From: Alphaproteobacteria bacterium
GTDB taxonomy: Bacteria > Pseudomonadota > Alphaproteobacteria > UBA2966
Assembly: GCA_021296255.1 (NCBI GenBank)
Contig: JAGWAU010000006.1
Span: forward strand, 85,216 to 149,215
Length of the DNA: 64,000 nucleotides
Reading direction: 5' to 3'
Part shown: positions 1 to 64,000 of the stretch, in pieces
How the letters are laid out: the number at the start of each line of letters is the position of its first letter
How positions within the stretch are numbered: the first letter of the stretch is position 1
Program-made: the position numbers and the translations under genes
The notes under the pieces: model-generated
Database searches by the model: none
Told to the model about the DNA's origin: nothing
What the model saw: the letters and a program-made list of their open reading frames with translations, nothing else

Positions 1-2
1 GC

Positions 3-878
3 GTCCCGATGGCCGTGGCGGGCGCCGACCACCCCGTGGCCCTGACGAGCGCGCGGCGGGCCGCCGAGGCGGGCGCCATCGAGCCCGTCCTGATCGGCGA
101 GGCGGACGCCATCCGGTCCCTCGCCGGGGACGCGGGCTGGAACCTCGGCGGGGTCCGCGTCGTCGCGGAGGCGGACGAGGCGAAGAAGGCGGAGGCCGCG
201 GCGGCGCTCGCCGGGAGCGGCGAGGCGGCGGCGATCATGAAGGGCCACGTGCACACCGACGCCCTGATGCGCGCGGTCCTGCGCCGGGATGCGGGCCTGC
301 GCACCGGCCGGCGCGTGAGCCATGTCTTCCACATGACAGCTCCGGGCCGCAGCGGCGTGCTCCACGTCACCGACGCGGTGGTCAACGTCCGGCCCGACGC
401 GGACGAGATGCTCGACATCGTCAACAACGCCGTCGAGCTTGCCCGGGCCCTCGACCCCCGGGAGCCCCGCGTGGCCCTCCTCTCGGGCGCCGAGGTCGTC
501 AATCCCGGCATGCCGTCGAGCGTCCAGGCCGCCGAAGTCGCCGCGCGCGCGGCTGGCGGCGAGGTGACGGGCGCGGCAGTCGACGGCCCCTTCGGCTTCG
601 ACAACGCGGTCTCGCCCGAGGCCGCCCGGCTGAAGAGCATCGAGAGCCCCGTCGCAGGCAACGCCGATATCCTCGTCGTGCCCAACATCGAGGCCGGCAA
701 TATCCTGTTCAAGCAGATGGTCTACTTCATGAGCGCCACGGCGGCCGGGGTGGTCATGGGCACCAGGGTGCCGATCGTGCTCACGTCGCGTGCCGATCCG
801 CCCGAGGCGCGTCTGGCCGCCACCTTCATCGCCGCCATCGTGGCCGCGAAGGCGGCCGGCGGCGCCCCGGCGGGCTGA
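3..878 (+). CDS. Phosphate acetyl/butyryltransferase-family protein, 5' end outside window
   Basis: Member of the Pta/Ptb family, which exchanges CoA and phosphate on short acyl groups. The frame is already open at the first bases (V-P before the first ATG at 9), and family members normally have about 20-30 residues before this point, so the true start lies upstream and the first ATG is probably internal. Visible family features are the N-terminal AVAGA strand, the AAIMKGHVHTD segment near residue 76, DNAVSPEAA near 200 and the C-terminal MGTRVPIVLTSRAD. The neighbour upstream is not visible; a RidA protein follows after 91 bp. The substrate (acetyl, butyryl or other acyl) cannot be told from the sequence. 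Confidence 0.85.
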   Translation, partial: VPMAVAGADHPVALTSARRAAEAGAIEPVLIGEADAIRSLAGDAGWNLGGVRVVAEADEAKKAEAAAALAGSGEAAAIMKGHVHTDALMRAVLRRDAGLRTGRRVSHVFHMTAPGRSGVLHVTDAVVNVRPDADEMLDIVNNAVELARALDPREPRVALLSGAEVVNPGMPSSVQAAEVAARAAGGEVTGAAVDGPFGFDNAVSPEAARLKSIESPVAGNADILVVPNIEAGNILFKQMVYFMSATAAGVVMGTRVPIVLTSRADPPEARLAATFIAAIVAAKAAGGAPAG

Positions 879-969
879 CCCCGCACGCATGGCGTGCCCC
901 GCAGGCCGGTGGCCGCGTACGGCCGACCGACCGTCCCCCAACCCCTCCCACTCACCGGAGACGGAAACC

Positions 970-1398
970 ATGAAGATCACACCCGTCCATCCGGGCACCC
1001 CGCTGCCCGAGCACAACATGCCGTTCGTGCCGGCTTTCTCGGTCGAGGGCGGCCGGACCCTGTGGCTCTCCGGCATGGGTCCGGTGCCCATCTATCACAG
1101 GCATCCCCACGACCCCGTGGAGGAAGCACAATGGTACGAGGGCGGGTTCCGCGTACAGTGCGAGCGGACCTTCAGGAACATCGAGCGGATCCTCGCGGCG
1201 GCGGATGCCGACCTCACCAATATCGTCAAGATGACGCACTACCTGACCGACGTCATGCGCGACCAGGACGTCTTGAACGAGATCACCTGGGAGCTGTTCG
1301 GGCGCGAGCGCATGCCGCCCCGCACGCTGATCCAGATCCCGTCCCTGGCGCACCGGGACATGCTCCTGGAGATCGACGTGGTGGCGCAGGTGCCTTAG
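970..1398 (+). CDS. RidA/YjgF-family protein
   Basis: 142-residue protein of the RidA (YjgF/YER057c/UK114) family, typically homotrimeric deaminases of reactive enamine/imine intermediates. The C-terminal PPRTLIQIPSLAHRDMLLEI stretch carries the Arg and the hydrophobic pattern of the family active site. ATG 970 is chosen because GGAG lies about 8 nt before it; an open frame continues upstream to 790 but that part overlaps the previous gene and looks non-coding. Not all RidA subfamilies keep deaminase activity, so the exact role is open. A second family member lies at 34073. Confidence 0.85.
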   Translation: MKITPVHPGTPLPEHNMPFVPAFSVEGGRTLWLSGMGPVPIYHRHPHDPVEEAQWYEGGFRVQCERTFRNIERILAAADADLTNIVKMTHYLTDVMRDQDVLNEITWELFGRERMPPRTLIQIPSLAHRDMLLEIDVVAQVP

Positions 1399-1538
1399 CC
1401 CGCGACGGCGTCCGCGCGGCGGAACGCCGGACCCGTCCCGGAACACCCAATGACCGCTCCTTCATGGCCGGTTAGCGGTTGTCCACCAGGCCAATTCGCA
1501 CAGTTCACACATTAGTTTGGAGTATGAATGGCCCGCTC

Positions 1539-1580
1539 TTGACCTTAATCCTCTCCATCATGGTATGATATTACATATCT
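1539..1580 (+). promoter_or_regulatory. Promoter with Zur-like operator for the zinc cassette
   Basis: A -35-like TTGACC (1539-1544) and a -10-like TATGAT (1564-1569, spacing 19) lie in the only AT-rich patch of this area. The palindrome GTATGATATTAC (1563-1574; GTA-nn-AT-nn-TAC) covers the -10 box, a position expected of a repressor site. Zur boxes of alphaproteobacteria are similar AT-rich palindromes (GTTATAATATAAC type). Assignment to Zur rests on the downstream zinc genes and is inference. Confidence 0.5.
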
Positions 1581-1610
1581 TATAAGTCGAACTTCATGGA
1601 GGAGTGTGCG

Positions 1611-3092
1611 ATGCGTGTCGTCATGAGAATTGCCCGGTCGGCCGCCGTCGCGCTGCCCGCCCTTCTCGCTGGGACCCAGGCCGTCTCCCAGTCCGGGACG
1701 GTACCCTCGGCGACGGATTTGACCGCCGAAATCCAGGCTCTCAAGCTCGAGTACGAAGCGCGAATCCGCGCGCTCGAGACGCAACTCTCAACGATCGAAG
1801 CGAAATCACGGGCCGTCGAACGGGAGGCCGCAAGCCCCGTACGGCGCGCCAAATCGACACTCGACAACGCCTTCAATCCCTCGATCGGCATCGTACTGGA
1901 CGGCCGGTATGCGAGCTTCTCGGCCGAAGAGTCCGCGATTCCGGGGTTTGCGACGGGCCACGAGTCGGAGCGCGCCCCTGAGGGCCTTTCGCTGGGCCAC
2001 AGCGAAGTGACCGCATCCGGCAATATCGACGACAAGTTTCGCGGCAACCTCACCCTCGGTCTCGGTGCGCACCCGGGCGAGGCGACGGAAGTCGAGCTCG
2101 AAGAAGCCTATGTCCAGACCCTGCCGGGCGCCGGGCTCCCCGAGGGTATGCGGATAAAGACGGGCCGGGCGCTCTGGACCTTCGGCTATCTCAACGAGCA
2201 GCACGCGCACGGCGACGATTTCGCGGACCGGCCGCTTCCTTACCGGGCGTTTCTGGACAACACGTTCAACGACGACGGCGTGGAGCTGTCCTTCGTCCTG
2301 CCGTCGGCGCTCTATAGCGAAGTCGGCGGCGGCCTTTTCCGGGGCGACGATACGCCGTTCGGCGGCTCCGACAACGGGCTGCGGGCACGCTCCGTCTACG
2401 CACGGATCGGCGGCGACATCGGCCGCGACGCCGCTTGGCGCATCGGCGGGTATCTGCTGGACGGCAAGTCGCTGAACCGGGGCGGAGGCGGGCACGCGCA
2501 CGGGCACGAGGAAGTGGCACACGAAGAGGAACACGAAGACGAGCACGAGGAAGAGCACGAAGACGAGCATGCCCATGAAGAGGTACACGAGGACGAGCAC
2601 GGGGAGGATTTTGCCGGTTTCTTCTCGGGCGGCGCGTTCTCCGGCGACACGCAGCTCTACGGGATCGACGTCCGCTTCGCCGTGGCGCCGACCGGCAACG
2701 CGCGGGAGAGCGAGGTGGTCCTCCAAGCCGAGTATTTCTGGCGCAAGGAAGACGGAACCTACGCGCTAGCGGAAGAGGAGGAGGACGGAATGGAGCATCT
2801 TGAGGAACTCAGGACCGACTCCATCGCGCATGGCTGGTACATCCAGGGGGTCTACAAGCCGTTGCCGCGCTGGCGGATCGGCGCGCGGTACGCCTGGCTT
2901 TCGCCGCCGGACGGCGCCGAGATCGACCACGACCCCCATGCCTTCGGGATGATGGTCGACTGGACCAACAGCGAATTCGGGCGTGTCCGGCTGCAGTACA
3001 ACCACGAAGCGCTCGACGGCCACGAGAAGGATAACCAGTTCATCCTGCAATACGTGATGAGCCTCGGCGCTCACGCCGCGCACAGCTTCTAG
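1611..3092 (+). CDS. Histidine-rich outer-membrane porin-like protein, probable zinc uptake
   Basis: 493 residues. A basic N-terminus and hydrophobic stretch (about residues 3-25) look like a signal peptide. Residues about 35-70 form a coiled coil as in trimeric porins, and the rest alternates polar and aromatic residues like a beta barrel, ending in HAAHSF with a terminal Phe typical of outer-membrane proteins. Residues about 293-335 form a remarkable loop of His, Glu and Asp with about eleven His, a likely metal-gathering segment. ATG 1611 is preferred over ATG 1596 because GGAGGAG at 1598-1604 is its ribosome site. The next gene starts directly after the stop, and a Zur-like operator precedes this one. 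Probably lets zinc through the outer membrane; no tested homologue is claimed. Confidence 0.7.
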   Translation: MRVVMRIARSAAVALPALLAGTQAVSQSGTVPSATDLTAEIQALKLEYEARIRALETQLSTIEAKSRAVEREAASPVRRAKSTLDNAFNPSIGIVLDGRYASFSAEESAIPGFATGHESERAPEGLSLGHSEVTASGNIDDKFRGNLTLGLGAHPGEATEVELEEAYVQTLPGAGLPEGMRIKTGRALWTFGYLNEQHAHGDDFADRPLPYRAFLDNTFNDDGVELSFVLPSALYSEVGGGLFRGDDTPFGGSDNGLRARSVYARIGGDIGRDAAWRIGGYLLDGKSLNRGGGGHAHGHEEVAHEEEHEDEHEEEHEDEHAHEEVHEDEHGEDFAGFFSGGAFSGDTQLYGIDVRFAVAPTGNARESEVVLQAEYFWRKEDGTYALAEEEEDGMEHLEELRTDSIAHGWYIQGVYKPLPRWRIGARYAWLSPPDGAEIDHDPHAFGMMVDWTNSEFGRVRLQYNHEALDGHEKDNQFILQYVMSLGAHAAHSF

Positions 3093-4019
3093 ATGGTGGC
3101 GGCGATGTCGAGACATCTGGCGCGGGCGCTGCTTGCCGCCTTGGCGGTCATTGTGCCGGCCTGCGCGGCGGCCGATGCCAGGGTGTTCGCCTGCGAGCCG
3201 GAATGGGCGGCGCTGGCGGGCGAGATCGGCGGCGACAACGTGACGGTCTACTCGGCAACCCACGGACGCCAGGATGCCCATTACATCCGCGCGCGCCCCA
3301 GCTTGATCGCGCAGGTGCGCCGCGCCGACATCGTGTTCTGCTCCGGCGCGGAGCTGGAGGTCGGTTGGCTTCCGCTGCTGATGGAGCGCGGCGCCCGGCG
3401 CGAGGTGCAACCCGGCCAGCCCGGACATCTCATGGCGGCCGATCACGTCGAAGTCATGGAGCGGCCCGAAAGGATCGACCGCAGCCTCGGCGACATCCAT
3501 CCGAGCGGCAACCCGCACGTCCACCTGGATCCGGACAATGTCGCGCGCCTCGCGGTCGAGCTGGCGGGACGGCTGGCGCGCGTCGATCCGGCCAACGAGG
3601 GAGCATATCGGTCCCGGCTTGCGGATTTCCAGGCGCGATGGGGCACGGCGACGAAGCGCTGGCGCGCACGCGCCGAAGGGCTTCGCGGCATGAAGGTCGT
3701 CGTCCACCACGCCGCGTGGGCCTATCTGCTCGGCTGGACCGGTCTGGATCGCGTCGCCACGCTGGAGCGGACCCCGGGAGTTCCGCCGACGGCCTCCCAC
3801 CTGCGGCGTCTCGTGGAACGGGTGCGGACGACTAGCGCCGACGCCATTCTGCTCGCGCCGCACCATCGGGGCGACGCAGCGGACTGGCTGTCGCAACGGA
3901 CCGGCGTTCCGGTTGTCGAGCTTCCCTTCACGGTCGGCGGGCGGGACGAGGCGAGCGATCTCTTCGCCCTGTTCGACGTCACGCTGACGTTGTTGGAGGA
4001 GGCCAATAATCGACCTTGA
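3093..4019 (+). CDS. Zinc/manganese ABC transporter substrate-binding protein (ZnuA-like)
   Basis: 308-residue TroA/ZnuA-fold periplasmic protein with a signal peptide (residues about 8-28). Candidate metal ligands are His63 (DAHYIRARPS), His142/144 in NPHVHLDPDN and His205/206 in VVHHAAW, in the usual order, with a late acidic residue near SDLFALFD. It lacks the charged His-rich loop of classical ZnuA; that loop is instead found in the outer-membrane protein encoded just before. It starts at the base after the preceding stop (ATG 3105 is an alternative) and overlaps the following permease. Expected role: capture of Zn(II) in the periplasm. Confidence 0.82.
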   Translation: MVAAMSRHLARALLAALAVIVPACAAADARVFACEPEWAALAGEIGGDNVTVYSATHGRQDAHYIRARPSLIAQVRRADIVFCSGAELEVGWLPLLMERGARREVQPGQPGHLMAADHVEVMERPERIDRSLGDIHPSGNPHVHLDPDNVARLAVELAGRLARVDPANEGAYRSRLADFQARWGTATKRWRARAEGLRGMKVVVHHAAWAYLLGWTGLDRVATLERTPGVPPTASHLRRLVERVRTTSADAILLAPHHRGDAADWLSQRTGVPVVELPFTVGGRDEASDLFALFDVTLTLLEEANNRP

Positions 4020-4750
4020 CCTGCTCTACATCGTAGCGCCGGCTATTGCTGTTGGGCTCATCGTCACAGCGGTTCATGCCCCGCTCGGGATCGAGGTCCT
4101 GAAGCGGGGCATCGTATTCATCGATCTGGCGACCGCGCAGGTCGTGGGGCTGGCGATCGTCGCGCTCGGCCTGTGGTTCGAAGAACCGTCCTGGCTCGTC
4201 CGACAAACGGCGTCCTTCGGCACGGGCGTCGCCGTCGCGCTGTTCTTCCGCTGGATCGAACGAAAGGCGCCGGATGAACAGGAGGCCGTGATCGGAAGCT
4301 CCTTCATCCTCGCCGCGTCTCTGGCCTTGCTGGTGCTCGCCGACGACCCGCATGGCGGCGAGGAACTGCGGCATGTGCTTTCGGGCCAAATTCTGTTCGT
4401 CTCGTGGAGCGACATCGCCTTGTTCCTGCCGGTGTATGGCTTGGTCGCCGTCCTGTGGATCGCCGCGCCGCGCGCGAGAAGCGGCACCGGATTCTTCGTG
4501 CTGTTCGCCCTCGCCATTGGTGTTCGCGAGCCTCATCCTTCCAGCGTTGGCCGCCCGCGGCCGCGAGGGCTACAGCCTCCGGAAAGCGTTCGCCAGCGGC
4601 ACGGCGGCGGTGGTCCTGGCCATCGCGGTATCGGCGGTCGCCGACCTCCCGGCCGGGCCGTTCCTCGTCGTCTGCTTCGCCGCCTCGGCGGTTGCGGCCC
4701 GCCTGCCGTTCTGGGCCGGCAACGCGGCCTCCCGGACGCGGCCCGGATGA
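4009..4750 (+). pseudogene. ZnuB-like metal ABC permease, frameshifted and without a normal start codon
   Basis: Membrane protein of the metal ABC-3 permease family: HAPLGIEVLKRGIVFIDLAT is the characteristic early segment, followed by several hydrophobic helices. Two defects are visible. First, GGAGGAGG at 3995-4002 is followed by ATA/ATC codons (4006, 4009) where an ATG is expected, and the next GTG (4144) would cut off the conserved N-terminus. Second, the frame must shift by one base around 4519 (ATTGGTG) to join LFALAI to FASLILPALAARG and reach the stop at 4748. Either the gene is dying or the assembly has errors. No ABC ATPase gene lies beside it. A stretch of 137 bp with nothing recognisable follows. 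Confidence 0.7.
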
Positions 4751-4887
4751 ACTCGGGCACGGGGGCCGTTCCCGCCGCGAACTCGAGTCCTCCGAACGCG
4801 CGCTCCGCAAGGTTCCGCCGCTTTTAGAGCCCGCTATCGCGCCCAACGGGTTCCTTGCGGCGATGCGTCGGAGGGTCTTTCGCGCGT

Positions 4888-5886
4888 CTACGGCGCCAAT
4901 TCGTCCAGGACCAGGGTCAGGCTGCGGACCAGTTCCGCCATGAAGGCATAGTTCAGCGTTTCCGGCCGGTCGGCCGGCGTGTGGTAGTTGGGATTTCGGA
5001 AGTAGGCGGTGTCCGTGATCATCAGTGCCGGAAGACCCGCGTCCCAGAAGGGAGCATGGTCGCTCAACCGCGTATCCGGCAGAATCCAGCCGTTCAACCA
5101 CACGAACAGGGATTCGACGTGGAGACCGGCGTTTCGGCGCATCGCCGCGCGGACGCGATGACCGAATTCCCGCGAGGCGCGGTTGCCGACGATGCCGATG
5201 AAGTCTCCGGTCTCCGGGTAGCCCGCGGCGCGCAGGAAGAACGGGTATTCCTGCCTGGGCGTCGTGTATCCGACCATCTCCAGGATGAGGGCGCCCCGGA
5301 CCGACTGCCCACCGTCCACGAGCCGGCGGACGAAGACCCGGCTGCCCTGAACGTCCGAGCCGTGGTTCGGCGGCTCCTCCAAGGTGAACGCGACGAAGCG
5401 CACCGGCGCGCCCGGCCGGTTCGCCGCGGTCCAACGGGCGAGCTCCAACATCACGGCGACGGCGCTCGCATTGTCGTCCGCGCCCGGCGTCCCCGGCGCG
5501 GTGTCGTAGTGCGCGCCGACGAGCAACGGCTCCGGCCCGAGATCCGCATCCGGCAGGTCGGCGATCAGGTTCGCCACCCGGCCCGCCTGGTAGGCGTAGA
5601 ACTGGCGGCTGACCGAGAGCCCCGACGCCTCGAACGCCCGTTCCACGTAGGCTTGCGCGCGCTCGAGCCCGTCGCCGCGCACCACCGACCGCTCGCCGAT
5701 GTCGCCGGCGAGGACGCGCACGTGGCGCCGCAAGTCCTCGATCAGCCGCTCCCGATCGATCTCCGCCTCGGCCATCGCGGTAATCCCGTTCAGCGCTGAG
5801 ATTAGGGCAACGACCAGGATGGCGGAACCGCAGGCGGGATTTCGCTTGGCGAGGCGTTTCCGCAAGTCGTTTCGGACCAGGTTCAT
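4888..5886 (-). CDS. M28-family zinc aminopeptidase, secreted
   Basis: 332-residue M28 metallopeptidase with an N-terminal hydrophobic segment (residues about 20-38), so probably exported. Co-catalytic metal ligands are readable: His126-x-Asp128 in GAHYDTAPG, the bridging Asp of GADDNASA (about 137-138), the Glu-Glu pair of FTLEEPP (170-171) and a late His in RNPNYHTPADRP. Such enzymes remove N-terminal residues from peptides; the true substrate is unknown. It is divergent from the threonine synthase gene, with 115 bp between start codons. Confidence 0.85.
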   Translation of the reverse strand: MNLVRNDLRKRLAKRNPACGSAILVVALISALNGITAMAEAEIDRERLIEDLRRHVRVLAGDIGERSVVRGDGLERAQAYVERAFEASGLSVSRQFYAYQAGRVANLIADLPDADLGPEPLLVGAHYDTAPGTPGADDNASAVAVMLELARWTAANRPGAPVRFVAFTLEEPPNHGSDVQGSRVFVRRLVDGGQSVRGALILEMVGYTTPRQEYPFFLRAAGYPETGDFIGIVGNRASREFGHRVRAAMRRNAGLHVESLFVWLNGWILPDTRLSDHAPFWDAGLPALMITDTAYFRNPNYHTPADRPETLNYAFMAELVRSLTLVLDELAP

Positions 5887-6001
5887 GCCATGTCACCGGT
5901 CGCGCGCCGCAAGTAATCGGCGTGCACGCCCGCCGGGCGGGCTAAACTCCTTCGACGCGGACACCTGTACCGACCTTCCGATCAGCCTGCAAGGAAGCGC
6001 C

Positions 6002-7216
6002 ATGACGTACCTGGACCATCTCGAGTGCTCGGAGTGCCATGAACGACTCCCCGTCGACGTCCCGCAACCCAACGACTGCCGAGACGGCGGACTGCTCTTC
6101 GCCCGCTACGACCTCGACCGCGCCCGCAAGGAGCTCTCGAAGGAGGACGCCGTCCGGGGGGCCGCGTCCCTGTGGCGCTACGGCCCCCTCCTCCCGGTCG
6201 CCGATGTCGACCAAGCGGTGACGCTGGGGGAAGGCTGGACGCCGCTCCACCGCACGGACCGGCTCGCGCAAGCGATCGGCTGCGGCGAGCTCTGGGTGAA
6301 GAACGAGGGCGTATGCCCCACGGGATCGTTCAAGGACCGCGGCGCCGCGGTGGCGCTCAGCCGGTACCGGGAGCTCGGCGTGAGCACGGTCGTCCTCAAC
6401 AGCTCGGGGAACGCCGGCGCCGCGTTCAGCCTCTATGCGGCGCGCGCCGGCATGCGCTGCATCTCGATCCTGCCTACGGACGTGCAGCCCGGCAGCATCA
6501 AGCAGTGCGGCCTTTCGGGCGCCGGCAGCTTCGTGCTGGCGGCGGACCGCTGGCACGAGGCCGGCGGCATGGTCTCCGAGCTCTCCGCGCGACACGGCTG
6601 GTTCGACGTCGGCACGATGAAGGAGCCGTTCCGCACCGAAGGCAAGAAGACCATGGGATACGAGATCGCGGAGCAGCTCGGCTGGGAGATGCCGGACGTC
6701 ATCGTCTATCCCGTGGGAGGCGGCACGGGTGCGGTCGCGATCTGGAAGGGCCTCGAGGAGATCGCCGCGCTCGGCTGGGTGGGCGGCAAGCCGCCGCGCA
6801 TGATCGTCACCCAATACGAGGGCTGCGCGCCGATCGTGAAGGCGTTCGAGCAGGGCCGCGATGCCTGCGAACCCTGGGGCGAGATAGACATCCCGCCGGG
6901 CGGCCTGAAGTCGCCGACGCCCGCGGCGGGCAAGCAGATCCTGCGCCTGATGCGCGACACCGGCGGCGGCGGCGTGGCCGTGTCCGCGGACGAGGCCCTG
7001 GAGGCGGTGGCCGAGCTCGCGGCGCTCGAAGGCATCTTCGCCTGCCCCGAGGCGGCGACGACGCTTGCCGGCCTGAAGAAGGCGCTTCGATCCGGGCTGG
7101 TGGGCAGGGGCGAACAGGTGGTCCTGGTCGACACCGGTTCCGGGCTCAAGTCCGTGCCCACGCTGCCGGAGGCGGCCTGCCCGAAGATCGAAAGCGTCGA
7201 TGACGTCATGGGATGA
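6002..7216 (+). CDS. thrC: Threonine synthase-like PLP enzyme
   Basis: 404 residues, fold-type II PLP enzyme converting O-phosphohomoserine to threonine. A short N-terminal CxxC motif (ECSECH, residues 10-13) resembles the rubredoxin-like lead of this threonine synthase subgroup. The PLP lysine is in TGSFKDRG, the substrate loop is NSSGNAGAAFS and the phosphate cup is GGGTGAVA. The start is set at ATG 6002 (MTYLDHLECSEC), since the open frame further upstream is antisense to the peptidase gene. A related ammonia-lyase or cysteate synthase function cannot be excluded; cysteate synthase is a close relative and would fit the sulfonate theme of the window. Confidence 0.78.
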   Translation: MTYLDHLECSECHERLPVDVPQPNDCRDGGLLFARYDLDRARKELSKEDAVRGAASLWRYGPLLPVADVDQAVTLGEGWTPLHRTDRLAQAIGCGELWVKNEGVCPTGSFKDRGAAVALSRYRELGVSTVVLNSSGNAGAAFSLYAARAGMRCISILPTDVQPGSIKQCGLSGAGSFVLAADRWHEAGGMVSELSARHGWFDVGTMKEPFRTEGKKTMGYEIAEQLGWEMPDVIVYPVGGGTGAVAIWKGLEEIAALGWVGGKPPRMIVTQYEGCAPIVKAFEQGRDACEPWGEIDIPPGGLKSPTPAAGKQILRLMRDTGGGGVAVSADEALEAVAELAALEGIFACPEAATTLAGLKKALRSGLVGRGEQVVLVDTGSGLKSVPTLPEAACPKIESVDDVMG

Positions 7217-7245
7217 GCCGTGCCACTCGTCCCGGGTCGGATCGT

Positions 7246-8460
7246 TCACTTCGTTCCGTTGCCGGCCAGGCGCGGCACGGGCCGGTCGTCGATCGGCATG
7301 TGCAGGATGGACGCGACGACGCCCAGGCCGATGAGAAGCCACCAGACCGTGCCGTAACTTCCCGTGGAGTCGAACAGCCGGCCGCCCAGCCAGACTCCGG
7401 TGAAGCTGCCCACCTGATGGCTGAAAAACGTGATGCCGTACAGCACGGCCACGTAACGCATGCCGAAGATCTGTCCGACGAGGCCGACCGTCAGCGGGAT
7501 CGTGCACAGCCAGAGGAATCCGATCGCGGCGGCGAAGGCCAAAACGGAAGCATGGGTGACGGGCAACGAGACGAAGACATAGATCACGACGGCCCGCCCC
7601 ATGTAGATCGCGCTCAGCAGTTTCTTCTTGGAGAAGCGTCCCCCCAGGTAGCCGAAACCCACGCCGCCGATCATGTTGGCAAGCGCGATCACCACCAGCA
7701 TCGACGCAGCGAAATAGGCGCCGAGCCCCTTGTCGACGAGGTAGGCCGGCAGATGCGCGCTCAGGAATTGGACCTGGAATCCGCAGACCAAGAACCCGAG
7801 CGTCAGCAGCAGGAAACCGCGATGACCCGCGGCCTCGCCGAGCGCCGCGGCAAGGCTCATGGTCGTGTCCTTGCCGGTCGTCCCGGACACGGAGTGGGAA
7901 GTCGAGTAAGCGAGCGGGACGACGACGCCGGCGATCACCGCCAGCGTGGTCAAGCCGACGAACCAATCGTAGCTGGACACCAGGAACTGGCTCAGCGGGA
8001 TGAGGAAGAGCTGGCCTCCGATACCGCCGGCCGACGCGATACCCAGCCACAGGCTCCGCTTGGCGTCGGGCGCGATCTGGCCGACGACGGCGAGGACCAG
8101 GGGAAAACCGCATGCGCCCAGACCGATGCCGGCGAGCACGCCGCCGCTCGCGAGCATGCCTTCCGGGGTGGTGGACTGCGCCATCAGGAACACGCCGGAC
8201 GAGAACAGCAAGCCGCCGATCATGATGACCCGGGGGGCGCCCCAGCGGTCGGCGAGCATCCCGGCGAAGGGTGCGGCGGCCCCGACCAGCAGGGCCTGCG
8301 TCGCCAGCGCCAACGACAGGGCCTCGCGGCCCCAGCCCATATCGACGCTGATGGGCCGCAGAAAAATACCGAAGCAGTTCCGAATTCCCAGAGAGGTGAA
8401 AACGATCAGGGTCCCGCAGAGAAGCACGAACACGGGACGTCGCCAGATCGGGGGTTTCAT
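7246..8460 (-). CDS. MFS transporter, OFA/monocarboxylate-like
   Basis: 404 residues with twelve hydrophobic segments and the MFS signature between helices 2 and 3 (AGMLADRWGAPRV). The N-terminus, GIFLRPISVDMGWGREALSLA, is typical of the group containing oxalate/formate antiporters and monocarboxylate carriers. ATG 8460 is selected because the protein then starts just before the first helix; a longer frame to 8529 adds a non-membrane Arg/Pro-rich tail. It is convergent with the threonine synthase gene (29 bp gap, no clear terminator hairpin). Substrate unknown, likely a small organic acid. Confidence 0.82.
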   Translation of the reverse strand: MKPPIWRRPVFVLLCGTLIVFTSLGIRNCFGIFLRPISVDMGWGREALSLALATQALLVGAAAPFAGMLADRWGAPRVIMIGGLLFSSGVFLMAQSTTPEGMLASGGVLAGIGLGACGFPLVLAVVGQIAPDAKRSLWLGIASAGGIGGQLFLIPLSQFLVSSYDWFVGLTTLAVIAGVVVPLAYSTSHSVSGTTGKDTTMSLAAALGEAAGHRGFLLLTLGFLVCGFQVQFLSAHLPAYLVDKGLGAYFAASMLVVIALANMIGGVGFGYLGGRFSKKKLLSAIYMGRAVVIYVFVSLPVTHASVLAFAAAIGFLWLCTIPLTVGLVGQIFGMRYVAVLYGITFFSHQVGSFTGVWLGGRLFDSTGSYGTVWWLLIGLGVVASILHMPIDDRPVPRLAGNGTK

Positions 8461-8678
8461 GTCCGCAGGATACCGGGGCTGAATTGCGCACGGCGGTTCA
8501 ACGCTCCGGCCTCGCCCGCGGGGAGGCAAGTCCGGGAAAGCGCCGCTGAACCATCCGTCGTGATAGTATCAGGTCGCTAGCGTCCGCATCTCGGGTATCG
8601 GCTACGGAAACCCCATGCCGGGAACCTGGGTTCCCGGCGGCGAGGGCTGTGCGCGCGGCGCATGGTTGGAGAGTTGCG

Positions 8679-9083
8679 ATGAAAATCGATGGTCAATGCC
8701 ACTGCGGCCGGATCCGCTATGTCGCGACGGTCGATCCCGAAAACGTCACCGTCTGCCATTGCACCGACTGCCAGGCCATTTCCGGCAGCGCCTATCGCAC
8801 CAATCTCCGGGTGCCGGAGTCCGACTTCCAAATGACGGGGGAGGTCAAGACGTACACCAAGGTCGCCGCAAGCGGCTATCTCCGGGCTCTCGTGTTCTGT
8901 CCGGAATGCGGCACCCAAATGTACGGCGTGCGGGTCGGACCTGGACCCAGGCTGATCAGCCTCCGCACGGGCACCGCCAATCAGCGCGCGCAGCTGCCGC
9001 CCAAACGCCAGATCTGGTGCAGTTCGGCGATGCCCTGGGTGAACGGCCTCGAGTCCGTTCCGAAGTCGCCGGAGCAGGATTGA
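8679..9083 (+). CDS. GFA-family (glutathione-dependent formaldehyde-activating-like) zinc protein
   Basis: 134 residues with the complete cysteine set of the GFA fold: GQCHCGRIRY (Cys7, Cys9), VCHCTDCQAISG (about residues 25-31) and FCPECGTQ (about 74-77). The family binds two zinc ions; the founding member speeds S-hydroxymethylglutathione formation, but most members have unknown substrates. ATG 8679 follows a GGAGAG ribosome site, so the ten extra residues from 8649 are not used. It stands alone between divergent and co-directional genes. Confidence 0.85.
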   Translation: MKIDGQCHCGRIRYVATVDPENVTVCHCTDCQAISGSAYRTNLRVPESDFQMTGEVKTYTKVAASGYLRALVFCPECGTQMYGVRVGPGPRLISLRTGTANQRAQLPPKRQIWCSSAMPWVNGLESVPKSPEQD

Positions 9084-9361
9084 GGCGCGGGCGGTCTTGG
9101 CCTCCTCCGGGCTCAAGCGCGCCGGCGCCCCATCGTTTCAACCGCGCCGCCCGCGTTCCGGGAACCAGCGCGTGCATCGCCGCGGCTCGTCGGACTCGAA
9201 GGTGGCTTCGAACGCATCGATGCCGGCCTCGACCGCGGCATCCAAGGGCAGGTCCGTCCCTTCGCGACAAGGGCTTTTTGGGACCGGACCGTGCCCAGAT
9301 TTGCCGTAATGCCGCACCGATCGATCCACGCGCTGTCTTTCCAAATTTGACGGGCCGCCAG

Positions 9362-10195
9362 ATGAAGCAACAGATATCGCTCGCCTACCTCACCGTCGTC
9401 GGTCTGGCCCCGCCGGATCACGTCACCCTTGCCGCCGACGCGGGTTACGACGCGGTGGGTCTTCGGCTGGTTCCGGCTCTGCCGGGCGAGCGGCCGTTTC
9501 CCATGAATGCAGGGTCGGAGATGCTGAGGGAAACGCTGTCGCGACTACGCGACACGGGGCTCTCCGTGCTCGACGTCGAAAACGTCAAGCTCGACAGGTT
9601 CGACGACTCGGCCGACCTCGCACCGGTGTTCGACGCGATGGGGCAGCTCGGCGCCGCGCACGTTCTCGTCACGTCGGATGCCGCCGACGAGTCCCTGAAC
9701 GTGGAACGCCTGTCGGGATTGTGCGAATTCGGCAGGACATACGGGCTGGATTTCCATCTGGAGTTCATGCCCTGGACCCCCGGGGTCGCCACCCTCGAGC
9801 AGGCGGAGCGAATCGTGGCCGCGGCAGACGCGCCCAATGCGCACCTGATGATCGACGCGATCCATTTCGACCGCACCGGCGCCAGGACGGACCAGCTGGC
9901 TTCCCTGCCGGAAAGCCGATTCCGCTACGTCCAGTTGTGCGACGCACCCAAAGACCGGCCCGACACGGCGGACGGCATCCTTCACCAAGGCCGGTTCGAA
10001 CGGCTGTTCCCGGGTGACGGCGGTCTCGACCTGTGCGGGCTGATGGCGGAACTGCCGGACGGGATACCGATATCGGTGGAAGCGCCGAGAACGACGTTGC
10101 GCGAAGCGGTCGGCTACGAAGAGATCGCCCGCCGCTCGTTTGCCGCCACAGGAAAATGGCTGGACGCGTATCGGGAAAAGCGCCGAGGCCTATGA
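9362..10195 (+). CDS. Sugar phosphate isomerase/epimerase-like TIM-barrel protein
   Basis: 277 residues of the AP-endonuclease-2-like xylose isomerase fold. Metal-binding acids are suggested by HLEFMPW (about residue 133), MIDAIHF (about 162), YVQLCDA (about 185) and ISVEAPR (about 240), in the normal order for this barrel. The start ATG 9362 has only a weak ribosome site. The 278 bp before it hold no recognisable gene. Members act on keto-sugars, inositols or hydroxypyruvate; no substrate can be assigned here. Confidence 0.75.
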   Translation: MKQQISLAYLTVVGLAPPDHVTLAADAGYDAVGLRLVPALPGERPFPMNAGSEMLRETLSRLRDTGLSVLDVENVKLDRFDDSADLAPVFDAMGQLGAAHVLVTSDAADESLNVERLSGLCEFGRTYGLDFHLEFMPWTPGVATLEQAERIVAAADAPNAHLMIDAIHFDRTGARTDQLASLPESRFRYVQLCDAPKDRPDTADGILHQGRFERLFPGDGGLDLCGLMAELPDGIPISVEAPRTTLREAVGYEEIARRSFAATGKWLDAYREKRRGL

Positions 10196-10249
10196 CCGCG
10201 CCGTCGACACCGTAGCCCCCGCGTCGCACCGAGCCGCGGCGGTTCCCCG

Positions 10250-10669
10250 TCAATCGAGGCGGACCACCGCCGAGCCGGGGGACGTCACGTCGCCGGCCTC
10301 GTCCTTGACGAAGAGCCTGAGCCCCACGCGCCCGCTCGCCGGATCGACGGATTCGATCTCGCCGCCGGAGACGAGGGTCTGGCCGAGAAAGCAGGCCTTG
10401 CGGTTCGAATACTCGAACTCGAGAAGCGAGCCGTCGTCGCCGAGCCAGTTGGTGACCACCTGGGCCAGCCAATCCCCCTGCAAGGGTCCGTCGATGACCA
10501 CCCCGGGATGGCGCTCGACCTCGGTCGTGTATTTCTCGTCGTAGTGGATACGGTGGGGGTTCCAGATCGCGGCGTTGTAAAGGAACAGCGACACGTTGGT
10601 CGGTGTATGGCTGCGGCCGGGAATCGCCCGGCCGACGCGGACCTCGCTCAGCTTGGGCACGGGGGTCAC
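10250..10669 (-). CDS. MaoC-like hot-dog hydratase subunit (C-terminal type)
   Basis: 139-residue single hot-dog domain of the MaoC/FAS1-dehydratase family. Motif YNAAIWNPHRIHYDEKY carries the usual catalytic Asn/Asp-x4-His arrangement of R-hydratases, followed by the GPLQGDWLAQVV helix. The upstream gene encodes the companion half, and its stop overlaps this start by four bases, so the two are probably translated together and form a heteromeric enoyl-CoA hydratase as in ChsH1-ChsH2 of steroid side-chain degradation. Last gene of a four-gene operon. Confidence 0.8.
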   Translation of the reverse strand: MTPVPKLSEVRVGRAIPGRSHTPTNVSLFLYNAAIWNPHRIHYDEKYTTEVERHPGVVIDGPLQGDWLAQVVTNWLGDDGSLLEFEYSNRKACFLGQTLVSGGEIESVDPASGRVGLRLFVKDEAGDVTSPGSAVVRLD

Positions 10670-11118
10670 CTCGCGATCCGGGTTTGGGTCTCGGCCATCA
10701 CCGGCTCGCCGGCCGCAGTCGTGACGCCGAGCTCCGTCACCACGAATATCAGGGGGCCCTGCCTCCCCTCCTTCTCGAAAATGTCCGTAATGGACCGGGT
10801 GCCGACCAAAGTCTGGCCGGGGCGGACCGGACGGTGGATGGTCAGCCTGGTGCCCCCCGCCATTATCCGTTTCAGGGGTAGTTCCGGCATGGCGGTCATC
10901 GGCGGCAGCCCGTCCGGGCCCAGCGCGTCCAGCGGCACCACCGGCCGGAACAAGCCGAAGGCGAACATCGGCGGCGCCTCGTCGCCGTCGAGATAGACCT
11001 GCCGCACCTGTTCGGTGGCGACGGCGTACTTGACGATCTCGCGCCGGCTCACCTCCACCGTGATCGGCGGCTCGCTGTGTCCGATCCAGGACTTGATCTC
11101 GGGTGTGAGCAGGGACAT
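10666..11118 (-). CDS. MaoC/FAS1-like dehydratase subunit (N-terminal type)
   Basis: 150 residues resembling the N-terminal hot-dog half of MaoC-type dehydratases: VEVSRREIVKYAVAT at the start and ITDIFEKEGRQGPLIFVVTE in the second half. This half usually lacks catalytic residues and supports the partner encoded next (4-bp overlap). ATG 11118 is used; longer frames run into Arg-rich non-coding sequence. It lies downstream of a DUF35 and a thiolase-like gene, matching the gene order of acyl-CoA side-chain shortening clusters. Confidence 0.78.
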   Translation of the reverse strand: MSLLTPEIKSWIGHSEPPITVEVSRREIVKYAVATEQVRQVYLDGDEAPPMFAFGLFRPVVPLDALGPDGLPPMTAMPELPLKRIMAGGTRLTIHRPVRPGQTLVGTRSITDIFEKEGRQGPLIFVVTELGVTTAAGEPVMAETQTRIAR

Positions 11119-11174
11119 GGAACGGCGCTTTCTATGGTGGACGTCCGAAGCGGGCGCGGGCGATTGGCGGCCCG

Positions 11175-11606
11175 TCACCCGGAGTCGCCGGCCCGCCGCG
11201 GCCTGAAGTAAGGCAGCGTCACCTCGTCGTCGACCTCCTCGAAGTCGACCTCGACCGGGAGACCGATTTCGATCTTCTCGGGCGCGACGCCCTCCAGACG
11301 GCAGTTCATGCGCACGCCTTCTTCCAGGTCGACCGTCGCCAGGATAGTCGGCAGGCAATCCTGGAAGGCCGGGTGGAAGGCCTGATGCGAGACCGTCCAG
11401 CTATGCACGCTGCCGCGGCCGCTCACCGTCGTCCAGGCGACCGCCATGGAATGGCAGGCGGGGCAGACCGGGCGCGGATAATGGCGCACGGTCCCGCAAT
11501 CGGCGCAGGTCTGAAGATCGAGGCGACGGGACCTCAGCGCGTCCCAGAAGGGCCGGGAATCCTCGGTCGGCTGGGGTAGAAGCCGGTTCTCGGTCGACGC
11601 GCTCAT
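11175..11606 (-). CDS. DUF35 OB-fold zinc-ribbon acyl-CoA-associated protein
   Basis: 143 residues. A rubredoxin-like zinc ribbon with two CxxC pairs (LQTCADCGTV and RPVCPACHSM, about residues 32-52) is followed by an OB-fold strand set (GSVHSWTVSHQAFHPAFQD onward). DUF35 proteins partner thiolase-like enzymes; in mycobacteria the DUF35 domain of ChsH2 and Ltp2 make a retro-aldolase. The thiolase-like gene lies 5 bp upstream, so a complex is likely. ATG 11606 was chosen since the frame beyond it reads into the neighbour. Confidence 0.82.
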   Translation of the reverse strand: MSASTENRLLPQPTEDSRPFWDALRSRRLDLQTCADCGTVRHYPRPVCPACHSMAVAWTTVSGRGSVHSWTVSHQAFHPAFQDCLPTILATVDLEEGVRMNCRLEGVAPEKIEIGLPVEVDFEEVDDEVTLPYFRPRRAGDSG

Positions 11607-11611
11607 CGGCT

Positions 11612-12763
11612 CTACCGGCGCATGATGGCGATGGAACCGTCGCCCATGTCGCCGTAGCCCGTGACGAGGCCGATCTCGGCGTCGAGCACCTGGGCGCGGC
11701 CGCCGTCGCCGCGCAGCTGGCGGGTCAATTCGACGATATGGTTCATCCCGGCCATATGGGACTGCGACAGGAGCCCGCCGTGGGTATTGGTCGGCAACCG
11801 GCCGCCGAGGCCGAGGGCGCCGTCTTCGACGAAGGCCCCGCCCTCGCCCTTGGCGCAGAACCCCATGTCCTCGATCTGGCAAAGCACCGTGTAGGTGAAA
11901 CAGTCGTAAATCTGGGCGACGTCGATGTCGTCGCGGGCGACGCCCGCCATCTCGAACGCCCGGGGCGCCGCCTTGGCGAGGCCGAGAACCGTGAGGTCGG
12001 GGCGCTGAGTGATCGCGCTCGGCGAATCGGGGTGCCCCTCGGCGACGCCCATGATGTAGATCGGCTTCCGGCGCATGTCCCGGGCGCGCCCGGCGCCGCT
12101 GATCACCACGGCCGCGCCCCCGTCGCTCTCAACGCTGCAGTCGAACAGACGGAACGGGTCGGAGATCATGCGAGACCGCTGGTGGTCCTCGATGGTGATC
12201 GGCTTGGTCATCACCGCGTTGCCGTTGAGGATCGCGTGCGTGCGCATGGTCACCGCGACCTCGGCGAACTGGCGGCTGGTCGTGCCGTAAAGCGCCATGT
12301 GGCGACGCGCCATGGGTGCATAGAGCTGGACGGGCGCCACGGCCCCGTAGGGCATCTCGAACTCGCCGACGATCCGGAACTGGGGAAACTCCGCCACCCG
12401 CGCGGCGGCGCGCGGTCCCGAGTAGCCCCTGCGTCCCATGGGAAGCAGGACATGGGTCGCGATGCCGGCGGAAATCGCGGCGACGGCCGACTGTACGGCG
12501 GCGACGCAGCTGGCACCGCCCATGGGTGCCGTCACCGAATAGCGCAGGTCCTCGATGCCGAAATTGGTGATGAAGTCCTCGGCCACCGCCGATCCCGTGG
12601 AGAACGGGATGACCCCGTCGATGTCTCCGGGCGACAAGCCGGCGTCGGCGATCGCGGCGAGCGAGGCTTCCATCTGCAGCGCGTTGGGGCTTTTCTCGGA
12701 GCCCCGCGTATAGGCGGTCTCACCGATGCCGGTGACGCAACATGTTTCCGTGAGCGCAGCCAT
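11612..12763 (-). CDS. SCP2/Ltp2-type thiolase-like protein, probable aldolase or lipid-transfer thiolase
   Basis: 383-residue thiolase-fold protein. It has IYDCFTYTVLCQIEDMGF and NTHGGLLSQSHMAGMNHI, the C-terminal Cys/His blocks of the SCP2-type group. By eye, the residue matching the nucleophilic Cys of true thiolases (ACASG block) is Gly in APMGGASCVAAVQSA, while the Cys present is three residues later. The same loss is known for Ltp2-like retro-aldolases, which also need a DUF35 partner like the one encoded 5 bp downstream. It leads an operon of four genes. Start ATG 12763; the frame extends to 13021 but that part overlaps a decayed gene. Confidence 0.8.
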   Translation of the reverse strand: MAALTETCCVTGIGETAYTRGSEKSPNALQMEASLAAIADAGLSPGDIDGVIPFSTGSAVAEDFITNFGIEDLRYSVTAPMGGASCVAAVQSAVAAISAGIATHVLLPMGRRGYSGPRAAARVAEFPQFRIVGEFEMPYGAVAPVQLYAPMARRHMALYGTTSRQFAEVAVTMRTHAILNGNAVMTKPITIEDHQRSRMISDPFRLFDCSVESDGGAAVVISGAGRARDMRRKPIYIMGVAEGHPDSPSAITQRPDLTVLGLAKAAPRAFEMAGVARDDIDVAQIYDCFTYTVLCQIEDMGFCAKGEGGAFVEDGALGLGGRLPTNTHGGLLSQSHMAGMNHIVELTRQLRGDGGRAQVLDAEIGLVTGYGDMGDGSIAIMRR

Positions 12764-12824
12764 GATGTCAGCGGGTCGATGATAGCCGAACGCCGTGCTC
12801 GGGCAAGCACGCCCGTCCGGACAG

Positions 12825-13453
12825 TTCGCAGATCGTCGGGCCTTGCTAAATCCTCGACCACCGCTGAAACGTTCGGGAAGTCGCTGGAAAATCCAGTTCC
12901 CGGCGCTGGTTGCAGTTCTTCCCCGCGAACCGGCAACCAGAGTACGAGGCAGCGATCCGGAAAGTCGGTCGGCACCTCGTCCCGTAGAAGCTCCAGGTCC
13001 GCATCGGAAAGCGGCTCCCAATTTCGAGTGACGTTGCCGTCAACCTCCACATTCAGAAACGGGTTCACGACGGTGCTAAAAGGTCGGTCCTGGCCATGGG
13101 CGTACACCACGAAGGCGTCGCAAAGATGAAACACGGACTTCTGGCCGATTCCGAACTTTACCGATGGCCGCGCTGTCGGTCGCCTTGCCGCTCTCTCCGA
13201 ACGAAACGATGTCGCGCTCGTCCTTCTCGCGAAAGATGCCGTCGTTGACGATCAGGAGCCCCCGCCCGCGGAGAATTGGGTTCGACGCGCCCGGCCAACC
13301 GGGAAGTGCATCGACGCTGAATCGGCGGGCCTTCGCGTCGTCGGCGTTTTGCAGAAGTTCCTTTAGGATCGGGTAACCGGCACGATACCGATCCCGCAGA
13401 TTACTCTTAATCTGGTTGACGACCGAAAGCGCCGAAACTCGAAAATCAGGCAT
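12825..13453 (-). pseudogene. Relic of a sacsin/HSP90-like ATPase gene (N-terminal part only)
   Basis: The reading starts MPDFRVSALSVVNQIKSNLR, then has LKELLQNADDAKA (GHKL Bergerat-type Asn/Asp motif), GLLIVNDG and SFGESGKATD, which are the ATP-binding motifs of sacsin-type HSP90-like proteins. At about 13156 one extra base breaks the frame: removing it restores GKFGIGQKSVFHLCDAF. The second part, up to VEDLARPDDL near 12830, matches the same family, then homology stops and the thiolase promoter region begins. Full-length relatives are far longer, often over 1000 residues and sometimes linked to defence islands. So this is a truncated, frameshifted remnant. Confidence 0.7.
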
Positions 13454-13580
13454 GGGATATCATCATCGGGGCTTGCCTCGCCCCCTGTTTGGCATTCCAT
13501 CGAGGGCAAGACAAGGTTCCGCCGCGAAAGGCGCCGGCCTCTCCGCAAGGCATACGCGCCGGTTCGTGACGGACCAAGCC

Positions 13581-13645
13581 TTGACCAAGCGCATGACGGC
13601 CGCTATGCGTCGATACCGGCAGGTTTCGTCGCATCTTCATGGGAG
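13581..13645 (+). promoter_or_regulatory. Sigma-70-type promoter and ribosome site of the toxin-antitoxin pair
   Basis: TTGACC (13581-13586) and TATGCG (13604-13609) are separated by exactly 17 bases, and GGGAG (13641-13645) lies nine bases before the antitoxin ATG. This is the best canonical promoter in the window. Antitoxins of this class usually repress their own promoter, but I do not see an obvious palindrome at the -10 box. Confidence 0.45.
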
Positions 13646-13654
13646 CCCTACATC

Positions 13655-13888
13655 ATGCCCCTGACAGTCAATATCGGAGACGCCAAGGCGCGGCTATCAC
13701 ACTTGATCGCCCGAGCGGAGGCCGGCGAGGACGTCATCATCGCGCGCGACGGCGTGCCAGCGGCCCGCATCGTGCCCGTAGACACGCCGGTTGACGTGAC
13801 CGTCGCGGCGCTACGGCGGGAACGGGCGCGGCGACCGCGAATTTCGTCCGCGGAAATCCGCGCCGCCAAGGAGCAGGGCCGCGCCTGA
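13655..13888 (+). CDS. Phd/YefM-family antitoxin
   Basis: 77 residues. The N-terminus TVNIGDAKARLSHLIARAEAGEDVIIARDGVPAARIVP is the DNA-binding Phd/YefM (prevent-host-death) fold; the Arg-rich C-terminus (residues about 50-77) is the flexible part that would wrap and block the toxin. Its stop overlaps the toxin start (TGATG), the classic coupling of such operons. Confidence 0.92.
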   Translation: MPLTVNIGDAKARLSHLIARAEAGEDVIIARDGVPAARIVPVDTPVDVTVAALRRERARRPRISSAEIRAAKEQGRA

Positions 13889-14289
13889 TGGCTATCGTCG
13901 TCGATGTGTCGATCGCCGGCGCCTGGTGTTTTCCCGACGAGCAGGCGGACGCCGCCGAGCGGGTGCTGGACGACCTGCCCCGGCTTGGCGGTGTGACCCC
14001 GGGCATCTTCTGGTACGAGGTTCGCAACGTCCTGATCGTGAACGAGCGCCGCGGTCGCATCGATCAGACCAGCAGCACGCGGTTCCTGATGCGCTTGCGG
14101 GATCTGCGCCTGCTGTACGATGACGCCCATGACGAAGACACGGTGATGGCGCTCGCCCGCAAGCACGGGTTGAGCGCCTACGACGCCTCCTATCTGGAGA
14201 CGGCGTTGCGCCGGGGCGACAGCCTGGCCACCTTGGACCGGAGCTTGGCGAACGCCACCGCCGCCGAGGGCCTCGCCCTGATCCACTGA
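13888..14289 (+). CDS. VapC-like PIN-domain ribonuclease toxin
   Basis: 133-residue PIN-domain protein. Acidic metal-binding residues sit at the usual places: Asp6 in IVVDVSI, Glu in FWYEVRNVL (about residue 44), Asp in LSAYDASYLETAL (about 98) and Asp in LATLDRSLA (about 116). PIN toxins cut RNA, often tRNA. The pairing of a Phd-type antitoxin with a PIN toxin is common. It lies next to a degraded sacsin-like gene, suggesting an eroded genomic island. Confidence 0.92.
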   Translation: MAIVVDVSIAGAWCFPDEQADAAERVLDDLPRLGGVTPGIFWYEVRNVLIVNERRGRIDQTSSTRFLMRLRDLRLLYDDAHDEDTVMALARKHGLSAYDASYLETALRRGDSLATLDRSLANATAAEGLALIH

Positions 14290-14509
14290 GGCACGCGGCG
14301 GAGACGACCAGAAAGCCAGGGCTTCAACATCACAGCAGATCCCGCGACGAGGCCGGCGGCGCGCCGCACGGCATGCGGTTTCTTGACGGATCGCCGCCGG
14401 GGCCGATTGAATGAACGCCTCGCCGGACCGGCGGCCGCTGCCGACCGGGCCGCCGCGGATGAACCGCCCGGCAGCGTCGCGCCCGGCGCTCGCAATGGGG
14501 AGAGAGATC

Positions 14510-15652
14510 GTGGATAACCGTGTTTGCGAGATGCTGGGTATCGAGTTCCCGCTCTTCGCCTTCACCCATTGCCGCGACGTCGTCGTCGAGGTCAGCAAGG
14601 CCGGCGGCTTCGGCGTCCTGGGAGCGGCGCGGATGACGCCCGGCGAGCTCGACATGGAGCTCGACTGGATCGACGAACACATCGACGGCATGCCTTACGG
14701 CGTCGACCTGATCGTGCCCGACGCGTTCGTCGGCAAGGACACGCAACCGTCGCCCGCGGATCTCCTGGAGATGCTCCCGGAGGAACACAAGCAGTTCGCC
14801 GCGGACGTGCTCGAGGCCCATGACGTCAATTCCGACGGGGTCGACGACGCGGCGCGGCGCCAGCTGATGGGCTGGGGCGACAACCTCCGTCTGGAAGGCG
14901 CCACGGCGTTGCTCGAGGCCGCCTTCTCGCATCCCATCAAGCTGATCGCCAATGCCCTCGGCGTGCCGCCGCCGCCCATGCTGGAGATGGGGAAGAAACG
15001 CGGCGTCGCCGTGGCCGCCCTGGTCGGCGCCGAATCGCATGCCATCCGCCAGGTGCAGGCCGGGGTCGACATCCTCGTCGTCAGCGGGACGGAAGCCGGC
15101 GGCCATTGCGGCAGCGTCTCGACGCTGGTGCTGGTCCCCGAAATCCACGAAGCCATCCGGGAATACGGCGATACGCCGATTCTGGCGGCGGGCGGAATCG
15201 CCACTGGCCGCCAGATGGCCGCCTGCATGGCCATGGGCGCCGCCGGGGCCTGGACCGGCTCGGTCTGGCTGACCACCGTGGAAGCGGAGACTTCCCCGGT
15301 GATCAAGGAGAAACTGCTGGCGGCCGGCTCCAGCGACACCGTCCGCTCCCGTAGCCGCACCGGCAAGCATTCGCGCCAACTGCGCTCGTCCTGGACCGAT
15401 GCCTGGGAGCAGCCGGATGCCCCCGAGCCGCTGGGCATGCCCCTGCAGCGGCTGATCTCCGAACCCGCCCTGAAGAAGGTCGAGAAACTGTCGGAAGGCG
15501 GCCACGCGGGCGCTCGGGAGCTCGCCACCTACTGGGTCGGCCAGGGCGTCGGCCTGATGAACGCCAGCCGGTCGGTGCGCCACGTCGTCCACGACTTCAA
15601 GGAAGACTTCATCAACGCCTACGAGCGGTTGGCGAAAGCCGTCGAGGAATAG
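14510..15652 (+). CDS. NAD(P)H-dependent flavin oxidoreductase / nitronate monooxygenase-family protein
   Basis: About 380 residues, FMN TIM barrel of the 2-nitropropane dioxygenase family: CEMLGIEFPLFAFTH and SKAGGFGVLGAARM at the start, VVSGTEAGGHCG in the middle (catalytic His region) and PILAAGGIATGRQMAACMAMGA as the FMN phosphate site. GTG 14510 is preferred because GGGGAGAGAG ends a few bases before it; ATG 14495 or ATG 14411 would add up to 33 residues without family similarity. Substrate unknown: nitronates, or enoyl-type reductions in some relatives. Convergent with the acyl-CoA synthetase gene, only 12 bp apart. Confidence 0.82.
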   Translation: MDNRVCEMLGIEFPLFAFTHCRDVVVEVSKAGGFGVLGAARMTPGELDMELDWIDEHIDGMPYGVDLIVPDAFVGKDTQPSPADLLEMLPEEHKQFAADVLEAHDVNSDGVDDAARRQLMGWGDNLRLEGATALLEAAFSHPIKLIANALGVPPPPMLEMGKKRGVAVAALVGAESHAIRQVQAGVDILVVSGTEAGGHCGSVSTLVLVPEIHEAIREYGDTPILAAGGIATGRQMAACMAMGAAGAWTGSVWLTTVEAETSPVIKEKLLAAGSSDTVRSRSRTGKHSRQLRSSWTDAWEQPDAPEPLGMPLQRLISEPALKKVEKLSEGGHAGARELATYWVGQGVGLMNASRSVRHVVHDFKEDFINAYERLAKAVEE

Positions 15653-15664
15653 AACCGATCGAGT

Positions 15665-17812
15665 CTAGGTCCCGTTTCCGGACCGGCCGCGGATCAGGGC
15701 GTCGGCGACGACGCACCCGCTGCCCCGCGGCAGGACGATCACGGGATTGATGTCGAGTTCTTCGATCCACGCCCGGGTCCCGACGGCGATTCGCGACAGG
15801 CCGACGATCGTATCGATCAACGCGTCGACATCCGCGGCCTCGCCGCCCCGAGCGCCTTCGAGCAACGGATAGCCGCGCAGTTCGCGCAGCATCTCGTCGG
15901 CGGTCTCCCGGTCGACCGGCGCGCGGCGCAACGTGAAATCCCGCAGGAGCTCGGCGTGGATGCCGCCCAGGCCACAGAGAATCATGGGTCCGAACACCGG
16001 ATCGCGCTTGATTCCGAGGATGACTTCGATGCCGGGCGGCACCATTTCCTGGACCAGCACGCCCCGCACTTCGGCGTCCGGGACCCGGTCCGCCACGGCG
16101 CGCAGGATCTCGCCGAAGGCGCCCTCGACCGAGGCCGCATCGTGCAGGCCGAGCCTGAGGGCGCCGACATCCGTCTTGTGCGCGATGTCGGGAGAATCGA
16201 CTTTGAGGGCGACCGGATAACCGAGCGCCCCGGCGCGGCTCACCGCTTCCGCCGGGGTTCGCGCGAGGCGCTCCCGAGTCACCCGGATCCCGTGTCCGGC
16301 GAGAAACGTCTTGGCACCGAATTCCGTGTCGACCTCGGCGCGGGGAATGGGGGCGGTGTCGACCCCCCGAGCGGTCCGTCTGCGCCGCAGAAGGATCTCC
16401 CGCCGTTCGACATAGGCGGCGAGCGCCGCCACCGCCCGAACGGCACGATCGGGATCGGTCAGATGAGGAATGCCCCCTTCCTTCAGCATTCGGGCCGCCC
16501 GGCCGTCGCCCGGCATCGCGACCATCACGAAGGGTTTTCCGCTGTCCCGCGCCGCCTTCACGGACTCGCCGACCACCGTGGAGCCAAGCTCTTCCACGTA
16601 ACCGATCATCTGGCCGAAAAAGAGGACGAGCGTATCGATGTTTTCCTGAGCGACCAGCGCCCCCAGAAACTCCTTGTAGATATCGGGTTCGTTGAACAGC
16701 TGCCCCGTAGCGTCGATGGGATTGGCCACCCCGGCGAAGGGAACCCGCCGCTTGAGGCCGGCCTGGACGTCCTCCGGCAATGCCGGCACTTCCAGTCCCG
16801 ACGCGGCGCAGGCGTCGGCCAGCATGACCGCCGCACCACCCGACAAGCTTATGATCCCGACCCTGTTTCCCGCGGGAAAGATCCCGTAGTCGACGAGCCG
16901 TGCGATGTCGAGCATCTCGTCGACGGTGTCCACGGAAATGAGCCCATACTGCCGGAAGACGGCTTCGTAGGCGTCGTGAGACCCCACGATCGCACCGGTA
17001 TGGGACCGCGCCGTCCGTGCCCCGACGTCGCTCTTGCCGACCTTGACGATCACGACGGGCCGGTCCTCTTCCAGGGCGGTCTCGGCGGCGCGGACGAACG
17101 CATCGCCGTCCCGAATCTGCTCCACGTAAGCCAGCACGGCGCGCGTCTCGGGATCGCGGACGAAGTGATCCAGCACCTCGGACAGCTCGATGTCCGCCTC
17201 GTTGCCGGTCGTGGCGAAGAGACCGAGGCCAAGATCGAGGGCCGTCGCCTGGGCGAGGATATAAGCGCCGTACATCCCGCTCTGGGAAACGAGAGCGAGC
17301 GGTCCGGCGCGGTGCGTGCGTTCCAGCACGGCGCTGAAGGTCGCCGTCAGGCCGGATCGCAGATTGATCGTGCCCATAGAGTTCGGCCCGCAGATGCGCA
17401 CACCGAGCCGTTCCGCGCGCTCCACGAGCCGCGCCTGCGCCTCACGCCCGCCGTCGCCCAGCTCGGCGAAACCGGCGCTGAAGAGGATGACGGTTGGAAC
17501 GCCCTTGGCCGCACAGTCCTCGAGGATTTCCGGAGCGCGCCCGGCGGACACCGCCAGAAGGGCCAGATCGACCGGGCCCGGGATATCGCGAACCGACGCG
17601 TAGCACCGGAGCCCGCCGACGGAGTCGTACCGGGGCGTGACGGGGTAGATCCGTCCGTCGAAGCCGTACCGGCGCAAGTACTTAATCGGGCGCCCGCCGA
17701 CGGAGTCCTCCGACCGGGACGCGCCCACCACCGCGATCGAACGGGCGGAGAACAGCATGGCCAGCGGATCGGCCCGATCGGCCGGGAGGGTCTCTTCGGT
17801 TTGCCGGTCCAC
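15665..17812 (-). CDS. ADP-forming acyl-CoA synthetase, one-chain (acetate--CoA ligase type)
   Basis: 715 residues with the fused layout: CoA-binding Rossmann domain (residues about 15-140, ARSIAVVGASR), succinyl-CoA-ligase-like domains (about 150-460) with the phosphohistidine loop ARSHTGAIVGS, and a C-terminal ATP-grasp domain (about 490-715; GYPVALKVDSPDIAHKTDVG). The reaction is acyl-CoA + ADP + Pi = acid + CoA + ATP; in bacteria it can run either way. The acyl group may be acetate, a branched or an aryl acid. The start ATG 17812 lies in a stretch without a strong ribosome site. Confidence 0.88.
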   Translation of the reverse strand: MDRQTEETLPADRADPLAMLFSARSIAVVGASRSEDSVGGRPIKYLRRYGFDGRIYPVTPRYDSVGGLRCYASVRDIPGPVDLALLAVSAGRAPEILEDCAAKGVPTVILFSAGFAELGDGGREAQARLVERAERLGVRICGPNSMGTINLRSGLTATFSAVLERTHRAGPLALVSQSGMYGAYILAQATALDLGLGLFATTGNEADIELSEVLDHFVRDPETRAVLAYVEQIRDGDAFVRAAETALEEDRPVVIVKVGKSDVGARTARSHTGAIVGSHDAYEAVFRQYGLISVDTVDEMLDIARLVDYGIFPAGNRVGIISLSGGAAVMLADACAASGLEVPALPEDVQAGLKRRVPFAGVANPIDATGQLFNEPDIYKEFLGALVAQENIDTLVLFFGQMIGYVEELGSTVVGESVKAARDSGKPFVMVAMPGDGRAARMLKEGGIPHLTDPDRAVRAVAALAAYVERREILLRRRRTARGVDTAPIPRAEVDTEFGAKTFLAGHGIRVTRERLARTPAEAVSRAGALGYPVALKVDSPDIAHKTDVGALRLGLHDAASVEGAFGEILRAVADRVPDAEVRGVLVQEMVPPGIEVILGIKRDPVFGPMILCGLGGIHAELLRDFTLRRAPVDRETADEMLRELRGYPLLEGARGGEAADVDALIDTIVGLSRIAVGTRAWIEELDINPVIVLPRGSGCVVADALIRGRSGNGT

Positions 17813-18038
17813 GCCGGACCTCTCGCTTCGGTTGGTTGGACGACCGTGGTAGACCGCGCTTCGGGAAGTTCACTTCGTGATTCGATCGAAGCACCCGAAT
17901 CTGATCTAAGATGTTGATATTAGAGCAAATGGTCGGTGTCGAGGCAGAAGCGCCGCCGGTCCCGACCCGAGGGGCACGCTCGGCCTCTATGGACCGGGCC
18001 CGGGACGGCCGATCCGGCGACCGGAACGAGGTGAAGTC

Positions 18039-18965
18039 TTGGATGTCATCGTACTCGGCGGCGGCGGGTTGATCGGATCCTACACCACGGCCGACCTGTG
18101 CGAGCTAGGGATGGACGTCGCCGTGTTCAGCCGCAGCGCGCCGAAAGGCATCCTGCGGTCCTATGAAGACCGCGTTCGCTGGATCCGAGGCGACGTCGGC
18201 GATGCCGAACAGGTGACCCGCGCCGTCAAGGAGACGGGCGCCCGGCGGATCGTCCATCTGGCCGCGGCCCTGCAGTTCGACTGCGAGCGAACCCCCGGCG
18301 CGGCGATGCACGTCAACGTGGGAGGCACCCTCAACGTCCTCGACGCGGCTCGCGACTGCGACGTCGAACGGGTCGTCTTCGCGAGCAGCGGCGCCGCGTA
18401 CGGGATCCGCGCCGACCGCGTGCGCGAGGACATGCCGGTGGGGCCGGACATGACGATCTACGGGTCCAGCAAGCTGCTTTGCGAGAACTTCGGAAACCAG
18501 TACGCCGACCGGCACGGTTTCGGTTTCGTCGCCTTGCGCTACAACATGACCTTCGGGCCTGGCAACGTCACCAGCCCGGGGATGGCGAAGGTCATCCAGG
18601 ACATCACCGGCGCCATGGACGGTGCGCCGGTGATCGTGAGCGAGGTCGGAGGCGGGCTTCGCCGTCACCTGACGTACGTGCGCGATTCGGCGGCGGCGAC
18701 GGTTCTGGCCCTGACGCACCCGGGCCCGTCACATCGCGTCTACAACGTCGCCGGTCCGGACGAGAACTACATCACCCTGCGCGAACTCACCGAGATCATG
18801 CGCGACGTCGCGCCGGAGTGCGGCCCCGTCACGTTCACGGGCCGCGGGCGCGAGGCCGGTTCGGTCGACACGGCCCGCATCCGGGAGGATCTCGGCTTCG
18901 CACCAAAATACGGCGTCGCCGACGGCCTCATCGCGCAACGCCGGGACCGGCGCAACTGGTGGTGA
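18039..18965 (+). CDS. NAD-dependent epimerase/dehydratase (SDR), TTG start
   Basis: 308-residue extended SDR. Cofactor motif GGGGLIGSY (residues 7-15), SSGAAYG and the catalytic Tyr141-xxx-Lys145 pair (YGSSK) are intact. No ATG or GTG in frame precedes the cofactor strand; TTG 18039 sits six bases after AGGTG and gives MDVIVLGGGG, so a TTG start is most likely. It is convergent with a second epimerase gene of the same family, 32 bp away. Substrate is probably a nucleotide sugar or a lactone-type sugar acid, not determinable here. Confidence 0.85.
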   Translation: MDVIVLGGGGLIGSYTTADLCELGMDVAVFSRSAPKGILRSYEDRVRWIRGDVGDAEQVTRAVKETGARRIVHLAAALQFDCERTPGAAMHVNVGGTLNVLDAARDCDVERVVFASSGAAYGIRADRVREDMPVGPDMTIYGSSKLLCENFGNQYADRHGFGFVALRYNMTFGPGNVTSPGMAKVIQDITGAMDGAPVIVSEVGGGLRRHLTYVRDSAAATVLALTHPGPSHRVYNVAGPDENYITLRELTEIMRDVAPECGPVTFTGRGREAGSVDTARIREDLGFAPKYGVADGLIAQRRDRRNWW

Positions 18966-18997
18966 GGGGAGGACGTGAACAAGCCGAAGTCGGACGT

Positions 18998-19903
18998 TCA
19001 CACCACCTCGGCGGCCAGCTCCCGCCAAGCGTAGCGGGGCGAGAAGCCGAGATCCTCGACCACCCGATCGATGCTGAACAGCGGATCGAACGGCCGGTCG
19101 GCGAACCGCTCGGCCCGGCGCAGCTCGGGCAGATCGGGATAGTACTCGCGCACGAGGTCCAGCGAGGGCACTTCGGAACAGACGTCCGCGGCGCCCACGT
19201 TATAGACCCGGTGACCGCCGCCGCCCGCTTCGAGCGCCAACTGAACCGCCTGGGCGACGTCGCGCACGTCGACGTAGCCCCAGAGCCTCCCGGCGTTGGT
19301 CACGGTCATCTCGCCGGTCTGATTGAGGGAGGTCTGGGCCACCATGCCGCCCGGCTCGTTGACCGCCCTGAAGAAGTCACGGTTCTTCTCGGAACCCGGA
19401 AAAAGGACCGTCGTGAACCGCAGGCACGTGGTGTCGCTGCCGTAGCGCCGTGTGAGTGCGGCGCACATCTGTTCCCCGAGGAGCTTGCTCAAACCGTAGG
19501 GCTCGTCCGGCGTACACGGATGCGTCTCGTCGAGGGGCAGGAAATCGGGTTTCCAGTCCTTGGAAAACAACATCCCGTAGGCGCAGTTGCTGCTGGCGAA
19601 GACGATGCGCCGGATCCCCCGGGCGGCGGCGGCGTGGAGCACCGTATAAGTGCCCCGCACGTTGGCATTCATGATGCTCAGGTGATCGGGGAGCAGCGAC
19701 GGAATCCCGGCCAGGTGAACCACGGCCTCCTGGTCCCGGAAGGCGGCGTCGACCTGATCGTAGGACGTGACATCGGCGACCACCGTGCGGTCGCCCGACG
19801 GAGACTCCACCAAGTCCAGGGCCGAGACGTCGTGGGACTCGCGCAGCCGCTCGCAGACACGCTGCCCGATGAGTCCGCTGCCCCCGGTTACCATGATTTT
19901 CAT
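18998..19903 (-). CDS. NAD-dependent epimerase/dehydratase (SDR)
   Basis: 301-residue extended SDR with GGSGLIG (residues 7-13), FASSNCAYG and Tyr136-xxx-Lys140 (YGLSK). It is only distantly like the neighbouring epimerase (shared fold motifs), so the two are not a recent duplication. The ATG 19903 is followed directly by the cofactor strand MKIMVTGGSG and preceded by an AGGAC-type site. The substrate is unknown; relatives act on UDP-sugars or uronates. Confidence 0.85.
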   Translation of the reverse strand: MKIMVTGGSGLIGQRVCERLRESHDVSALDLVESPSGDRTVVADVTSYDQVDAAFRDQEAVVHLAGIPSLLPDHLSIMNANVRGTYTVLHAAAARGIRRIVFASSNCAYGMLFSKDWKPDFLPLDETHPCTPDEPYGLSKLLGEQMCAALTRRYGSDTTCLRFTTVLFPGSEKNRDFFRAVNEPGGMVAQTSLNQTGEMTVTNAGRLWGYVDVRDVAQAVQLALEAGGGGHRVYNVGAADVCSEVPSLDLVREYYPDLPELRRAERFADRPFDPLFSIDRVVEDLGFSPRYAWRELAAEVV

Positions 19904-20280
19904 GACCGTCCTCCCGAACCGATGGCTTCAAACGTCACCGCCGGGACACCCTTCAATCCCGGAAAGAGCGATCCAGCCTACATCCATACGCGGGCATGCG
20001 TACACTGCTGTCGTCCCGGGTCCCCATCGGACCCCCGTTCGCCGCCTGTCCGGGTTTGACCCATCGACCGATACGTCGTCCTCAAGAGTCGAACCTTGAC
20101 ATACCGTCATTTCAAACGCGACCTGACGGCGAGGGGTGAAGCGTCACCGCTCTTCGGCAATCGCGGAGGAGACCGACCGGACAGCCGGAATCGGACAACC
20201 AAACTCTCCGGCTTGCTGCAAGCGTTTTCACGCGATATTTCTAGGACCATGCCAAGGCCGTGCCGAACAAGGAAGATTCC
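19904..20280. other. Intergenic region between divergent epimerase and SauS-like genes
   Basis: About 377 bp without a credible gene. TTGACA at 20096-20101 looks like a -35 box for the downstream operon but no good -10 box follows at 16-18 bases. AAGGAAG lies just before ATG 20281 as ribosome site. No riboswitch-like structure was recognised. Confidence 0.4.
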
Positions 20281-21717
20281 ATGGTGTTGAACGAAGCCGC
20301 GACCGCCGTCGACGACGACGCGCAGGAGGACGCGACCATCGCCGGACTGGTGGCCAACGGGCGCGCCGCCATGGCGGCGTTCGCCGATGCCGGCCAGGAA
20401 GCCGTCAACGATGCCGTCACCGCCCTCGCCTGGGCGATCTACGAGCCCCAACGCGCGCGCGAACTGGCGGAAATCGCGGTCCGGGACACGGGGCTCGGCA
20501 ACGTCGAAGACAAGATCACCAAGAACCGCCGCAAGACCTTCGGAACGCTGCGCGACCTTCTGCGGGAGAGCGCCAAAACCGTCGGTATCATCGAGGAGCT
20601 TCCGGACCGCGGGCTCGTCAAATACGCCAAGCCCGTCGGCGTGGTTGCCGCCGTCTGCCCCTCGACGAACCCGGCCGCGACGCCGGTCAACAAGTCGATG
20701 CTGGCCGTCAAGGGGCGGAACGCGATCATTCTCGCCCCCTCCCCCGCCGGGCTGTCCGCGACCTCCCGGGTCGCCGGGATGATGCGGGACGAACTTGCCC
20801 GCGCCGGCCACCCGAAGGACCTCGTACAGGTCCTGCCGCGGGTGTCCAAGTCACTTACCCAGAAGCTGATGGACGCCTCGGATCTGGTGGTGGTGACGGG
20901 ATCCCAGGACAACGTGCGCCGGGCCTACAGCAGCGGCAAGCCCGCGATCGGCGTCGGTCTCGGCAACGCGCCCGTGATCATCGACGAGACCGCCGACTTT
21001 GCCGATGCGGCCGCCAAGATCCGCCTCTCCAAGACCTTCGACAACGCTACGTCGTGCTCGTCGGAGAACGCCATCATCATCGTCGATTCGGCCTATGACG
21101 CCGCCATCGCGGCGCTGGAGGCCGAAGGCGGCTATCTGGCCGACCCCGCGGAGAAGCGGAAGATCCAAGACAGCCTGTGGGTCAACGGCAAATTGAACCG
21201 GCACATGATCGCCAAGGACCCGGAGATCTTCGCCGAGATGGCGGGTCTCCCCGAGGAGTCCAGGAAGGCGAAGTTCTTCCTCGTGGAAGAGGCCGGCGCC
21301 GGCAAGGACTATCCGTTCTCGGGCGAGAAACTGTCGCTCGCGCTCACCATCTACCGCGCCAAGGATTTCGACCACGCCATCGAGGTGGTTCGGGACATCC
21401 TCGCCTATCAAGGGGCCGGGCATTCGTGCGGCTTGCACTCGACGAGCGAAGAGAACATACGGAAGCTCGCCGCAGAGCTCGACGTCGTCCGCGTTCTCGT
21501 CAACCAGGCCCATGCCATCGGCAACGGCGGCTCCTTCGACAATGGCCTGAACTTCACCCTGAGCATGGGATGCGGGACCTGGGGCGGCAATTCCATCACC
21601 GAGAACCTCAACTACCGGAACTTCATCAACATCACGCATCTGTCGACCGTGATCCCGGACGAAACGCCCACGGAAGAGAATCTGTTCGGGGCCTACTTCG
21701 CACGCCACGGCCAGTGA
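20281..21717 (+). CDS. Acylating aldehyde dehydrogenase, sulfoacetaldehyde dehydrogenase (SauS)-like
   Basis: 478 residues of the CoA-acylating aldehyde dehydrogenase group: aldehyde + CoA + NAD(P)+ gives acyl-CoA. Catalytic Cys259 is in NATSCSSENAI, the hallmark of this group; PVGVVAAVCPSTNPAATPVNK is the cofactor entrance and NQAHAIGNGGSFDNGL the C-terminal end block. The sequence pattern resembles SauS of sulfoacetate metabolism more than the AdhE or EutE types, judged by eye. A two-subunit SucCD-like CoA ligase follows 20 bp downstream, the combination known for ADP-forming sulfoacetate-CoA ligase with SauS. Start ATG 20281 (AAGGAAG before it) rather than GTG 20260. Succinate semialdehyde or another C2-C4 aldehyde is the alternative substrate. 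Confidence 0.75.
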   Translation: MVLNEAATAVDDDAQEDATIAGLVANGRAAMAAFADAGQEAVNDAVTALAWAIYEPQRARELAEIAVRDTGLGNVEDKITKNRRKTFGTLRDLLRESAKTVGIIEELPDRGLVKYAKPVGVVAAVCPSTNPAATPVNKSMLAVKGRNAIILAPSPAGLSATSRVAGMMRDELARAGHPKDLVQVLPRVSKSLTQKLMDASDLVVVTGSQDNVRRAYSSGKPAIGVGLGNAPVIIDETADFADAAAKIRLSKTFDNATSCSSENAIIIVDSAYDAAIAALEAEGGYLADPAEKRKIQDSLWVNGKLNRHMIAKDPEIFAEMAGLPEESRKAKFFLVEEAGAGKDYPFSGEKLSLALTIYRAKDFDHAIEVVRDILAYQGAGHSCGLHSTSEENIRKLAAELDVVRVLVNQAHAIGNGGSFDNGLNFTLSMGCGTWGGNSITENLNYRNFINITHLSTVIPDETPTEENLFGAYFARHGQ

Positions 21718-21737
21718 CGACACCCCGCTGAATTCCC

Positions 21738-22862
21738 ATGGATTTCGAGGAATACGCCGCGAAGCCGCTGCTCGCGGCCGCCGGCATCGCCATCCCGCGC
21801 GGAGAGACCGTCACGACGCCCGACGAAGCGGCGGCGGCGGCTGAGTCCCTGGGACCCGTCGTCGTCAAGGCGCAGGTACCCGCGGGCAAGCGCGGCAAGG
21901 CGGGCGGCATCAGGCCGGCCGACGACGCGGCGAGCGCCAGGTCCGCGGCAAGCGAGATCCTCGGCATGGCGATCGGCGGCCACACGGTCGAACGGCTCCT
22001 GGTCGAGGAGCGCGCGGACATCGCCCGCGAACTCTATGCCGCCGTACTCAACGACACCGCGAGCAAGGGCCCCCTGGTGCTGTTCTCGACCCTCGGCGGC
22101 ATGGACGTCGAAGAGGCCGCGGCGCAGGACGCGGACGCCGTCCGGCGCCACGCGATCGACATCCGGCACGGCCTCGACCCCGCCGCGGCGGGGAACATTC
22201 TCGACGGCCTGGACCTCGGCGAGGCCACGGAGGCCGTCGCCGACGTTCTCGTGCGGCTGTACGACGTGTGGCGGTCGCGGGACGCGGAGCTGGTGGAGAT
22301 CAATCCCCTCGCCATCACCGGCGACGGGCGGATCGTCGCGCTCGATTGCAAGTTCACCCTGGACGACCTTTCCAAGGTCCGGCACGAAGACATCGTCGGC
22401 AGCGGCGTTCCCGACACGCTCACCGAGCTCGAAGCGCGCGGCCGGGACCTGGGCCTCACCTATATCGAGCTCGACGGGGAGATCGGCATCCTCGCCAACG
22501 GCGCGGGCCTCACGATGACGACCATGGACGCCGTGCGCCACTACGGCGGCGCACCGGCCAACTTCCTGGAGATCGGCGGGCAGTCCTACACCAAGGCCAC
22601 GCCAGCGCTCGACCTCGTCCTCTCCAATCCCAAAGTCAGGAGTCTGGTCGTCAACTTCTGCGGCGCCTTCGCCCGCACCGATGTGATGACCGAAGGCGTC
22701 GTCAACGCCTGGGAAGAGCTCAAGCCCGACGTCCCGGTGTTCTTCTCCATCCACGGCACGGGCTCGAAGGAAGCGGTACCGATCGTCCGGGAGCGCCTGA
22801 AGATGGAGCCCTTCCCGACCATGGACGAGGCCGTACGAGCGGCCATCGCGGCGGCGAAATGA
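21738..22862 (+). CDS. SucC-like beta subunit of an ADP-forming acyl-CoA ligase
   Basis: 374 residues: ATP-grasp N-terminal part (MDFEEYAAKPLLAAAGI, VVVKAQVPAGKRGKAGGI) and a CoA-ligase C-terminal domain with NFLEIGG and KVRSLVVNFCGAFARTDVMTEGVV. It binds nucleotide and carries the catalytic loop that meets the alpha-subunit phosphohistidine. The alpha gene starts four bases before this stop (ATGA overlap), so a heteromer is certain in practice. The preceding acylating dehydrogenase suggests the acyl-CoA is made from an aldehyde. Housekeeping succinyl-CoA synthetase usually sits with TCA genes, absent here; sulfoacetate-CoA or malate-CoA ligase types fit better. Confidence 0.85.
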   Translation: MDFEEYAAKPLLAAAGIAIPRGETVTTPDEAAAAAESLGPVVVKAQVPAGKRGKAGGIRPADDAASARSAASEILGMAIGGHTVERLLVEERADIARELYAAVLNDTASKGPLVLFSTLGGMDVEEAAAQDADAVRRHAIDIRHGLDPAAAGNILDGLDLGEATEAVADVLVRLYDVWRSRDAELVEINPLAITGDGRIVALDCKFTLDDLSKVRHEDIVGSGVPDTLTELEARGRDLGLTYIELDGEIGILANGAGLTMTTMDAVRHYGGAPANFLEIGGQSYTKATPALDLVLSNPKVRSLVVNFCGAFARTDVMTEGVVNAWEELKPDVPVFFSIHGTGSKEAVPIVRERLKMEPFPTMDEAVRAAIAAAK

Positions 22863-23800
22863 GCGACCTCGCCGGCATGATCGTCCGCGCACCCGACCGG
22901 ATGCTCGTGCAGGGCATCACCGGGCGCCAGGGCAGCTTCTGGGCGGAACGCATGCAGGAGTACGGTGCCAAGGTCGTCGGCGGGGTCAACCCGAAACGCG
23001 CCGGCGAGGAGTTCCTGGGCGTCCCCGTCTACGAGAGCGCCGTCGCGGCCGCAAAGGAGACCGAGATCGACGTCGCCGTCATGTTCATTCCGCCGATGGC
23101 CGCCAAGGCCGCGGCGCTCGACGCCATTGAGGCGGGGGTGCGCCTGCTGGTCGTGCTGACGGAACACATCCCGACCCAGGACGTGATGTACTTCATGGCG
23201 GCGGCGAAGGATTCCGGCACGCGGATCATGGGGCCGAACACGGCGGGCCTGGTGACGCCGGGCGAGACCTTCGTCGGCATCATGCCGGCCTGGGAGGAAG
23301 ACATCTGCCGTCCCGGGCGGGTGGGTGTCGTGAGCCGCAGCGGAAGCCTCGGAACCCTGGCGTGTCTCAACCTCGTACAGGCAGGGCTGGGTCAGTCCAC
23401 GGTGCTCGGGCTCGGCGGCGACCCGATCCTCGGAACCACGACGATCGAGGCGCTTCAGGCACTCGAGCAGGACCCGGGAACCGACGCCGTCGTGCTGGTG
23501 GGCGAAATCGGCGGCACGGCCGAGGAGGATGCCGCGGAGTTCATCGCGGCCATGTCGAAACCGGTCGTCGCCTTCATCGCCGGCGGCGCGTCGCCGGCCG
23601 GACGCAAGATGGGTCACGCCGGCGCGATCGTCACGGGCGACAAGGGCACGTACCGGTCGAAACGGAACGCGCTGGAGAAGGCCGGCGCGGCGGTGCTCGA
23701 CATGCCGTCGCAGCTGGGTGAGACGATGCACAAGGTTATGGCCAGCCGAGCGGCCGCCGTGCCACAATCCGGCGCAATCGAATTCCCTACAGACCATTGA
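22859..23800 (+). CDS. SucD-like alpha subunit of an ADP-forming acyl-CoA ligase
   Basis: 313 residues with the CoA-binding motif [15 protein letters not shown] (residues about 18-32), [14 protein letters not shown] and the phosphorylated His in [19 protein letters not shown] (about residue 258). It completes the ligase with the overlapping beta gene. Together with the SauS-like enzyme it could turn an acyl-CoA into acid plus ATP, or activate the acid for reduction. The direction cannot be read from sequence. Confidence 0.87.
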
Positions 23801-23858
23801 AGCGGCGTCATCCGCCCTCGAGGGCGGACTCGAAGCATAGAACAGCGGAGGCCATGTC

Positions 23859-25406
23859 ATGTCAGTCCAGGAAATTCCCGAGGAAATCGGCACTCCCGCG
23901 CCGGAGGTTCAGGCGACCTACGACGACGCGGTACGCCTGTCCGACAAGGTCGTCGTCGACGGCAAGCTCGACTCCGCCGTGACCGACGAGACCTTCGAGG
24001 TGGTCAACCCGGCCTGGCTGAACGTCATCGGATCGTCGCCCCGCTGCCGCGGGGCCGATGTCGACCGCGCCGTCGCCGCGGCCAAGAAGACCTTCAGGTC
24101 GTGGTCGCGCATGACCGCCAAGGAACGCGGCGCGCTCACGCACAAGCTCGCCGACGTCATCGAGGAGCACGCCGACGACATCGCCCGACTCGAAGCCTTG
24201 GAGACCGGCAACGCGTATGCGACGCAGGCGCGGCCCGAACTCGGCATGGCCATCGAGGTGCTGCGCATGTTCGCGGGATTCGCGACCGAACTGAAAGGCA
24301 ACACCGTGCCCTGGCTCAACGGCACGCTGCACTACACCACGCGCGACCCGATCGGGGTGGTCGCCGCGATCATCCCGTGGAACGCGCCGATCCTGCTGTG
24401 GGCCTGCAAGATCGCTCCCGCCATCGTGGCAGGCAACACGGTCGTCCTGAAGACCGCCGAGCAGGCGCCCCTCGCCGTGCTGAAATGCACCGAGGTCGCG
24501 CAGCAGGTGCTCCCGCCCGGCGTGGTCAACACCATCTCGGGCATGGGCGAGGAATGCGGCCGACCGCTCGCCGAGCACAAGGACGTACGCAAGATAACGT
24601 TCACCGGGTCGTGCCCGGTGGGGCGCCAGATCATGCATTACGCGGCGGACAAGATCTGCCCCGTGACGCTGGAGCTCGGAGGCAAGAGCCCCAACATCGT
24701 CATGCCCGATGCCGACCTCGATCTGGCGATCCCCGGCGTCATCCAGGGCATGCGGTTCTCGCGCCAAGGGCAGTCCTGCACGGCCGGTTCGCGCCTGTTC
24801 CTGCACAAGGAGGTCGCGGACCAGGTGATCGAACGCGCCATGGCCGCCATGAAGAACCTGAAGATCGGCGATCCGATGGATCCCGAGAGCGAGATCGGCA
24901 CGATCATCTCGCAGGAGCAGTTCGACCGCGTCACCCGGTACGTCGAGATGGCGCGCAACACGCCCGGCGCGGAGATCCTCTGCGGCGGTGGGCGGCCGGA
25001 CGACCCGGCGCTGCGCAAGGGTCTCTTCTTCGCACCGACGCTGATCAAGGACGTGCCGCACGAATCACCGTGCGCCCAGGAGGAAATCTTCGGGCCCGTC
25101 GCGGTCGTCTTCGAATGGGAGGACTTCGCCGCCGTGCTCGACAAGGCGAACGCCACCGAATACGGCCTCGCCGCGACGTTGTGGACGCGGGACCTCAACC
25201 ACGCGATGCGCTTCGTCGATGAGATCGAGGCCGGCCTGGTTCAGGTCAACCAGTACGGGACGCCGATCGCCAACGTCGCCTATGGAGGGCTCAACCAGAG
25301 CGGCCTCGGCAAGGAGCTGTCGCTCGAGAGCATGCTCGAGCATTTCACCCGCAGCCGCACGGTGATCATCAACCAGGGCACGCCGGATCCGGCCATCAAC
25401 GCCTGA
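23859..25406 (+). CDS. NAD(P)-dependent aldehyde dehydrogenase (betaine-aldehyde-type)
   Basis: 515 residues, normal ALDH superfamily: PWNAPILLWACKIAPAI, FTGSCPVGRQI (cofactor), ELGGKSPNIV (catalytic Glu) and GQSCTAGSRLF with nucleophile Cys307, then EEIFGPV. It oxidises an aldehyde to the free acid, unlike the acylating enzyme upstream. The next gene is a GMC alcohol oxidase, the same pair as in choline-to-betaine oxidation (betA-betB), so the two may convert an alcohol to an acid. Isethionate, choline or similar ethanol derivatives are possible. 58 bp separate it from the SucD-like gene, so one transcript is likely. Confidence 0.88.
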   Translation: MSVQEIPEEIGTPAPEVQATYDDAVRLSDKVVVDGKLDSAVTDETFEVVNPAWLNVIGSSPRCRGADVDRAVAAAKKTFRSWSRMTAKERGALTHKLADVIEEHADDIARLEALETGNAYATQARPELGMAIEVLRMFAGFATELKGNTVPWLNGTLHYTTRDPIGVVAAIIPWNAPILLWACKIAPAIVAGNTVVLKTAEQAPLAVLKCTEVAQQVLPPGVVNTISGMGEECGRPLAEHKDVRKITFTGSCPVGRQIMHYAADKICPVTLELGGKSPNIVMPDADLDLAIPGVIQGMRFSRQGQSCTAGSRLFLHKEVADQVIERAMAAMKNLKIGDPMDPESEIGTIISQEQFDRVTRYVEMARNTPGAEILCGGGRPDDPALRKGLFFAPTLIKDVPHESPCAQEEIFGPVAVVFEWEDFAAVLDKANATEYGLAATLWTRDLNHAMRFVDEIEAGLVQVNQYGTPIANVAYGGLNQSGLGKELSLESMLEHFTRSRTVIINQGTPDPAINA

Positions 25407-25475
25407 GGGGAACGAGGCATCGGACCCCACACGTTCCGTGCATCCGGGTCCGGCACCAATTTCCTTCAACGATCC

Positions 25476-27074
25476 ATGTCCGCCGGGTACGACCACATCG
25501 TCGTCGGCGCCGGTTCCGCCGGCAGCGTGCTCGCCGCGCGGCTGACCGAAGACGGCCGCACGCGGGTCCTGCTGCTCGAGGCCGGCGGCCGGAACTACAA
25601 CGACATCTGGGTGAGGATTCCCCTCGGCGTCGGCAAGATCCTCGACAGCGAACGTTACGTCTGGAAGGACCGGACCGAGCCCGAGATGACGGGTCGCTCG
25701 ATCTACTGGCCCCACGGGCGCCTGCTCGGCGGCTCGAGCTCGGTCAACGGCATGATCCACGTGCGCGGAGAACCGGCGCGCTACGACGAGTGGCGCGACA
25801 TGGGCTGCATGGGATGGGGCTATCCCGAGGTACTGCCCTACTTCAAGCGCCTCGAGACCGCGTCCTTCGGCAATCCGCAGTGGCGGGGACAGGACGGCCC
25901 CATCCACGCGACGAAAGTGGTGACGGACGATCCGGTCTCACAAGCGTTCCTGGAGGCCTGCAAGGAGGCCGGCCTGCCGGAGAACGAGGACTACAACGCG
26001 AGCTCCACCGAAGGGGTCACCCGTCATCAGTTGAGCACCCGCAAGGGGTTCCGGTGCGGGACCGCGGCGGGTTACCTCAACGACGCCAAGCGCCGGCCCA
26101 ACCTGCATATCGTCACCCATGCCGTGGCCAGCCGTGTCCTGTTCGAGGGCCGCCGCGCCGTCGGCGTCGCCTATCGCGTGGATGGCGAAGAGCTGGACGT
26201 CAGGGCCGGAAGGGAGGTCCTGCTGTCGGCCGGCGCGACAGCGTCGCCGCACCTGCTCGAGCTGTCGGGCGTCGGCGACGCGGGACTCCTCAGATCGCAC
26301 GGCATCCCGGTGGTGCGCGACTTGCCCGCGGTCGGGGAGAACCTCTCGGACCATCTGCACAACCGGCTCAACTTCGAAACCACGCACCCCGTCACGGCCA
26401 ACGACATCGTACGCAGCGCTCGGCACGCGGCCCGGCAGTTGCTCCGCTACGTCCTGCACCGGGACGGGATCTTCTCGACGCCCACCTTCAAGGTACAGGC
26501 CTTCGTGCGCTGCCACCCGGAGGCGCAATTCCCGGACGCCCGGATCCAATGCGCCCTGTCGAGCGGCACGAGCCGCTATGCCCGGGACCTCGACCGCTTT
26601 CCCGGCTTCCACATCGGGTCCTATTATCTGTGGCCGGAGTCGCGGGGCTCCATCCACCTGAAATCCGCCGATCCAGAGGAACGGCCGAAGATCCAGGTCA
26701 ACTATCTGGCGCATCTCCGCGACCGGGAAACCACCGTGCTCGCCTTCAAGAAGTCGCGGGAGATCGCGGCGCAACCCGCCTTGCGGAAGGTGATCGTGCG
26801 GGAGACCCGCCCGGGGCCGGAGGCCGTGACCGACGACGAGATCCTCGACTACATCATGCGGACCGGCGAGACCTCTTGGCATCCCGTCGGCACCTGCCGC
26901 ATGGGCTCCGATCCGGAATCGGTCGTCGACGAGGAGCTCCGGGTCCGCGGGCTGGATGGCCTCCGCGTCGTCGACGCCTCGGTGATGCCGCATCAGATTT
27001 CGAGCAACACCAATATTCCGACCATCATGATCGCCGAGCGCGCGGCGGACCTGATCCGGCGGAACCCGACATAG
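25476..27074 (+). CDS. GMC-family FAD alcohol oxidoreductase (choline dehydrogenase-like)
   Basis: 532 residues, glucose-methanol-choline family: N-terminal FAD site YDHIVVGAGSAGSVLAARL, GMC signature 1 GRLLGGSSSVNGMIHVRG, signature 2 near GATASPHLLELSGVG, and the C-terminal catalytic pair in TSWHPVGTCRMG and NTNIPTIMIAERAADLI. It passes electrons from an alcohol to FAD and the respiratory chain. Placed after an NAD aldehyde dehydrogenase and before a selenoprotein gene. Substrate open: choline, isethionate or another polar alcohol. Confidence 0.88.
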   Translation: MSAGYDHIVVGAGSAGSVLAARLTEDGRTRVLLLEAGGRNYNDIWVRIPLGVGKILDSERYVWKDRTEPEMTGRSIYWPHGRLLGGSSSVNGMIHVRGEPARYDEWRDMGCMGWGYPEVLPYFKRLETASFGNPQWRGQDGPIHATKVVTDDPVSQAFLEACKEAGLPENEDYNASSTEGVTRHQLSTRKGFRCGTAAGYLNDAKRRPNLHIVTHAVASRVLFEGRRAVGVAYRVDGEELDVRAGREVLLSAGATASPHLLELSGVGDAGLLRSHGIPVVRDLPAVGENLSDHLHNRLNFETTHPVTANDIVRSARHAARQLLRYVLHRDGIFSTPTFKVQAFVRCHPEAQFPDARIQCALSSGTSRYARDLDRFPGFHIGSYYLWPESRGSIHLKSADPEERPKIQVNYLAHLRDRETTVLAFKKSREIAAQPALRKVIVRETRPGPEAVTDDEILDYIMRTGETSWHPVGTCRMGSDPESVVDEELRVRGLDGLRVVDASVMPHQISSNTNIPTIMIAERAADLIRRNPT

Positions 27075-27179
27075 CCCGCCGTCAAGATGAACCGATGTGC
27101 GCCGCCCGGACCGTGGCTTTATCCGACGGCAAAAATCAGTATATTCCAGGTCGCTAATATCGAGATGGAGGAGACGGTA

Positions 27180-28478
27180 ATGGCACGTTGGGAAGAGCTT
27201 CCGGAGTACGAACGGGAATATCTCGCCGGGCTGCGGCTGCCCGAGTTCGACCATACGCCGTGGACCCCCGCCAAGCCGCTGTCGGAAAGGCGAATCGCGC
27301 TGATCTCGACCGCCGGTATCGAGCGCCGGGGCGACAAGCCCTACCCGTTCTTTTCCGGTGAGTTCCGCCTGATTCCGACCGACGTCGACCCGAGCGAGCT
27401 GGTGATGAGTCACCTGTCGCCGAACTTCGACCGCACGGGCTTCCAACAGGACATCAACGTGGTCATTCCCATCGACCGCATGCGCGAACTGGAGGCCGAG
27501 GGCTTCATCGGGTCGGTGGCGAAGTTCCATTACGCCTTCATGGGCGGGAGCCAGCCCCAGGACATGGAACCCCACGTGCCGGAGCTCGCCAGGCTGCTGC
27601 GCGGAGACGAAGTCGACACGGTGCTGATGTGCCCCGTCTGACCCCGCTGCACGCGCGCCGTCGGCGCGCTAGGCCACTATCTGGAGCGTGAAGGAATCGC
27701 CACGTCGAGCATCAGCCTAGTGCGTTTCCAAACGGAAAAGATGAGGCCGCCGCGAGCGCTGTGGGTGCCCTTCGAATTGGGACGCCCCTTCGGCACGCCG
27801 AACGATCCGGAGTTTCAGACCAAGGTGCTGAAGGCGCTGCTCGGGACACTGGAACCGGAGAACGGCCCGGTCCTGGCGGACTTCGACGAGGACGCGCCGC
27901 CGTCCCCGGCCGATACCGGCGACGATCAGGAGGCCTGGGCGTGCCCGATCGAGCTGCAGGCCCCGCCGCCGCAAACGAAAGGCGACGACGACGCCCTGGA
28001 ACAGGCGTTGCTGCGCGAGATCGGCCAGCTTCGTCCCTGGTACGAACTGTCGGTCGAGCAGCGCGGACGCACGACCGTCGGCGTCAGCCCCCTCGATATC
28101 GAGGGCAACGCCCGGTACATCGCGGCGTTCCTGGGCGATGAGTGGCCCGACTCCCCGTCGGAAGACATGAGCGCGACGGTGGCCCTCAAGCACGCGTTCG
28201 AGGACATGCGCGCGTGGTATTTCGAGGCGGTCGCCGCCCAGCCGGGACGGGTCACGGGGACCTCGACCCAGATCATCGACTGGTTCTGGCACGAAACGAC
28301 CGCCGGCGCCGTGCTCAAGAAGCTCGACGAGGTGTGCCGGGAGAGCGACGACGAGGTGATGCAGGCCTTCGGCGGCTTCCTTCTGCTCCCCCGTTACGTG
28401 ACGGGGTCGGTGGGCGACGGGTCGGACGGCCGCCGGAACGCCGAGTACGGAGACAATCCGGCGATTGCGGCGGAATGA
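27180..28478 (+). CDS. Selenoprotein: glycine/sarcosine/betaine/D-proline reductase selenoprotein B-family, Sec154 at in-frame TGA
   Basis: Read through the TGA at 27639-27641, the frame gives 432 residues with no other stop until 28478. Around the TGA the product reads VLMCPV-Sec-PRCTRAVGALGHYLE, an UxxC redox pair in the place where non-Sec relatives of this family, as I recall them, have CxxC. The part after the TGA (RPPRALWVPFELGRPFG) is the usual second half of the family and has no ribosome site of its own before GTG 27720. A SECIS-like hairpin follows the TGA. The start is ATG 27180, seven bases after GGAGGA. Anaerobic GrdB/PrdB enzymes reduce glycine, betaine or proline through the Sec; the role of the version in aerobic-type genomes is unknown. 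Neighbours are a GMC oxidase and a tautomerase. Confidence 0.88.
27653..27669 (+). promoter_or_regulatory. Candidate bacterial SECIS hairpin for Sec154
   Basis: Seven consecutive G-C pairs (GCGCGCC with GGCGCGC) close a three-base loop GTC at 27660-27662. The loop starts with G and begins 18 bases after the TGA, within the 16-37 base distance and the G-in-first-two-loop-bases rule described for bacterial SECIS elements. It lies inside the coding frame, as required for SelB-dependent decoding. There is no T-run after it, so it is not a terminator. Confidence 0.75.
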
Positions 28479-28543
28479 CGCCGCGGCGGCACGCCTGATC
28501 GACCTGCGACGGCGAGGACCACGAAGCGAAGGAGGCCCGAAGC

Positions 28544-28915
28544 ATGCCCATCGTCAGAGTGCAGATCCCGGAAGGGTATTCGAACGAGGTCAAGGACCGG
28601 ATCGCGGACGGGCTCCGCGACGCCATCAACGACTCCATCGACCCGGGCCAGAACGACCGCTTTCCCGAGACGCGCAAGTGGATCTATCCGGCGATCACGG
28701 AAGCCTACGGCGAATTGGGCAAGGGCCTGCCGACGGTGACCATCGACACGCGGCCGGGACGGTCACGGGAGCAGAAGGACCTCTGCGCCAAGCTGATCTG
28801 CGACCTCTTTGAAAAGGTCATGGGGACACGCGACGTCTACGTCCTGCTGCGCACCACGGAGACGGGGGATCACCTCGCCGGCGGGACGGCGCTGCCCGAG
28901 TGGAAGCCGGGTTAG
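28544..28915 (+). CDS. 4-oxalocrotonate tautomerase-like protein
   Basis: 123 residues beginning MPIVRVQIPEGYSNEVKDRI; after Met removal Pro-1 would be the catalytic base of the tautomerase superfamily. Two beta-alpha-beta halves are visible (PIVRVQIPEG and LPTVTIDTRPG). It resembles the longer CHCH/cis-CaaD-like members rather than the 62-residue 4-OT. A GGAGG ribosome site precedes ATG 28544. It follows the selenoprotein gene by 65 bp, so co-transcription is likely. Substrate unknown. Confidence 0.8.
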   Translation: MPIVRVQIPEGYSNEVKDRIADGLRDAINDSIDPGQNDRFPETRKWIYPAITEAYGELGKGLPTVTIDTRPGRSREQKDLCAKLICDLFEKVMGTRDVYVLLRTTETGDHLAGGTALPEWKPG

Positions 28916-28960
28916 GGCCGCTCGCCCGCGCCCCCGCCCGGAGCTTCGCCGCGGCAGCCG

Positions 28961-29662
28961 TCAAAAATTCTCGACCCAGGGGCGGAGCTCGATCTCCCAG
29001 GCCCAGGAACTGCGATCCTGCCGGAGGAAATGCAGGTAGCTCCGGGCGATGGCGTCCGGGTCGAGCATGCTGTCCGGATTGTCGGGCGGGTCCACTCGCT
29101 CGGGCCGGAGCGGATTGCGGATGCCGCCGTCGATGATGAAATGCCCGATGTGGATGCCCCTGGGGTGGAGCTCCCGCGCCATGCTCTGGGCCAAGCCCCG
29201 CAGGGCGAACTTGCCCATGGCGAACGAGGCGGACTGCACGTAACCCTTGACGCTGGCGGACGCCGCGGTGAACAGGATGGCGCCGTGACCGTTGGGCACC
29301 ATGCGTTGCGCGGCCGCCTGCGCGACGAGGAAGCCGCCATAGGCCGTGACGAGAATCGCGTTCTTCGTGGCCTCGCGGTCGATCTCGACGAAGGGCCCGC
29401 GCACGCGGGCGCTCGGATTGTAGATCACGACGTCCGGATCGTTCCCTTCCAACGCCCCGAACAGCGCGTCCACGTCGCCCGGCGACATTGCGTCGCACTC
29501 GTGAGCCGTGGCGCCGGTTTCGGAGCAGAGTTCCGAGAGGTCATCGACGCTCCGGGCGGCGAGCGATACGGTCATGCCCTCCGACGACAGCAGGCGGGCC
29601 AGAGAGGCAGAGAGACCGGGGCCGACCCCGACGATCAGGGCGTGCTTGTAGGTGGGAACCAT
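28961..29662 (-). CDS. SDR-family oxidoreductase with Phe at the catalytic Tyr position
   Basis: 233 residues, classical SDR size. The cofactor site is VGVGPGLSASLAR (about residues 11-23), with NPSARVRGPF in place of NNAG and the Ser block FTAASASVKG. The expected Tyr-xxx-Lys reads SFAMGK, that is Phe-xxx-Lys, so the general acid is missing or replaced. Either it is a non-catalytic partner or it belongs to an atypical group. It ends 45 bp from the convergent tautomerase gene and has the 1.1-kb decayed region upstream. Confidence 0.82.
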   Translation of the reverse strand: MVPTYKHALIVGVGPGLSASLARLLSSEGMTVSLAARSVDDLSELCSETGATAHECDAMSPGDVDALFGALEGNDPDVVIYNPSARVRGPFVEIDREATKNAILVTAYGGFLVAQAAAQRMVPNGHGAILFTAASASVKGYVQSASFAMGKFALRGLAQSMARELHPRGIHIGHFIIDGGIRNPLRPERVDPPDNPDSMLDPDAIARSYLHFLRQDRSSWAWEIELRPWVENF

Positions 29663-29774
29663 GACGGATGACCTCGTTTCGTTGAAATTGAAGCGAATTC
29701 TTCAGCACCAACTCATGCCATCCGGACGCGGGAGCGGCAAGTCCCCTCCTCCAATGAGCGCACAGCCGGAAACC

Positions 29775-29940
29775 GAGGCCCTAGGCCTTCGGCACACTCT
29801 CGAGAGTGGTGTTTGCCGGTCGGCAAGGGCCTGCCAATGGCTGGGGAAAGCTATTGGACCGCAGCTACGTCCAGACCACCGCCCGTTACACACGCCTCGC
29901 CGATACCTTGTCTCTCGGCCTTAACGTCACCCAGCCCCTG
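29775..29940 (+). pseudogene. Remnant of a tyrosine recombinase (integrase) C-terminus
   Basis: In one frame LGLRHTLESGV (29784-29813) matches the LRHTFASG box with the Arg and His of the integrase active site. In the next frame VGKGLPMAG and then, after another shift, WGKLLDRSYVQTTARYTRLAD gives the LLGHxxVQTTxRYxHLAD box with the nucleophilic Tyr. Two frame changes within 150 bases and no N-terminal part mean that the gene is dead. It marks a past integration event. Confidence 0.65.
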
Positions 29941-30131
29941 CCTGAGCCGTTCGAGTATCAGTGCGGCAATTCGCCTTCCAGCTCGGGCAGAGCCTCCGGC
30001 GCCTTATCCGGATAACGCGTCGAATCGCCCACAACCGCGCGGCATCCACCGGATCCGGAAGGACATGTCGACCGGCTCACAAAGGGAGCCGAGGGCACGC
30101 ATGATCGTATCGACCTCATGAAGTCCGAAAC

Positions 30132-30161
30132 GGAGTCGCGCCGGACCTCGGGTCCGACTCC
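30132..30161. repeat. Palindromic repeat, copy 1
   Basis: CGGACC-TCG-GGTCCG is a perfect six-base stem (30142-30156), and GGAGTC/ACTCC extend it across a four-base insertion. Same sequence core as copies at 30517, 32433 and 59303. Confidence 0.65.
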
Positions 30162-30173
30162 GGCGCGGGTCGC

Positions 30174-30441
30174 GGCCGCTGATGGCCTCGCGCAGGCCTT
30201 CGAGCAGGCCCTCGAGCTTCGCCTGGCCATGCTCGACCGCCCGCAAGCGTCCGTCCAGACGCTACCGAAGCTCAGCAATCTCTCCGCGCAGGCCGTCGAC
30301 CGCCTGCCGCGTTTCCTGGCGCAGCTCGTCAATGCGGGCGTTCAGGCGCTCGTCAAGCCGGGAGATGTCGGCCTTGAGCCAGGCGAACAGCCCGATCATC
30401 AACGCCGCGAGGGCGAGAAAGCCGCCGATCTCGATCATCAT
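30174..30441 (-). pseudogene. Small membrane-anchored coiled-coil protein, interrupted by TAG
   Basis: Starts MIEIGGFLALAALMIGLFAWLKADISRL: one membrane helix followed by a charged coiled coil (LDERLNARIDELRQETRQAVDGLRGEIAELR). A TAG at 30262-30264 stops it at about 59 residues, but the same frame continues with AKLEGLLEGLREAISG, the usual end of this type of short protein in alphaproteobacteria as I recall. The palindromic repeat at 30132-30161 sits right behind that end and may have removed the stop. Function unknown. Confidence 0.5.
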
Positions 30442-30516
30442 GGCCGCCAGTGTCACCCCGCTCTCTTCCCGCCGCACCGCGCGCGGCTCGCCGGAAGCCC
30501 GCGCAATTCGGGGTGG

Positions 30517-30537
30517 GGTCGGACCCGAGGTCCGACC
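30517..30537. repeat. Palindromic repeat, copy 2
   Basis: GGTCGGACC-CGA-GGTCCGACC: nine-base perfect arms and a three-base loop. It is directly followed by the duplicated Rieske 3' end, the same order as copy 3 and the real Rieske gene. Confidence 0.7.
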
Positions 30538-30635
30538 TCAACGAATTCAGCCTCCATTCCGCGGCGGCGACCGCAGCGAAGGACCGCTCGTGGTCCCTCA
30601 GCGCGTCGGATGAAGGCATCGCGCTCCGCGCTCTT
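30538..30635 (-). pseudogene. Duplicated 3' end of a Rieske oxygenase gene
   Basis: Read on the minus strand this gives ALRDHERSFAAVAAAE, nearly the last residues of the Rieske protein encoded at 32476 (ALRDYERSFAAAAAAE). Nucleotide similarity continues through the palindrome on one side and to about 30635 on the other, with small indels. The stop codon is changed to TGG. It is a decayed partial copy of about 100-120 bp. Confidence 0.65.
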
Positions 30636-30809
30636 GCAGGCCCGGCTTCCGCTGCGGCTGAAATCCGGGTGGATGTCTTGTCTGTCCGTGCTCATCCGTC
30701 GTGGCTTCGGCGTCTTCGCCGTCGGTCCACGAATCATTACGCTGACATGGCTGACTTCTCGCCACTGTTATCCTATAAACGCCGCGCATAAGCGAACATC
30801 GGGAGCAGC

Positions 30810-31526
30810 ATGATGGCACATTTCGATCCGAACGAAGTCGGCATGCGTCCGCCGCCGTTCAAACACACGGTCTACAACGCCCTCGTGGTGCCGCGGCCGA
30901 TCGGCTGGATCAGCACAGTGAGCCCGGACGGCGACTTCAACCTGGCACCTTTCAGCTTCTTCGCGCAGGTCAGCGGTTCCCCGCCCTGCGTCATCTACTG
31001 CCCCAACTACTTCAAGCCGGGGACCCGGGAGAGCAAAGACTCGCTCACCAACGCCGAGGACACCGGCGAGTTCGTCTACAACATGTGCACGGCCGAGCTC
31101 CTCGACCAGATGGTCGTCACATCCAAGCATTCGCCCCGGAACTTCGACGAGATGAAGGAGGCCGGGCTGGAGGGGGTGCCGTGCGAGAAGGTCGGGCCGC
31201 CGCGCCTGAAGAACTCTCCGATCGCCATGGAATGCAAGCACATGCAGACCATCGACATGCCCACGCCGCAGGACGGCAGCCGGGCCGCGATGGTCCTCGG
31301 TCACGTCGTCCAGATCCACGTCGCCGACGAGGTGATCACCGACGAGGGGCTGATCGACATGAGGAAGCTGCGCCCGGTGGGTCGCCTCGGCTACTACGAC
31401 TACACCATCGTCGAGCCGGAGAACATCTTCCCCTACAAGACCCCCGACGACGACCGTTTCCACGGCCACGAGTCGAAGGCCTGGGACGAGATCCAGCCGC
31501 GCGTCGAGGAGTTCGTGCAGGAGTGA
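30810..31526 (+). CDS. Flavin reductase-like FMN-binding protein
   Basis: 238 residues of the flavin reductase domain/flavoredoxin (DIM6/NTAB) family: ALVVPRPIGWISTVSPDGDFNLAPFSFF is the FMN-binding core, followed by GEFVYNMCTAELL. It may supply reduced flavin to a monooxygenase or act on its own substrate. GGGAGCAG precedes ATG 30810. Its stop overlaps the GTG start of the dehalogenase gene (GTGA), so translation is coupled. Confidence 0.85.
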   Translation: MMAHFDPNEVGMRPPPFKHTVYNALVVPRPIGWISTVSPDGDFNLAPFSFFAQVSGSPPCVIYCPNYFKPGTRESKDSLTNAEDTGEFVYNMCTAELLDQMVVTSKHSPRNFDEMKEAGLEGVPCEKVGPPRLKNSPIAMECKHMQTIDMPTPQDGSRAAMVLGHVVQIHVADEVITDEGLIDMRKLRPVGRLGYYDYTIVEPENIFPYKTPDDDRFHGHESKAWDEIQPRVEEFVQE

Positions 31527-32428
31527 TCTCGGCCAGGGACCCTCACCCGCGTCGGCGCGCCACCGTCCTCGGCCGCTCCATGGCCTACGTCGAGGCCGGG
31601 GCGGGGAGGTCCGTGGTGTTCCTACACGGAAACCCGACGTCGTCCTACCTGTGGCGAAACGTCATTCCGCACGTGGAGCCCGTGGCGCGCTGCATCGCGC
31701 CGGACCTCATCGGCATGGGGGATTCGGACAAGCTGCCGTCGTCCGACGACGAGGCCTACCGGTATGCCGTCCACCGGGACCATCTCGACGCGCTGATCGA
31801 GGCGCTCGACCTCGGCGGAGGGGTCGTCATGGTGGGCCAGGACTGGGGTTCGGTGCTGGCCTTCGACTGGGCGCGCCGCCACGCCGGCCGCATGGGCGGG
31901 ATCGTCCACTTCGAGGCCATCGTGACTCCCTTCACCTGGGAGGAATTCCCCGAGAATCCCGAGGCCGCGGACTCCACACGCCGCTGGTTCGAACGCCTGC
32001 GCTCTCCAGAGGGCGAGCGGATGATCCTCGAGGAGAACATGTTCGTGGAGACTCGCATCCCCTCGCGCACCCTGCGCCAGGTCACCGAAGAGGAGATGGA
32101 TGTCTACCGCCGGCCCTTCGCCGAGCCGGGAGAAGGCCGGCGCCCAACGCTGACCTGGGCGCGCAACCTGCCGGTCTCGGGCGAGCCGCCCGACGTCGTC
32201 GCCACGGTGGAGGCCAACGCCGCGTGGCTTCAGGAGACCCGGATTCCCAAAGTCTTCATCCGGGGCCGGCCGGGCGGCCTCATCCAGGGGCCGCGCATCG
32301 ATTTCTGCCGGAATCTGCCCAATACGCGGGAGATCGTCGTTCCGGGAGTCCACTACATCCAGGAAGACAGCCCCGACGAGATCGGACAGGCGGTCGCCGA
32401 CCTGGTCCGCGAGCTGGACGGCGGGTAG
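31523..32428 (+). CDS. Haloalkane dehalogenase-like alpha/beta hydrolase
   Basis: 301 residues, highly like the DhaA/LinB branch: FLHGNPTSSYLWRNVIPH with the halide-stabilising Asn37, nucleophile Asp107 in GQDWGSVLAF with Trp108, acid Glu131 in HFEAIV, and the late His in PGVHYIQED. These are the five working residues of class II haloalkane dehalogenases, which hydrolyse carbon-halogen bonds of short alkanes. GTG 31523 gives the usual N-terminus (ATVLGRSMAYVEAG); ATG 31580 would delete a strand. Coupled to the flavin reductase gene. Confidence 0.88.
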   Translation: MISARDPHPRRRATVLGRSMAYVEAGAGRSVVFLHGNPTSSYLWRNVIPHVEPVARCIAPDLIGMGDSDKLPSSDDEAYRYAVHRDHLDALIEALDLGGGVVMVGQDWGSVLAFDWARRHAGRMGGIVHFEAIVTPFTWEEFPENPEAADSTRRWFERLRSPEGERMILEENMFVETRIPSRTLRQVTEEEMDVYRRPFAEPGEGRRPTLTWARNLPVSGEPPDVVATVEANAAWLQETRIPKVFIRGRPGGLIQGPRIDFCRNLPNTREIVVPGVHYIQEDSPDEIGQAVADLVRELDGG

Positions 32429-32432
32429 AAGT

Positions 32433-32463
32433 TTTGGGGTCGGACCTGAGGTCCGATCCCAAA
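32433..32463. terminator. Palindromic repeat, copy 3, acting as bidirectional terminator-like hairpin
   Basis: A 14-pair stem (TTTGGGGTCGGACC with GGTCCGATCCCAAA, one G-T pair) and a TGA loop fills the 47 bp between two convergent genes. A-rich and T-rich ends on both sides suit termination in both directions. The core equals the dispersed palindrome. Confidence 0.65.
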
Positions 32464-32475
32464 TGAATTCGGCCC

Positions 32476-33927
32476 CTATTCCGCCGCCGCCGCGGCGGCG
32501 AAGGACCGCTCGTAGTCCCTCAGCGCGCCTTCGATGAAGGCATCGCGCTCAGCGCCCTCGTGGGCGTCGCCCGCGACCGCGATCTCCAGCACCTTCCGGC
32601 AGACCTCGCGAACGAGCTCGTCGTCGTCCCGGCCGTCTTGCACCGGGATGTCCAGCACCGTGTTGTTGGTGTAGACGTAGTTTCGCCGACCGGCGTTGGC
32701 GCGCGCGTGAACGGCCTCCTGCGCCATATACGGGTTCTCGCCGCGAACGGCTTGACGCAGGTTCTTCCGGTTCATGTAGACCCCGACGTCCTCCTTGGTC
32801 GGGTTCTCCATCGCGTGCCGGGCGATCCGCCGCTGGCTGGTCACGGCGTCCCAGTCGCCGGGCAGGCGCTGCGCCACCTCGCGGGGCCGCGCGCCGGTCT
32901 GCCCGTCGAGGAAGTCGGCCATGTCGTACCCGCACTTGGACTTGTCGCCCACGCCAAAGGGGTCGATCGACTCGCCGAACATGCGGAGGCCGAAGACGAT
33001 GCTGTTCTCGTCGTCGACGGGGACGTACCAGCGCGCCATGTAGACGCGATGGAAGTAGCGGGCTTCGCGGCCATCCTCGGCGGTATAGGGATGGAGAGTG
33101 AGGTTCGGCAGGATGACGTCGTTGAGACGCACCCAAACACTGTCCCGACCCACCCGGCGCCCAGCGCTGAAGATCATCGCCGTGTCGTCGCGGACCGAGG
33201 CGTATTCCATGACCGGAATTTGCGCGAAGACCGGATTGAAGGCGGTCGCCGGATAGCTCCCGTCGTCGTCGTCGCCGATCACGCGCATGTGCGGGCTGTG
33301 GAGCTGGGAGGTGTGCATCTGGTCGGGGATGTTGTCGAACACCTGAAGCCAGTTGCACGGGTAGATGTTGGAGTAGGAGGCGAACTCCAGGTCCCCGTAG
33401 GTGTGGAAGAACTCCCAGTCCGGGAACCTCGGCATCTCCTGGTAGTCGCCCATGTAGGCGAACACCATGCCGTAGCGCTCGAACGCGGGATAGGCGCCCT
33501 GGCCGACGATCCCGGACATGCGCTCGCCGCCGTCCGGCTCGCCGGGCACATCGAGGAGGGTCCCGTCTACGTTCCAATGAAAGCCGTGGTAGCAGCAGCG
33601 GATGCCGGTCTCCTGGACGATCCCGTACTCCAGCGAGGCGCCGCGATGGGCGCAGTGCCGGTGGAGAACGCCGACGCGCCCCGACTTGTCGCGGAACGCC
33701 ACAAGATCCTCGCCCAAGATGCGAATCGCGCGCGGTACGTCGGTCAACTCCTCGGACAGGCACACCGGCTGCCAGAAGCGGCGCATGAGGGCGCCCATAG
33801 GCGTTCCCGGATCGGTATGTGTCAGCTCGGCATCCTCGGGCAGGACCCCGGTCTTCTCGTAACCCCTGTAGGCCTGGCTCCTGCCGCGGCTGAAGCTGAG
33901 ATGGGCGTCGTCGGATTGCGTGCTCAT
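32476..33927 (-). CDS. Rieske non-heme iron oxygenase, alpha-type, single component
   Basis: 483 residues. Rieske ligands are Cys92-x-His94 (HCAHRGASLEYG) and Cys111-x2-His114 (CCYHGFHW). The catalytic domain has the mononuclear iron pattern around NWLQVFDNIPDQMHTSQLH. It is longer than the Rieske alpha subunits further on and resembles the phthalate/vanillate-demethylase-type group without a beta subunit. ATG 33927 follows GGAGGGA. The C-terminus is Ala-rich (SFAAAAAAE), and a broken copy of this end lies 2 kb away at 30538. Substrate unknown. Confidence 0.85.
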   Translation of the reverse strand: MSTQSDDAHLSFSRGRSQAYRGYEKTGVLPEDAELTHTDPGTPMGALMRRFWQPVCLSEELTDVPRAIRILGEDLVAFRDKSGRVGVLHRHCAHRGASLEYGIVQETGIRCCYHGFHWNVDGTLLDVPGEPDGGERMSGIVGQGAYPAFERYGMVFAYMGDYQEMPRFPDWEFFHTYGDLEFASYSNIYPCNWLQVFDNIPDQMHTSQLHSPHMRVIGDDDDGSYPATAFNPVFAQIPVMEYASVRDDTAMIFSAGRRVGRDSVWVRLNDVILPNLTLHPYTAEDGREARYFHRVYMARWYVPVDDENSIVFGLRMFGESIDPFGVGDKSKCGYDMADFLDGQTGARPREVAQRLPGDWDAVTSQRRIARHAMENPTKEDVGVYMNRKNLRQAVRGENPYMAQEAVHARANAGRRNYVYTNNTVLDIPVQDGRDDDELVREVCRKVLEIAVAGDAHEGAERDAFIEGALRDYERSFAAAAAAE

Positions 33928-34072
33928 GCGTGGTCCCTCCGGTTCGCTCCCCTGCCCGCGACGGCGGCGTCGACATCGCCGCCACCGTTCCGTCGGAACG
34001 GTTCGAGTTTTACTGGAACCGCCCCAGAAATCCAAACGCCGATCCGGCGAGGCCCGGGCCGATCGGCGCCGC

Positions 34073-34477
34073 TCAGGGGACCGCCGCGTAGGCCTCGATC
34101 TCGACCTGCCAGTCGTCGACCGCGAGACCGGCGACGATCACCGCGGTGGCCGCCGGAAAATCGACCGGAAAATTCTCCAGCCGGACCTGCTTCCAGAAGG
34201 GAACGGCAGCCTTGGTCGTGAAGTAGGCGTTGACCTTGACGACATGCTCGAGCCCGGCGCCCGCGACCTCGAGAGCCGCCCTCATGTTGGCCATGGCCTG
34301 GCGGATCTGGGTTTCCACGTCGTCGCTCACGGTCATGCCGTTCTCGTCGACGGGCCCCTTGCCGGCGATGAAGAGAATACGGCCCCCGCGCACGCCGACA
34401 ACGGAACTGTAGTCGGCAACCGGCGCCCCAAAGCCCTTGACGTCAGGACGGTCCACGACGAAGCCGGAGTCAGTCAT
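34073..34477 (-). CDS. RidA/YjgF-family protein
   Basis: 134 residues of the RidA superfamily: ILFIAGKGPVDENG, TQIRQAMANMRAALEVAGAGLEHVVKV and FPAATAVIVAGLAVDDWQVEIEAYA are the family blocks. The Arg that marks active deaminases (PxR) is not seen; the position reads PAATAV, so this may be a non-deaminase subgroup. ATG 34477 has GGGAGG seven bases before it; TTG 34483 is less likely. Probably an independent unit behind the Rieske gene. Confidence 0.8.
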   Translation of the reverse strand: MTDSGFVVDRPDVKGFGAPVADYSSVVGVRGGRILFIAGKGPVDENGMTVSDDVETQIRQAMANMRAALEVAGAGLEHVVKVNAYFTTKAAVPFWKQVRLENFPVDFPAATAVIVAGLAVDDWQVEIEAYAAVP

Positions 34478-34748
34478 TTTCAACCTCCCAGTGCATCTTC
34501 AGAATAGCGCGACGATGGGCGGGATGCACGTCCGTCGGCGAATTCCGCCCCCTGCACCGCAGACCCCCGCTCAAGCCGATCGCTCCTGCCGGACTCGTCG
34601 CGTTTGTGCTGTTCCTGACGCCCCGCGTGTCGCGCCGGGAACAGACGCCGGCACCGGGACAGCGGATATTTCGAACGACAGGAAAGGGACGCGGGGTCGC
34701 GCGTCCCTTCCTAGTCTCGAATGTCCGTCGTTCACAGGGGTCGTCGCC

Positions 34749-36068
34749 ATGGCACCAAGATCCATGCCTCTCGAATCTTCCACAGCCAAGACCGTCAGGG
34801 CGCCGAAGACCGCCCGCAAACCCAAGGCCAAACGTCCGCCGGTTATCGATATCAAGAAGCGCGGCGTTCCCGTCAACCTGCGCCAGAGCGGCAACAGCGA
34901 AGCCCGCATGCTGATCTCGACCCGAGTTCGCAAGAGCCCCTACTGGCACCTCTCCCATCAGGAAGGCTGCTGGGCCTACACCGTCTACAACCACATGTAT
35001 CATCCGCGGGCCTACGTCAGCATGATGCAGGGCGGCTTGATGAAGGAGTACGAATACCTCACCAAGCACGTGACGATGTGGAACGTCGCGGTGGAGCGGC
35101 AGATACAGGTCAAGGGGCCGGACGCCGCGGAGTTCGTGAACCTGCTGATCACCCGCGACGTCCACAAGAAGCTGCCGACGAACATGTGTCGCTACGTCAT
35201 CCTCTGCAATCACGAGGGCGGCATCATCAACGACCCGGTGTTGCTGCGGGTTGCGGAGGACGAATTCTGGTTCAGCATCTCGGATTCGGACGTTTTGCTG
35301 TGGGCGCAGGGCGTCAACGCCTTTTCGGGCCACGACGTGACGATCAGGGAGATCGACGTCTCGCCGGTGCAGATCCAGGGTCCCAAGTCCGTCAAGCTGA
35401 TGACCAAGCTGTTCGGGCGCAAGGTCCTCAACATCCCCTATTACGGCCTGATGCACGCCAGACTCGGTCGGTCGAAGGTCGTGATCTCACGAACGGGGTT
35501 CTCCGGCGAGGTCGGTTACGAGATCTACCTGCGCGATGCCACACGCCATGCCGACGAGATGTGGCACGCGGTCAAGAGAGCGGGCGAGCAGTACAACCTG
35601 CGGGTCATCGCCCCGAGCCACATCCGCCGTCTGGAAGCCGGCATCCTGTCCTACGGCCAGGACATGGACATCGAGACCAACCCGTTCGAGGTCGGCCTCG
35701 GCTGGCAGGTCGATTTCTCGAAGGACGACTTCATCGGCAAGGCGGCGCTCCGGAAGATCAAGAAGGCAGGCGTGAAGCAGAAGCTCGCCGGCCTGAAGAT
35801 GGGGGGCAGCCCCATCACCTGGTACAACGAGGATTTCTGGTACGTGACCAACCGCTCGGGCCAGGAGATCGGTTACATCACCAGCGCCTTCTGGTCGCCG
35901 ACCCACAACACCAACATCGCCCTCGCGACCCTGCCCGCCGCCCACGCCAGGATCGGCACCCGGTTGAAGGCGGTGCTGCCGGCCGAAGATAGGCCCGTAG
36001 ATGCGGAAGTCGTTCCGATGCCCTTTAAGGACCCGAAGAAGGAAATCCCCAAGCAGGCGGTACGCTAG
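34749..36068 (+). CDS. GcvT-family tetrahydrofolate methyltransferase, DMSP-demethylase (DmdA)-like
   Basis: 439 residues of the aminomethyltransferase fold. A basic Pro/Lys-rich leader (residues about 1-50) precedes the fold. AYTVYNHMYHPRAY, VERQIQVKGPDAAEFVNLL, VSPVQIQGPKS and GFSGEVGYEIYLRD resemble DmdA and related demethylases more than GcvT of the glycine cleavage system. It would transfer a methyl group from sulfur, nitrogen or oxygen to tetrahydrofolate. It is not near gcvH/gcvP, but close to Rieske and DMGDH-like genes in the opposite orientation. Start ATG 34749 (AGGGG eight bases before); ATG 34764 is possible. Substrate not proven: true DmdA, or a relative acting on other methylated compounds. 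Confidence 0.78.
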   Translation: MAPRSMPLESSTAKTVRAPKTARKPKAKRPPVIDIKKRGVPVNLRQSGNSEARMLISTRVRKSPYWHLSHQEGCWAYTVYNHMYHPRAYVSMMQGGLMKEYEYLTKHVTMWNVAVERQIQVKGPDAAEFVNLLITRDVHKKLPTNMCRYVILCNHEGGIINDPVLLRVAEDEFWFSISDSDVLLWAQGVNAFSGHDVTIREIDVSPVQIQGPKSVKLMTKLFGRKVLNIPYYGLMHARLGRSKVVISRTGFSGEVGYEIYLRDATRHADEMWHAVKRAGEQYNLRVIAPSHIRRLEAGILSYGQDMDIETNPFEVGLGWQVDFSKDDFIGKAALRKIKKAGVKQKLAGLKMGGSPITWYNEDFWYVTNRSGQEIGYITSAFWSPTHNTNIALATLPAAHARIGTRLKAVLPAEDRPVDAEVVPMPFKDPKKEIPKQAVR

Positions 36069-36123
36069 GCCGGCACTACCGCCGGAGCACCGGAGAAGGG
36101 AGGCGGGCCGCCAAGCCCGATCC

Positions 36124-36555
36124 CTACGGTACCTTCTCGAAGCGGACCCTGAGGCGGCGTTCGGAGAACTTCCAGCCGTCGGCCGTGCGCACATACGTGT
36201 CGTGATACTCACCGATCCAGTCGGGCCGGTCATAGGGGATCGGGCCGTCGGCCTCGGTGTGCGGACCCGCACAACGATAGACGGCGAGGTAGACCTCGCC
36301 CCGGGCCGTGTCCTTGTCGACCGGCTCGTACCAGTAATTGGTGCAGAAGTGGCGAGTCACCATCTGTTCGCGATCGGCGAAATGACCTTTGATGGCGTCG
36401 TGGCCATGGCGCTCGACACCGCCGATCTCAAGCACGGCATCCCCTGTGAACAGGGTGACGAACGAATCGAAATTTTGCCTGTCGGCGTAGCGGACGTAGT
36501 CGTCGTTGAGGCGCCGCAGCTCCCACTCCATCTCCATGCGTTCGGTCAGTTTCAC
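36124..36555 (-). CDS. SnoaL/NTF2-like protein
   Basis: 143 residues of the NTF2-like cone fold (SnoaL-like domain): LNDDYVRYADRQNFDSFVTLFTGDAVLEIGG at the start and WIGEYHDTYVRTADGWKFSERRLRVRFE at the end. Such proteins hydrate or isomerise small rings or serve as beta-type partners of Rieske oxygenases. It is the last gene of the minus-strand Rieske group, 120 bp after the beta subunit gene. Its GGAGGG-type site lies before ATG 36555. Confidence 0.8.
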   Translation of the reverse strand: MKLTERMEMEWELRRLNDDYVRYADRQNFDSFVTLFTGDAVLEIGGVERHGHDAIKGHFADREQMVTRHFCTNYWYEPVDKDTARGEVYLAVYRCAGPHTEADGPIPYDRPDWIGEYHDTYVRTADGWKFSERRLRVRFEKVP

Positions 36556-36675
36556 CGGATCACCCTCCCACTGAATTCAACTGCCGCCAGCATGACGGCG
36601 GCACAGCAGCCTTGGCCCACAAGCGGCGGCCAAGCCTGAGCGCGACTTCATCCTGAAGCGCCTGTGCGCCGGCGG

Positions 36676-37134
36676 CTACATCGGCAGATGGGTGCCGATG
36701 CCCACCTCGCGGGTCTCGAGCTTCATGTTCCGATCGGCGATCAGCGGCGTATCACCGGAGACGTCGATCACGTCGTGGTAGCGACCGACCGCCCAGACGC
36801 TCGTCGCGCCCTCAGGTGTCGTGTAGTAGATGGTCACGTATGTGAGCGCCTTGGCGGTATCGGCGCCGTCGCGCTCGATTTCATAGACCGTGGCGTGACG
36901 CATGAAGCTGCCGAGCAAACGAAAGTGCAGGGGCACGTTGGCCAGCAGCCCTTTCATTTCGCCCCTGTTGACGTCCATCCACTCCTGCTCCCTGCGGATT
37001 TCGCGGGAGTAGTTGGTGATCCTGTACTCGAACTCCTCCGTATAGAGATCGAGGTAGTCGTCGAACTCCTCGGCATCGAGAAACCGGCACGATTTATGGA
37101 TCAAATTCCTGATCTGATCGTCGGTGATCGTCAT
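36676..37134 (-). CDS. Aromatic-ring-hydroxylating dioxygenase beta subunit
   Basis: 152-residue small subunit (NTF2-like fold) of Rieske dioxygenases: IHKSCRFLDAEEFDDYLDLYTEEFEYRI and ERDGADTAKALTYVTIYY are family blocks. It packs under the alpha subunit and has no metal. ATG 37134 gives MTITDDQIRN; the longer frame to 37263 would overlap the alpha gene end. The alpha gene lies 58 bp upstream. A paralogue is at 48256, with a similar length and end (GIGTHLPM versus GIGSHVPI). Confidence 0.85.
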   Translation of the reverse strand: MTITDDQIRNLIHKSCRFLDAEEFDDYLDLYTEEFEYRITNYSREIRREQEWMDVNRGEMKGLLANVPLHFRLLGSFMRHATVYEIERDGADTAKALTYVTIYYTTPEGATSVWAVGRYHDVIDVSGDTPLIADRNMKLETREVGIGTHLPM

Positions 37135-37192
37135 CGCAGTCAGTCGAATCCGACGGAGCGGGCGCTCGGGACCCGCTCCGGAATTCAAAGCG

Positions 37193-38428
37193 CTACTCGG
37201 CCGCCGCCATGAAGTTCCTGGGATTGTTGGCTGGCCGTCCCATGAGCCTTCCCCACTCTCCATAGAAGTGGCGGAGATAGGCGTCGCTGTGAATGCGTTC
37301 GTGCACCTGATCCTCGAAGTACTCGACGCGGGACATCAGGTCGTAAGGATTCGCGCCGTTCTCCTGGCAGGCATGCGTCGCCTCGACGTAGGCGCAGTCC
37401 TCCGATGCGTTGCGGCTGAAAGGCCCCCAGATCTGGATGAACTGCTTCGAGCGGCTTCTGCGATCCTCCTTCGATTCGCCCTTAATGCCGAGCCCGCGCT
37501 CTTCCATGATCGTGTGACCCGGTGCGATCGGCGTCGAATGATTGAGGCGGATGCAGGTGGCACGGAAGAAAACCGATAAATTCGGAAAAATATCGGTAAC
37601 CCGGAACTCGCCCGGCGCCAAGCCCTTGAAGACGAGATCGTCGCGGTTCTTCCAGCTCTTGTATTTCTTGTACTGGACCTGGAACGGGCTGCCGTCGATC
37701 AGGTGCGCATTGTACCCGTGGCCGTTCCGCTGCATCCGCCAGGGACGATCGTGATAGCCCGGAGTCAACACGCTGGTGGTACGATTCACCAAGTGAGACC
37801 ATTCGTGATAGAGGTCGCAATTGGTGAGATACCAAGCCTTCCAGTTCCCGCGCACGTGAGTCTGATTGTAGTGGAAGACCTCCAGTTCGTGGTTGTTGAA
37901 GATCTCCTCGAAGGGCTCCCCCGCCTCGCCGATGTAGTCGCGCAACGACTCGGCGGCACCGTCGAAGTTGATGAACACGAGGCCGGCAAAAACGTCCGTG
38001 CGAATCTCGCGAAGCGAGAGGTCTTCCCTGGCCGGGCCCAACTCCTCGTAGGCTTCCCCGCGAGGTTGATAGGTGCAGTTGCCGAACAGGTCGTATTCCC
38101 ACATATGGAAGAAGCACGTCATGTGCTTCATGTTGCCGGCCGGCTCGCGCACGATCTTGGCGCCACGGTGCGAGCAGGTGTTCACGAAGGTGCGGATCCC
38201 GTCATCGTTGCCGCGCACGGTGACCAGCGGTACGCCGGTCCACTGGTGGGCTCGGAAGTCGCCGACCTCCGCGACTTCGCTGACGTGGCAGACGAACTTC
38301 CATGTGCGGCGCAGGATCTTCTCTTCTTCCTCCCCAAAGATGTCCGGATCGGTATAGACGGACGAGTGGACGTAAGCGTCACCCTGAACACTGGGCGGAG
38401 AGAGGTGTTCTTCAGCTGTACGCGCCAT
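37193..38428 (-). CDS. Rieske ring-hydroxylating dioxygenase alpha subunit
   Basis: 411 residues. Rieske site: Cys85-x-His87 (TCSHRGA) and Cys105-x2-His108 (CFFHMW). Mononuclear iron: the DLYHEWSH block (Asp-x2-His-x4-His-like). It belongs to a complete system in one minus-strand group: beta subunit, Rieske ferredoxin (38587) and ferredoxin reductase (39002). Together they insert oxygen into a ring or remove an N/O-methyl group. The promoter area has a perfect inverted repeat (38465-38487), so it is probably regulated on its own. The paralogue at 47055 shares both motifs. Confidence 0.88.
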   Translation of the reverse strand: MARTAEEHLSPPSVQGDAYVHSSVYTDPDIFGEEEEKILRRTWKFVCHVSEVAEVGDFRAHQWTGVPLVTVRGNDDGIRTFVNTCSHRGAKIVREPAGNMKHMTCFFHMWEYDLFGNCTYQPRGEAYEELGPAREDLSLREIRTDVFAGLVFINFDGAAESLRDYIGEAGEPFEEIFNNHELEVFHYNQTHVRGNWKAWYLTNCDLYHEWSHLVNRTTSVLTPGYHDRPWRMQRNGHGYNAHLIDGSPFQVQYKKYKSWKNRDDLVFKGLAPGEFRVTDIFPNLSVFFRATCIRLNHSTPIAPGHTIMEERGLGIKGESKEDRRSRSKQFIQIWGPFSRNASEDCAYVEATHACQENGANPYDLMSRVEYFEDQVHERIHSDAYLRHFYGEWGRLMGRPANNPRNFMAAAE

Positions 38429-38464
38429 GCTAAATCCCCGGAATGTAAGGCGTTTCCTCGATCC

Positions 38465-38516
38465 TTAGGTCAATAACTCTGACCTAATGCGCAACGATAC
38501 GACATTCTAGAGAATG
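38465..38516 (-). promoter_or_regulatory. Two inverted repeats upstream of the Rieske alpha gene
   Basis: TTAGGTCA (38465-38472) and TGACCTAA (38480-38487) form a perfect 8-base dyad with a seven-base spacer, 37-59 bp before the start codon. A second dyad, CATTCT-AG-AGAATG, lies at 38503-38516. The first is shaped like an operator for a dimeric regulator; the regulator is unknown. Confidence 0.55.
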
Positions 38517-38586
38517 CCGCAATCGCGATGAACGGCGAAACCTCCTTTCGCGGCGGGATCCCGGCACCATTCTGCGGGCCCGCGTG

Positions 38587-38916
38587 TCATTGGTAGTCGT
38601 ACCTGAGCTCTTTCTCCAAATTCACGAGCACGGCACCGTCCTCGACCTTGACCTCATAGAGGAGCAGCGGACTCTCGGCATTCTCCCGCATGTCGCCGGT
38701 CTTCATATTCCACTGCCAGAGGTGCTTGATGCAGGTGAGCGTATCGCCGTCGATCATGCCGAGGGATAGCGGCGTCTCCTGGTGCGGACAAAACGGGGGA
38801 TAGGCGAAGAATTCCCCGCCGGCGTTGGCAACGAGGATGGTGATATCGCCGATCTCGAACTCGTGCAGTTCTTCTTCGTCGACATCGTCGACGGCGCAAA
38901 CCCGTTGCCAGCTCAT
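38587..38916 (-). CDS. Rieske-type ferredoxin of the dioxygenase system
   Basis: 109 residues with Cys43-x-His45 (FCPHQETPL) and Cys62-x2-His65 (CIKHLWQW), the [2Fe-2S] Rieske ligands of toluene/biphenyl-type ferredoxins. It shuttles electrons from the reductase encoded at 39002 to the oxygenase alpha subunit. ATG 38916 has GGAGGTG eight bases before it; the GTG at 38925 lies within that site and is not the start. Confidence 0.88.
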   Translation of the reverse strand: MSWQRVCAVDDVDEEELHEFEIGDITILVANAGGEFFAYPPFCPHQETPLSLGMIDGDTLTCIKHLWQWNMKTGDMRENAESPLLLYEVKVEDGAVLVNLEKELRYDYQ

Positions 38917-39001
38917 GTGGATCACCTCCGCGCCCTGGTTCGCCGACGAAACCTAGCGGCCCAGCCTGCTCTTCACAACGGGCTACCGCCTCCGGCGAGG
39001 C

Positions 39002-40045
39002 TCAACTGAACTTGTCGTAACGGATCGCCGACGGAGTCAACCTCGCCTCCATGACCAAGGCCCGCAGCGTCGCGTCGACCATCGGCGGCGGGCCCGCGAG
39101 GTAGGCCATCACGCCGTCCCAGCGTCCGGTCATGCGGCGCATCGCGGCTTCGTGCACGAAGCCCTCGTCGAACCGGAGTCCCGGATGTGCCGCCACCAGT
39201 TCCGCCGTCGGCGCGGCATCCGACAGGACGACCGTAACCCTCAGCCTCTCCGGATCACGGCCCGCGTAGGCCTTGAGGTGGTCGAGAAGGTAGATGTCGC
39301 GTTCCGTGCGGACACCGAAGAACAAATCCCCTTCGTAAGCCTCGAAATGTCCCGCCTCGATCGCGTGGTCGAGTATCGACAGCATCGGCGCGAGACCCGA
39401 GCCGCCGGCGATGCAGACGAGGTCGTTGGGCAACGACGGTGCATAGGTCGCGACGCCGAGTGGCCCGAAGAGACTGAGCTCGGCTCCGGTCCGGTCCTCG
39501 GCGAACAGCCAGTCGGTGAATCCGCCCTCCGGGACCTGCTTGATGACGAACGCGAGTCGGTCCGTGGAGGTTCGATAGTCGGCCATCGAGTAGGCGCGCC
39601 GGCCCTCCACGGCCGCGGTGCCGACGAGCATGAACTGGCCCGCGTTGAAGGAAACCGGACCGTCGATCGTGATCGCGACGCGGCAAACGTCGTGGGTGAG
39701 TCCTTCGACTTTCGTGATGCGCCCCGTCATCGCCTCGGGTACCGGAATATCGCCGGCCAGTCGTGCGACGTTGGCGCGCACGCCGATGGTGCAGTCGCCG
39801 AGCGCCGTGGCCTGGCACATGAGGAACTCTGATTTTTCAGATTTGACGTAGGCCCGGCCCGGCGCGTCGAGCCAGCCCTCGTCGATCTCGCCCTTGCCCA
39901 CCTCGGCCTTGCAGGTTCCGCAAGTGCCGCTGCCGCACTCGTAGGGGAGACCGATACCGGCACGAAGGCCGGCATGAAGGATCTTCTCCCCCGCGGCGCA
40001 ATCGAATTCGAACGACTCGCCGCGCGTGCGGACGGATATCTTCAC
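39002..40045 (-). CDS. Ferredoxin reductase with plant-type [2Fe-2S] and FAD/NAD domains
   Basis: 347 residues. An N-terminal plant-type ferredoxin domain has Cys37, Cys42, Cys45 and Cys77 (ECGSGTCGTC and LMCQA). The flavin domain has RAYSMAD and the NAD domain has VCIAGGSGLAPMLSIL and LAGPPPMVDATL. This is the benzoate-dioxygenase-reductase layout, taking electrons from NADH. It would reduce the Rieske ferredoxin made by the next gene. A small membrane protein gene precedes it by 28 bp. Confidence 0.87.
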   Translation of the reverse strand: MKISVRTRGESFEFDCAAGEKILHAGLRAGIGLPYECGSGTCGTCKAEVGKGEIDEGWLDAPGRAYVKSEKSEFLMCQATALGDCTIGVRANVARLAGDIPVPEAMTGRITKVEGLTHDVCRVAITIDGPVSFNAGQFMLVGTAAVEGRRAYSMADYRTSTDRLAFVIKQVPEGGFTDWLFAEDRTGAELSLFGPLGVATYAPSLPNDLVCIAGGSGLAPMLSILDHAIEAGHFEAYEGDLFFGVRTERDIYLLDHLKAYAGRDPERLRVTVVLSDAAPTAELVAAHPGLRFDEGFVHEAAMRRMTGRWDGVMAYLAGPPPMVDATLRALVMEARLTPSAIRYDKFS

Positions 40046-40073
40046 GTCGGAAACGGAGACCGTTTGACCAAGA

Positions 40074-40247
40074 TCAATTCCCGCGTTCCAGCCATGAGAT
40101 GAATCCCCACAGACCCGCTGCCGCGCCGATAAGCAAGACGACGATGATCGTGATGAGGCACCCGTGCCGGCTCAGGAAGGATTGATCTCGAGGGTCCGGG
40201 CTTTCTCCACTGCCGTCCTCGCCACCATTCTGGTTTCCGTCGCTCAT
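40074..40247 (-). CDS. Small single-pass membrane protein
   Basis: 57 residues. A polar Gly/Asp-rich N-terminus is followed by SRHGCLITIIVVLLIGAAAGLWGFISWLERGN, one clear membrane helix. ATG 40247 is supported by GGAGGG nine bases upstream; the frame beyond is not coding. It lies between the DMGDH-type gene and the reductase gene in the same direction, so it may tether a component to the membrane. No family recognised. Confidence 0.6.
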   Translation of the reverse strand: MSDGNQNGGEDGSGESPDPRDQSFLSRHGCLITIIVVLLIGAAAGLWGFISWLERGN

Positions 40248-40446
40248 CGATGCGTCCCTCCGGTTCCATCCATCGGCAACGACTTGGCAGTCGGTCCCGC
40301 CACCATCGCCGAAAAGGTTACGGCGGCGCGGCGCGGGCTGCAACCGCGGTCCAGGACGTGTGGGCGCGCCGGAGGGCGGGCCGCGGCGCGGCCTCTATGG
40401 CGCCCTGAGCCCAAGCGCTCCAGCCATGACCGACGCACGGTTCGCT

Positions 40447-42891
40447 TTACGCACGCAGGGCCGCGCTTTCCGGATCGTAAGGGCTGTCGGAGATGATCCG
40501 CGCCGGGCGCAATTGATCGAGCACCCGGACTCGGCAGTCGCGACCGACTTTCGCCGCATCGGAGCGGACGTATCCGAGCATGAGGGATTTCTTTACGTAG
40601 TGGCCGTAGCCGCCCGCGGTTCCTCGTCCGACGACCTCGTCGTCCATGAAGACCGGCTCGTTGCCGAACGAGTCCGCGTCGTCTGCGTCGATCTCGATCG
40701 TGCAGAAAGTGTTGGGAACGCCGGCCCGCCGTTGTGCGATCAACGCCTCCTGACCCGTGAAGGCCGGCTTGTTCAACCGGACGAACCGGTCGAGACCGGC
40801 CTCGAAGATGGTGTTCTCCTGATTGAGGTCGGTTCCCCACAGCCGATACGACTTCTCGAGGCGCATGGAGTCCATCGCCCGCATCCCGACGAGACCGATG
40901 CCCTGAGCCTCACCCGCCTTCATCAACGCGTCGAACAGGTGGTTGTGGTACTCGATCGGATGATGAAGCTCCCACCCCAGCGATCCCACGAAGTTCACCC
41001 GCAAGGCCCGCACGCCGGGGCAGAAACCGACGGGAATTTCCTGGGCAGTCAGCCAGGGAAACGCCTCGTTCGAGACATCGGCGTCCGCCAGCCGCTGCAG
41101 GATATTACGCGCCTGCGGACCGGCAAGAACGAACACCCCGTACTGCGTCGTCACGTCCTTGAGATAAACCGAGCCGTCCCCGGGGAGCAGCTTCGTGAGA
41201 AAGTCGAGATCATAGTCGTGCGCGGCGCCTGAGCTCACGAGGAAGAAACGCTCGCCCCAGGGACCGTCGGAGAGGCGGGTGATGGTGAACTCGGATCGGA
41301 TCGAGCCCGACGGGTTGAGGGCGTGGGCGAGCGAAATGCGGCCGACATCCTGCGGGACGTTGTTGGCGACGAGGCGATCCAGCCACTCCCGCACTCCGAG
41401 GCCTTCGGCTTCGAACTTGGAGAACGACGACAGCTCGATGAGTCCCGCCCGGTCCCGGGTCGCGTGCACCTCGTTGCCGACGTGCTCGAACCAATTGGAA
41501 CGGCGGAAGGAATACGCGTCCTTGCGCTCGACCCCCTCCGGCGCGAACCAGTTCGGCCGCTCCCAGCCGAACCGCTGGCCCCACACCGCGCCCATGCGGT
41601 CCATCCGCTCGTAGCTGGGCGGCGCCTTTGCCGGACGGCACCCGGGGCGTTCCTCCATCGGGTAGTGAATGATGAAAACGTGCTCGTAGGCTTCCGTGTT
41701 CTTGAGCTTGGCGAAATTCTTGGAAACCACCCCGAATCGCCGCGGATCCACGCCAATCATATCGACGCTGGGCTCGCCCTCGATCATCCATTCGGCGACC
41801 TGCCAGCCGCCGCCGCCCGCCGCGGTGATCCCGAAACTGTGGCCTTCGGAGAGCCAGAAGTTGGGCAGCCCGAAGGCCGGCCCGACCATCGGATTGCCGT
41901 CGGGCGTATAAGGGATCGGCCCATTGATGATCTGCTTGATGCCGGCGTTCTCAAAAGAGGGCACGCGCCGCGCCGCGGCCTCCACGTGCGGCAGCAGGCG
42001 ATCGAGATCGCCGGGAAACAGATCCTTCTCGAAGGTCGCCGGAACCCCGTCGACGAAGCAGGCCGGCGCGCCGCGCTCGTAGGGACCGAGCAACCAGCCC
42101 ATCCGCTCCTCGCGGAAATAGTAGGAGGCGTCCGATTCGCGCAGCACTGGGAGCTCGCCGTTTCCCGCCTCGCGGTACGCCCTCAGTTCAGGCACTTCGT
42201 CGGTGACGATGTACTGGTGCTCGACGGGCACGGAGGGGATTTCGAGACCCACCCAGCTCGCGGTCCGGCGGGCGTAATTGCCGGTCGCGCACACGACGTG
42301 CTCACAGCGAATGTTCCCTTGCACCGTCTTGACGATCCATTCGAGCGATTCGGAGCGCTCGATTCCCGTCACTTCGGTCTGCTGGTGAATCTCCGCGCCC
42401 ATGTTACGGGCGCCGCGTGCCATGGCCATGGTGACATCGGCCGGGGCGATGTGTCCGTCGGTCGGATGCCAGAGCGCGCCCACCAGACCTTCCGTGTTGC
42501 AGAGCGGCCAGAGCTTCTTGATCTCGTCGACCCCGATGAGGTGGCAGTCGACACCGATGGTCTCCGCCGTGCACTGGTAGCTGCGGTATTCGTCCATGCG
42601 GTCGCGGTTGGTCGCTAAGCGGAGATTGCCGTTGACGTGGAATCCCACGTCCTGGCCCGTCTCTTCCTCCAGGATCTTGTAGAGTTCCACCGAATACTGG
42701 TGCAGCTGACCGACCGAATAGCTCATGTTGAAGAGGGGCAGGAGACCGGCCGCGTGCCAAGTCGAACCCGCCGTGAGCTCCGTCCGCTCGAGCAGGACGA
42801 CGTCCGTCCACCCCTTCTTGGCCAGGTGGTAGAGGACGCTGACCCCGTTCACGCCGCCACCGATCACCACGACTCGCGCCTCAGACTTCAT
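40447..42891 (-). CDS. Dimethylglycine/sarcosine dehydrogenase-type FAD oxidoreductase fused to GcvT
   Basis: 814 residues. The N-terminal DAO domain has VVVIGGGVNGVSVLYHLA and TAGSTWHAAGLLP; His46 in that block is the covalent flavin site of mammalian dimethylglycine dehydrogenase. The C-terminal half (from about residue 430) is a GcvT aminomethyltransferase fold that passes the one-carbon unit to tetrahydrofolate (FVLAGPQARNIL, NFVGSLGWELHHPIEY). Expected reaction: oxidative N-demethylation of an N-methyl amino acid. ATG 42891 follows GGAGGAGGA. It heads a minus-strand group with Rieske genes. Confidence 0.87.
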   Translation of the reverse strand: MKSEARVVVIGGGVNGVSVLYHLAKKGWTDVVLLERTELTAGSTWHAAGLLPLFNMSYSVGQLHQYSVELYKILEEETGQDVGFHVNGNLRLATNRDRMDEYRSYQCTAETIGVDCHLIGVDEIKKLWPLCNTEGLVGALWHPTDGHIAPADVTMAMARGARNMGAEIHQQTEVTGIERSESLEWIVKTVQGNIRCEHVVCATGNYARRTASWVGLEIPSVPVEHQYIVTDEVPELRAYREAGNGELPVLRESDASYYFREERMGWLLGPYERGAPACFVDGVPATFEKDLFPGDLDRLLPHVEAAARRVPSFENAGIKQIINGPIPYTPDGNPMVGPAFGLPNFWLSEGHSFGITAAGGGGWQVAEWMIEGEPSVDMIGVDPRRFGVVSKNFAKLKNTEAYEHVFIIHYPMEERPGCRPAKAPPSYERMDRMGAVWGQRFGWERPNWFAPEGVERKDAYSFRRSNWFEHVGNEVHATRDRAGLIELSSFSKFEAEGLGVREWLDRLVANNVPQDVGRISLAHALNPSGSIRSEFTITRLSDGPWGERFFLVSSGAAHDYDLDFLTKLLPGDGSVYLKDVTTQYGVFVLAGPQARNILQRLADADVSNEAFPWLTAQEIPVGFCPGVRALRVNFVGSLGWELHHPIEYHNHLFDALMKAGEAQGIGLVGMRAMDSMRLEKSYRLWGTDLNQENTIFEAGLDRFVRLNKPAFTGQEALIAQRRAGVPNTFCTIEIDADDADSFGNEPVFMDDEVVGRGTAGGYGHYVKKSLMLGYVRSDAAKVGRDCRVRVLDQLRPARIISDSPYDPESAALRA

Positions 42892-43124
42892 CGCCGTCCT
42901 CCTCCGATACGCGGGATCCACCGCCTCATGCGGCGTCAGCATCCTTGAGCCCAACACTGCCTCGGACTTGTCCTTGCGCGACGTTCCCTATTCGGATTGC
43001 GCCGCGCAATCGTCGCAGGCAATGACAACGGTCTGGAGGGTACAGCCGACCGAAATCCAATGACACGATCTTCGCGCCCCGCCCTTCGGGCAGACGGCCC
43101 CGACTGCACCTGGGACACATGCGG

Positions 43125-43746
43125 CTATTTCACGTCCAGCATGATCAGCAACGCCGACAGGGTGAATACCGAAACCGCGGTCGAGACAACCACGACCGCG
43201 GCCGAGCGTTCGACATAAGTGCCGTAACGTTGTGCCACGACGAATACGGGCACGCCCGTGGGGAGGGCGGCATGGATGACGGCTGCTGCCGCCCAGATAC
43301 CGTCGAGGCCAAAAACCTGATATGCCAGCCACCAGGTTATCAGAGGTTGTATCGCCAGCTTCACGACCACCAGCCATGTCACCTCCTTCGGATCGGCCCG
43401 AACCTTGCGGCCACCCATGAAGAGCCCGGCGGCGAACAGGGCGCACGGCCCGAAGGCACCGCTCAGCATGTCGAAAAAGGTAACGGCCGCGGTCGGCAAC
43501 TGCAGGCCGCTGCCCGAGGCCCCGAGACCGGCCACCGCCGAGCGCGCCGAGGAACGCCCAGTTGAAGAATTCCTCGAGGGACGTACGGTACAGGGAAATG
43601 AAGGCCAGGGCCGGGCCCGCCGCGTAATAGACGAATTGGCTTATGGCTTCGCTGGCATCCTCCATGAGCAAGCGGGTACGTGCAGCCACATAACCCGCCA
43701 GCATGATAGCGAAGATCGGCAGGATGACTTCGACGATGACGGCCAT
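43125..43746 (-). pseudogene. AEC-family transporter gene with internal deletion and frameshift
   Basis: The N-terminal part (MAVIVEVILPIFAIMLAGYVAARTRLL to NWAFLGALGGG) and the C-terminal part (AGLGASGSGLQLPTAAVTFF to ALLIMLDVK) are both typical of auxin-efflux-carrier-family permeases, but they meet out of frame at about 43537. Relatives have roughly 310 residues; about 100 residues of the middle are missing. A deletion of some 300 bases that changed the frame explains this best. Confidence 0.75.
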
Positions 43747-43809
43747 GAACGGAGCACGCCGACCGGCAGGTCGGTCGCTTTAATTCTGCCAGCAATGGCG
43801 CGCACCACG

Positions 43810-44727
43810 CTACAGGAAGACCACCGCGAGGCCCATGACGATCAGCAGCCACAAGCACGCTTGGCGGTAGACCTCGTTGGATGCCCGTCTGAACATCCAG
43901 GCGCCGAGCCACGTGGGCAGTGCGAATGGCGGGATCAGCAAAACGCCGAGAACGAGTGAGCTCAAATCCGCACCGCCTGCGAGCGTGACCCCAACCATGG
44001 TGAGGGCCGCCATGACCCCGAGGACGATCAAGATATTGGCGCGCTGAACGGCAGCTCCGATGCGTCCCGACAGGTAGTAGATACTCGCCCCCGGGGCGCC
44101 CATGCCGAAGAAACCCGTGGTGAAGCCCGTGAACGACCCGGCCGCCGCACTTGTCAACATGTTGCGGGGACCGTCGTAGTTCCAGCCGCGAATCATGACG
44201 AGCGCGACCAGAATGACGATTGCGCCCATCAGACGCCGGGTGACGCCGGAATCGACGACGAACAGGAGGAAGATGCCGATGGGAACAAAGACGAACCCCA
44301 TGAGGCTCGCCGGAATGACGTCCGGCCAGTCCGCGTCACGCATCGCTTCGGGAAGCAGCAATACGTATCCGAGGGTGGCGAGACCGATGCCGACGGCGAT
44401 GGCTTCCGCCGGACCGTAGACGAACGTAAGCAACGGAATCATGACGAGGCTTGATCCGAAGCCGGTGAAGCCATTGAGCAGGCCGCCCAAGGCCGCCACC
44501 GTCACGGCATAGGCGAACTCCGGCCGCCGGTACTCGTCCGGGTCCATGCCCCGAGCGGTTGCCAGTTCCGCGAACGTCGTTCCCGACGTCATCCAGTACC
44601 AGACACCCATCGCCGCGCACATGACGCTCGATCCGATGCACAGGAGAAGCAGCGATCTTCTGAAGGCCGTGTCGAACAAGTGTCCTCCGGGCGGTTCCGT
44701 CACAACCATGCCTCCACCGGGATGCAT
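43810..44727 (-). CDS. TauE/SafE-family permease, possible sulfite/organosulfonate exporter
   Basis: 305 residues with eight to nine hydrophobic segments. It has the two half-repeats of the family: GGLLNGFTGFGSSLVMIPLL and GSFTGFTTGFFGMGAPGASIYYLSG. TauE of taurine-degrading bacteria exports sulfite or sulfoacetate, but the family is broad. The presence of sulfonate-type genes elsewhere in the window makes a sulfur role plausible, not proven. It has a long N-terminus; ATG 44709 is an alternative start. Confidence 0.8.
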   Translation of the reverse strand: MHPGGGMVVTEPPGGHLFDTAFRRSLLLLCIGSSVMCAAMGVWYWMTSGTTFAELATARGMDPDEYRRPEFAYAVTVAALGGLLNGFTGFGSSLVMIPLLTFVYGPAEAIAVGIGLATLGYVLLLPEAMRDADWPDVIPASLMGFVFVPIGIFLLFVVDSGVTRRLMGAIVILVALVMIRGWNYDGPRNMLTSAAAGSFTGFTTGFFGMGAPGASIYYLSGRIGAAVQRANILIVLGVMAALTMVGVTLAGGADLSSLVLGVLLIPPFALPTWLGAWMFRRASNEVYRQACLWLLIVMGLAVVFL

Positions 44728-44906
44728 CGGATCGAGAGACCGTTCCAGACTCCAGCCGAACCCGTTCGTGTCTCATCCCGATGATGCTGTCGAGCCCCGA
44801 GCGGAACAAGGCGTTGGAAAACATTTCGCTACGCACCCGCCTGTTTTTGCTCTACTTTTCCGCGGTCCTGAGGGTCAGACGGTGAAATCTGCAGGCCGGT
44901 GGAGCG

Positions 44907-45893
44907 ATGTTCGGGGTACCGTCCGGAAAAACGCCTGAGGCCATCGGGTTCTTCATGGTCCCGAGCTTCTCGATGATCGCCTTCGCGTCGGCGATCGAGC
45001 CGCTACGCCTAGCCAACCGCCTCAGCGACAAGGCCCTCTACGAGTGGATGCTCATTTCCGGTGACGGGGGTCCCGTCACCGCCAGCAACGGAATCTCGGT
45101 CAATCCCCATTTCGCCATATCCGAGATCGATAGCGGGATGGCGAAACGGCAGATTCCGACTCTCATCCTGGTCAGCGGAGTCGGCGCCGAAGTCTACAAC
45201 AACCCGGACACATTCGCGTGGCTGCGACGCCTTGACCGCCAGGGCACCGATATCGGGGCGTTATGCACGGCCGCGCACGTGCTAGCCCGCGCCGGTTTGC
45301 TCGATGGCAAGGTCTGTACCCTGCATTGGGAAAACATTCCGAGCTTCCGGGAGACCTACCCGGACATCGAAGTCACCGACGATCTGTTCGAGATCGACGG
45401 CAACCGCTTCACCTGTTCCGGCGGGACGGCGGCTCTTGACATGATGCTCCATCTCATCCGCGCGGAGCACGGCGAGGAGTTGGCGACCCGCGTCTCCGAG
45501 GAATGCATCCTCGACCGCGTGCGCGGAGGACAGGACCACCAGCGCATGCCCCTGGCCGTCCGCCTCGGCGTCGACAACCGCAAGCTGATCGACTCCATCC
45601 ACATGATGGAAACCCATCTCGAAGAGCCGCTCTCCCAGGAGGAGCTCGCCGCGGCCGTCGGTATTTCCCGCCGCCAGCTGGAGCGCTTGTTCCAGCGGCA
45701 CGTGGGGCGCCCTCCCAACCGCCACTACATGCAACTGCGTCTCGACCGGGCGCGCAAGCTTCTGCTGCAAACCGACATGGCCATCGTCGACGTGGCGATG
45801 GCCTGCGGATTCGTCTCCGCCTCGCATTTCGCCAAGTGCTACCGGCAGTTTTACGGCGTGACACCACGTCAGGCGCGGGTCAACGGCCTTTAG
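44907..45893 (+). CDS. GlxA-family transcriptional regulator (DJ-1/PfpI domain plus AraC HTH)
   Basis: 328 residues. A DJ-1/PfpI-like amidotransferase domain (residues about 10-180; GALCTAAHVLARAGLLDGKVCTLHWE) has AraC-type helix-turn-helix motifs after it (SQEELAAAVGISRRQLERLF, AMACGFVSASHFAKCYRQFYGVTPRQ). This is the layout of GbdR and CdhR, activators of glycine betaine and carnitine use in Pseudomonas. It sits among DMGDH-, Rieske- and MTHFR-like genes, so a similar quaternary-amine signal is a fair guess. Its stop overlaps that of the convergent MTHFR-like gene by a few bases. Confidence 0.87.
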   Translation: MFGVPSGKTPEAIGFFMVPSFSMIAFASAIEPLRLANRLSDKALYEWMLISGDGGPVTASNGISVNPHFAISEIDSGMAKRQIPTLILVSGVGAEVYNNPDTFAWLRRLDRQGTDIGALCTAAHVLARAGLLDGKVCTLHWENIPSFRETYPDIEVTDDLFEIDGNRFTCSGGTAALDMMLHLIRAEHGEELATRVSEECILDRVRGGQDHQRMPLAVRLGVDNRKLIDSIHMMETHLEEPLSQEELAAAVGISRRQLERLFQRHVGRPPNRHYMQLRLDRARKLLLQTDMAIVDVAMACGFVSASHFAKCYRQFYGVTPRQARVNGL

Positions 45894-46861
45894 AACGGTT
45901 GGGGACTCCCACATCCGTCGTTTGCGCGGGCCTGACACCGATCCTCCGACATGGACGCAAGGCTTTCGATCCAGCCAGCGGTGCGCTTCAACCCACCGAA
46001 CGGATAGATGTGCAGGGAACCGAGCCCAACCTCCGGGTGTGCGGCAGCGTACGCCGCGAGGTCGAGGACCATGCGGCTGGAATCCGCTACGCGCGCCGCG
46101 CTGGCAAACCCCTTGCCGTGGCGCAACAGTAGTCTCATGGAGGGACCGATACCGCACATCTTCGCATACCGCATCAAGGTGCCGACGCGGGCCGGGCCGG
46201 GCACGCCCACGTGAACGGGCAAGCGCACGCCGGACGCACGCACCCGCCGCAGCCAATCGATCACGGGCGCGGCGCCGAAGGCGAACTGGGTGATCACGAA
46301 CACGTTGAGCCCTGCTCGCACGGAGTGATCCTGCTTTCGAATCAACGCGTCCAGTAGTTCGCCGTCGGAGACGTGAGGATGACCTTCGGGATATCCGCCG
46401 ATGCCGACACGCGTGATGCGGTGTTCGGACAGCAGGCCGGTTTCGAGAAGCTGCAAGGCGGAACCGAAAGGGCCCCTCGGCGATGCGACGTCGCCACCGA
46501 TGACGAGAAGCTGATCGACCGCCGCCTCGGACCTCAAACGCCGCAACAGCCGATCCAATGAGCCGGTATCCGGCATTCCCCGCGCCGCGATGTGGGGGAC
46601 CGGCACCATGCCCCGCTCCCGCAGTGCGACCGCAGCGGCGATCGTCTCATCCGCCACGGCGCCCGGCAGCCAGGGGACGAAGACGCGCGTTTCCCGTGCA
46701 AGGAATTGGTTGACGGCGTCGTCGGTGGCCTGCGCGGGGGTCACTTCGATGGAGCGGTTCTCGAGCAGCGCGCCTAGCCCGTCCGGCCCCCGCACATGCG
46801 CCTCTCCATCGCGTCCCGGGATCGGGCTCGCCGGAAACAGGACTACCATGGCGCACCTCAT
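45890..46861 (-). CDS. Methylenetetrahydrofolate reductase-family protein
   Basis: 323 residues, MetF-like TIM barrel. RSIEVTPAQ keeps the Glu of the MetF N-terminal block, followed by VPHIAARGM, LLVIGGDVASPRGPF, GIGGYPEGHP and NVFVITQFAFGAAPVIDWLRRVRASGV, the family order. It would interconvert methylene- and methyl-tetrahydrofolate, suited to one-carbon units delivered by the GcvT-type enzymes here. ATG 46861 and ATG 46849 are both possible; GAGGTG fits the latter. Housekeeping metF is normally close to metE/metH, which are absent here. Confidence 0.83.
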   Translation of the reverse strand: MRCAMVVLFPASPIPGRDGEAHVRGPDGLGALLENRSIEVTPAQATDDAVNQFLARETRVFVPWLPGAVADETIAAAVALRERGMVPVPHIAARGMPDTGSLDRLLRRLRSEAAVDQLLVIGGDVASPRGPFGSALQLLETGLLSEHRITRVGIGGYPEGHPHVSDGELLDALIRKQDHSVRAGLNVFVITQFAFGAAPVIDWLRRVRASGVRLPVHVGVPGPARVGTLMRYAKMCGIGPSMRLLLRHGKGFASAARVADSSRMVLDLAAYAAAHPEVGLGSLHIYPFGGLKRTAGWIESLASMSEDRCQARANDGCGSPQPF

Positions 46862-47054
46862 TCGACGGAGATGGACGAGTCCGGACCGTCATCGCCCGAA
46901 GCGGCGACAAAATAATCGAAAACCGTCCGCATACTGCCTCGTGCGCGACCCCTGCCCTCCCGATTGCGACGCTCCGCTTGGAGGGCGGTCGCGCGAGACC
47001 CGCGCCGGTGCTAGATTCGACTGAACGCACGATTGAGAATCCGCGGAAACCACC

Positions 47055-48245
47055 ATGCCATCACGATCGGCCGCGACCTGGGAACGCCCCCCTCCTCTTC
47101 CCGACGGTCACTACGTCAGTGGCCGCGTGTATCACGACGAACAGATTTTCGCCGAAGAGCGCGAACACATATTCAGGAAGGTGTGGCACTTCGTCTGTCA
47201 CGAGAGCGAGGTGGCGGAAGCCTTCGATTTCCGCACCGTCGAGCGCGCCGACGTGCCGCTGTTAGTGGTCCGGGGCGAAGACGGCCACATCCGCACTTTC
47301 ATCAACGTCTGCTCCCACCGCGGCGCGCGGGTGGCGATGGAGCCCGGCGGCAACGCCCGCACCTTCACCTGCTTCTACCATCACTGGACATACGACACCG
47401 AGGGGTCCTGCGTCTCCATGCCGCGCCCCGAGGGCTACGACCATACTCCGATTCGCAAGGAGGACATGGGACTGCGAGAGGTGAAGACGGATGTGAAATG
47501 GGGCTTCGTCTTCGTCAACCTCGACGACGACTGCGCGCCGCTCGACGATTTCCTCGGCGGGGCCCTCGACATCTTCGATCGGGTTCTGCCCAACGCGGAG
47601 CTCGAGGTGTTCCACTATCACCGCGCCGAGATCGACGCCAACTGGAAGGCCTATCAGGAGACCATCGTCGATCTTTACCACGAGTTCATGCACGTGATCC
47701 TTCGCGACACCCAGATGCCCGCCGCGAGCATGGACGACCGCGAGATGCGTACCTACGCGAACGGTCATGTCACCATCGCCGGACTCAAGGCGGACTACGA
47801 GAAGTACGTGGGTTGGGGCCACCGCGACGACTCGACGTGCTTCCCCGGCCTCGAGCCGGACGACGCCCGTTTCGCGCCACTTTTTCCCGCCCAGACCTTC
47901 ATCACGCGGGGCACGGTCATGCGGATCGACACGGTGCAGCCGGTCACGGCCCACAAATGCCTGATCGAGTCCCGCGGGCTCGGCTTGAAGGGCGAGTCGC
48001 CGGAAGACCGCATGATGCGGATCGATCAGCACAACGAGTACTGGGGCCCGTTCGGCCGCAACGTTACGGAGGACGCGTTCGCCGCCGAGGGTTGCGAAGT
48101 CTCGTTCGGCAAGGGTGCGGCCCTGCGCGGCATCATCGCCCGCGACGAAGGCGGCAAGGGCCAGTGCGACTCAGGCCTCCGCGGGTTCTGGGCGGAATGG
48201 AGCCGGCGCATGGGCCGCCCGGCGAGCCACCCGACCAACGACTGA
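47055..48245 (+). CDS. Rieske ring-hydroxylating dioxygenase alpha subunit (second copy)
   Basis: 396 residues with Rieske ligands Cys86-x-His88 (VCSHRGA) and Cys106-x2-His109 (CFYHHW), and the iron block DLYHEFMHVIL. It is a clear paralogue of the alpha subunit at 37193, sharing HFVCHESEVAEAFDFR at the N-terminus and GLGLKGESPEDRMMR near the end. The beta subunit gene follows after 10 bp. No ferredoxin is encoded beside it, so it may share the ferredoxin/reductase at 38587-40045. Starts with ATG 47055 without a strong ribosome site. Confidence 0.87.
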   Translation: MPSRSAATWERPPPLPDGHYVSGRVYHDEQIFAEEREHIFRKVWHFVCHESEVAEAFDFRTVERADVPLLVVRGEDGHIRTFINVCSHRGARVAMEPGGNARTFTCFYHHWTYDTEGSCVSMPRPEGYDHTPIRKEDMGLREVKTDVKWGFVFVNLDDDCAPLDDFLGGALDIFDRVLPNAELEVFHYHRAEIDANWKAYQETIVDLYHEFMHVILRDTQMPAASMDDREMRTYANGHVTIAGLKADYEKYVGWGHRDDSTCFPGLEPDDARFAPLFPAQTFITRGTVMRIDTVQPVTAHKCLIESRGLGLKGESPEDRMMRIDQHNEYWGPFGRNVTEDAFAAEGCEVSFGKGAALRGIIARDEGGKGQCDSGLRGFWAEWSRRMGRPASHPTND

Positions 48246-48255
48246 CCGCGCCTCC

Positions 48256-48717
48256 GTGTCTGCCAGCAACGACGCCGTCCGCGAGCTGATCTATCGCTCG
48301 TGCCGTTGTCTGGATACCCACGACTTCGACGGCTACATCGCGCTTTGCGCACCGGCGTTCCGCTATCGGATAACGGTCTACAGCCCCGAGCTGCGCAAGG
48401 AGATGATTTGGCTCAACCACGACCGGGACCGGCTCGCTGCGCTTCTGGCCGCCGTGCCCCGTCACCTGGCGCGCCTCGGATCCCTGCAGCGCAACGCGAC
48501 CGTCTACACCATCGAGCGGGATGGAACCGAGGGACCGGCTCGGGTCACGTCGGCTTTTTCGGTCTTCAACATCGACAACGAAGGCCGGCCCAGCGTCTTC
48601 GCCGTCGGGCACTATCACGACACGGTCGACGTCGGCGGCGAGCGGCCGCTGCTCGTCGCGCGCAACGCCCGCCTCGCGTCCCGCGACCTCGGCATCGGCT
48701 CTCACGTCCCCATTTGA
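48256..48717 (+). CDS. Aromatic-ring-hydroxylating dioxygenase beta subunit (second copy), GTG start
   Basis: 153 residues, NTF2-like small subunit: IYRSCRCLDTHDFDGYIALCAPAFRYRITVYS and NATVYTIERDGTEGPARV mirror the beta subunit at 36676. The start is GTG 48256 (VSASNDAVREL), ten bases behind the alpha stop; upstream ATG codons in the frame lie inside the alpha gene. Works as structural partner of the alpha subunit. Confidence 0.83.
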   Translation: MSASNDAVRELIYRSCRCLDTHDFDGYIALCAPAFRYRITVYSPELRKEMIWLNHDRDRLAALLAAVPRHLARLGSLQRNATVYTIERDGTEGPARVTSAFSVFNIDNEGRPSVFAVGHYHDTVDVGGERPLLVARNARLASRDLGIGSHVPI

Positions 48718-48786
48718 GCGCCCGATACCGAGCCGCTAGATTGTCCTGTCCGCCCGATACCGATACGTCGCGTTCGAGATGACACC

Positions 48787-49512
48787 ATGAGCCGAACCGC
48801 CATCGTCACCGGAGCGAGCCGGGGCATCGGTCGCGCCATCACGGAACGTCTCATCGAAGAGGGCTGGCGCATTTACAACTTCGACCGCGAGCCGCCCAGT
48901 GAACGCCAGGACCTTCGGGACCAATGGGTCGAGGTCGACCTGACCGAGCCGGTTTCCCTCGAGGAGGCGCTCGACCGCATTCTCGCGGAGGGGCCCGTGC
49001 TCGGCGTGGTGAACAACGCGGGAATCGTCGGCCGCCAGTCGATCGATGAATTCACGCCGGAGGTATTCGACCGGGTGCTCGCCACCAACACGCGCAGCGC
49101 CGGGCAGATCGTTCGGGCCGTCGTGCCGGGCATGCGCGAGGCGCAATTCGGGCGCATCGTCAATATCTCGAGCCGCGCCAGCTTGGGCAAGCACGACCGC
49201 AGCTCCTATGCCGCCGCCAAGGCCGGACTGATCGCCATGTCGAAGGTCTGGACGCTCGAACTCGCCGGCGACGGCATCACCTGCAATGCCATCGGTCCCG
49301 GTCCCATCAAGACCCAACTGTGGATGGCCGCCAATCCCGCCGACGATCCCCGCACGACGGCGCTCGTCGAGAGCGTGCCGGTGGGCCGCATGGGCGAACC
49401 GAGGGACATCGCCAACGCGGTCGCCTTCTTCATGGACGAACGCTCGAGCTTCGTCACCGGGCAGATCCTGTACGTCTGCGGCGGCATCACCGTGGCCCGA
49501 GGCGGCGCCTAG
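48787..49512 (+). CDS. SDR-family dehydrogenase, possible cis-diol dehydrogenase
   Basis: 241 residues, classical FabG-like SDR: TGASRGIG (about 8-15), VVNNAGIVG, NISSRASLGKHDRSSYAAAKAG with the Ser, Tyr and Lys triad. Placed 69 bp after a Rieske alpha/beta pair, so it could oxidise the cis-dihydrodiol product; this is inference. Alternatively a ketoreductase of another pathway. Confidence 0.88.
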   Translation: MSRTAIVTGASRGIGRAITERLIEEGWRIYNFDREPPSERQDLRDQWVEVDLTEPVSLEEALDRILAEGPVLGVVNNAGIVGRQSIDEFTPEVFDRVLATNTRSAGQIVRAVVPGMREAQFGRIVNISSRASLGKHDRSSYAAAKAGLIAMSKVWTLELAGDGITCNAIGPGPIKTQLWMAANPADDPRTTALVESVPVGRMGEPRDIANAVAFFMDERSSFVTGQILYVCGGITVARGGA

Positions 49513-49581
49513 CCCGATTCCGGGTGGGCCGGGAACCGCTCCGGTTTGCGGAACCCGGTCACGGCTCCTTAAGCTGATCGC

Positions 49582-50385
49582 ATGAGCAACCCGCAACCGT
49601 TCGAAGTCTTCGGCATCCGCTATGCACGGCATGAAGGATGGCCGATCCCGGTCTATTTCGAACGCACGTCCGGGCGCGACACGATGGTCATGGACTTCTT
49701 CTGCTGGGTGGCGATCGGCCCCGAACGCACCGTCTTCATCGATACCGGCTTCGACGCCGACGAAGGAAGGTTCCGAGGTCACGAGTTCCTGCGCTGCCCC
49801 GCCGACACCCTCTCGGAACTGGGCGCGGACACGACTCGGGCGACGGACCTCGTCCTTACCCACCTCCACTACGATCACGCGGGCAATCTCGACAAGTTTC
49901 CGAGTGCGACGTTGCACCTCCAGGAGAAAGAGATCGCCTTCGTCACCGGCCGCCGCATGAATACCCGCAATTTCAGACGCGCCTATCAATCGGACCACAT
50001 CGAGCTAGTGTTGCGCGCGATCTACGATCGCCGCGCCACTCTGTACGACGGCGACTCGGAGATCACGCCCGGATTGTCGATCCACCGGGTCGGCGGACAC
50101 ACCATGGGCATGCAGGTGGTGCGCGTGTTCACCAAACGCGGCTGGGTCGCGCTGGCCTCCGACGCGATTCACTACTACGAGGAGCTCGAGCGGTCCGTGC
50201 CCTGGACGAATGCCGTCGACATCGACGAGATGATTCATGCCCACGACATCCTCAGGGACATCGCGGAGTCCACCGATCACATCGTTGCCGCCCACGACCC
50301 GAAGGTGCTTCGGCAATATCCGGCACCGACCGCCGACCTCGAAGGATTCGCCGTCCGCCTTGATGTGGAACCGAGGGCCGGCTAG
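49582..50385 (+). CDS. MBL-fold metallo-hydrolase, AHL-lactonase-like
   Basis: 267 residues. The zinc motif is intact (LTHLHYDHAGN, His-x-His-x-Asp-His, about residues 94-99) with HRVGGHTMGMQVV and ALASDAIHYY providing the later His and Asp. This pattern fits the N-acyl homoserine lactonase-like group, which opens lactone rings, but relatives act on many esters. It is part of a plus-strand run from the Rieske pair to the amidohydrolase. Confidence 0.86.
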   Translation: MSNPQPFEVFGIRYARHEGWPIPVYFERTSGRDTMVMDFFCWVAIGPERTVFIDTGFDADEGRFRGHEFLRCPADTLSELGADTTRATDLVLTHLHYDHAGNLDKFPSATLHLQEKEIAFVTGRRMNTRNFRRAYQSDHIELVLRAIYDRRATLYDGDSEITPGLSIHRVGGHTMGMQVVRVFTKRGWVALASDAIHYYEELERSVPWTNAVDIDEMIHAHDILRDIAESTDHIVAAHDPKVLRQYPAPTADLEGFAVRLDVEPRAG

Positions 50386-50403
50386 ACACGAGAGGGGACG
50401 CCG

Positions 50404-51270
50404 ATGATCGTCGACATGCGCCTGCGCCCCCCGCTCGAGAGCTGGGTCGACAAACCGCAATTCCAGCGCGGCTCGGAGGCGAAGTATTATCCGTCCCGAA
50501 TCGGGTTTCCCCGTCCGCCATCGGCCGAGCGGCGGTCGATCGAACTGCTCCTCCGGGAAATGGACGCCGCCGGCATCCGGTGGGGCGTGATCATGGGGCG
50601 GCAGTCCGCACCGCCCCTCGGCATGATCCCCAACGGCGAGATCGGGGACCTGATGGCCAGGCACCCCGACCGCTTCGTGTCGTTCACCGGAATCGATGTC
50701 AGCGCCGACACCGACGATTCCCTCGCGGAGATCGACGGGTGCTTCGAACGCCCCGGGTTCAAGGGAGTGTCCATCGAGCCCGGCGCGTCCCCGACCCCGA
50801 TGACCGCCGACGACCGGCGCCTCTATCCGATCTATGAGCACTGCCGCGACCGCGGCGTTCCCATCTCCATCACCTTGAGCGGCATGCTCGGCCAAATGGT
50901 CGGCGCGTCGTGGGAGTTCAATTCTCCCCAACCCCTCTATCGGACGGCGAAGGACTTCCCTGATCTACAGATCGTCGTCTCGCACGCCGCTTGGCCCTAT
51001 GTGCAGGAGATGCTGGGTGTCGCTTTCGTTTGCGGCAACGTATGGGTTTCACCGGACCTCTACATGGTGGGGACCAACACCCCGGGGGCGGCCGAATACG
51101 TGAAGGCCGCCAATTCCTACCTCTCGGACCGGGTGCTGTTCGGTACGGCCTATCCCAGCCGGCCCCTCGTGGAGAGCGTGCAGGCGTTCGACGAGTGGAT
51201 TTTCGAGCCCGGCGTCAAGGAACAGGTGCTCGGGCTCAACGCCCTGCGACTGATGCAGATGGACGCCTGA
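50404..51270 (+). CDS. Amidohydrolase-2-like protein lacking the N-terminal HxH metal motif
   Basis: 288 residues with the TIM-barrel features of amidohydrolase family 2: FVSFTGIDVS, YPIYEHCRDRGVPISI, LQIVVSHAAWPYVQEML and RVLFGTAYPSRPL. The first strand reads MIVDMRLRPP where metal-dependent members have D-x-H-x-H. So metal binding is altered or absent and the activity is uncertain. GGGGACG lies before ATG 50404. It follows the MBL gene by 18 bp, so they form one operon. Confidence 0.8.
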   Translation: MIVDMRLRPPLESWVDKPQFQRGSEAKYYPSRIGFPRPPSAERRSIELLLREMDAAGIRWGVIMGRQSAPPLGMIPNGEIGDLMARHPDRFVSFTGIDVSADTDDSLAEIDGCFERPGFKGVSIEPGASPTPMTADDRRLYPIYEHCRDRGVPISITLSGMLGQMVGASWEFNSPQPLYRTAKDFPDLQIVVSHAAWPYVQEMLGVAFVCGNVWVSPDLYMVGTNTPGAAEYVKAANSYLSDRVLFGTAYPSRPLVESVQAFDEWIFEPGVKEQVLGLNALRLMQMDA

Positions 51271-51329
51271 CCCTCAACCCCTCGCGCCGAAGCGCCGAAA
51301 GCGTGGGTATTCGGGACGGGGTGAATGCG

Positions 51330-52709
51330 TCAATTCAGATAGCCGAGGAAACGCCACCAGAGATAGCTGACGGGCGTGAGCACGAGGAGACCTGTCAGGC
51401 CCACCGCGAGGCACGTCCGCGTGAGCTGCGCGTTGGGCACGTTGCAAACCGCGCCCACGATCAGCAGAGGTCCCATCTGGTAGGGTAGCAGGTAGTTCGA
51501 ATACCCGACCGCGTGCATGTTCAGGACGGTCGCTACCGGAAGCCCCGAAGCCTCCGCGATGCTCCCCGAAAGAGGCACCATGACGGCCGCGATACCCGGC
51601 GCCGTGATGAGGAACTGGACCACCGTATCGATCAGGATCACCGCTGCAAACGTCATGACGTCGTGGCCCGGCTCGAAAGCGACGGCGGCGTGAAGTTCCC
51701 GCCCGATGATCTCGCCGAGTCCGACATGGTCCACCAGGGCCCCGACCCCGAGGATGGCAGCGGTGAGGAAGATGGGGACGAAATTGATGTTGCCGGCGAA
51801 GATGGTCCGGGGCAGCACGCCTATGACCGGCAACATGCAAGCCAGCGCTGCCGCCAGGGCGATCCACGCTGGCGAGACCTGATGCGCGAAATCGGTCATC
51901 CAGGCCAACAGCGCCAGTACGAGGAACAGTCCCAGACGCTTCTCGTCCGCCGAGGCTGGCGCATCGGTCGTCCCTTGGTCGGAGAATGTCGGGCGGTCGG
52001 GGAACATCACCACGATCGCCCCGACGATCACCAGCGCCTTGAGGACGCCCAGCGTCGGAAAATGCAGCAGCAGGTAGGGTCCATAGGTCAGCACGACTCC
52101 GTAGACGCTTTCCGCCCCGCCCATCAGCACCAGATTGGGCACGTTTGCCGGCAGGATCCCGGCCGCAGGCGACGAGGTCCCGAAACCCATGGCCAGCACG
52201 ACTCCGAGATAGCCGTTGCTGCCCGGCCGGAAGCCGAGCCGCTCGGCCAGCGCCATCGCGATCGGAGCCAGCAGGACGATCCGCCCCATGCTCGAGGGCA
52301 TGAGGAATGCCAGCACGACGCCGACGGTGACCATACCGGCGATCACGCCGGCGTAACCGAAGGTGAAGCGCCGGGCGAACGCGTTGGCGATGCGCGCGCC
52401 GAGCCCCGTGGTCTGCACGGCGGCGCCGATCACCAGGCCGCCGAAGACCGTCCAGTTCGCCGCGGAATGGAACCCGGAAAAGACGACCTCGGCGGGCGCC
52501 ACGACCAGCAGCATGGCCAGGAGGAAGAACAGGAGAGAGGTCAGGATCTCCGGGATGATGGCCGTCGCCCACAACGCCAGCACCGCCACGATCAGCGCCG
52601 CGCTGTTGGCCTGGCTGACGCCGAGATCGAAGGGCCGCGCGACGGCGATCCAGAGGGCGGCCGCGCCGGCCGCGGCCGCGACGACATGGCGCAGGCGGAA
52701 TACGTCCAT
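51330..52709 (-). CDS. SLC13/DASS-type anion permease
   Basis: 459 residues with about twelve hydrophobic segments. Two SLC13-like repeats are suggested by AFLMPSSMGRIVLLAPIAMAL with GFGTSSPAAGILPANVPN, and by FLITAPGIAAVMVPLSGSIAEASGLP with GYSNYLLPYQMGPLLI. Family members carry dicarboxylates, sulfate or sulfonates with sodium. ATG 52709 is preferred; GTG 52733 adds eight residues. Convergent to the amidohydrolase gene with no strong terminator. Substrate unknown. Confidence 0.82.
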   Translation of the reverse strand: MDVFRLRHVVAAAAGAAALWIAVARPFDLGVSQANSAALIVAVLALWATAIIPEILTSLLFFLLAMLLVVAPAEVVFSGFHSAANWTVFGGLVIGAAVQTTGLGARIANAFARRFTFGYAGVIAGMVTVGVVLAFLMPSSMGRIVLLAPIAMALAERLGFRPGSNGYLGVVLAMGFGTSSPAAGILPANVPNLVLMGGAESVYGVVLTYGPYLLLHFPTLGVLKALVIVGAIVVMFPDRPTFSDQGTTDAPASADEKRLGLFLVLALLAWMTDFAHQVSPAWIALAAALACMLPVIGVLPRTIFAGNINFVPIFLTAAILGVGALVDHVGLGEIIGRELHAAVAFEPGHDVMTFAAVILIDTVVQFLITAPGIAAVMVPLSGSIAEASGLPVATVLNMHAVGYSNYLLPYQMGPLLIVGAVCNVPNAQLTRTCLAVGLTGLLVLTPVSYLWWRFLGYLN

Positions 52710-52815
52710 GGGAACCCGAACCACGCCGTTCACGCCGGCCGGCTCGCGATACGTTTGCGCCGGGAGCGTGCCAGAGACGGTGCAGGAGGGCTTCCGTTCC
52801 GGCGATCGTTGGAGT

Positions 52816-53097
52816 TCAAGAGATCCTGGGGTTCAGCAAGAGCGGAAGCCAGGGCGCCGGGGGCAAGCAACCGTCTCCCATGGGGAAGGGCTTGCCGTTT
52901 CGGTCGACCGGCGGTTGCGCGTTCAGCCGGTCGTAATAGCGCTGGATGTGAATCGGGTTCGTCTTGTCGAACGGCTCGACCAGCCGCTCCGGCTTGGACA
53001 TCGAGCCCATGGCCGGTTCCGCCTCGTCCGCGAGCGCGGGCCCTGCGGCCACCAAGGTCAGACAGAACAGCGCGAGGACCGCGCGCCGGACAGGCAT
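52816..53097 (-). CDS. Small secreted protein of unknown function
   Basis: 93 residues with a clear signal peptide (PVRRAVLALFCLTLVAAGPALADEA, cleavage after ALA) and a short mature part rich in Pro, with HIQRYYDRLNAQPPVDRNG. A family is not recognised. ATG 53097 is used; the two GTG codons before it give the same frame. Located upstream of the SLC13 gene in the same direction, 107 bp apart. Confidence 0.55.
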   Translation of the reverse strand: MPVRRAVLALFCLTLVAAGPALADEAEPAMGSMSKPERLVEPFDKTNPIHIQRYYDRLNAQPPVDRNGKPFPMGDGCLPPAPWLPLLLNPRIS

Positions 53098-53355
53098 CAC
53101 CACTGCGTTCCCGTGGTTCCCACAAGTCGTTGCATCCTAGGGATTTCCGCCTCGCGGCACAATTCGGGAATTCGCGGGAAGCCTTCGCCCGTTCAGCCGT
53201 TGGCGGACAAGCCCCCGGAGAGTGCCTTGCCCGACAAGCGGCCGACGAACCCCCGCCGTCCCGTCCGTCGTGAACCGGGTCATTGATTTCGCCGGTCGAA
53301 ACGTTGACGATGGTCCGGCGGCGCACGTTCCGAAACGACCGAGGAAAGCACGGAC

Positions 53356-53880
53356 ATGCAGTTCCGGATGAAGCAGGTGTTCGACAGCTCGCGGGAGAAG
53401 CTGCGCGAGAAGCCGTCGCGCGGCCTGATGTCAGCGACCGTCGAGAGCCGGCAGGTCGACGGCTTTGAAAGCCACGTCTCCATTCGCGATTTCACCATCG
53501 TGGCGGATGAGCCCAGGAATTTCGGCGGCGGGGACAAAGGCCCGAAGCCCTCGGAGATCCTGCTGGCGGCCCTGGCCGCCTGCCAGGAGGTGACCTATCG
53601 GCTCTACGCCGACGCCATGGAGATTCCGCTGCGGAGCGTTTCCGTCACGGTGACGGGGGAGGCCGACCTGCGCGGTTTCGTCGACGTGGACGGCATTCGT
53701 GCCGGCCTGCAGCGGGTGACCGGCACGGTGACCCTGGACACGCCGGCCGGTCCGGAGGACATCTGGCGCCTGCGGGCCAGAGTCGACGCCCACTGCCCGG
53801 TGCTCGACTCGCTCCAGACGCCGATCGAGGTCAGCCTGGACCTGGAGGTCACGAACTCGGAACGGCAGGCGGCGGAGTAG
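53356..53880 (+). CDS. OsmC/Ohr-family protein
   Basis: 174 residues of the OsmC fold: KPSEILLAALAACQEVTYRLYADAM holds the first conserved Cys, and VDAHCPVLDSLQTPIEV the second. Such pairs reduce organic hydroperoxides in Ohr/OsmC proteins; many members have other or unknown roles. A stand-alone gene, with ATG 53356 preceded by GGAAAG-type site. Confidence 0.85.
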   Translation: MQFRMKQVFDSSREKLREKPSRGLMSATVESRQVDGFESHVSIRDFTIVADEPRNFGGGDKGPKPSEILLAALAACQEVTYRLYADAMEIPLRSVSVTVTGEADLRGFVDVDGIRAGLQRVTGTVTLDTPAGPEDIWRLRARVDAHCPVLDSLQTPIEVSLDLEVTNSERQAAE

Positions 53881-53911
53881 CGGCCCTCATCGTCGTCCGC
53901 AGCCGCACGAC

Positions 53912-53998
53912 ATGAGCAACGGCGACCTGAACCGGATTTCGAACTACATCTGGGGCATCGCCGACGACGTCCTGCGCTACCTCTATTATGTGCGCGGC
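53912..53998 (+). pseudogene. Relic of a type I restriction methylase gene (hsdM N-terminus)
   Basis: MSNGDLNRISNYIWGIADDVLRYLYYVRG reads like the first residues of HsdM-type N6-adenine methylases (MSNGDLNxIxxFIWGIADDVLRDxYVRG). Similarity ends after about 29 residues; unrelated sequence follows, with VALPEEPDDPDAVRRLLADAA readable in another frame. No other part of a restriction system is seen. Confidence 0.6.
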
Positions 53999-54123
53999 GG
54001 CGGTCGCGCTGCCCGAGGAGCCCGACGATCCGGACGCGGTGCGGCGGCTGCTCGCCGACGCCGCTGCGCACGGCGCGGATCGGCGTTACTTGTCTAGTCT
54101 CTCGGGCGGCCCGGAACACGGCG

Positions 54124-54279
54124 CAGACTGTGTGAAACATTAGCAAGATATAATCTTGGAGAAAATAATTCCGAATTATCTTTCTTTACGGAAGATAAAG
54201 TCGCAAAATCTGTAAATTTCGGAGCGTCTGAGAAAATATTTCTATGTATTGGAAAGAAATTTGGTTTTCACACAGTCTG
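54124..54279. mobile_element. MITE-like AT-rich element with 14-bp terminal inverted repeats
   Basis: CAGACTGTGTGAAA (54124-54137) and TTTCACACAGTCTG (54266-54279) are perfect inverted repeats at the ends of a 156-bp AT-rich segment. GGCG occurs directly on both outer sides (54120-54123, 54280-54283), as a 4-bp target duplication would. No coding capacity. An internal hairpin TTATCTT/AAGATAA lies at 54176-54198. Confidence 0.65.
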
Positions 54280-54316
54280 GGCGGTTCATCGCGCCAGAGA
54301 ATGCCGGCCCCAGGAG

Positions 54317-54428
54317 GCCACGTGTGGCACACGCGGGGTCGAGTTTGCTACAACGGGCCGCGCCGCCCCCGGGCGGCGTCTGAATTCCTGTCGCAACGGC
54401 CCTTCCGGCCGTACGTCACGTACGAGAA
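54317..54428 (+). promoter_or_regulatory. Structured leader upstream of sat
   Basis: Three dyads stand before the sat ribosome site (AAGGAGG, about 54427-54433): GCCAC-GT-GTGGC at 54317-54328, CGCCGCCC-CC-GGGCGGCG at 54361-54378 and CGTACGT-C-ACGTACG at 54410-54424. They may be operator or mRNA-structure elements. A clear -35/-10 pair is not visible. Confidence 0.4.
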
Positions 54429-54437
54429 GGAGGACGG

Positions 54438-55703
54438 ATGTCCCAGTTGGTCAATCCCCATGGCGGGGGTGCCCTGAAGCCGCTGCTGGCGCCCGAATCG
54501 GAGCGTGCGGCCGGCCTCGAACGGGCCAAGTCCCTCAAACGTGTCCCGATCACGAGCCGCGAGGTGTCCGACTTCCTGATGCTGGCGATGGGCGCCTACA
54601 CGCCGCTCGACGGCTTCATGGGGCATGACGACTGGCGTGGCGCCTGCGTCGACATGAGGCTTGCCGACGGCACCTTCTGGCCTATTCCCATCACGCTTTC
54701 CTGCGAACGGTCCCTCGCCGACTCGATCGGCGACGGCGAGGAAGTCGCGCTCGTGGACGCGGATTCGAACGACGTGCTGGGCACGCTCGCCGTCGAGGAG
54801 AAGTACATCATCGACCGGGAGCTGGAATGCAACAGCGTCTTCCGCACGATCGATCCTGGTCACCCCGGCGTACAGAAGGTCGTGGCCCAGCCCGAGGTCA
54901 ATCTCGCGGGCCCCGTCGTCGCCTTCAGCGAGAGCCGCTATCCCCAAACCTACGAGGGCCTCTATTACCGCCCCGGCGAGACCCGTAGGCTATTCCGGGA
55001 GAAAGGCTGGTCGCGGGTGGCGGCGTTCCAAACTCGCAACCCCATGCACCGCAGTCACGAGTTTCTCGCCAAGATCGCGGTCGAGGTCTGCGACGGCGTG
55101 CTGATCCATCAGGTCCTCGGCGCACTCAAGCCCGGCGACATTCCCGCCGGCGTCCGGGTCGAGGCCATCGACAAGCTCGTGGAGAACTACTTCGCGCCCG
55201 GCACCGCGGTCCAGGCGGGCTATCCCATCGAGATGCGCTATGCCGGACCGCGAGAGGCGCTGCTCCATGCCCTCTTCCGTCAGAACTTCGGCTGCTCCCA
55301 CCTCATCGTGGGCCGCGATCACGCCGGCGTCAGCGATTACTACGGGCCGTTCGATGCCCAAGACGTCTTCGACGAGCTCGGCCCCGGCGACTTGGAGATC
55401 CGGCCCCTCAAGATTGACGTCACCTTCTTCTGTCACAAGTGCGAGGGCATGGCGACGGGCAAGACTTGTTACGATCCGGGCGACGGCGACCCGCCGGACG
55501 AGGCGGCCCGCATCGCCTTCGCCGCGGATGTGGCGACCGGCGCGGCCGAGGCCCGGCCCTGCGCGCACGGGCCCGAGACCAAACTCTCGATCTCCGGCAC
55601 CCGTCTGCGCGAGATGTTCGCCAACCACGAGACCGTGCCCGAGGAGTTCAGCCGCCGCGAGGTTCTCGAGATCCTCCAGGCCTACTACGACGGCTTGGCG
55701 TAA
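54438..55703 (+). CDS. sat: Sulfate adenylyltransferase (ATP sulfurylase), dissimilatory type
   Basis: 421 residues, homo-oligomeric Sat: RNPMHRSHE (about residues 200-209, the HxxH nucleotide site) and [12 protein letters not shown] (about 291-302) are the two active-site blocks. A zinc-ribbon-like Cys pair is seen in [10 protein letters not shown] with a later GKTCYDPGD. With AprBA encoded downstream, it most likely runs in the sulfite-oxidising direction: APS + PPi gives sulfate + ATP. ATG 54438 has AAGGAGG five to six bases before it. A 317-bp space separates it from aprM. Confidence 0.93.
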
Positions 55704-56020
55704 GGAGGCGGCCGCGCCTTTTCCCGGCCCATCGGCTTGACAAAGTCCCGCTTCTCAAACTACTCAACACTCACAATCCCGGGTTCGCTAAGCGCGGCCG
55801 CGCTCGCGGCGGAATCACGGGTGCATGTAAGGCATCGACTTTCCGGACAGGGCAATCCCCGTCGCGTATGGACTTTGACTTTTACATTGCCGGTCGCGCG
55901 GACCGGTATTCGGTCGGAGACCACGCTTAACCGTCATCGGGGGCTGGCGCCTGAGGCGGACTCGCTGACGATCCTCGGGTCCCTGCGGCAATCGAACTGG
56001 CTACCATCGGGGTGCTTTTG
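55704..56020 (+). other. Spacer between sat and aprM
   Basis: 317 bp with no gene. TTGACA at 55737-55742 is a perfect -35 box, with only a poor -10 (CTACTC) 17 bases later, so aprMBA may have a weak promoter of its own. GGGGTG lies before ATG 56021. No clear terminator hairpin after sat. Confidence 0.4.
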
Positions 56021-56773
56021 ATGTTCAGCGTTAATCCCTTCGCCGAGATCTCGGCGACCATATCGCCCGCCGTCATGCAATGGTACATCATCGTGATGGC
56101 CCTATTCGTGGCGGGCGGCACGCTCTTCGACATGATCCATAAGAAGAGCGCCCGCTACTTCTTCCAGGACTGGACGGCCAAGAAGAAACGCGCGACCAAG
56201 CCGCTCGGCGGCGGCGAGATGGTCTCGCTCGCGGTCGAGACCGCCGTGGTCGACGTGCTCGCCTCGGGTGAGTTCTGCAAGGTGCCACGCCGCATCGCGC
56301 ACCTGCTGTCGTTCTACGGCTTCCTGGCCTACCTCATCGCCACTGTCGTCATGGTGTTCTCGTACCCGACCAAGGAGATGGCCACCCCCACCTGGCTGCC
56401 CAACCTCTGGTACCTCGGCGCCGCGCTGGTCATGGTGGGCGGCTACTGGTTCTGGTTTTTCATCCGAGTCGACGTCGCCAAGGAGGAGCACTCGCCCTTC
56501 CGCCTGATGCACGCCGACCTCTTCGTCGTTTCACTGCTGGCCAGCGTCACGCTAGGCTTCATCTGGGGCCTGACCCAGGCTGCCGGCGAGGCCGGCTGGG
56601 CCAACTTCTTCCTGGCGCTCTACGTCATCGCCAATACGGTGCTCTTCGTCGGCGTGCCGTGGTCCAAGTTCTCCCACATGTTCTACAAGCCCGCGGCGGC
56701 CTTCCAGAAGAAGGTCGAGGAGGCGGACGGCTCGACCAACCTGCCGCCCCCCGCCGACCGGCCCCTTCTCTAG
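56021..56773 (+). CDS. aprM: AprM, membrane protein of the APS reductase system
   Basis: 250 residues with five to six membrane helices: MQWYIIVMALFVAGGTLFDMIHKK at the start, then LLSFYGFLAYLIATVVMVF, WYLGAALVMVGGYWFWFFIR, LFVVSLLASVTLGFIWGL and FFLALYVIANTVLF. AprM is found before aprBA in sulfur oxidisers lacking QmoABC and is thought to move electrons between AprBA and quinone. Conserved His residues (IAHLLSFYG, LMHADLF, FSHMFYKP) may hold haem. ATG 56021 is chosen over GTG 56012. Followed by aprB after 32 bp. Confidence 0.88.
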   Translation: MFSVNPFAEISATISPAVMQWYIIVMALFVAGGTLFDMIHKKSARYFFQDWTAKKKRATKPLGGGEMVSLAVETAVVDVLASGEFCKVPRRIAHLLSFYGFLAYLIATVVMVFSYPTKEMATPTWLPNLWYLGAALVMVGGYWFWFFIRVDVAKEEHSPFRLMHADLFVVSLLASVTLGFIWGLTQAAGEAGWANFFLALYVIANTVLFVGVPWSKFSHMFYKPAAAFQKKVEEADGSTNLPPPADRPLL

Positions 56774-56805
56774 AAGCGACACCGCCAATCCAGGAGCGTA
56801 TCGGC

Positions 56806-57255
56806 ATGCCTACTTTCGTTTACATGACGCGTTGCGACGGCTGCGGAGAGTGCGTGGACATCTGCCCCTCCGACATCATGCACATCGACAAGACCTATCG
56901 CCGCGCCTACAACATCGAGCCCAACATGTGCTGGGAGTGCTATTCCTGCGTGAAGATGTGCCCGCAGCACGCCATCGACGTCCGCGGCTACGCCGACTTC
57001 GCGCCGCTCGGCCACAGCGTCCGCGTGCGCCGCGAGCCCGAGAAGGGCACCATCTCCTGGAAGATCAAGTTCCGCGACGGCCGCGAGAAGGACTTCGTCT
57101 CCCCCATCCGCACCACGCCCTGGGGCTCGATCGAGGAGCCCAAGGACTTCCCGGCGCCGACGGAGGAGGAATACACGTCGCAGGAGCTCTGGCACGAGCC
57201 CGCCGCCCTGAAGATCGATGCCCTGCCCACTCTGGCGGGCAAAGAGAAGGCCTGA
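56806..57255 (+). CDS. aprB: Adenylylsulfate reductase beta subunit (iron-sulfur)
   Basis: 149 residues. Two [4Fe-4S] motifs are visible: CDGCGECVDICP (about 10-21) and CWECYSCVKMCP (about 44-55). The C-terminal tail (about 90-149) wraps the alpha subunit in known AprBA structures. It forms the electron wire between AprA FAD and the membrane partner. aprA starts four bases after this stop. Confidence 0.95.
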   Translation: MPTFVYMTRCDGCGECVDICPSDIMHIDKTYRRAYNIEPNMCWECYSCVKMCPQHAIDVRGYADFAPLGHSVRVRREPEKGTISWKIKFRDGREKDFVSPIRTTPWGSIEEPKDFPAPTEEEYTSQELWHEPAALKIDALPTLAGKEKA

Positions 57256-57259
57256 AGAC

Positions 57260-59104
57260 ATGGGTTGGTTCAACACGAGAGAGACGATCACCGTAGACGC
57301 TGACGTCCTCGTCATCGGCGGCGGCTTCAGCGGCTGCGGCGCCGCTTACGAGGCCGGCCACTGGGGACGCGACATGAAGGTCGTCGTCGTCGAGAAGGCG
57401 AACATCGAGCGCAGCGGCGCGGTCGCCCAGGGCCTCTACGCCATCAACTGCTACATGGGCATGCATTGGGGCGAGAACCAGCCCGAGGATCACGTCCGCT
57501 ACGCGCGCAACGACCTCATGGGACTGGTGCGCGAAGACCTCGGCTACGACATCGCACGGCACGTCGACGCCACCGTACACAAGTTCGACGAGTGGGGCCT
57601 GCCGATGATGCGAGACCCCGAGACCGGCCGCTACCAGCGCGAAGGCAAGTGGCAGATCATGATCCACGGCGAGAGCTACAAGCCGATCATCGCCGAGGCC
57701 GCCCAGAAGTCGGCGGACGAGACCTACAACCGGATCATGGTGACGCACCTGCTTACCGACAAGAAGAACTCCAACCGGATCGCCGGGGCCGTGGGCTTCA
57801 GCGTCCGCAGCGGGGACTTCTACGTCTTCCGGGCCAAGGCAGTGGTCATCACCGCGGGCGGCGCCTCCCACATCTTCCGGCCGCGCGCCGTCGGTGAGGG
57901 CATGGGACGCACTTGGTACGCCCCCTGGAGCAGCGCCTCGGCCTACGGCCTGCCGATCCCCGTCGGCGCCAAGATGACGCAGATGGAGAACCGTATCGTG
58001 CTGGCCCGCTTCAAGGACGGTTACGGTCCGGTCGGCGCCTATTTCCTGCACCTCAAGACCTATACCAAGAACGCTTACGACGAAGAGTACGAGTCGAAGT
58101 GGTACGACGACACCAAGGCGATGGTCGGCGACTACATCGACAGGGAACCGGTGCCGACCTGCCTGCGCAACCACGCCATGCTGCGGGAGATGCAGGCCGG
58201 CCGCGGCCCCATCTACATGGAGACACGCGAGGCCTTTCAGGACCCGCACAAAGAGCAGGTCGGCTGGGAGAACTTCCTCGGCATGACCATCGGCCAGGCG
58301 GTCGTCTGGGCCTCCCAGAACATCGACCCGAAGGAGCGCATGTCCGAGCTCACCACTTCAGAGCCCTACGTCATGGGCTCCCACGCCACGTGCTCCGGCG
58401 CCTGGACCAGCGGTCCGGACGACTACGCGCCGGCGGACTACCGCTGGGGCTACAACCGCATGATGACCGTCGAGGGCCTGTTTGCCGCCGGCGACGCCTG
58501 CGGCGGCACCGCCCACAAGTTCTCGTCCGGCTCCTTCACCGAGGGCCGCGTCGCCGGCAAGGCGGCGATCAACTACATCAGGGACCTCGGCGAGACGCCC
58601 CAGGTGGACAACGCCGAGGTCGAGAAGCTCAAGACCACGGTCTACCAGCCCATGGAGCTCTACCAGGTGGGCCGAAACGAGATCGTCGCCGGCACCGTCT
58701 CGCCGACCTACATCTCGCCGTTGCAGGGCCTCCAGCGCCTCGAGAAAATCATGGACGAGTACTGCGGCGGCATCGCCACCCAGTACATGACCAACGAGCC
58801 CATGCTCGACCGCGGGCTCGAGCTCCTGGGGATGCTGCATGAAGATCTCGACTGCATTGGCGCCGAAGACCTGCACCAGCTGCAGCGGACCTGGGAATTG
58901 CACCACCGCGTCTGGGCCTCCGAATCGGTGACCCACCACACGAAGTTCCGCGAGGAGACGCGCTGGCCCGGCTACTACTACCGCGGCGACCACCCCAAGC
59001 TCGACGACGGCGACTGGCACGTCTTCACGCTCGGCCGGTACAACCCCGACTCGGAGGACTGGGAGATGGAGAAAGCGCCGGTGCATCACCTCATCGACGA
59101 CTGA
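57260..59104 (+). CDS. aprA: Adenylylsulfate reductase alpha subunit (FAD)
   Basis: 614 residues, fumarate-reductase-like flavoprotein. FAD site VLVIGGGFSGCGAAYEAGHWG (about residues 15-36), then AVAQGLYAINCYMG, KAVVITAGGASHIFRPRAVGEGMGRTWY and ATCSGAWTSGPDD, as in AprA. With the aprM-aprB order and no qmo genes it is of the sulfur-oxidising type, turning sulfite + AMP into APS + two electrons. Such systems are known in SAR11 and other bacteria which remove sulfite from organosulfur catabolism. No dsr genes are in the window. Confidence 0.95.
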   Translation: MGWFNTRETITVDADVLVIGGGFSGCGAAYEAGHWGRDMKVVVVEKANIERSGAVAQGLYAINCYMGMHWGENQPEDHVRYARNDLMGLVREDLGYDIARHVDATVHKFDEWGLPMMRDPETGRYQREGKWQIMIHGESYKPIIAEAAQKSADETYNRIMVTHLLTDKKNSNRIAGAVGFSVRSGDFYVFRAKAVVITAGGASHIFRPRAVGEGMGRTWYAPWSSASAYGLPIPVGAKMTQMENRIVLARFKDGYGPVGAYFLHLKTYTKNAYDEEYESKWYDDTKAMVGDYIDREPVPTCLRNHAMLREMQAGRGPIYMETREAFQDPHKEQVGWENFLGMTIGQAVVWASQNIDPKERMSELTTSEPYVMGSHATCSGAWTSGPDDYAPADYRWGYNRMMTVEGLFAAGDACGGTAHKFSSGSFTEGRVAGKAAINYIRDLGETPQVDNAEVEKLKTTVYQPMELYQVGRNEIVAGTVSPTYISPLQGLQRLEKIMDEYCGGIATQYMTNEPMLDRGLELLGMLHEDLDCIGAEDLHQLQRTWELHHRVWASESVTHHTKFREETRWPGYYYRGDHPKLDDGDWHVFTLGRYNPDSEDWEMEKAPVHHLIDD

Positions 59105-59464
59105 TCTGGATCGGCAGTCGAGAGATCGGCCGCTGGCGAGACCTGCCGGGGAAAAGCCTCAACGGGCCCGGACGACGGTGCGCGATGAAGCCCTGAGACC
59201 ATCGTACACGGCGCTGAATGGGCTGACGCAGGGCTAAGCCGTGGCCTGATACGCGCCGCAGGCCGCGAATAATGCTTCCAGAGCGAAACGGCAGTACGAA
59301 CGGGGTCGAACCCCAAGTCCGACCCGGGCGCCGGATCGATCGCGGTACACCCCTGCCGCCACGCGTTGCCGCCTTCGGGCACGACCGGTAAGCTTCTTGG
59401 GTTACCGCCTTTTCCTGATCCGGTCTTCCAAGCAATGACGGCGTGCACAGCGGAGGGACGACAG
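59105..59464. other. Spacer between aprA and the ABC importer genes
   Basis: 360 bp without a gene. It contains a degenerate copy of the palindromic repeat at 59303-59325. GGAGGG before ATG 59465 is the ribosome site of the binding-protein gene. No convincing promoter was found. Confidence 0.4.
59303..59325. repeat. Palindromic repeat, copy 4 (degenerate)
   Basis: GGGTCGAAC and GTCCGACCC pair in eight of nine positions around a five-base loop. The arms match the core of the copies at 30517 and 32433. Confidence 0.5.
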
Positions 59465-60457
59465 ATGATGAATTCACGACGCAGATTCCTGAGACACAGC
59501 CTGATCGCCTTGACGGCCTTGGCACTGGTGAGCGGAGCCTCGGCGGCTCGGGCGGAGGTCGATACGGTCCGCATCAACTCGGCCGCGTTTCCGATCTCCG
59601 CGCCGATCCACGTCGCCCTTCTGCTGAAGCTGTTCGACAAGGCGGGTTTGAACGTCAAGGTGCAGGACTTCCCGTCCGGCGCCGAGGCGATGGAAGGTTT
59701 TCGCGCGGGCCGTGCGGATTTCGTCGTCACCGCGTTCCTACCGACGTCGATTCTCGCTTCACGGGCAGACGTGAGGATCGTGTCCACCCTGGCGGGCGCG
59801 GAGAAGGCGCTGATCATCATGTCCGGACCGGACATCGACGGCCCCGCCGATCTCAAAGGCAAGAAGATCGGTCTTTTGACCCGGTCTGATTCTGCTTTCT
59901 TGCTCGACAGGTATCTCCAGGCCGGAGGTCTGACCTTCGACGACGTCGAGCTTCTCAACCTCACCCCCAGCGACCAGATGGCAGCGCTGAAGAACGGCGA
60001 CGTGGCGGCCGTGGCCGTGTGGCAGCCGTTCGGGCTTATGAGAGATCGCCTGTTCCCGGACCAGGAGATCAAGGTCCTGGCCGATCAGAGCACCGTGAAC
60101 ATGGGGCGGATCTGGTCCTCGTTCATCGCCGAGACGAAATTCATCGAGGAGAATCCGGAGACGACGCGCAAGGTCCTGGGCGTGCTGCAGGAAGCCAAGG
60201 AGTGGATAGACAATGCCTCCGAAGCGGAGCAGACGGAGCTTCTGGCGGGTTACTACCGTCTCAAGGAACCGCTGTTCAAGGCGTACTTTCCAATGTGGAA
60301 GCCGAGGCTCAATCTCACCGACGAGGTCGCGGGAGAGATGTCCACCATGATGAACTGGGCGCTGAAGCAGGGGATCATCGAGAAATCCGTCGATTTCAAA
60401 TCCATATTCGCAACGGATGTTCTCGGGTCAGTCAATCCGGGCCTCCTGTCGGAATAG
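59465..60457 (+). CDS. ABC transporter substrate-binding protein, SsuA/NMT1-like, Tat signal
   Basis: 330 residues. The N-terminus SRRRFLRHSLIALTALALVSGASAARA is a twin-arginine signal with an AxA cleavage site. The mature part is of the SsuA/TauA/ThiY (NMT1) fold: RINSAAFPISAPIHVALL, GLNVKVQDFPSGAEAMEGFRAGRADFVVTA, DLKGKKIGLLTRS and DVAAVAVWQPFG. Substrates in this family include sulfonates, taurine, nitrate and thiamine precursors. The position behind sat-aprMBA favours a sulfonate. The ATPase gene follows after 131 bp. Confidence 0.85.
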   Translation: MMNSRRRFLRHSLIALTALALVSGASAARAEVDTVRINSAAFPISAPIHVALLLKLFDKAGLNVKVQDFPSGAEAMEGFRAGRADFVVTAFLPTSILASRADVRIVSTLAGAEKALIIMSGPDIDGPADLKGKKIGLLTRSDSAFLLDRYLQAGGLTFDDVELLNLTPSDQMAALKNGDVAAVAVWQPFGLMRDRLFPDQEIKVLADQSTVNMGRIWSSFIAETKFIEENPETTRKVLGVLQEAKEWIDNASEAEQTELLAGYYRLKEPLFKAYFPMWKPRLNLTDEVAGEMSTMMNWALKQGIIEKSVDFKSIFATDVLGSVNPGLLSE

Positions 60458-60588
60458 CGCTCCTGCGCGCAAGCCGGCCGCGGATGCCGTCGGAGAGCCG
60501 GCGCCCGGTACCGCCTCGGGTCCATGCCCGCGCTGACAGATGACCCGGGCCGTGGCCGGCGCCGCCACACTGGTCGGGGGTCCGGGCC

Positions 60589-61344
60589 GTGTTGAGGCTG
60601 TCCGCCGCCAGCAAGCGGTTTCACGATGACGGACCTTGGGTCCTGAAGGACATCGAGCTCACGATCCCGGAAAGCAGCTTCTTCTGCCTGCTGGGGCCGA
60701 GCGGATGCGGCAAGTCGACCATCCTCAACATGATCGCGGGTTTCGAAGCTGCCAATTCCGGAACCATCGTGCTCCGGAACCGGCCCATCGTCGCGCCGGG
60801 GCCGGACCGTTTCGTGATCTTTCAGGAGGCGGGCACGGCGCTCTTCTCGTGGCTCAACGTGCGCGAGAACATAGAGTTCGGCATGAGGGTGCAGGGGCGG
60901 CGGAGGGCGGAGCGCCATCCGGTCGTGGACCGTTACCTGTCCATGGTGGGCCTCTCCGATCACGGCAGCAAGTTTCCCGACGAGCTTTCCGGCGGCATGA
61001 AACAGCGCCTGCAGCTCGCGCGGGCGCTGGCCCTCGAACCCGAAATCCTGTTGATGGACGAACCGTTCGGCGCACTCGACGCGATCACGCGGCGACGGCT
61101 GCAGCATGCGGTGCGGAGCATATGGCGGGAGACCGGAAGTACTGTCATCTTCGTTACCCATGACATTGAGGAGGCCATCTTTCTCGGCACACACATCGCG
61201 GTGATGACGGCGGGACCCGGAGCCACGATCAAGTGCCAGATGCCATGCGAGGTTTCTGAGCCGCGCGATCCTTCCAATCCCGAATTCGGGGGCTTCTACA
61301 AGTCGATCGAGGAACTCATACGCGAAGAAATAGGTGACGAATGA
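60589..61344 (+). CDS. ABC transporter ATP-binding protein, SsuB/TauB-like
   Basis: 251 residues with Walker A GPSGCGKST (36-44), signature LSGGMKQRLQLARAL, Walker B ILLMDEPFGALD and the switch VTHDIEEA. This set equals the nitrate/sulfonate/taurine ATPase group. The start is GTG 60589 (gtg ttg agg), with a weak ribosome site. Its stop overlaps the ATG of the first permease. Confidence 0.92.
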   Translation: MLRLSAASKRFHDDGPWVLKDIELTIPESSFFCLLGPSGCGKSTILNMIAGFEAANSGTIVLRNRPIVAPGPDRFVIFQEAGTALFSWLNVRENIEFGMRVQGRRRAERHPVVDRYLSMVGLSDHGSKFPDELSGGMKQRLQLARALALEPEILLMDEPFGALDAITRRRLQHAVRSIWRETGSTVIFVTHDIEEAIFLGTHIAVMTAGPGATIKCQMPCEVSEPRDPSNPEFGGFYKSIEELIREEIGDE

Positions 61345-62102
61345 GAGCCGCTGCCGTTCGCACGCTCTCCCTGCTGCTGTTGCTGGCGCTCTGGGAGTCG
61401 GCAGGTCGCTTGTGGCTCGATCCGCTGCAGCTGCCGCCGCCGAGCGGCGTCGCCGCACGCGCCTGGGACCTGTCGGCTACCGGGGAATTATGGACCCATA
61501 TCGCGGCGAGTCTGGGACGTGTGATCATCGGCTATGCCGCCGGCTCGGCCATCGGCATCGTTCTCGGGTGCTTCGTCGGCGCCGTGCCCGTCATGCGTGA
61601 TTTCTTCTCTTTGCCGATTCGCTTCTTTCGCTCGGTGAACCCGCTGGCCCTGGTGCCGCTCATGATCCTGTGGTTCGGCGTCGGCGAGCTCTCCAAGGTC
61701 ATTCTCATCGCCTACCTGGTGACGATCGTCGTCCTCTACAACACGGCGCTCGGGATCGAGACCATCCCGGCGGACCGTATCCGCGCGGGAAGATGCTTCG
61801 GCCTGACGGGGATCGCCCTGTTCGTCCGCGTCATCGTGCCTGCCGCCGCTCCCGGTATCCTGACGGGACTGCGCCTCGGGATGGGGTTCGCGGTCTTGGT
61901 AGTGATCGGCGCGGAGATGGTCGGCGCGTCGGAAGGTATCGGCTATTTCATACTGTTGGGCCGCCAGTACGTCGCGATCGACGACATCTTCGTGGGCCTC
62001 CTGAGCCTCGGCGTGATGGGAGTCCTGTTGAACCAGGTATTCCTGCTGATCAGGAACCGTCTATTGCGGCGCTACGTCCGCACGATCCTTTACCGGGGTT
62101 AG
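61341..62102 (+). CDS. ABC transporter permease 1, SsuC/TauC-like
   Basis: 253 residues with six membrane helices. The coupling loop EAA-like motif is ERIRAGRCFGLTGIALFVRVIVPAAAPGILTGLRLG in kind (IRAGRCFGLTG, VIVPAAAPGILTGLRLG). ATGA overlap with the ATPase gene. Pairs with the second permease six bases downstream, so the channel is probably a heterodimer, unlike the usual SsuC homodimer. Confidence 0.9.
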   Translation: MRAAAVRTLSLLLLLALWESAGRLWLDPLQLPPPSGVAARAWDLSATGELWTHIAASLGRVIIGYAAGSAIGIVLGCFVGAVPVMRDFFSLPIRFFRSVNPLALVPLMILWFGVGELSKVILIAYLVTIVVLYNTALGIETIPADRIRAGRCFGLTGIALFVRVIVPAAAPGILTGLRLGMGFAVLVVIGAEMVGASEGIGYFILLGRQYVAIDDIFVGLLSLGVMGVLLNQVFLLIRNRLLRRYVRTILYRG

Positions 62103-62107
62103 GCCAA

Positions 62108-62872
62108 ATGCCCCCGCCGCGGATCTCCAAACGCACCATGCGACAGGTCCTGTCCATCATCATTCTGATTGTTTCGTGGCAGTTCGTATCGTGGCTTGCG
62201 GACGACCGCGCGATCGTGCCACCGGTACAAGATCTGCTGGCCAAGCTGTTCGACATGACGGCGAGTTTCGAGTTGTTCGTCCACGGGCTGGACAGCCTGC
62301 GCCGCGTCCTCGTCGCCTTCGCGCTCGGCGCGTCGGGCGGTGTGATCCTGGGCCTCGCGGCGGGTGCCGTCCGCCCGCTTTGGACGTTCCTCGAAGTTCC
62401 CCTGGATTTCATACGGTCGATCCCCCCGATCGGGTTCGTGCCGCTGGCCATCGCGTGGTTCGGGATCGGCGAGTTTTCCAAATACCTCGTGATCGCCTAC
62501 CTCACCGTGATCGTTGTCGCCTTCGGCACGGTCTCGGGGATTCGCCAGGTGGACCCGACACGGATCCGTGCCGCACGGTGCATGGGTCTGTCCGGCTGGC
62601 GGCTTTTCCGGCACGTCGTCATCCCGTCGGCCAGCCGCGGCATCATCGGTTCCCTGCACCTGTCATTGGGGCTGTCGTTCATCTCGCTCGTAGCCGTGGA
62701 GATCGTCGGCTCCACCAGCGGCCTCGGTTTCATCATCATGGACAGCCGGCTGCTGCTTCAGACCGACCGCATGATCGTCTCGATCATCACCATCGGCGTG
62801 CTGGGCATCCTCACCGTGCTGATCTTCGGCCTGCTGCTGCGTCTGCTGGGCCTCACCCGGTTCACGCGGTGA
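62108..62872 (+). CDS. ABC transporter permease 2, SsuC/TauC-like
   Basis: 254 residues, same fold and coupling loop (IRAARCMGLSGWRLFRHVVIPSASRGIIGSLHLS) split as IRAARCMGLSG and HVVIPSASRGIIGSLHLS. Similar but not identical to permease 1, so a duplicated and diverged pair. The importer thus has one binding protein, one ATPase and two permeases. Confidence 0.9.
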   Translation: MPPPRISKRTMRQVLSIIILIVSWQFVSWLADDRAIVPPVQDLLAKLFDMTASFELFVHGLDSLRRVLVAFALGASGGVILGLAAGAVRPLWTFLEVPLDFIRSIPPIGFVPLAIAWFGIGEFSKYLVIAYLTVIVVAFGTVSGIRQVDPTRIRAARCMGLSGWRLFRHVVIPSASRGIIGSLHLSLGLSFISLVAVEIVGSTSGLGFIIMDSRLLLQTDRMIVSIITIGVLGILTVLIFGLLLRLLGLTRFTR

Positions 62873-62996
62873 TGCGCGACGGGTATTCCCACCGGCCGGC
62901 CCGCGTCCGACGACGATGGAGCGGACGTGCCGATGCGGATATAGTTTTGTCCTCACCCTTCTCGCATCTCGGGTTTCCGCCTACCGTAACGCCCCG

Positions 62997-64000
62997 ATGA
63001 ACTTCGAAGAGTATTCGTCCTACGACGGCCTCGGCCTCGCCGCCCTCGTGCGGGAGGGCGAGGTCACGCCGGGAGAGCCGCTCGAGGCCGCCATCGGGCG
63101 AATCGAGGAGATCGACCCGGGACTCAACGCCGTGATCCATAAGACCTACGAGCGGGCGCGGACGACCGTCGCGGACGGATTGCCCGACGGGCCCTTTCGG
63201 GGCGTGCCGTTCCTTCTCAAGGACCTCGCAGTTTTCTGCGAGGGGATGCCGACCGCCTTCGGCAGTCGTTTGTTCGTTGATTTCGTACCCGATCACGACA
63301 GCACCCTGGTGGAGCGCCAGCGAGCCGCGGGTCTGGTGATCCTGGGGAAGACCAACACGCCCGAATTCGGCATCTGTGCCGCCACCGAATCCCTGCTGTA
63401 CGGCGACTGTCTCAATCCGTGGAATCGGTCCCGCTCGCCGGGAGGGTCGAGCGGCGGAGCCGCGGTGGCCGTCGCGACCGGCATGGTGCCTCTCGCCCAC
63501 GCGACCGATGCCGGCGGTTCGATCCGCATTCCGGCCGCCAACTGCGGGCTCTTCGGTCTCAAGCCGACGCGGGGCCGCACGCCTCAGGGGCCCGATCTCG
63601 GTGAAGGCCTGTGCGGCATGTCGACCGGCCACTGCGTGTCGCGCTCGGTGCGCGACAGCGCCGCGTTACTGGACGCCACGCACGGTCCGGCCCCCGGTGA
63701 TCCCTACGCCGCGCCCGCCACAAGGACCGCCTTTCTCGACGAGGTCGGCGCCGATCCGGGCACACTGAAAATCGCCCTCGCCACCGAGACCTACGATGGC
63801 CGGGCCATCCACCCGGAGTGCGCCGCTGCCGCCGAGGCGGCGGCCCGCCTGTGCGAGAACTTGGGTCACCGCGTGGAGGTCGCGCGGCCCGACATCGACG
63901 TGGCGGCGATGCGTGATGCCTGGCGGGTCATTGCCGCGGCCAATCTCTGGGCGGTGATGACGGCACGCTGCCGAGCGCTCGGGCGTGCGCCCCGCCCCGA
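62997..64000 (+). CDS. Amidase (AS family), cut by the window end
   Basis: At least 334 residues visible. The Ser-Ser-Lys triad is present: Lys75 in FLLKDLAV, the first Ser in GGSIRIPAANCG and the second in SPGGSSGGAAVAVA. Amidase-signature enzymes split amides such as indoleacetamide or glutamyl-tRNA amides; the substrate is not clear. ATG 62997 is the first start after the preceding gene. The 124 bp before it show no strong promoter. Confidence 0.9.
   Translation, partial: MNFEEYSSYDGLGLAALVREGEVTPGEPLEAAIGRIEEIDPGLNAVIHKTYERARTTVADGLPDGPFRGVPFLLKDLAVFCEGMPTAFGSRLFVDFVPDHDSTLVERQRAAGLVILGKTNTPEFGICAATESLLYGDCLNPWNRSRSPGGSSGGAAVAVATGMVPLAHATDAGGSIRIPAANCGLFGLKPTRGRTPQGPDLGEGLCGMSTGHCVSRSVRDSAALLDATHGPAPGDPYAAPATRTAFLDEVGADPGTLKIALATETYDGRAIHPECAAAAEAAARLCENLGHRVEVARPDIDVAAMRDAWRVIAAANLWAVMTARCRALGRAPRP

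Follow-up and report, generated by a model that had tools for sequence, protein, structure and literature searches.

Evidence for a two-domain selenoprotein clade of the GRDB superfamily in an alphaproteobacterial genome

The window analyzed here, a 64,000-nucleotide stretch of a contig from an Alphaproteobacteria bacterium (JAGWAU010000006.1), contains two open reading frames, 27180-27641 and 27642-28478, which share a common phase and are separated only by a TGA at 27639-27641. All window features described below lie on the forward strand. A ribosome-binding-site-like run, GGAGGAG (27167-27173), is located 6 nt upstream of the ATG at 27180, and no ATG was found near the beginning of the second half, where the earliest start-like codon is GTG at 27720. 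When read through the TGA, the complete gene (27180-28478, including the terminal stop at 28476-28478, which is also TGA) encodes a 432-residue product that contains the motif CPV-U-PRCTRAVG. The internal TGA is codon 154, aligned with Sec151 of the PrdB from Terrisporobacter, and the predicted Sec154 forms a UxxC motif with Cys157 (27648-27650), which is invariant in the long form of the family. The initial annotation had proposed same-phase frames split by a lone TGA, a second frame lacking its own ATG, and a joined product carrying Sec in this motif, and the present reading of the locus agreed with all of these. In close copies sharing more than 80% identity, divergence before as well as after the TGA was 0.19-0.46 at third codon positions and only 0.03-0.16 at the first two, indicating that both halves are maintained by selection as protein. 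An intact single gene at 27180-28478, with Sec read at the internal TGA, is very well supported.

The codon aligned with the internal TGA was then compared among relatives. In 164 alignments, which are not all independent as some loci overlap or duplicate one place, the codon was TGA in 148, TGC in 11 and TGT in 5, and no other codon was detected. The restriction of this position to TGA or Cys codons excluded a chance occurrence. The non-Sec homologues accordingly carried a Cys codon in 16/16 cases, as anticipated for the U154 site when the gene was initially annotated. Independently assembled genomes from the same genus also have this TGA, and their agreement serves in place of resequencing of the window; loss of the TGA upon resequencing had been named as an outcome that would overturn the assignment. 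A genome lacking selB and selC, or relatives lacking both Sec and Cys at the site, had been listed as further such outcomes, and neither was observed.

The genome holding the window (4.25 Mb in 136 contigs, with 4% contamination) was searched for selA, selB, selC and selD, as had been suggested, and all four were present. A selA-selB-selC operon was located on contig C64, in which tRNA-Sec (selC) had the anticodon TCA (71.7 bits), SelB scored 436 bits (cut-off, 242), and SelA was read in the frame upstream. A SelD domain (309 bits) was detected on contig C65 inside an open frame of 916 codons; this Cys form of SelD (L022, G000:C65:35106-36023) appears to be fused to an N-terminal part resembling FAD/NAD-type oxidoreductases. 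Because the window assembly is 4% contaminated, it matters that G014, a genome of the same genus assembled in 3 contigs, carried the long Sec gene and selB on one contig. Where the window's genome matched formate dehydrogenase, the matching stretches were free of internal TGA codons.

The association with selB was examined in a sample of 385 alphaproteobacterial genomes, in which selB was counted as full-length when it scored above the cut-off. The long form with TGA was carried by 30 of the genomes, and selB was present in 28 of these 30, compared with 26 of the remaining 355 (Fisher p ~2e-25). The selB gene was absent from the genomes carrying a long Cys form (0/3, p = 0.0018). The selB gene was located within 15 kb of the long gene in 12 of the 28 genomes. 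As for the two TGA-form genomes outside this association, G349 had selB only as a fragment at a contig end, and no selB was found in G276, a genome scored 100% complete; its long Sec form (L155, G276:C98:1569-2756) may reflect an assembly gap or a decaying gene.

A SECIS-type hairpin was identified at 27653-27669, consisting of a 7-bp stem (GCGCGCC/GGCGCGC) and a 3-nt loop beginning with G. It lies at a distance of 14-30 nt from the start of the TGA; in the alignment of 118 distinct long sequences, columns 14-20 pair with columns 24-30. The mean pairing was 6.16 of 7, when compared with 5.96±0.02 in 500 shuffles in which synonymous codons were exchanged between sequences (shuffle maximum, 6.03). 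Members of the short subfamily possessed a hairpin at an equal distance built from other bases, such as CCAGACC-GTG-GGTCTGG, which indicated compensatory change. Taken alone, the window hairpin was no more stable than shuffles that preserve its dinucleotide content (z -0.47), and the Rfam search gave no matching SECIS model or family. The evidence for a hairpin just 3' of the UGA with a G starting the apical loop, as in a SECIS element, is comparative.

The protein was assigned to the GRDB superfamily, as it matched PF07355 (Pfam GRDB) with 40.9 bits over a cut-off of 22. The scores against the NCBIfam models for the individual enzymes all stayed below their cut-offs: 119.2 bits against an equivalog cut-off of 300 for PrdB (TIGR04483), and 40.6 against 602 and 49.5 against 65.45 for the GrdB models TIGR01917 and TIGR01918, respectively. 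In the phylogenetic tree, the long forms grouped into a single clade (100/99); the Cys variants among them shared one branch, and PrdB was placed outside. The earlier designation as a "selenoprotein B-family" gene thus holds at the superfamily level, but not for GrdB or PrdB proper, in view of the scores below cut-off, the separate long clade and the genome lacking a pyruvoyl subunit.

The AlphaFold model of the protein (pLDDT 88.5, pTM 0.89) comprised two domains, the first alpha/beta and the second, which starts at around residue 265, helical. The N-terminal PrdB/GRDB-like domain (residues 1-235, 27180-27884), with pLDDT above 90 over most of its length, was aligned by hhalign to PrdB with a probability of 99.8 over residues 25-230. 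The C-terminal helical domain (residues 265-410, 27972-28409) has no counterpart in PrdB or the short paralogues, and just before it lies the conserved Cys255 (27942-27944). C255, E280, W287, Y347, E349, W368 and T373 were nearly or fully invariant in the alignment. No Pfam family matched the C-terminal domain, the fold search of PDB with the AlphaFold model gave no match at E <= 0.001, and the sequence search of PDB returned nothing sensible.

When compared with the known enzymes, the window protein shares with PrdB (TIGR04483; Terrisporobacter WP_228110000.1) the homologous alpha/beta domain and Sec at the same UxxC position (U154/U151), with approximately 36% identity over about 200 residues. 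PrdB, however, is a protein of 241 aa without the C-terminal helical domain and is encoded beside PrdA, whereas the window protein reached 119 bits against the 300-bit cut-off and its genome has no PrdA-type partner. With GrdB/GrdF/GrdH (PF07355, TIGR01917/01918), the protein shares the superfamily match over residues 12-205 and the UxxC motif, but it scored 40-56 bits against cut-offs of 65-800, aligned with GrdB at ~199-404 only, and has no GrdE-type partner (PF09338) in its genome. The short PF07355 proteins (~290 aa, annotated as "glycine/sarcosine/betaine reductase selenoprotein B family protein"), one of which is encoded on contig C56 of the same genome, have the same domain and Sec/Cys site; they differ in the lack of the C-terminal domain, the motif PxUPxCHQ and a mixed use of Sec and Cys. 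The long form is a distinct, mostly Sec-only, two-domain clade within the GRDB superfamily that is neither GrdB nor PrdB.

Glycine, betaine and D-proline reductases hold their substrate on a pyruvoyl subunit (GrdE/PrdA). A search for this subunit with PF09338 gave no match in any of 15 genomes with the long gene (the window's genome and 14 others), while PrdA on a control plasmid was detected. The lack of the subunit in these genomes makes pyruvoyl tethering of the glycine/betaine/D-proline reductase type unlikely.

The scan of genome contigs found 471 stretches encoding relatives, of which 80 were kept, from Alpha-, Beta- and Gammaproteobacteria, Desulfobacterota, Geobacter, Chloroflexota, Nitrospinota and Gemmatimonadota. 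No relative was found on viral contigs, and the plasmid matches reached the N-terminal domain only (PrdB and short forms), with none covering 80% of the query. One of the plasmid-borne relatives, a short Cys member on a Roseomonas plasmid, was located beside selO (L188:4944-7329). Two contigs encoding proteins 80-86% identical to the window protein (L028 and L029) are filed under Gammaproteobacteria and Verrucomicrobia and are possibly misbinned.

Five PF07355 genes were found in the window's genome itself, and TGA occupies one and the same codon in each of them. Besides the window copy, these are a copy on contig C49 (82% identity to the window copy), a tandem pair on C92 (48 and 46%) and the short C56 gene (32%). 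The C49 paralogue (G000:C49:56150-57424; L004, L177) has a Rieske oxygenase gene at its flank, and the tautomerase copy that comes after it is truncated or degenerate. The tandem pair of long Sec genes (G000:C92:28473-30951; L180) has counterparts in G013, G014, L036, L037 and L081; the genes of such pairs are ~30 nt apart within the genus, and pairs also occur in other Alphaproteobacteria and one Chloroflexi genome. It is possible that the two products form a heteromer.

Downstream of the Sec gene in the window, a 4-oxalocrotonate-type tautomerase gene (28544-28915; PF01361, 35 bits) begins after 65 nt. It adjoins the Sec gene also in L026, L027, L029, G013 and G014, and is a steady neighbor within the genus. 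Upstream lie genes for a GMC (choline-dehydrogenase-like) oxidoreductase (25476-27074), an aldehyde dehydrogenase on the same strand as the Sec gene (23859-25406), and a SauS-type acylating sulfoacetaldehyde dehydrogenase together with a two-subunit succinyl-CoA-ligase-like enzyme (20260-23800; 757.7 bits to NF047625 against a cut-off of 600, and SucC/SucD-type matches). The stretch 20260-27074 is likely a sulfonate/alcohol oxidation operon comprising SauS, the two-subunit CoA ligase, and the aldehyde and GMC dehydrogenases, and the SauS and ligase-like genes possibly belong to the same transcription unit as the Sec gene. The GMC gene was kept in L026, L029 and L179 but was not beside the Sec gene in L027 or G014; the GMC, aldehyde dehydrogenase and SauS genes together were retained in G013, but not beside the Sec gene in G014. 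Clustering of the neighbors over 80 distant loci revealed no universal partner. As neighborhoods are not conserved among distant relatives and the sulfonate genes are missing next to the Sec gene in G014 and L027, the assignment to a pathway is weak.

At 9 of 79 distinct genome-contig loci, arsenosugar-type, MerA-like/VTT/DUF547 or MerA-MerC-MerE genes were located within ~6 kb of the Sec gene (L032, L033, L052, L060, L063, L071, L076, L079 and L086), where ArsS TIGR04167, TIGR04169, TIGR04282 and the rSAM-ArsM fusion served as the arsenosugar-type markers. Such neighbors were seen in Burkholderiales, Desulfobacterota and Geobacter, and the linked stretches include L032:3442-7254, L033:398-6478, L060:3685-11778, L063:1487-8345 and L076:2320-7130. 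A MerA-like flavoprotein gene adjoins the Sec gene in L033, L060 and L076, and a MerA-MerC-MerE operon was found in L032. Arsenosugar metabolism was considered as an explanation of the window copy and rejected, because ArsS is absent from the window's genome and was found in only 2 of the 385 Alphaproteobacteria.

Several other explanations of the gene were weighed. Under the first, the TGA would be a genuine stop codon or an artefact of sequencing, and the locus a pseudogene or two separate genes. Standard gene callers split 27180-28478, it is plausible that an automatic pipeline would list two truncated proteins here, and the fragmented assembly with its 4% contamination would leave room for an error. 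We regard this reading as extremely improbable, as the TGA occupies the same codon in more than 100 homologues from independent assemblies with Cys codons as the only alternatives, both halves are under purifying selection, and the association with selB is near-perfect. A genuine subunit of D-proline, glycine, sarcosine or betaine reductase (PrdB/GrdB) acting in Stickland-type reduction would explain the membership in PF07355 and the identity of ~36% to PrdB over residues 25-230 with Sec aligned. This classical reading is largely refuted by the scores for PrdB (119 against 300 bits) and GrdB (40.6 against 602), by the lack of a GrdE/PrdA-type PF09338 protein in the 15 genomes when the control PrdA was found, by the extra C-terminal domain, and by surroundings rich in oxygenases, and it has very little chance of being correct.

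Selenols bind Hg and As strongly, and the nine loci with arsenic- or mercury-type neighbors would fit a long clade of metal(loid)-handling selenoproteins, active in organoarsenical or mercurial chemistry with the MerA-like flavoprotein as reductant. We consider this role unlikely, since most loci have no such genes, ArsS is as rare in the class as described above, and the window copy is accompanied instead by genes for sulfonate, alcohol and aldehyde oxidation. Many redox selenoproteins are antioxidants, and in 12 of 28 genomes selB is no more than 15 kb away from the gene. This proximity could mean that the long form acts as a general thiol/selenol antioxidant or in selenium homeostasis, and stays near selAB as their main client. 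The persistence of Cys forms in genomes without selB, however, indicated that the function is not selenium handling itself; the PrdB relatives are substrate reductases, and the five family members in differing contexts of one genome suggest substrate diversification, so that a role of this kind appears quite improbable.

As a whole, we think it probable that the gene encodes a Sec-decoded protein of 432 residues from a pyruvoyl-free, two-domain clade, in which a selenolate attacks an electrophile; our best guess for the clade is Sec/Cys redox catalysis on an electrophilic small molecule. Comparative evidence shows that SelA, SelB, tRNA-Sec and SelD of the cell decode UGA 154 as Sec, aided by the hairpin just downstream. 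The selenolate of Sec154 would then attack a small metabolite or toxicant at an electrophilic center, which may be a C-N, C-S or metal(loid) bond, and a Se-S bond to Cys157 would remain. Thiols or a flavin disulfide reductase may in turn reduce this bond. The MerA-like flavoproteins encoded near the Sec gene at L032, L033, L060 and L076 are candidate reductases at those loci, and the C-terminal domain with Cys255 might provide a substrate pocket or a second thiol. In the window's genus, the Sec enzyme may serve the oxidative/sulfonate-type catabolic operon around it, and paralogues elsewhere could serve other pathways, arsenosugar-type clusters included.

Sec-containing members of PF07355 were already known from aquatic bacteria and marine metagenomes: the GOS survey of 2008 counted 235 Sec and 110 Cys forms of pfam07355 with UxxC under the name "proline reductase PrdB" (Zhang and Gladyshev 2008, PMC2398784). 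In the portion of that survey available to us, these forms were filed as PrdB, with neither a separation of the long two-domain clade nor a mention of the missing pyruvoyl partner (PMC2398784). Members of the long clade are very likely among these "PrdB" selenoproteins. What is new here is the long two-domain, pyruvoyl-free clade with its strong linkage to selB and up to several copies per genome, although priority is not certain.

We tentatively propose, as a view that may well prove wrong, that the long two-domain proteins make up a selenoenzyme family of their own, widely distributed among both oxygen-respiring and anaerobic bacteria, which would use PrdB/GrdB-like selenolate chemistry without the pyruvoyl subunit, on electrophilic substrates such as organosulfur or organoarsenic compounds, with the helical domain replacing the pyruvoyl partner. 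PrdB/GrdB-type selenoproteins are known from textbooks as enzymes of strict anaerobes that ferment amino acids. The present analysis points to a large related clade, tied to selB and spread over several phyla, of which an alphaproteobacterium rich in oxygenases can carry several copies while lacking the classical catalytic partner. The clade provides a defined, testable set of selenoenzymes, and it may explain the high counts of "proline reductase" in surveys of marine surface waters.

Follow-up and report, generated by a model that had tools for sequence, protein, structure and literature searches.

Bacterial SECIS elements are described in one published model as hairpins with a loop of 3-9 nt carrying G[G|U], a stem of 4-16 bp, a distance of 16-37 nt from the UGA and a minimum free energy (MFE) of -7.5 kcal/mol or lower (PMC13188914), while one review names a bulged U and an unpaired G-U in the apical loop as conserved prokaryotic features (PMC8704476). 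A survey from 2006 reports that Cys genes can retain remnant SECIS-like structures, and gives formate dehydrogenase as the sole selenoprotein of the selenocysteine (Sec)-decoding Alphaproteobacteria then known (PMC1794560). Selenoproteins assigned to PrdB have been counted in marine metagenomes, with 42 Sec sequences from the Sargasso Sea (PMC1088965) and 235 Sec and 110 Cys sequences from the Global Ocean Sampling data (PMC2398784).

Here we analyse a hairpin that follows an in-frame TGA in a 64,000-nt stretch of alphaproteobacterial DNA (the whole of which is called the window below). We conclude with high confidence that this hairpin is a bacterial SECIS element of a GrdB/PrdB-related selenoprotein. 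The observations behind this conclusion are the position of the hairpin, its pairing, covariation, synonymous constraint, its dependence on TGA rather than Cys in one type of family member, and the Sec machinery genes of the host genome.

The gene, its product and its surroundings

With the TGA at 27639 read as Sec (residue 154), the gene at 27180-28478 on the plus strand has 432 codons and closes with an ordinary TGA stop at 28476-28478; a purine-rich GGAGGAG (27167-27173) stands just 5' of it. The frame runs open up to the internal TGA, where translation table 11 ends it, and again beyond it. Residues 15-153 match the Pfam family GRDB (PF07355) at 40.9 bits (gathering cut-off 22) on profile positions 200-344 of 347, and the PrdB model TIGR04483 scores 119.2 bits, under its curated cut-off of 300. 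Judged by these profile matches, the gene is GrdB/PrdB-related, and its product appears to be a relative of D-proline reductase PrdB, not an equivalog. No Pfam match was found in the 278 residues after Sec (27642-28475). An AlphaFold model with Cys in place of Sec reached a mean pLDDT of 86.8 and a pTM of 0.87, and predicted confidence was good for most of the post-Sec part, except for a stretch at about residues 241-270 and the tail. Foldseek gave no match in the PDB at E 0.001 or better, and a sequence search for solved relatives gave none at E up to 1. The best score in a second structure comparison, Z 8.0, covered residues 32-240; because matches at this level were scattered over many unrelated entries, a common outcome, we draw no function from them.

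The gene sits among catabolic genes (window 23859-40045). Pfam matches in the scanned neighbours comprise an ALDH, a GMC oxidoreductase, a tautomerase, an SDR, a flavin reductase-like protein and an alpha/beta hydrolase; the ALDH gene (23859-25406) also ends in TGA. By eye, we take the ORFs at 32476-34035 and 37193-38428 to encode Rieske-type oxygenases, that at 39002-40045 a ferredoxin reductase-like protein and that at 34437-36068 a GcvT-like protein. ORFs were clustered around those loci among the best 80 of 321 relatives that had at least 6 kb of sequence, together with part of the window. The two halves of the gene itself were found at 72 loci each and the next-widest cluster at 18; most neighbour clusters looked like synteny within one genus. 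Among the best 80 loci, two have selA close to the gene, one has selB and three have selD.

Elsewhere in the host genome, selA (574 bits), selB (436 bits) and tRNA-Sec (71.7 bits) stand side by side on one contig (C64), with selD (309 bits) on another (C65). A tRNA search of the window itself found none, and an Rfam search of the whole window gave no match at the gathering score. The genome holds five PrdB-like genes including this one, two of them adjacent on contig C92, and all five have TGA at the site.

Family members and the residue at the TGA site

Genome records were scanned for relatives with the N-terminal part of the protein alone, the Sec codon and stem being left out of the query. 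The best 80 of the 321 relatives that the scan found all carry TGA at the conserved site; because only these 80 were carried forward, the set is short of distant copies, some of which may have Cys. Copies from further genomes, some of them with Cys, were added. The combined set holds 167 distinct motif-fitting sites, namely 109 Sec UxxCT, 35 Sec UxxCHQ, 21 Cys CxxCHQ (the HQ-type Cys sites below) and two Cys CxxCT. Eleven non-fitting loci (three late Sec UxxCHQ, seven Sec UxxDHQ and one Cys CxxDHQ) were counted apart and do not enter the covariation, consensus-fold, GCA-codon and MFE counts. A Cys codon occupies the site in 24 distinct sites of these other relatives.

Two features of the family are worth recording in their own right. 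A subfamily with the motif UPLDHQT (UxxD) has Asp in place of the usual second active-site Cys; its members are L136, L137, L191, L192, L193, L194 and L196 with Sec, and L168 with Cys. Two genomes, G574 and G660, have six family matches each (L158, L159, L177-L180, L183, L190, L192, L193, L200 and L205), with TGA at the site in 12 of 12, suggesting that PrdB-like selenoproteins have multiplied in certain Alphaproteobacteria.

Hairpin geometry and chance background

The in-frame TGA at 27639-27641 (plus strand), also TGA in relatives and paralogues, encodes the first residue of the putative UxxCT active-site motif. It is followed by the 11-nt spacer CCCCGCTGCAC (27642-27652), within which TGC (27648-27650) encodes the second active-site Cys and whose length is identical, gap-free, in 99 distinct aligned segments. 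The stem arms GCGCGCC (27653-27659) and GGCGCGC (27663-27669) are perfect complements and form a continuous, GC-only stem of 7 bp. They enclose a GTC loop (27660-27662) that begins with G, its G-U being loop positions 1-2, so that 11 nt separate the TGA from the stem and 18 nt separate it from the loop. The arms are assigned from pairing and covariation, the 5' arm also from the codon bias of ACG, CGC and GCC, and the loop from the G at position 1 in all TGA sites. The MFE fold also places a possible lower helix, weak in this gene, between 27646-27648 and 27672-27674. In all these respects of stem, loop, spacing and loop G the sequence is as the original prediction described it, and the further claim that such values fall within the published SECIS rules also holds (7 bp, loop 18 nt from the UGA, -16.6 kcal/mol for the RNA fold of 27642-27686).

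Agreement with these rules says little by itself. Within the window, the same exact geometry with a loop G follows 1 of 709 TGA triplets on the plus strand and none of 759 on the minus strand. Of these triplets, 15 on each strand precede a Watson-Crick stem-loop that obeys the published limits and has 7 bp or more; with the minimum lowered to 5 bp the numbers are 102 (plus) and 105 (minus). The fold energy has a z of -0.06 against dinucleotide shuffles. The window has a GC content of 66%, and both rule fit and stability are common in DNA of such composition, so that the hairpin alone is weak evidence. The published consensus rules as sole evidence were rejected as too permissive in this window. 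On the comparative data below, the feature of the hairpin that chance does not explain is its conservation. A conserved Val codon begins with the loop G, which makes a test of the loop G partly a test of the protein, and we therefore took synonymous positions and Cys homologues as controls.

Constraint on stem and loop

To express pairing against what the protein alone imposes, we compared each group with 400 null means from recodings that keep the protein and draw on each gene's own codon frequencies. The UxxCT Sec sites (n = 109) average 6.43 of seven pairs against 3.97 in the null (highest null mean 4.25), with at least six pairs in 101 of 109 against 12.7 expected; the UxxCHQ Sec sites (n = 35) average 5.89 against 4.01 (highest 4.40), with at least six pairs in 31 of 35 against 1.8 expected. 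All seven pairs are formed in each of the seven UxxDHQ Sec sites, and six of seven in the three late UxxCHQ Sec sites (P 0.07 to 0.35 each). The HQ-type Cys sites (n = 21) average 4.19 pairs against a null of 3.86, and none of the 21 reaches six. The two Cys CxxCT sites, a group too small to judge, have four and six pairs (six in L206), and the lone Cys CxxDHQ site, L168, has six of seven, which is chance level there (P 0.40). The loop opens with G at all 154 distinct TGA sites, as against 6 of the 21 HQ-type Cys sites, and its second base is U in 141 of 144 Sec sites.

The original prediction had named TGA-bearing homologues without the loop G or the stem as the observation that would speak against it. 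None lacks the loop G, but in part the stem does fall short, as 12 of the 144 Sec sites form no more than five of the seven fixed pairs. In nine of those 12 a hairpin with a CGUGA or AGUUG loop still occupies that position and fits the consensus, while L059, L075 and L161 have fewer than six pairs and no consensus-fitting hairpin at the expected place. When the MFE fold is required to pass the consensus with the loop in place, 98 of 109 UxxCT and 33 of 35 UxxCHQ Sec sites do so. The 13 of 144 Sec sites that fail (another fold preferred or the energy limit missed) include two in the host genome, and ten of the 13 have six or seven pairs available but prefer a different fold; among the paralogues, the MFE fold of own_L001_3164 and own_L004_1927 does not give the hairpin at the expected place. 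A third paralogue, own_L005, is of the HQ type and reaches that shape with A-U at four of its six pairs, from which it follows that a GC-rich stem is not essential.

Folding energy separates the Sec and Cys groups poorly; what differs is where the hairpin lies. The HQ-type Cys sites have a mean energy of -12.96 against -9.81 in the null (mean z -0.92), against a mean z of -1.37 and -1.21 in the two Sec groups, yet only 2 of 21 pass the consensus at the expected place and 9 of 21 anywhere. We dropped energy as evidence because the fold of the window hairpin matches shuffles and the Cys copies also beat their own null.

Covarying bases and codon choice

Covariation was scored on 99 distinct 30-nt segments from the 144 Sec sites, aligned without gaps, in which 88% of stem cells are paired. 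The score was 0.458, against 0.152 (sd 0.012) when shuffled and at most 0.129 with the partners slid, and 111 cells had changed on both sides against 27.8 expected. Two of the five measures stayed at shuffle level (both-side-changed pairs, 5 vs 4.4; further pair types, 15 vs 13.7), and much of the covariation lies between the CT and HQ subfamilies, that is, in few events. Within subfamilies, synonymous changes pair as well: the Gln codon CAA occurs opposite Leu TTG and CAG opposite Leu CTG, with one G-U case. Of the His codons, CAT is partnered by A and CAC in most instances (16 of 20) by G. Amino acid replacements bring matching changes. Pair 2 is U-A in L100 and G-C in L099, pairs 2 and 5 of L093 change where Arg is replaced by Cys and Ala by Thr, and pair 5 is U-A in L181. 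The closing pair 7 fails in 45 of the 99 segments. In 32 of the 109 UxxCT sites Gly at +9 brings a G-G mismatch at pair 3, while the third base of the Gly codon still pairs at pair 2; that codon is GGG 30 times, where 6.6 were expected (z 10.4), and the other two copies, whose partner base is U, have GGA.

Codon bias was measured in 80 of the 84 CT-type genes over 136 conserved columns, a control of the same ancestry. Thr+4, Arg+5 and Ala+6 (ACG, CGC and GCC), which lie in the 5' arm, are the three most biased of the 136 columns (z 11.4, 10.1 and 9.4). The 128 columns outside +1 to +10 have a mean z of 1.98 and a maximum of 8.4, and three far columns (-77, -74 and +82), at z 8.2 to 8.4, exceed Gly+8 (7.6) and the loop codon Val+7 (7.5).

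A second codon preference lies below the core stem. Where the eleventh codon after the TGA is Ala, it is GCA in 26 of 47 (6.1 expected, z 8.9) and in 12 of 30 (3.0 expected, z 5.6) Sec genes, as against 1 of 21 HQ-type Cys genes (2.2 expected). Pairing between this GCA and TGC, the codon of the second Cys, would form a lower helix beneath a short internal loop, and the enrichment supports such a helix in these relatives. UxxCT genes with Gly at the eleventh codon, this gene included, use GGC without bias (30 of 50 vs 30.6), and the lower helix of the window gene, where that codon is GGC, is only weakly predicted by the fold model.

Sec and Cys copies in the family tree

A protein tree built without the residues from Sec to +11 needs seven Sec/Cys changes, five of them forced by well-supported branches. 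Across the five independent Sec/Cys contrasts, scored on the first six stem pairs, the full stem goes with Sec in 3.1 on average, is opposite in none and equal in 1.9 (median p 0.25), five pairs being too few for significance. Of 53 other genomes that match the family, 50 were surveyed for SelB (all but G422, G582 and G614). A SelB over the curated cut-off occurs in 27 of 28 Sec-only genomes, in both of the two genomes with Sec and Cys copies, and in 1 of 20 Cys-only genomes. The genome G645 has a Sec-type copy, L175, but no SelB over the cut-off; a missing contig, contamination or a stranded Sec gene are the options we see. Separately, L120 (Cys) and L119 (Sec) form a natural near-minimal pair, with nearly identical peptides after the site, in which AGC in the Cys copy in place of AGT in the Sec copy breaks pair 5.

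Interpretation and alternative explanations

We propose that, as the ribosome nears the UGA at 27639, SelB carrying Sec-tRNA-Sec would bind the stem-loop in the mRNA through its G-U loop and deliver Sec to the A site at that codon; the helix would then be unwound and its bases translated as Thr-Arg-Ala-Val-Gly-Ala-Leu. The relationship to GrdB and PrdB suggests that the Sec selenolate may act on a bond of the substrate, so that the enzyme would probably carry out reductive chemistry on some substrate; the proposal that a GrdB-like protein carries out C-F cleavage in Synergistota offers an analogy only (PMC10838667).

The alternative with most to recommend it is that the hairpin is a by-product of the conserved peptide TRAVGAL written in GC-rich codons, with no function as RNA. 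The protein does fix the loop G, as the opening of the Val codon, together with several stem bases; chance hairpins of at least 5 bp after TGA are frequent in the window, the fold is no more stable than its shuffles, and the far columns -77, -74 and +82 show that strong codon bias arises away from the stem. We nevertheless consider this explanation very improbable. The synonymous null already contains the peptide and the codon usage, and it falls well short of the 6.43 pairs seen; ACG, CGC and GCC are almost fixed though the same genes commonly use other codons; the preference for GGG at Gly+9 and the matching changes in L093, L099, L100 and L181 follow the pairing; and the HQ-type Cys relatives do not keep the stem. 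A conserved hairpin might also, or instead, pause the ribosome or control translation of the downstream half, since a strong stem soon after a codon can pause ribosomes. Pairing that tracks the TGA/Cys state in the HQ-type copies, and SelB presence that tracks the TGA state, make this less probable still.

The remaining alternatives concern the TGA itself. Were it a real stop, a sequencing error or the mark of a decayed gene, the downstream frame would be untranslated, as table 11 has it. TGA recurs at the same site in the best 80 of 321 relatives and in the paralogues, an alignment of 38 proteins (A4) shows invariant residues before and after the site, and a confident fold is predicted across it, so that we give this reading scarcely any weight. 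A variant code in which UGA specifies some other amino acid has the in-frame TGA in its favour, but is already contradicted by ordinary stops, for genes of the window, this one included, end in TGA; the site moreover aligns to Cys in relatives, and Sec machinery genes are present. This is the least probable of the readings, and we regard it as negligible.

The identification of the hairpin as a SECIS element, first made from the window sequence, is thus strongly supported by the invariant loop G, a stem that is mostly kept and compensatory changes. The suggestion that came with it, that this hairpin broadens the set of loops SelB accepts, does not stand, as a 3-nt loop starting with G-U lies within the model as published (PMC13188914).

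Comparison with known systems

What is known already is the kind of element, and PrdB selenoproteins were reported in 2005; details that are possibly new are the lower helix marked by GCA, the subfamily with Asp (UxxD) and the lack of a bulged U. The SECIS element of E. coli fdhF has a larger loop and is less GC-rich than the window hairpin. Both have an adjacent unpaired G and U in the apical loop, but the core stem in the window has no bulged U, a feature that the review gives for the prokaryotic SECIS (PMC8704476). A bulged U is absent from the continuous 7-bp stem, and the aligned relatives show no column of unpaired U in the 5' arm. We put forward tentatively, and on balance lean against, a wider proposal: that SelB reads a bulge-free stem with a G-U loop (a triloop here, CGUGA in the HQ type), with a lower helix of TGC and the rare GCA in some relatives, and that the UxxCT, UxxCHQ and UxxDHQ types share this design despite different stems, in up to six copies per genome. 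If the bulge-free reading is true, recognition would rest on the loop G-U and the geometry of the helix without a bulged U.

Against the model of the bacterial SECIS element, the window hairpin fits every point, and lies inside coding sequence right after the Sec-UGA (PMC13188914). A stop that splits the gene under table 11 thereby becomes a well-supported selenoprotein. With the marine PrdB selenoproteins the protein has in common the family name, the UxxC motif and the relation to PF07355 (PMC1088965, PMC2398784), whereas the clostridial PrdB enzyme subunit is given as 26 kDa (PMC13188914) against 432 residues here. In contrast with the 2006 survey, where formate dehydrogenase stood alone, five PrdB-like genes with in-frame TGA occur in this one genome. 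Sec and Cys copies of one motif provide natural controls by which RNA and protein constraint in a bacterial SECIS can be told apart. Like the remnant SECIS-like structures described in Cys genes (PMC1794560), the family shows exchange of Sec and Cys and possible hairpin traces in L206 and L168; unlike them, its 21 HQ-type Cys copies on average pair hardly above synonymous chance.
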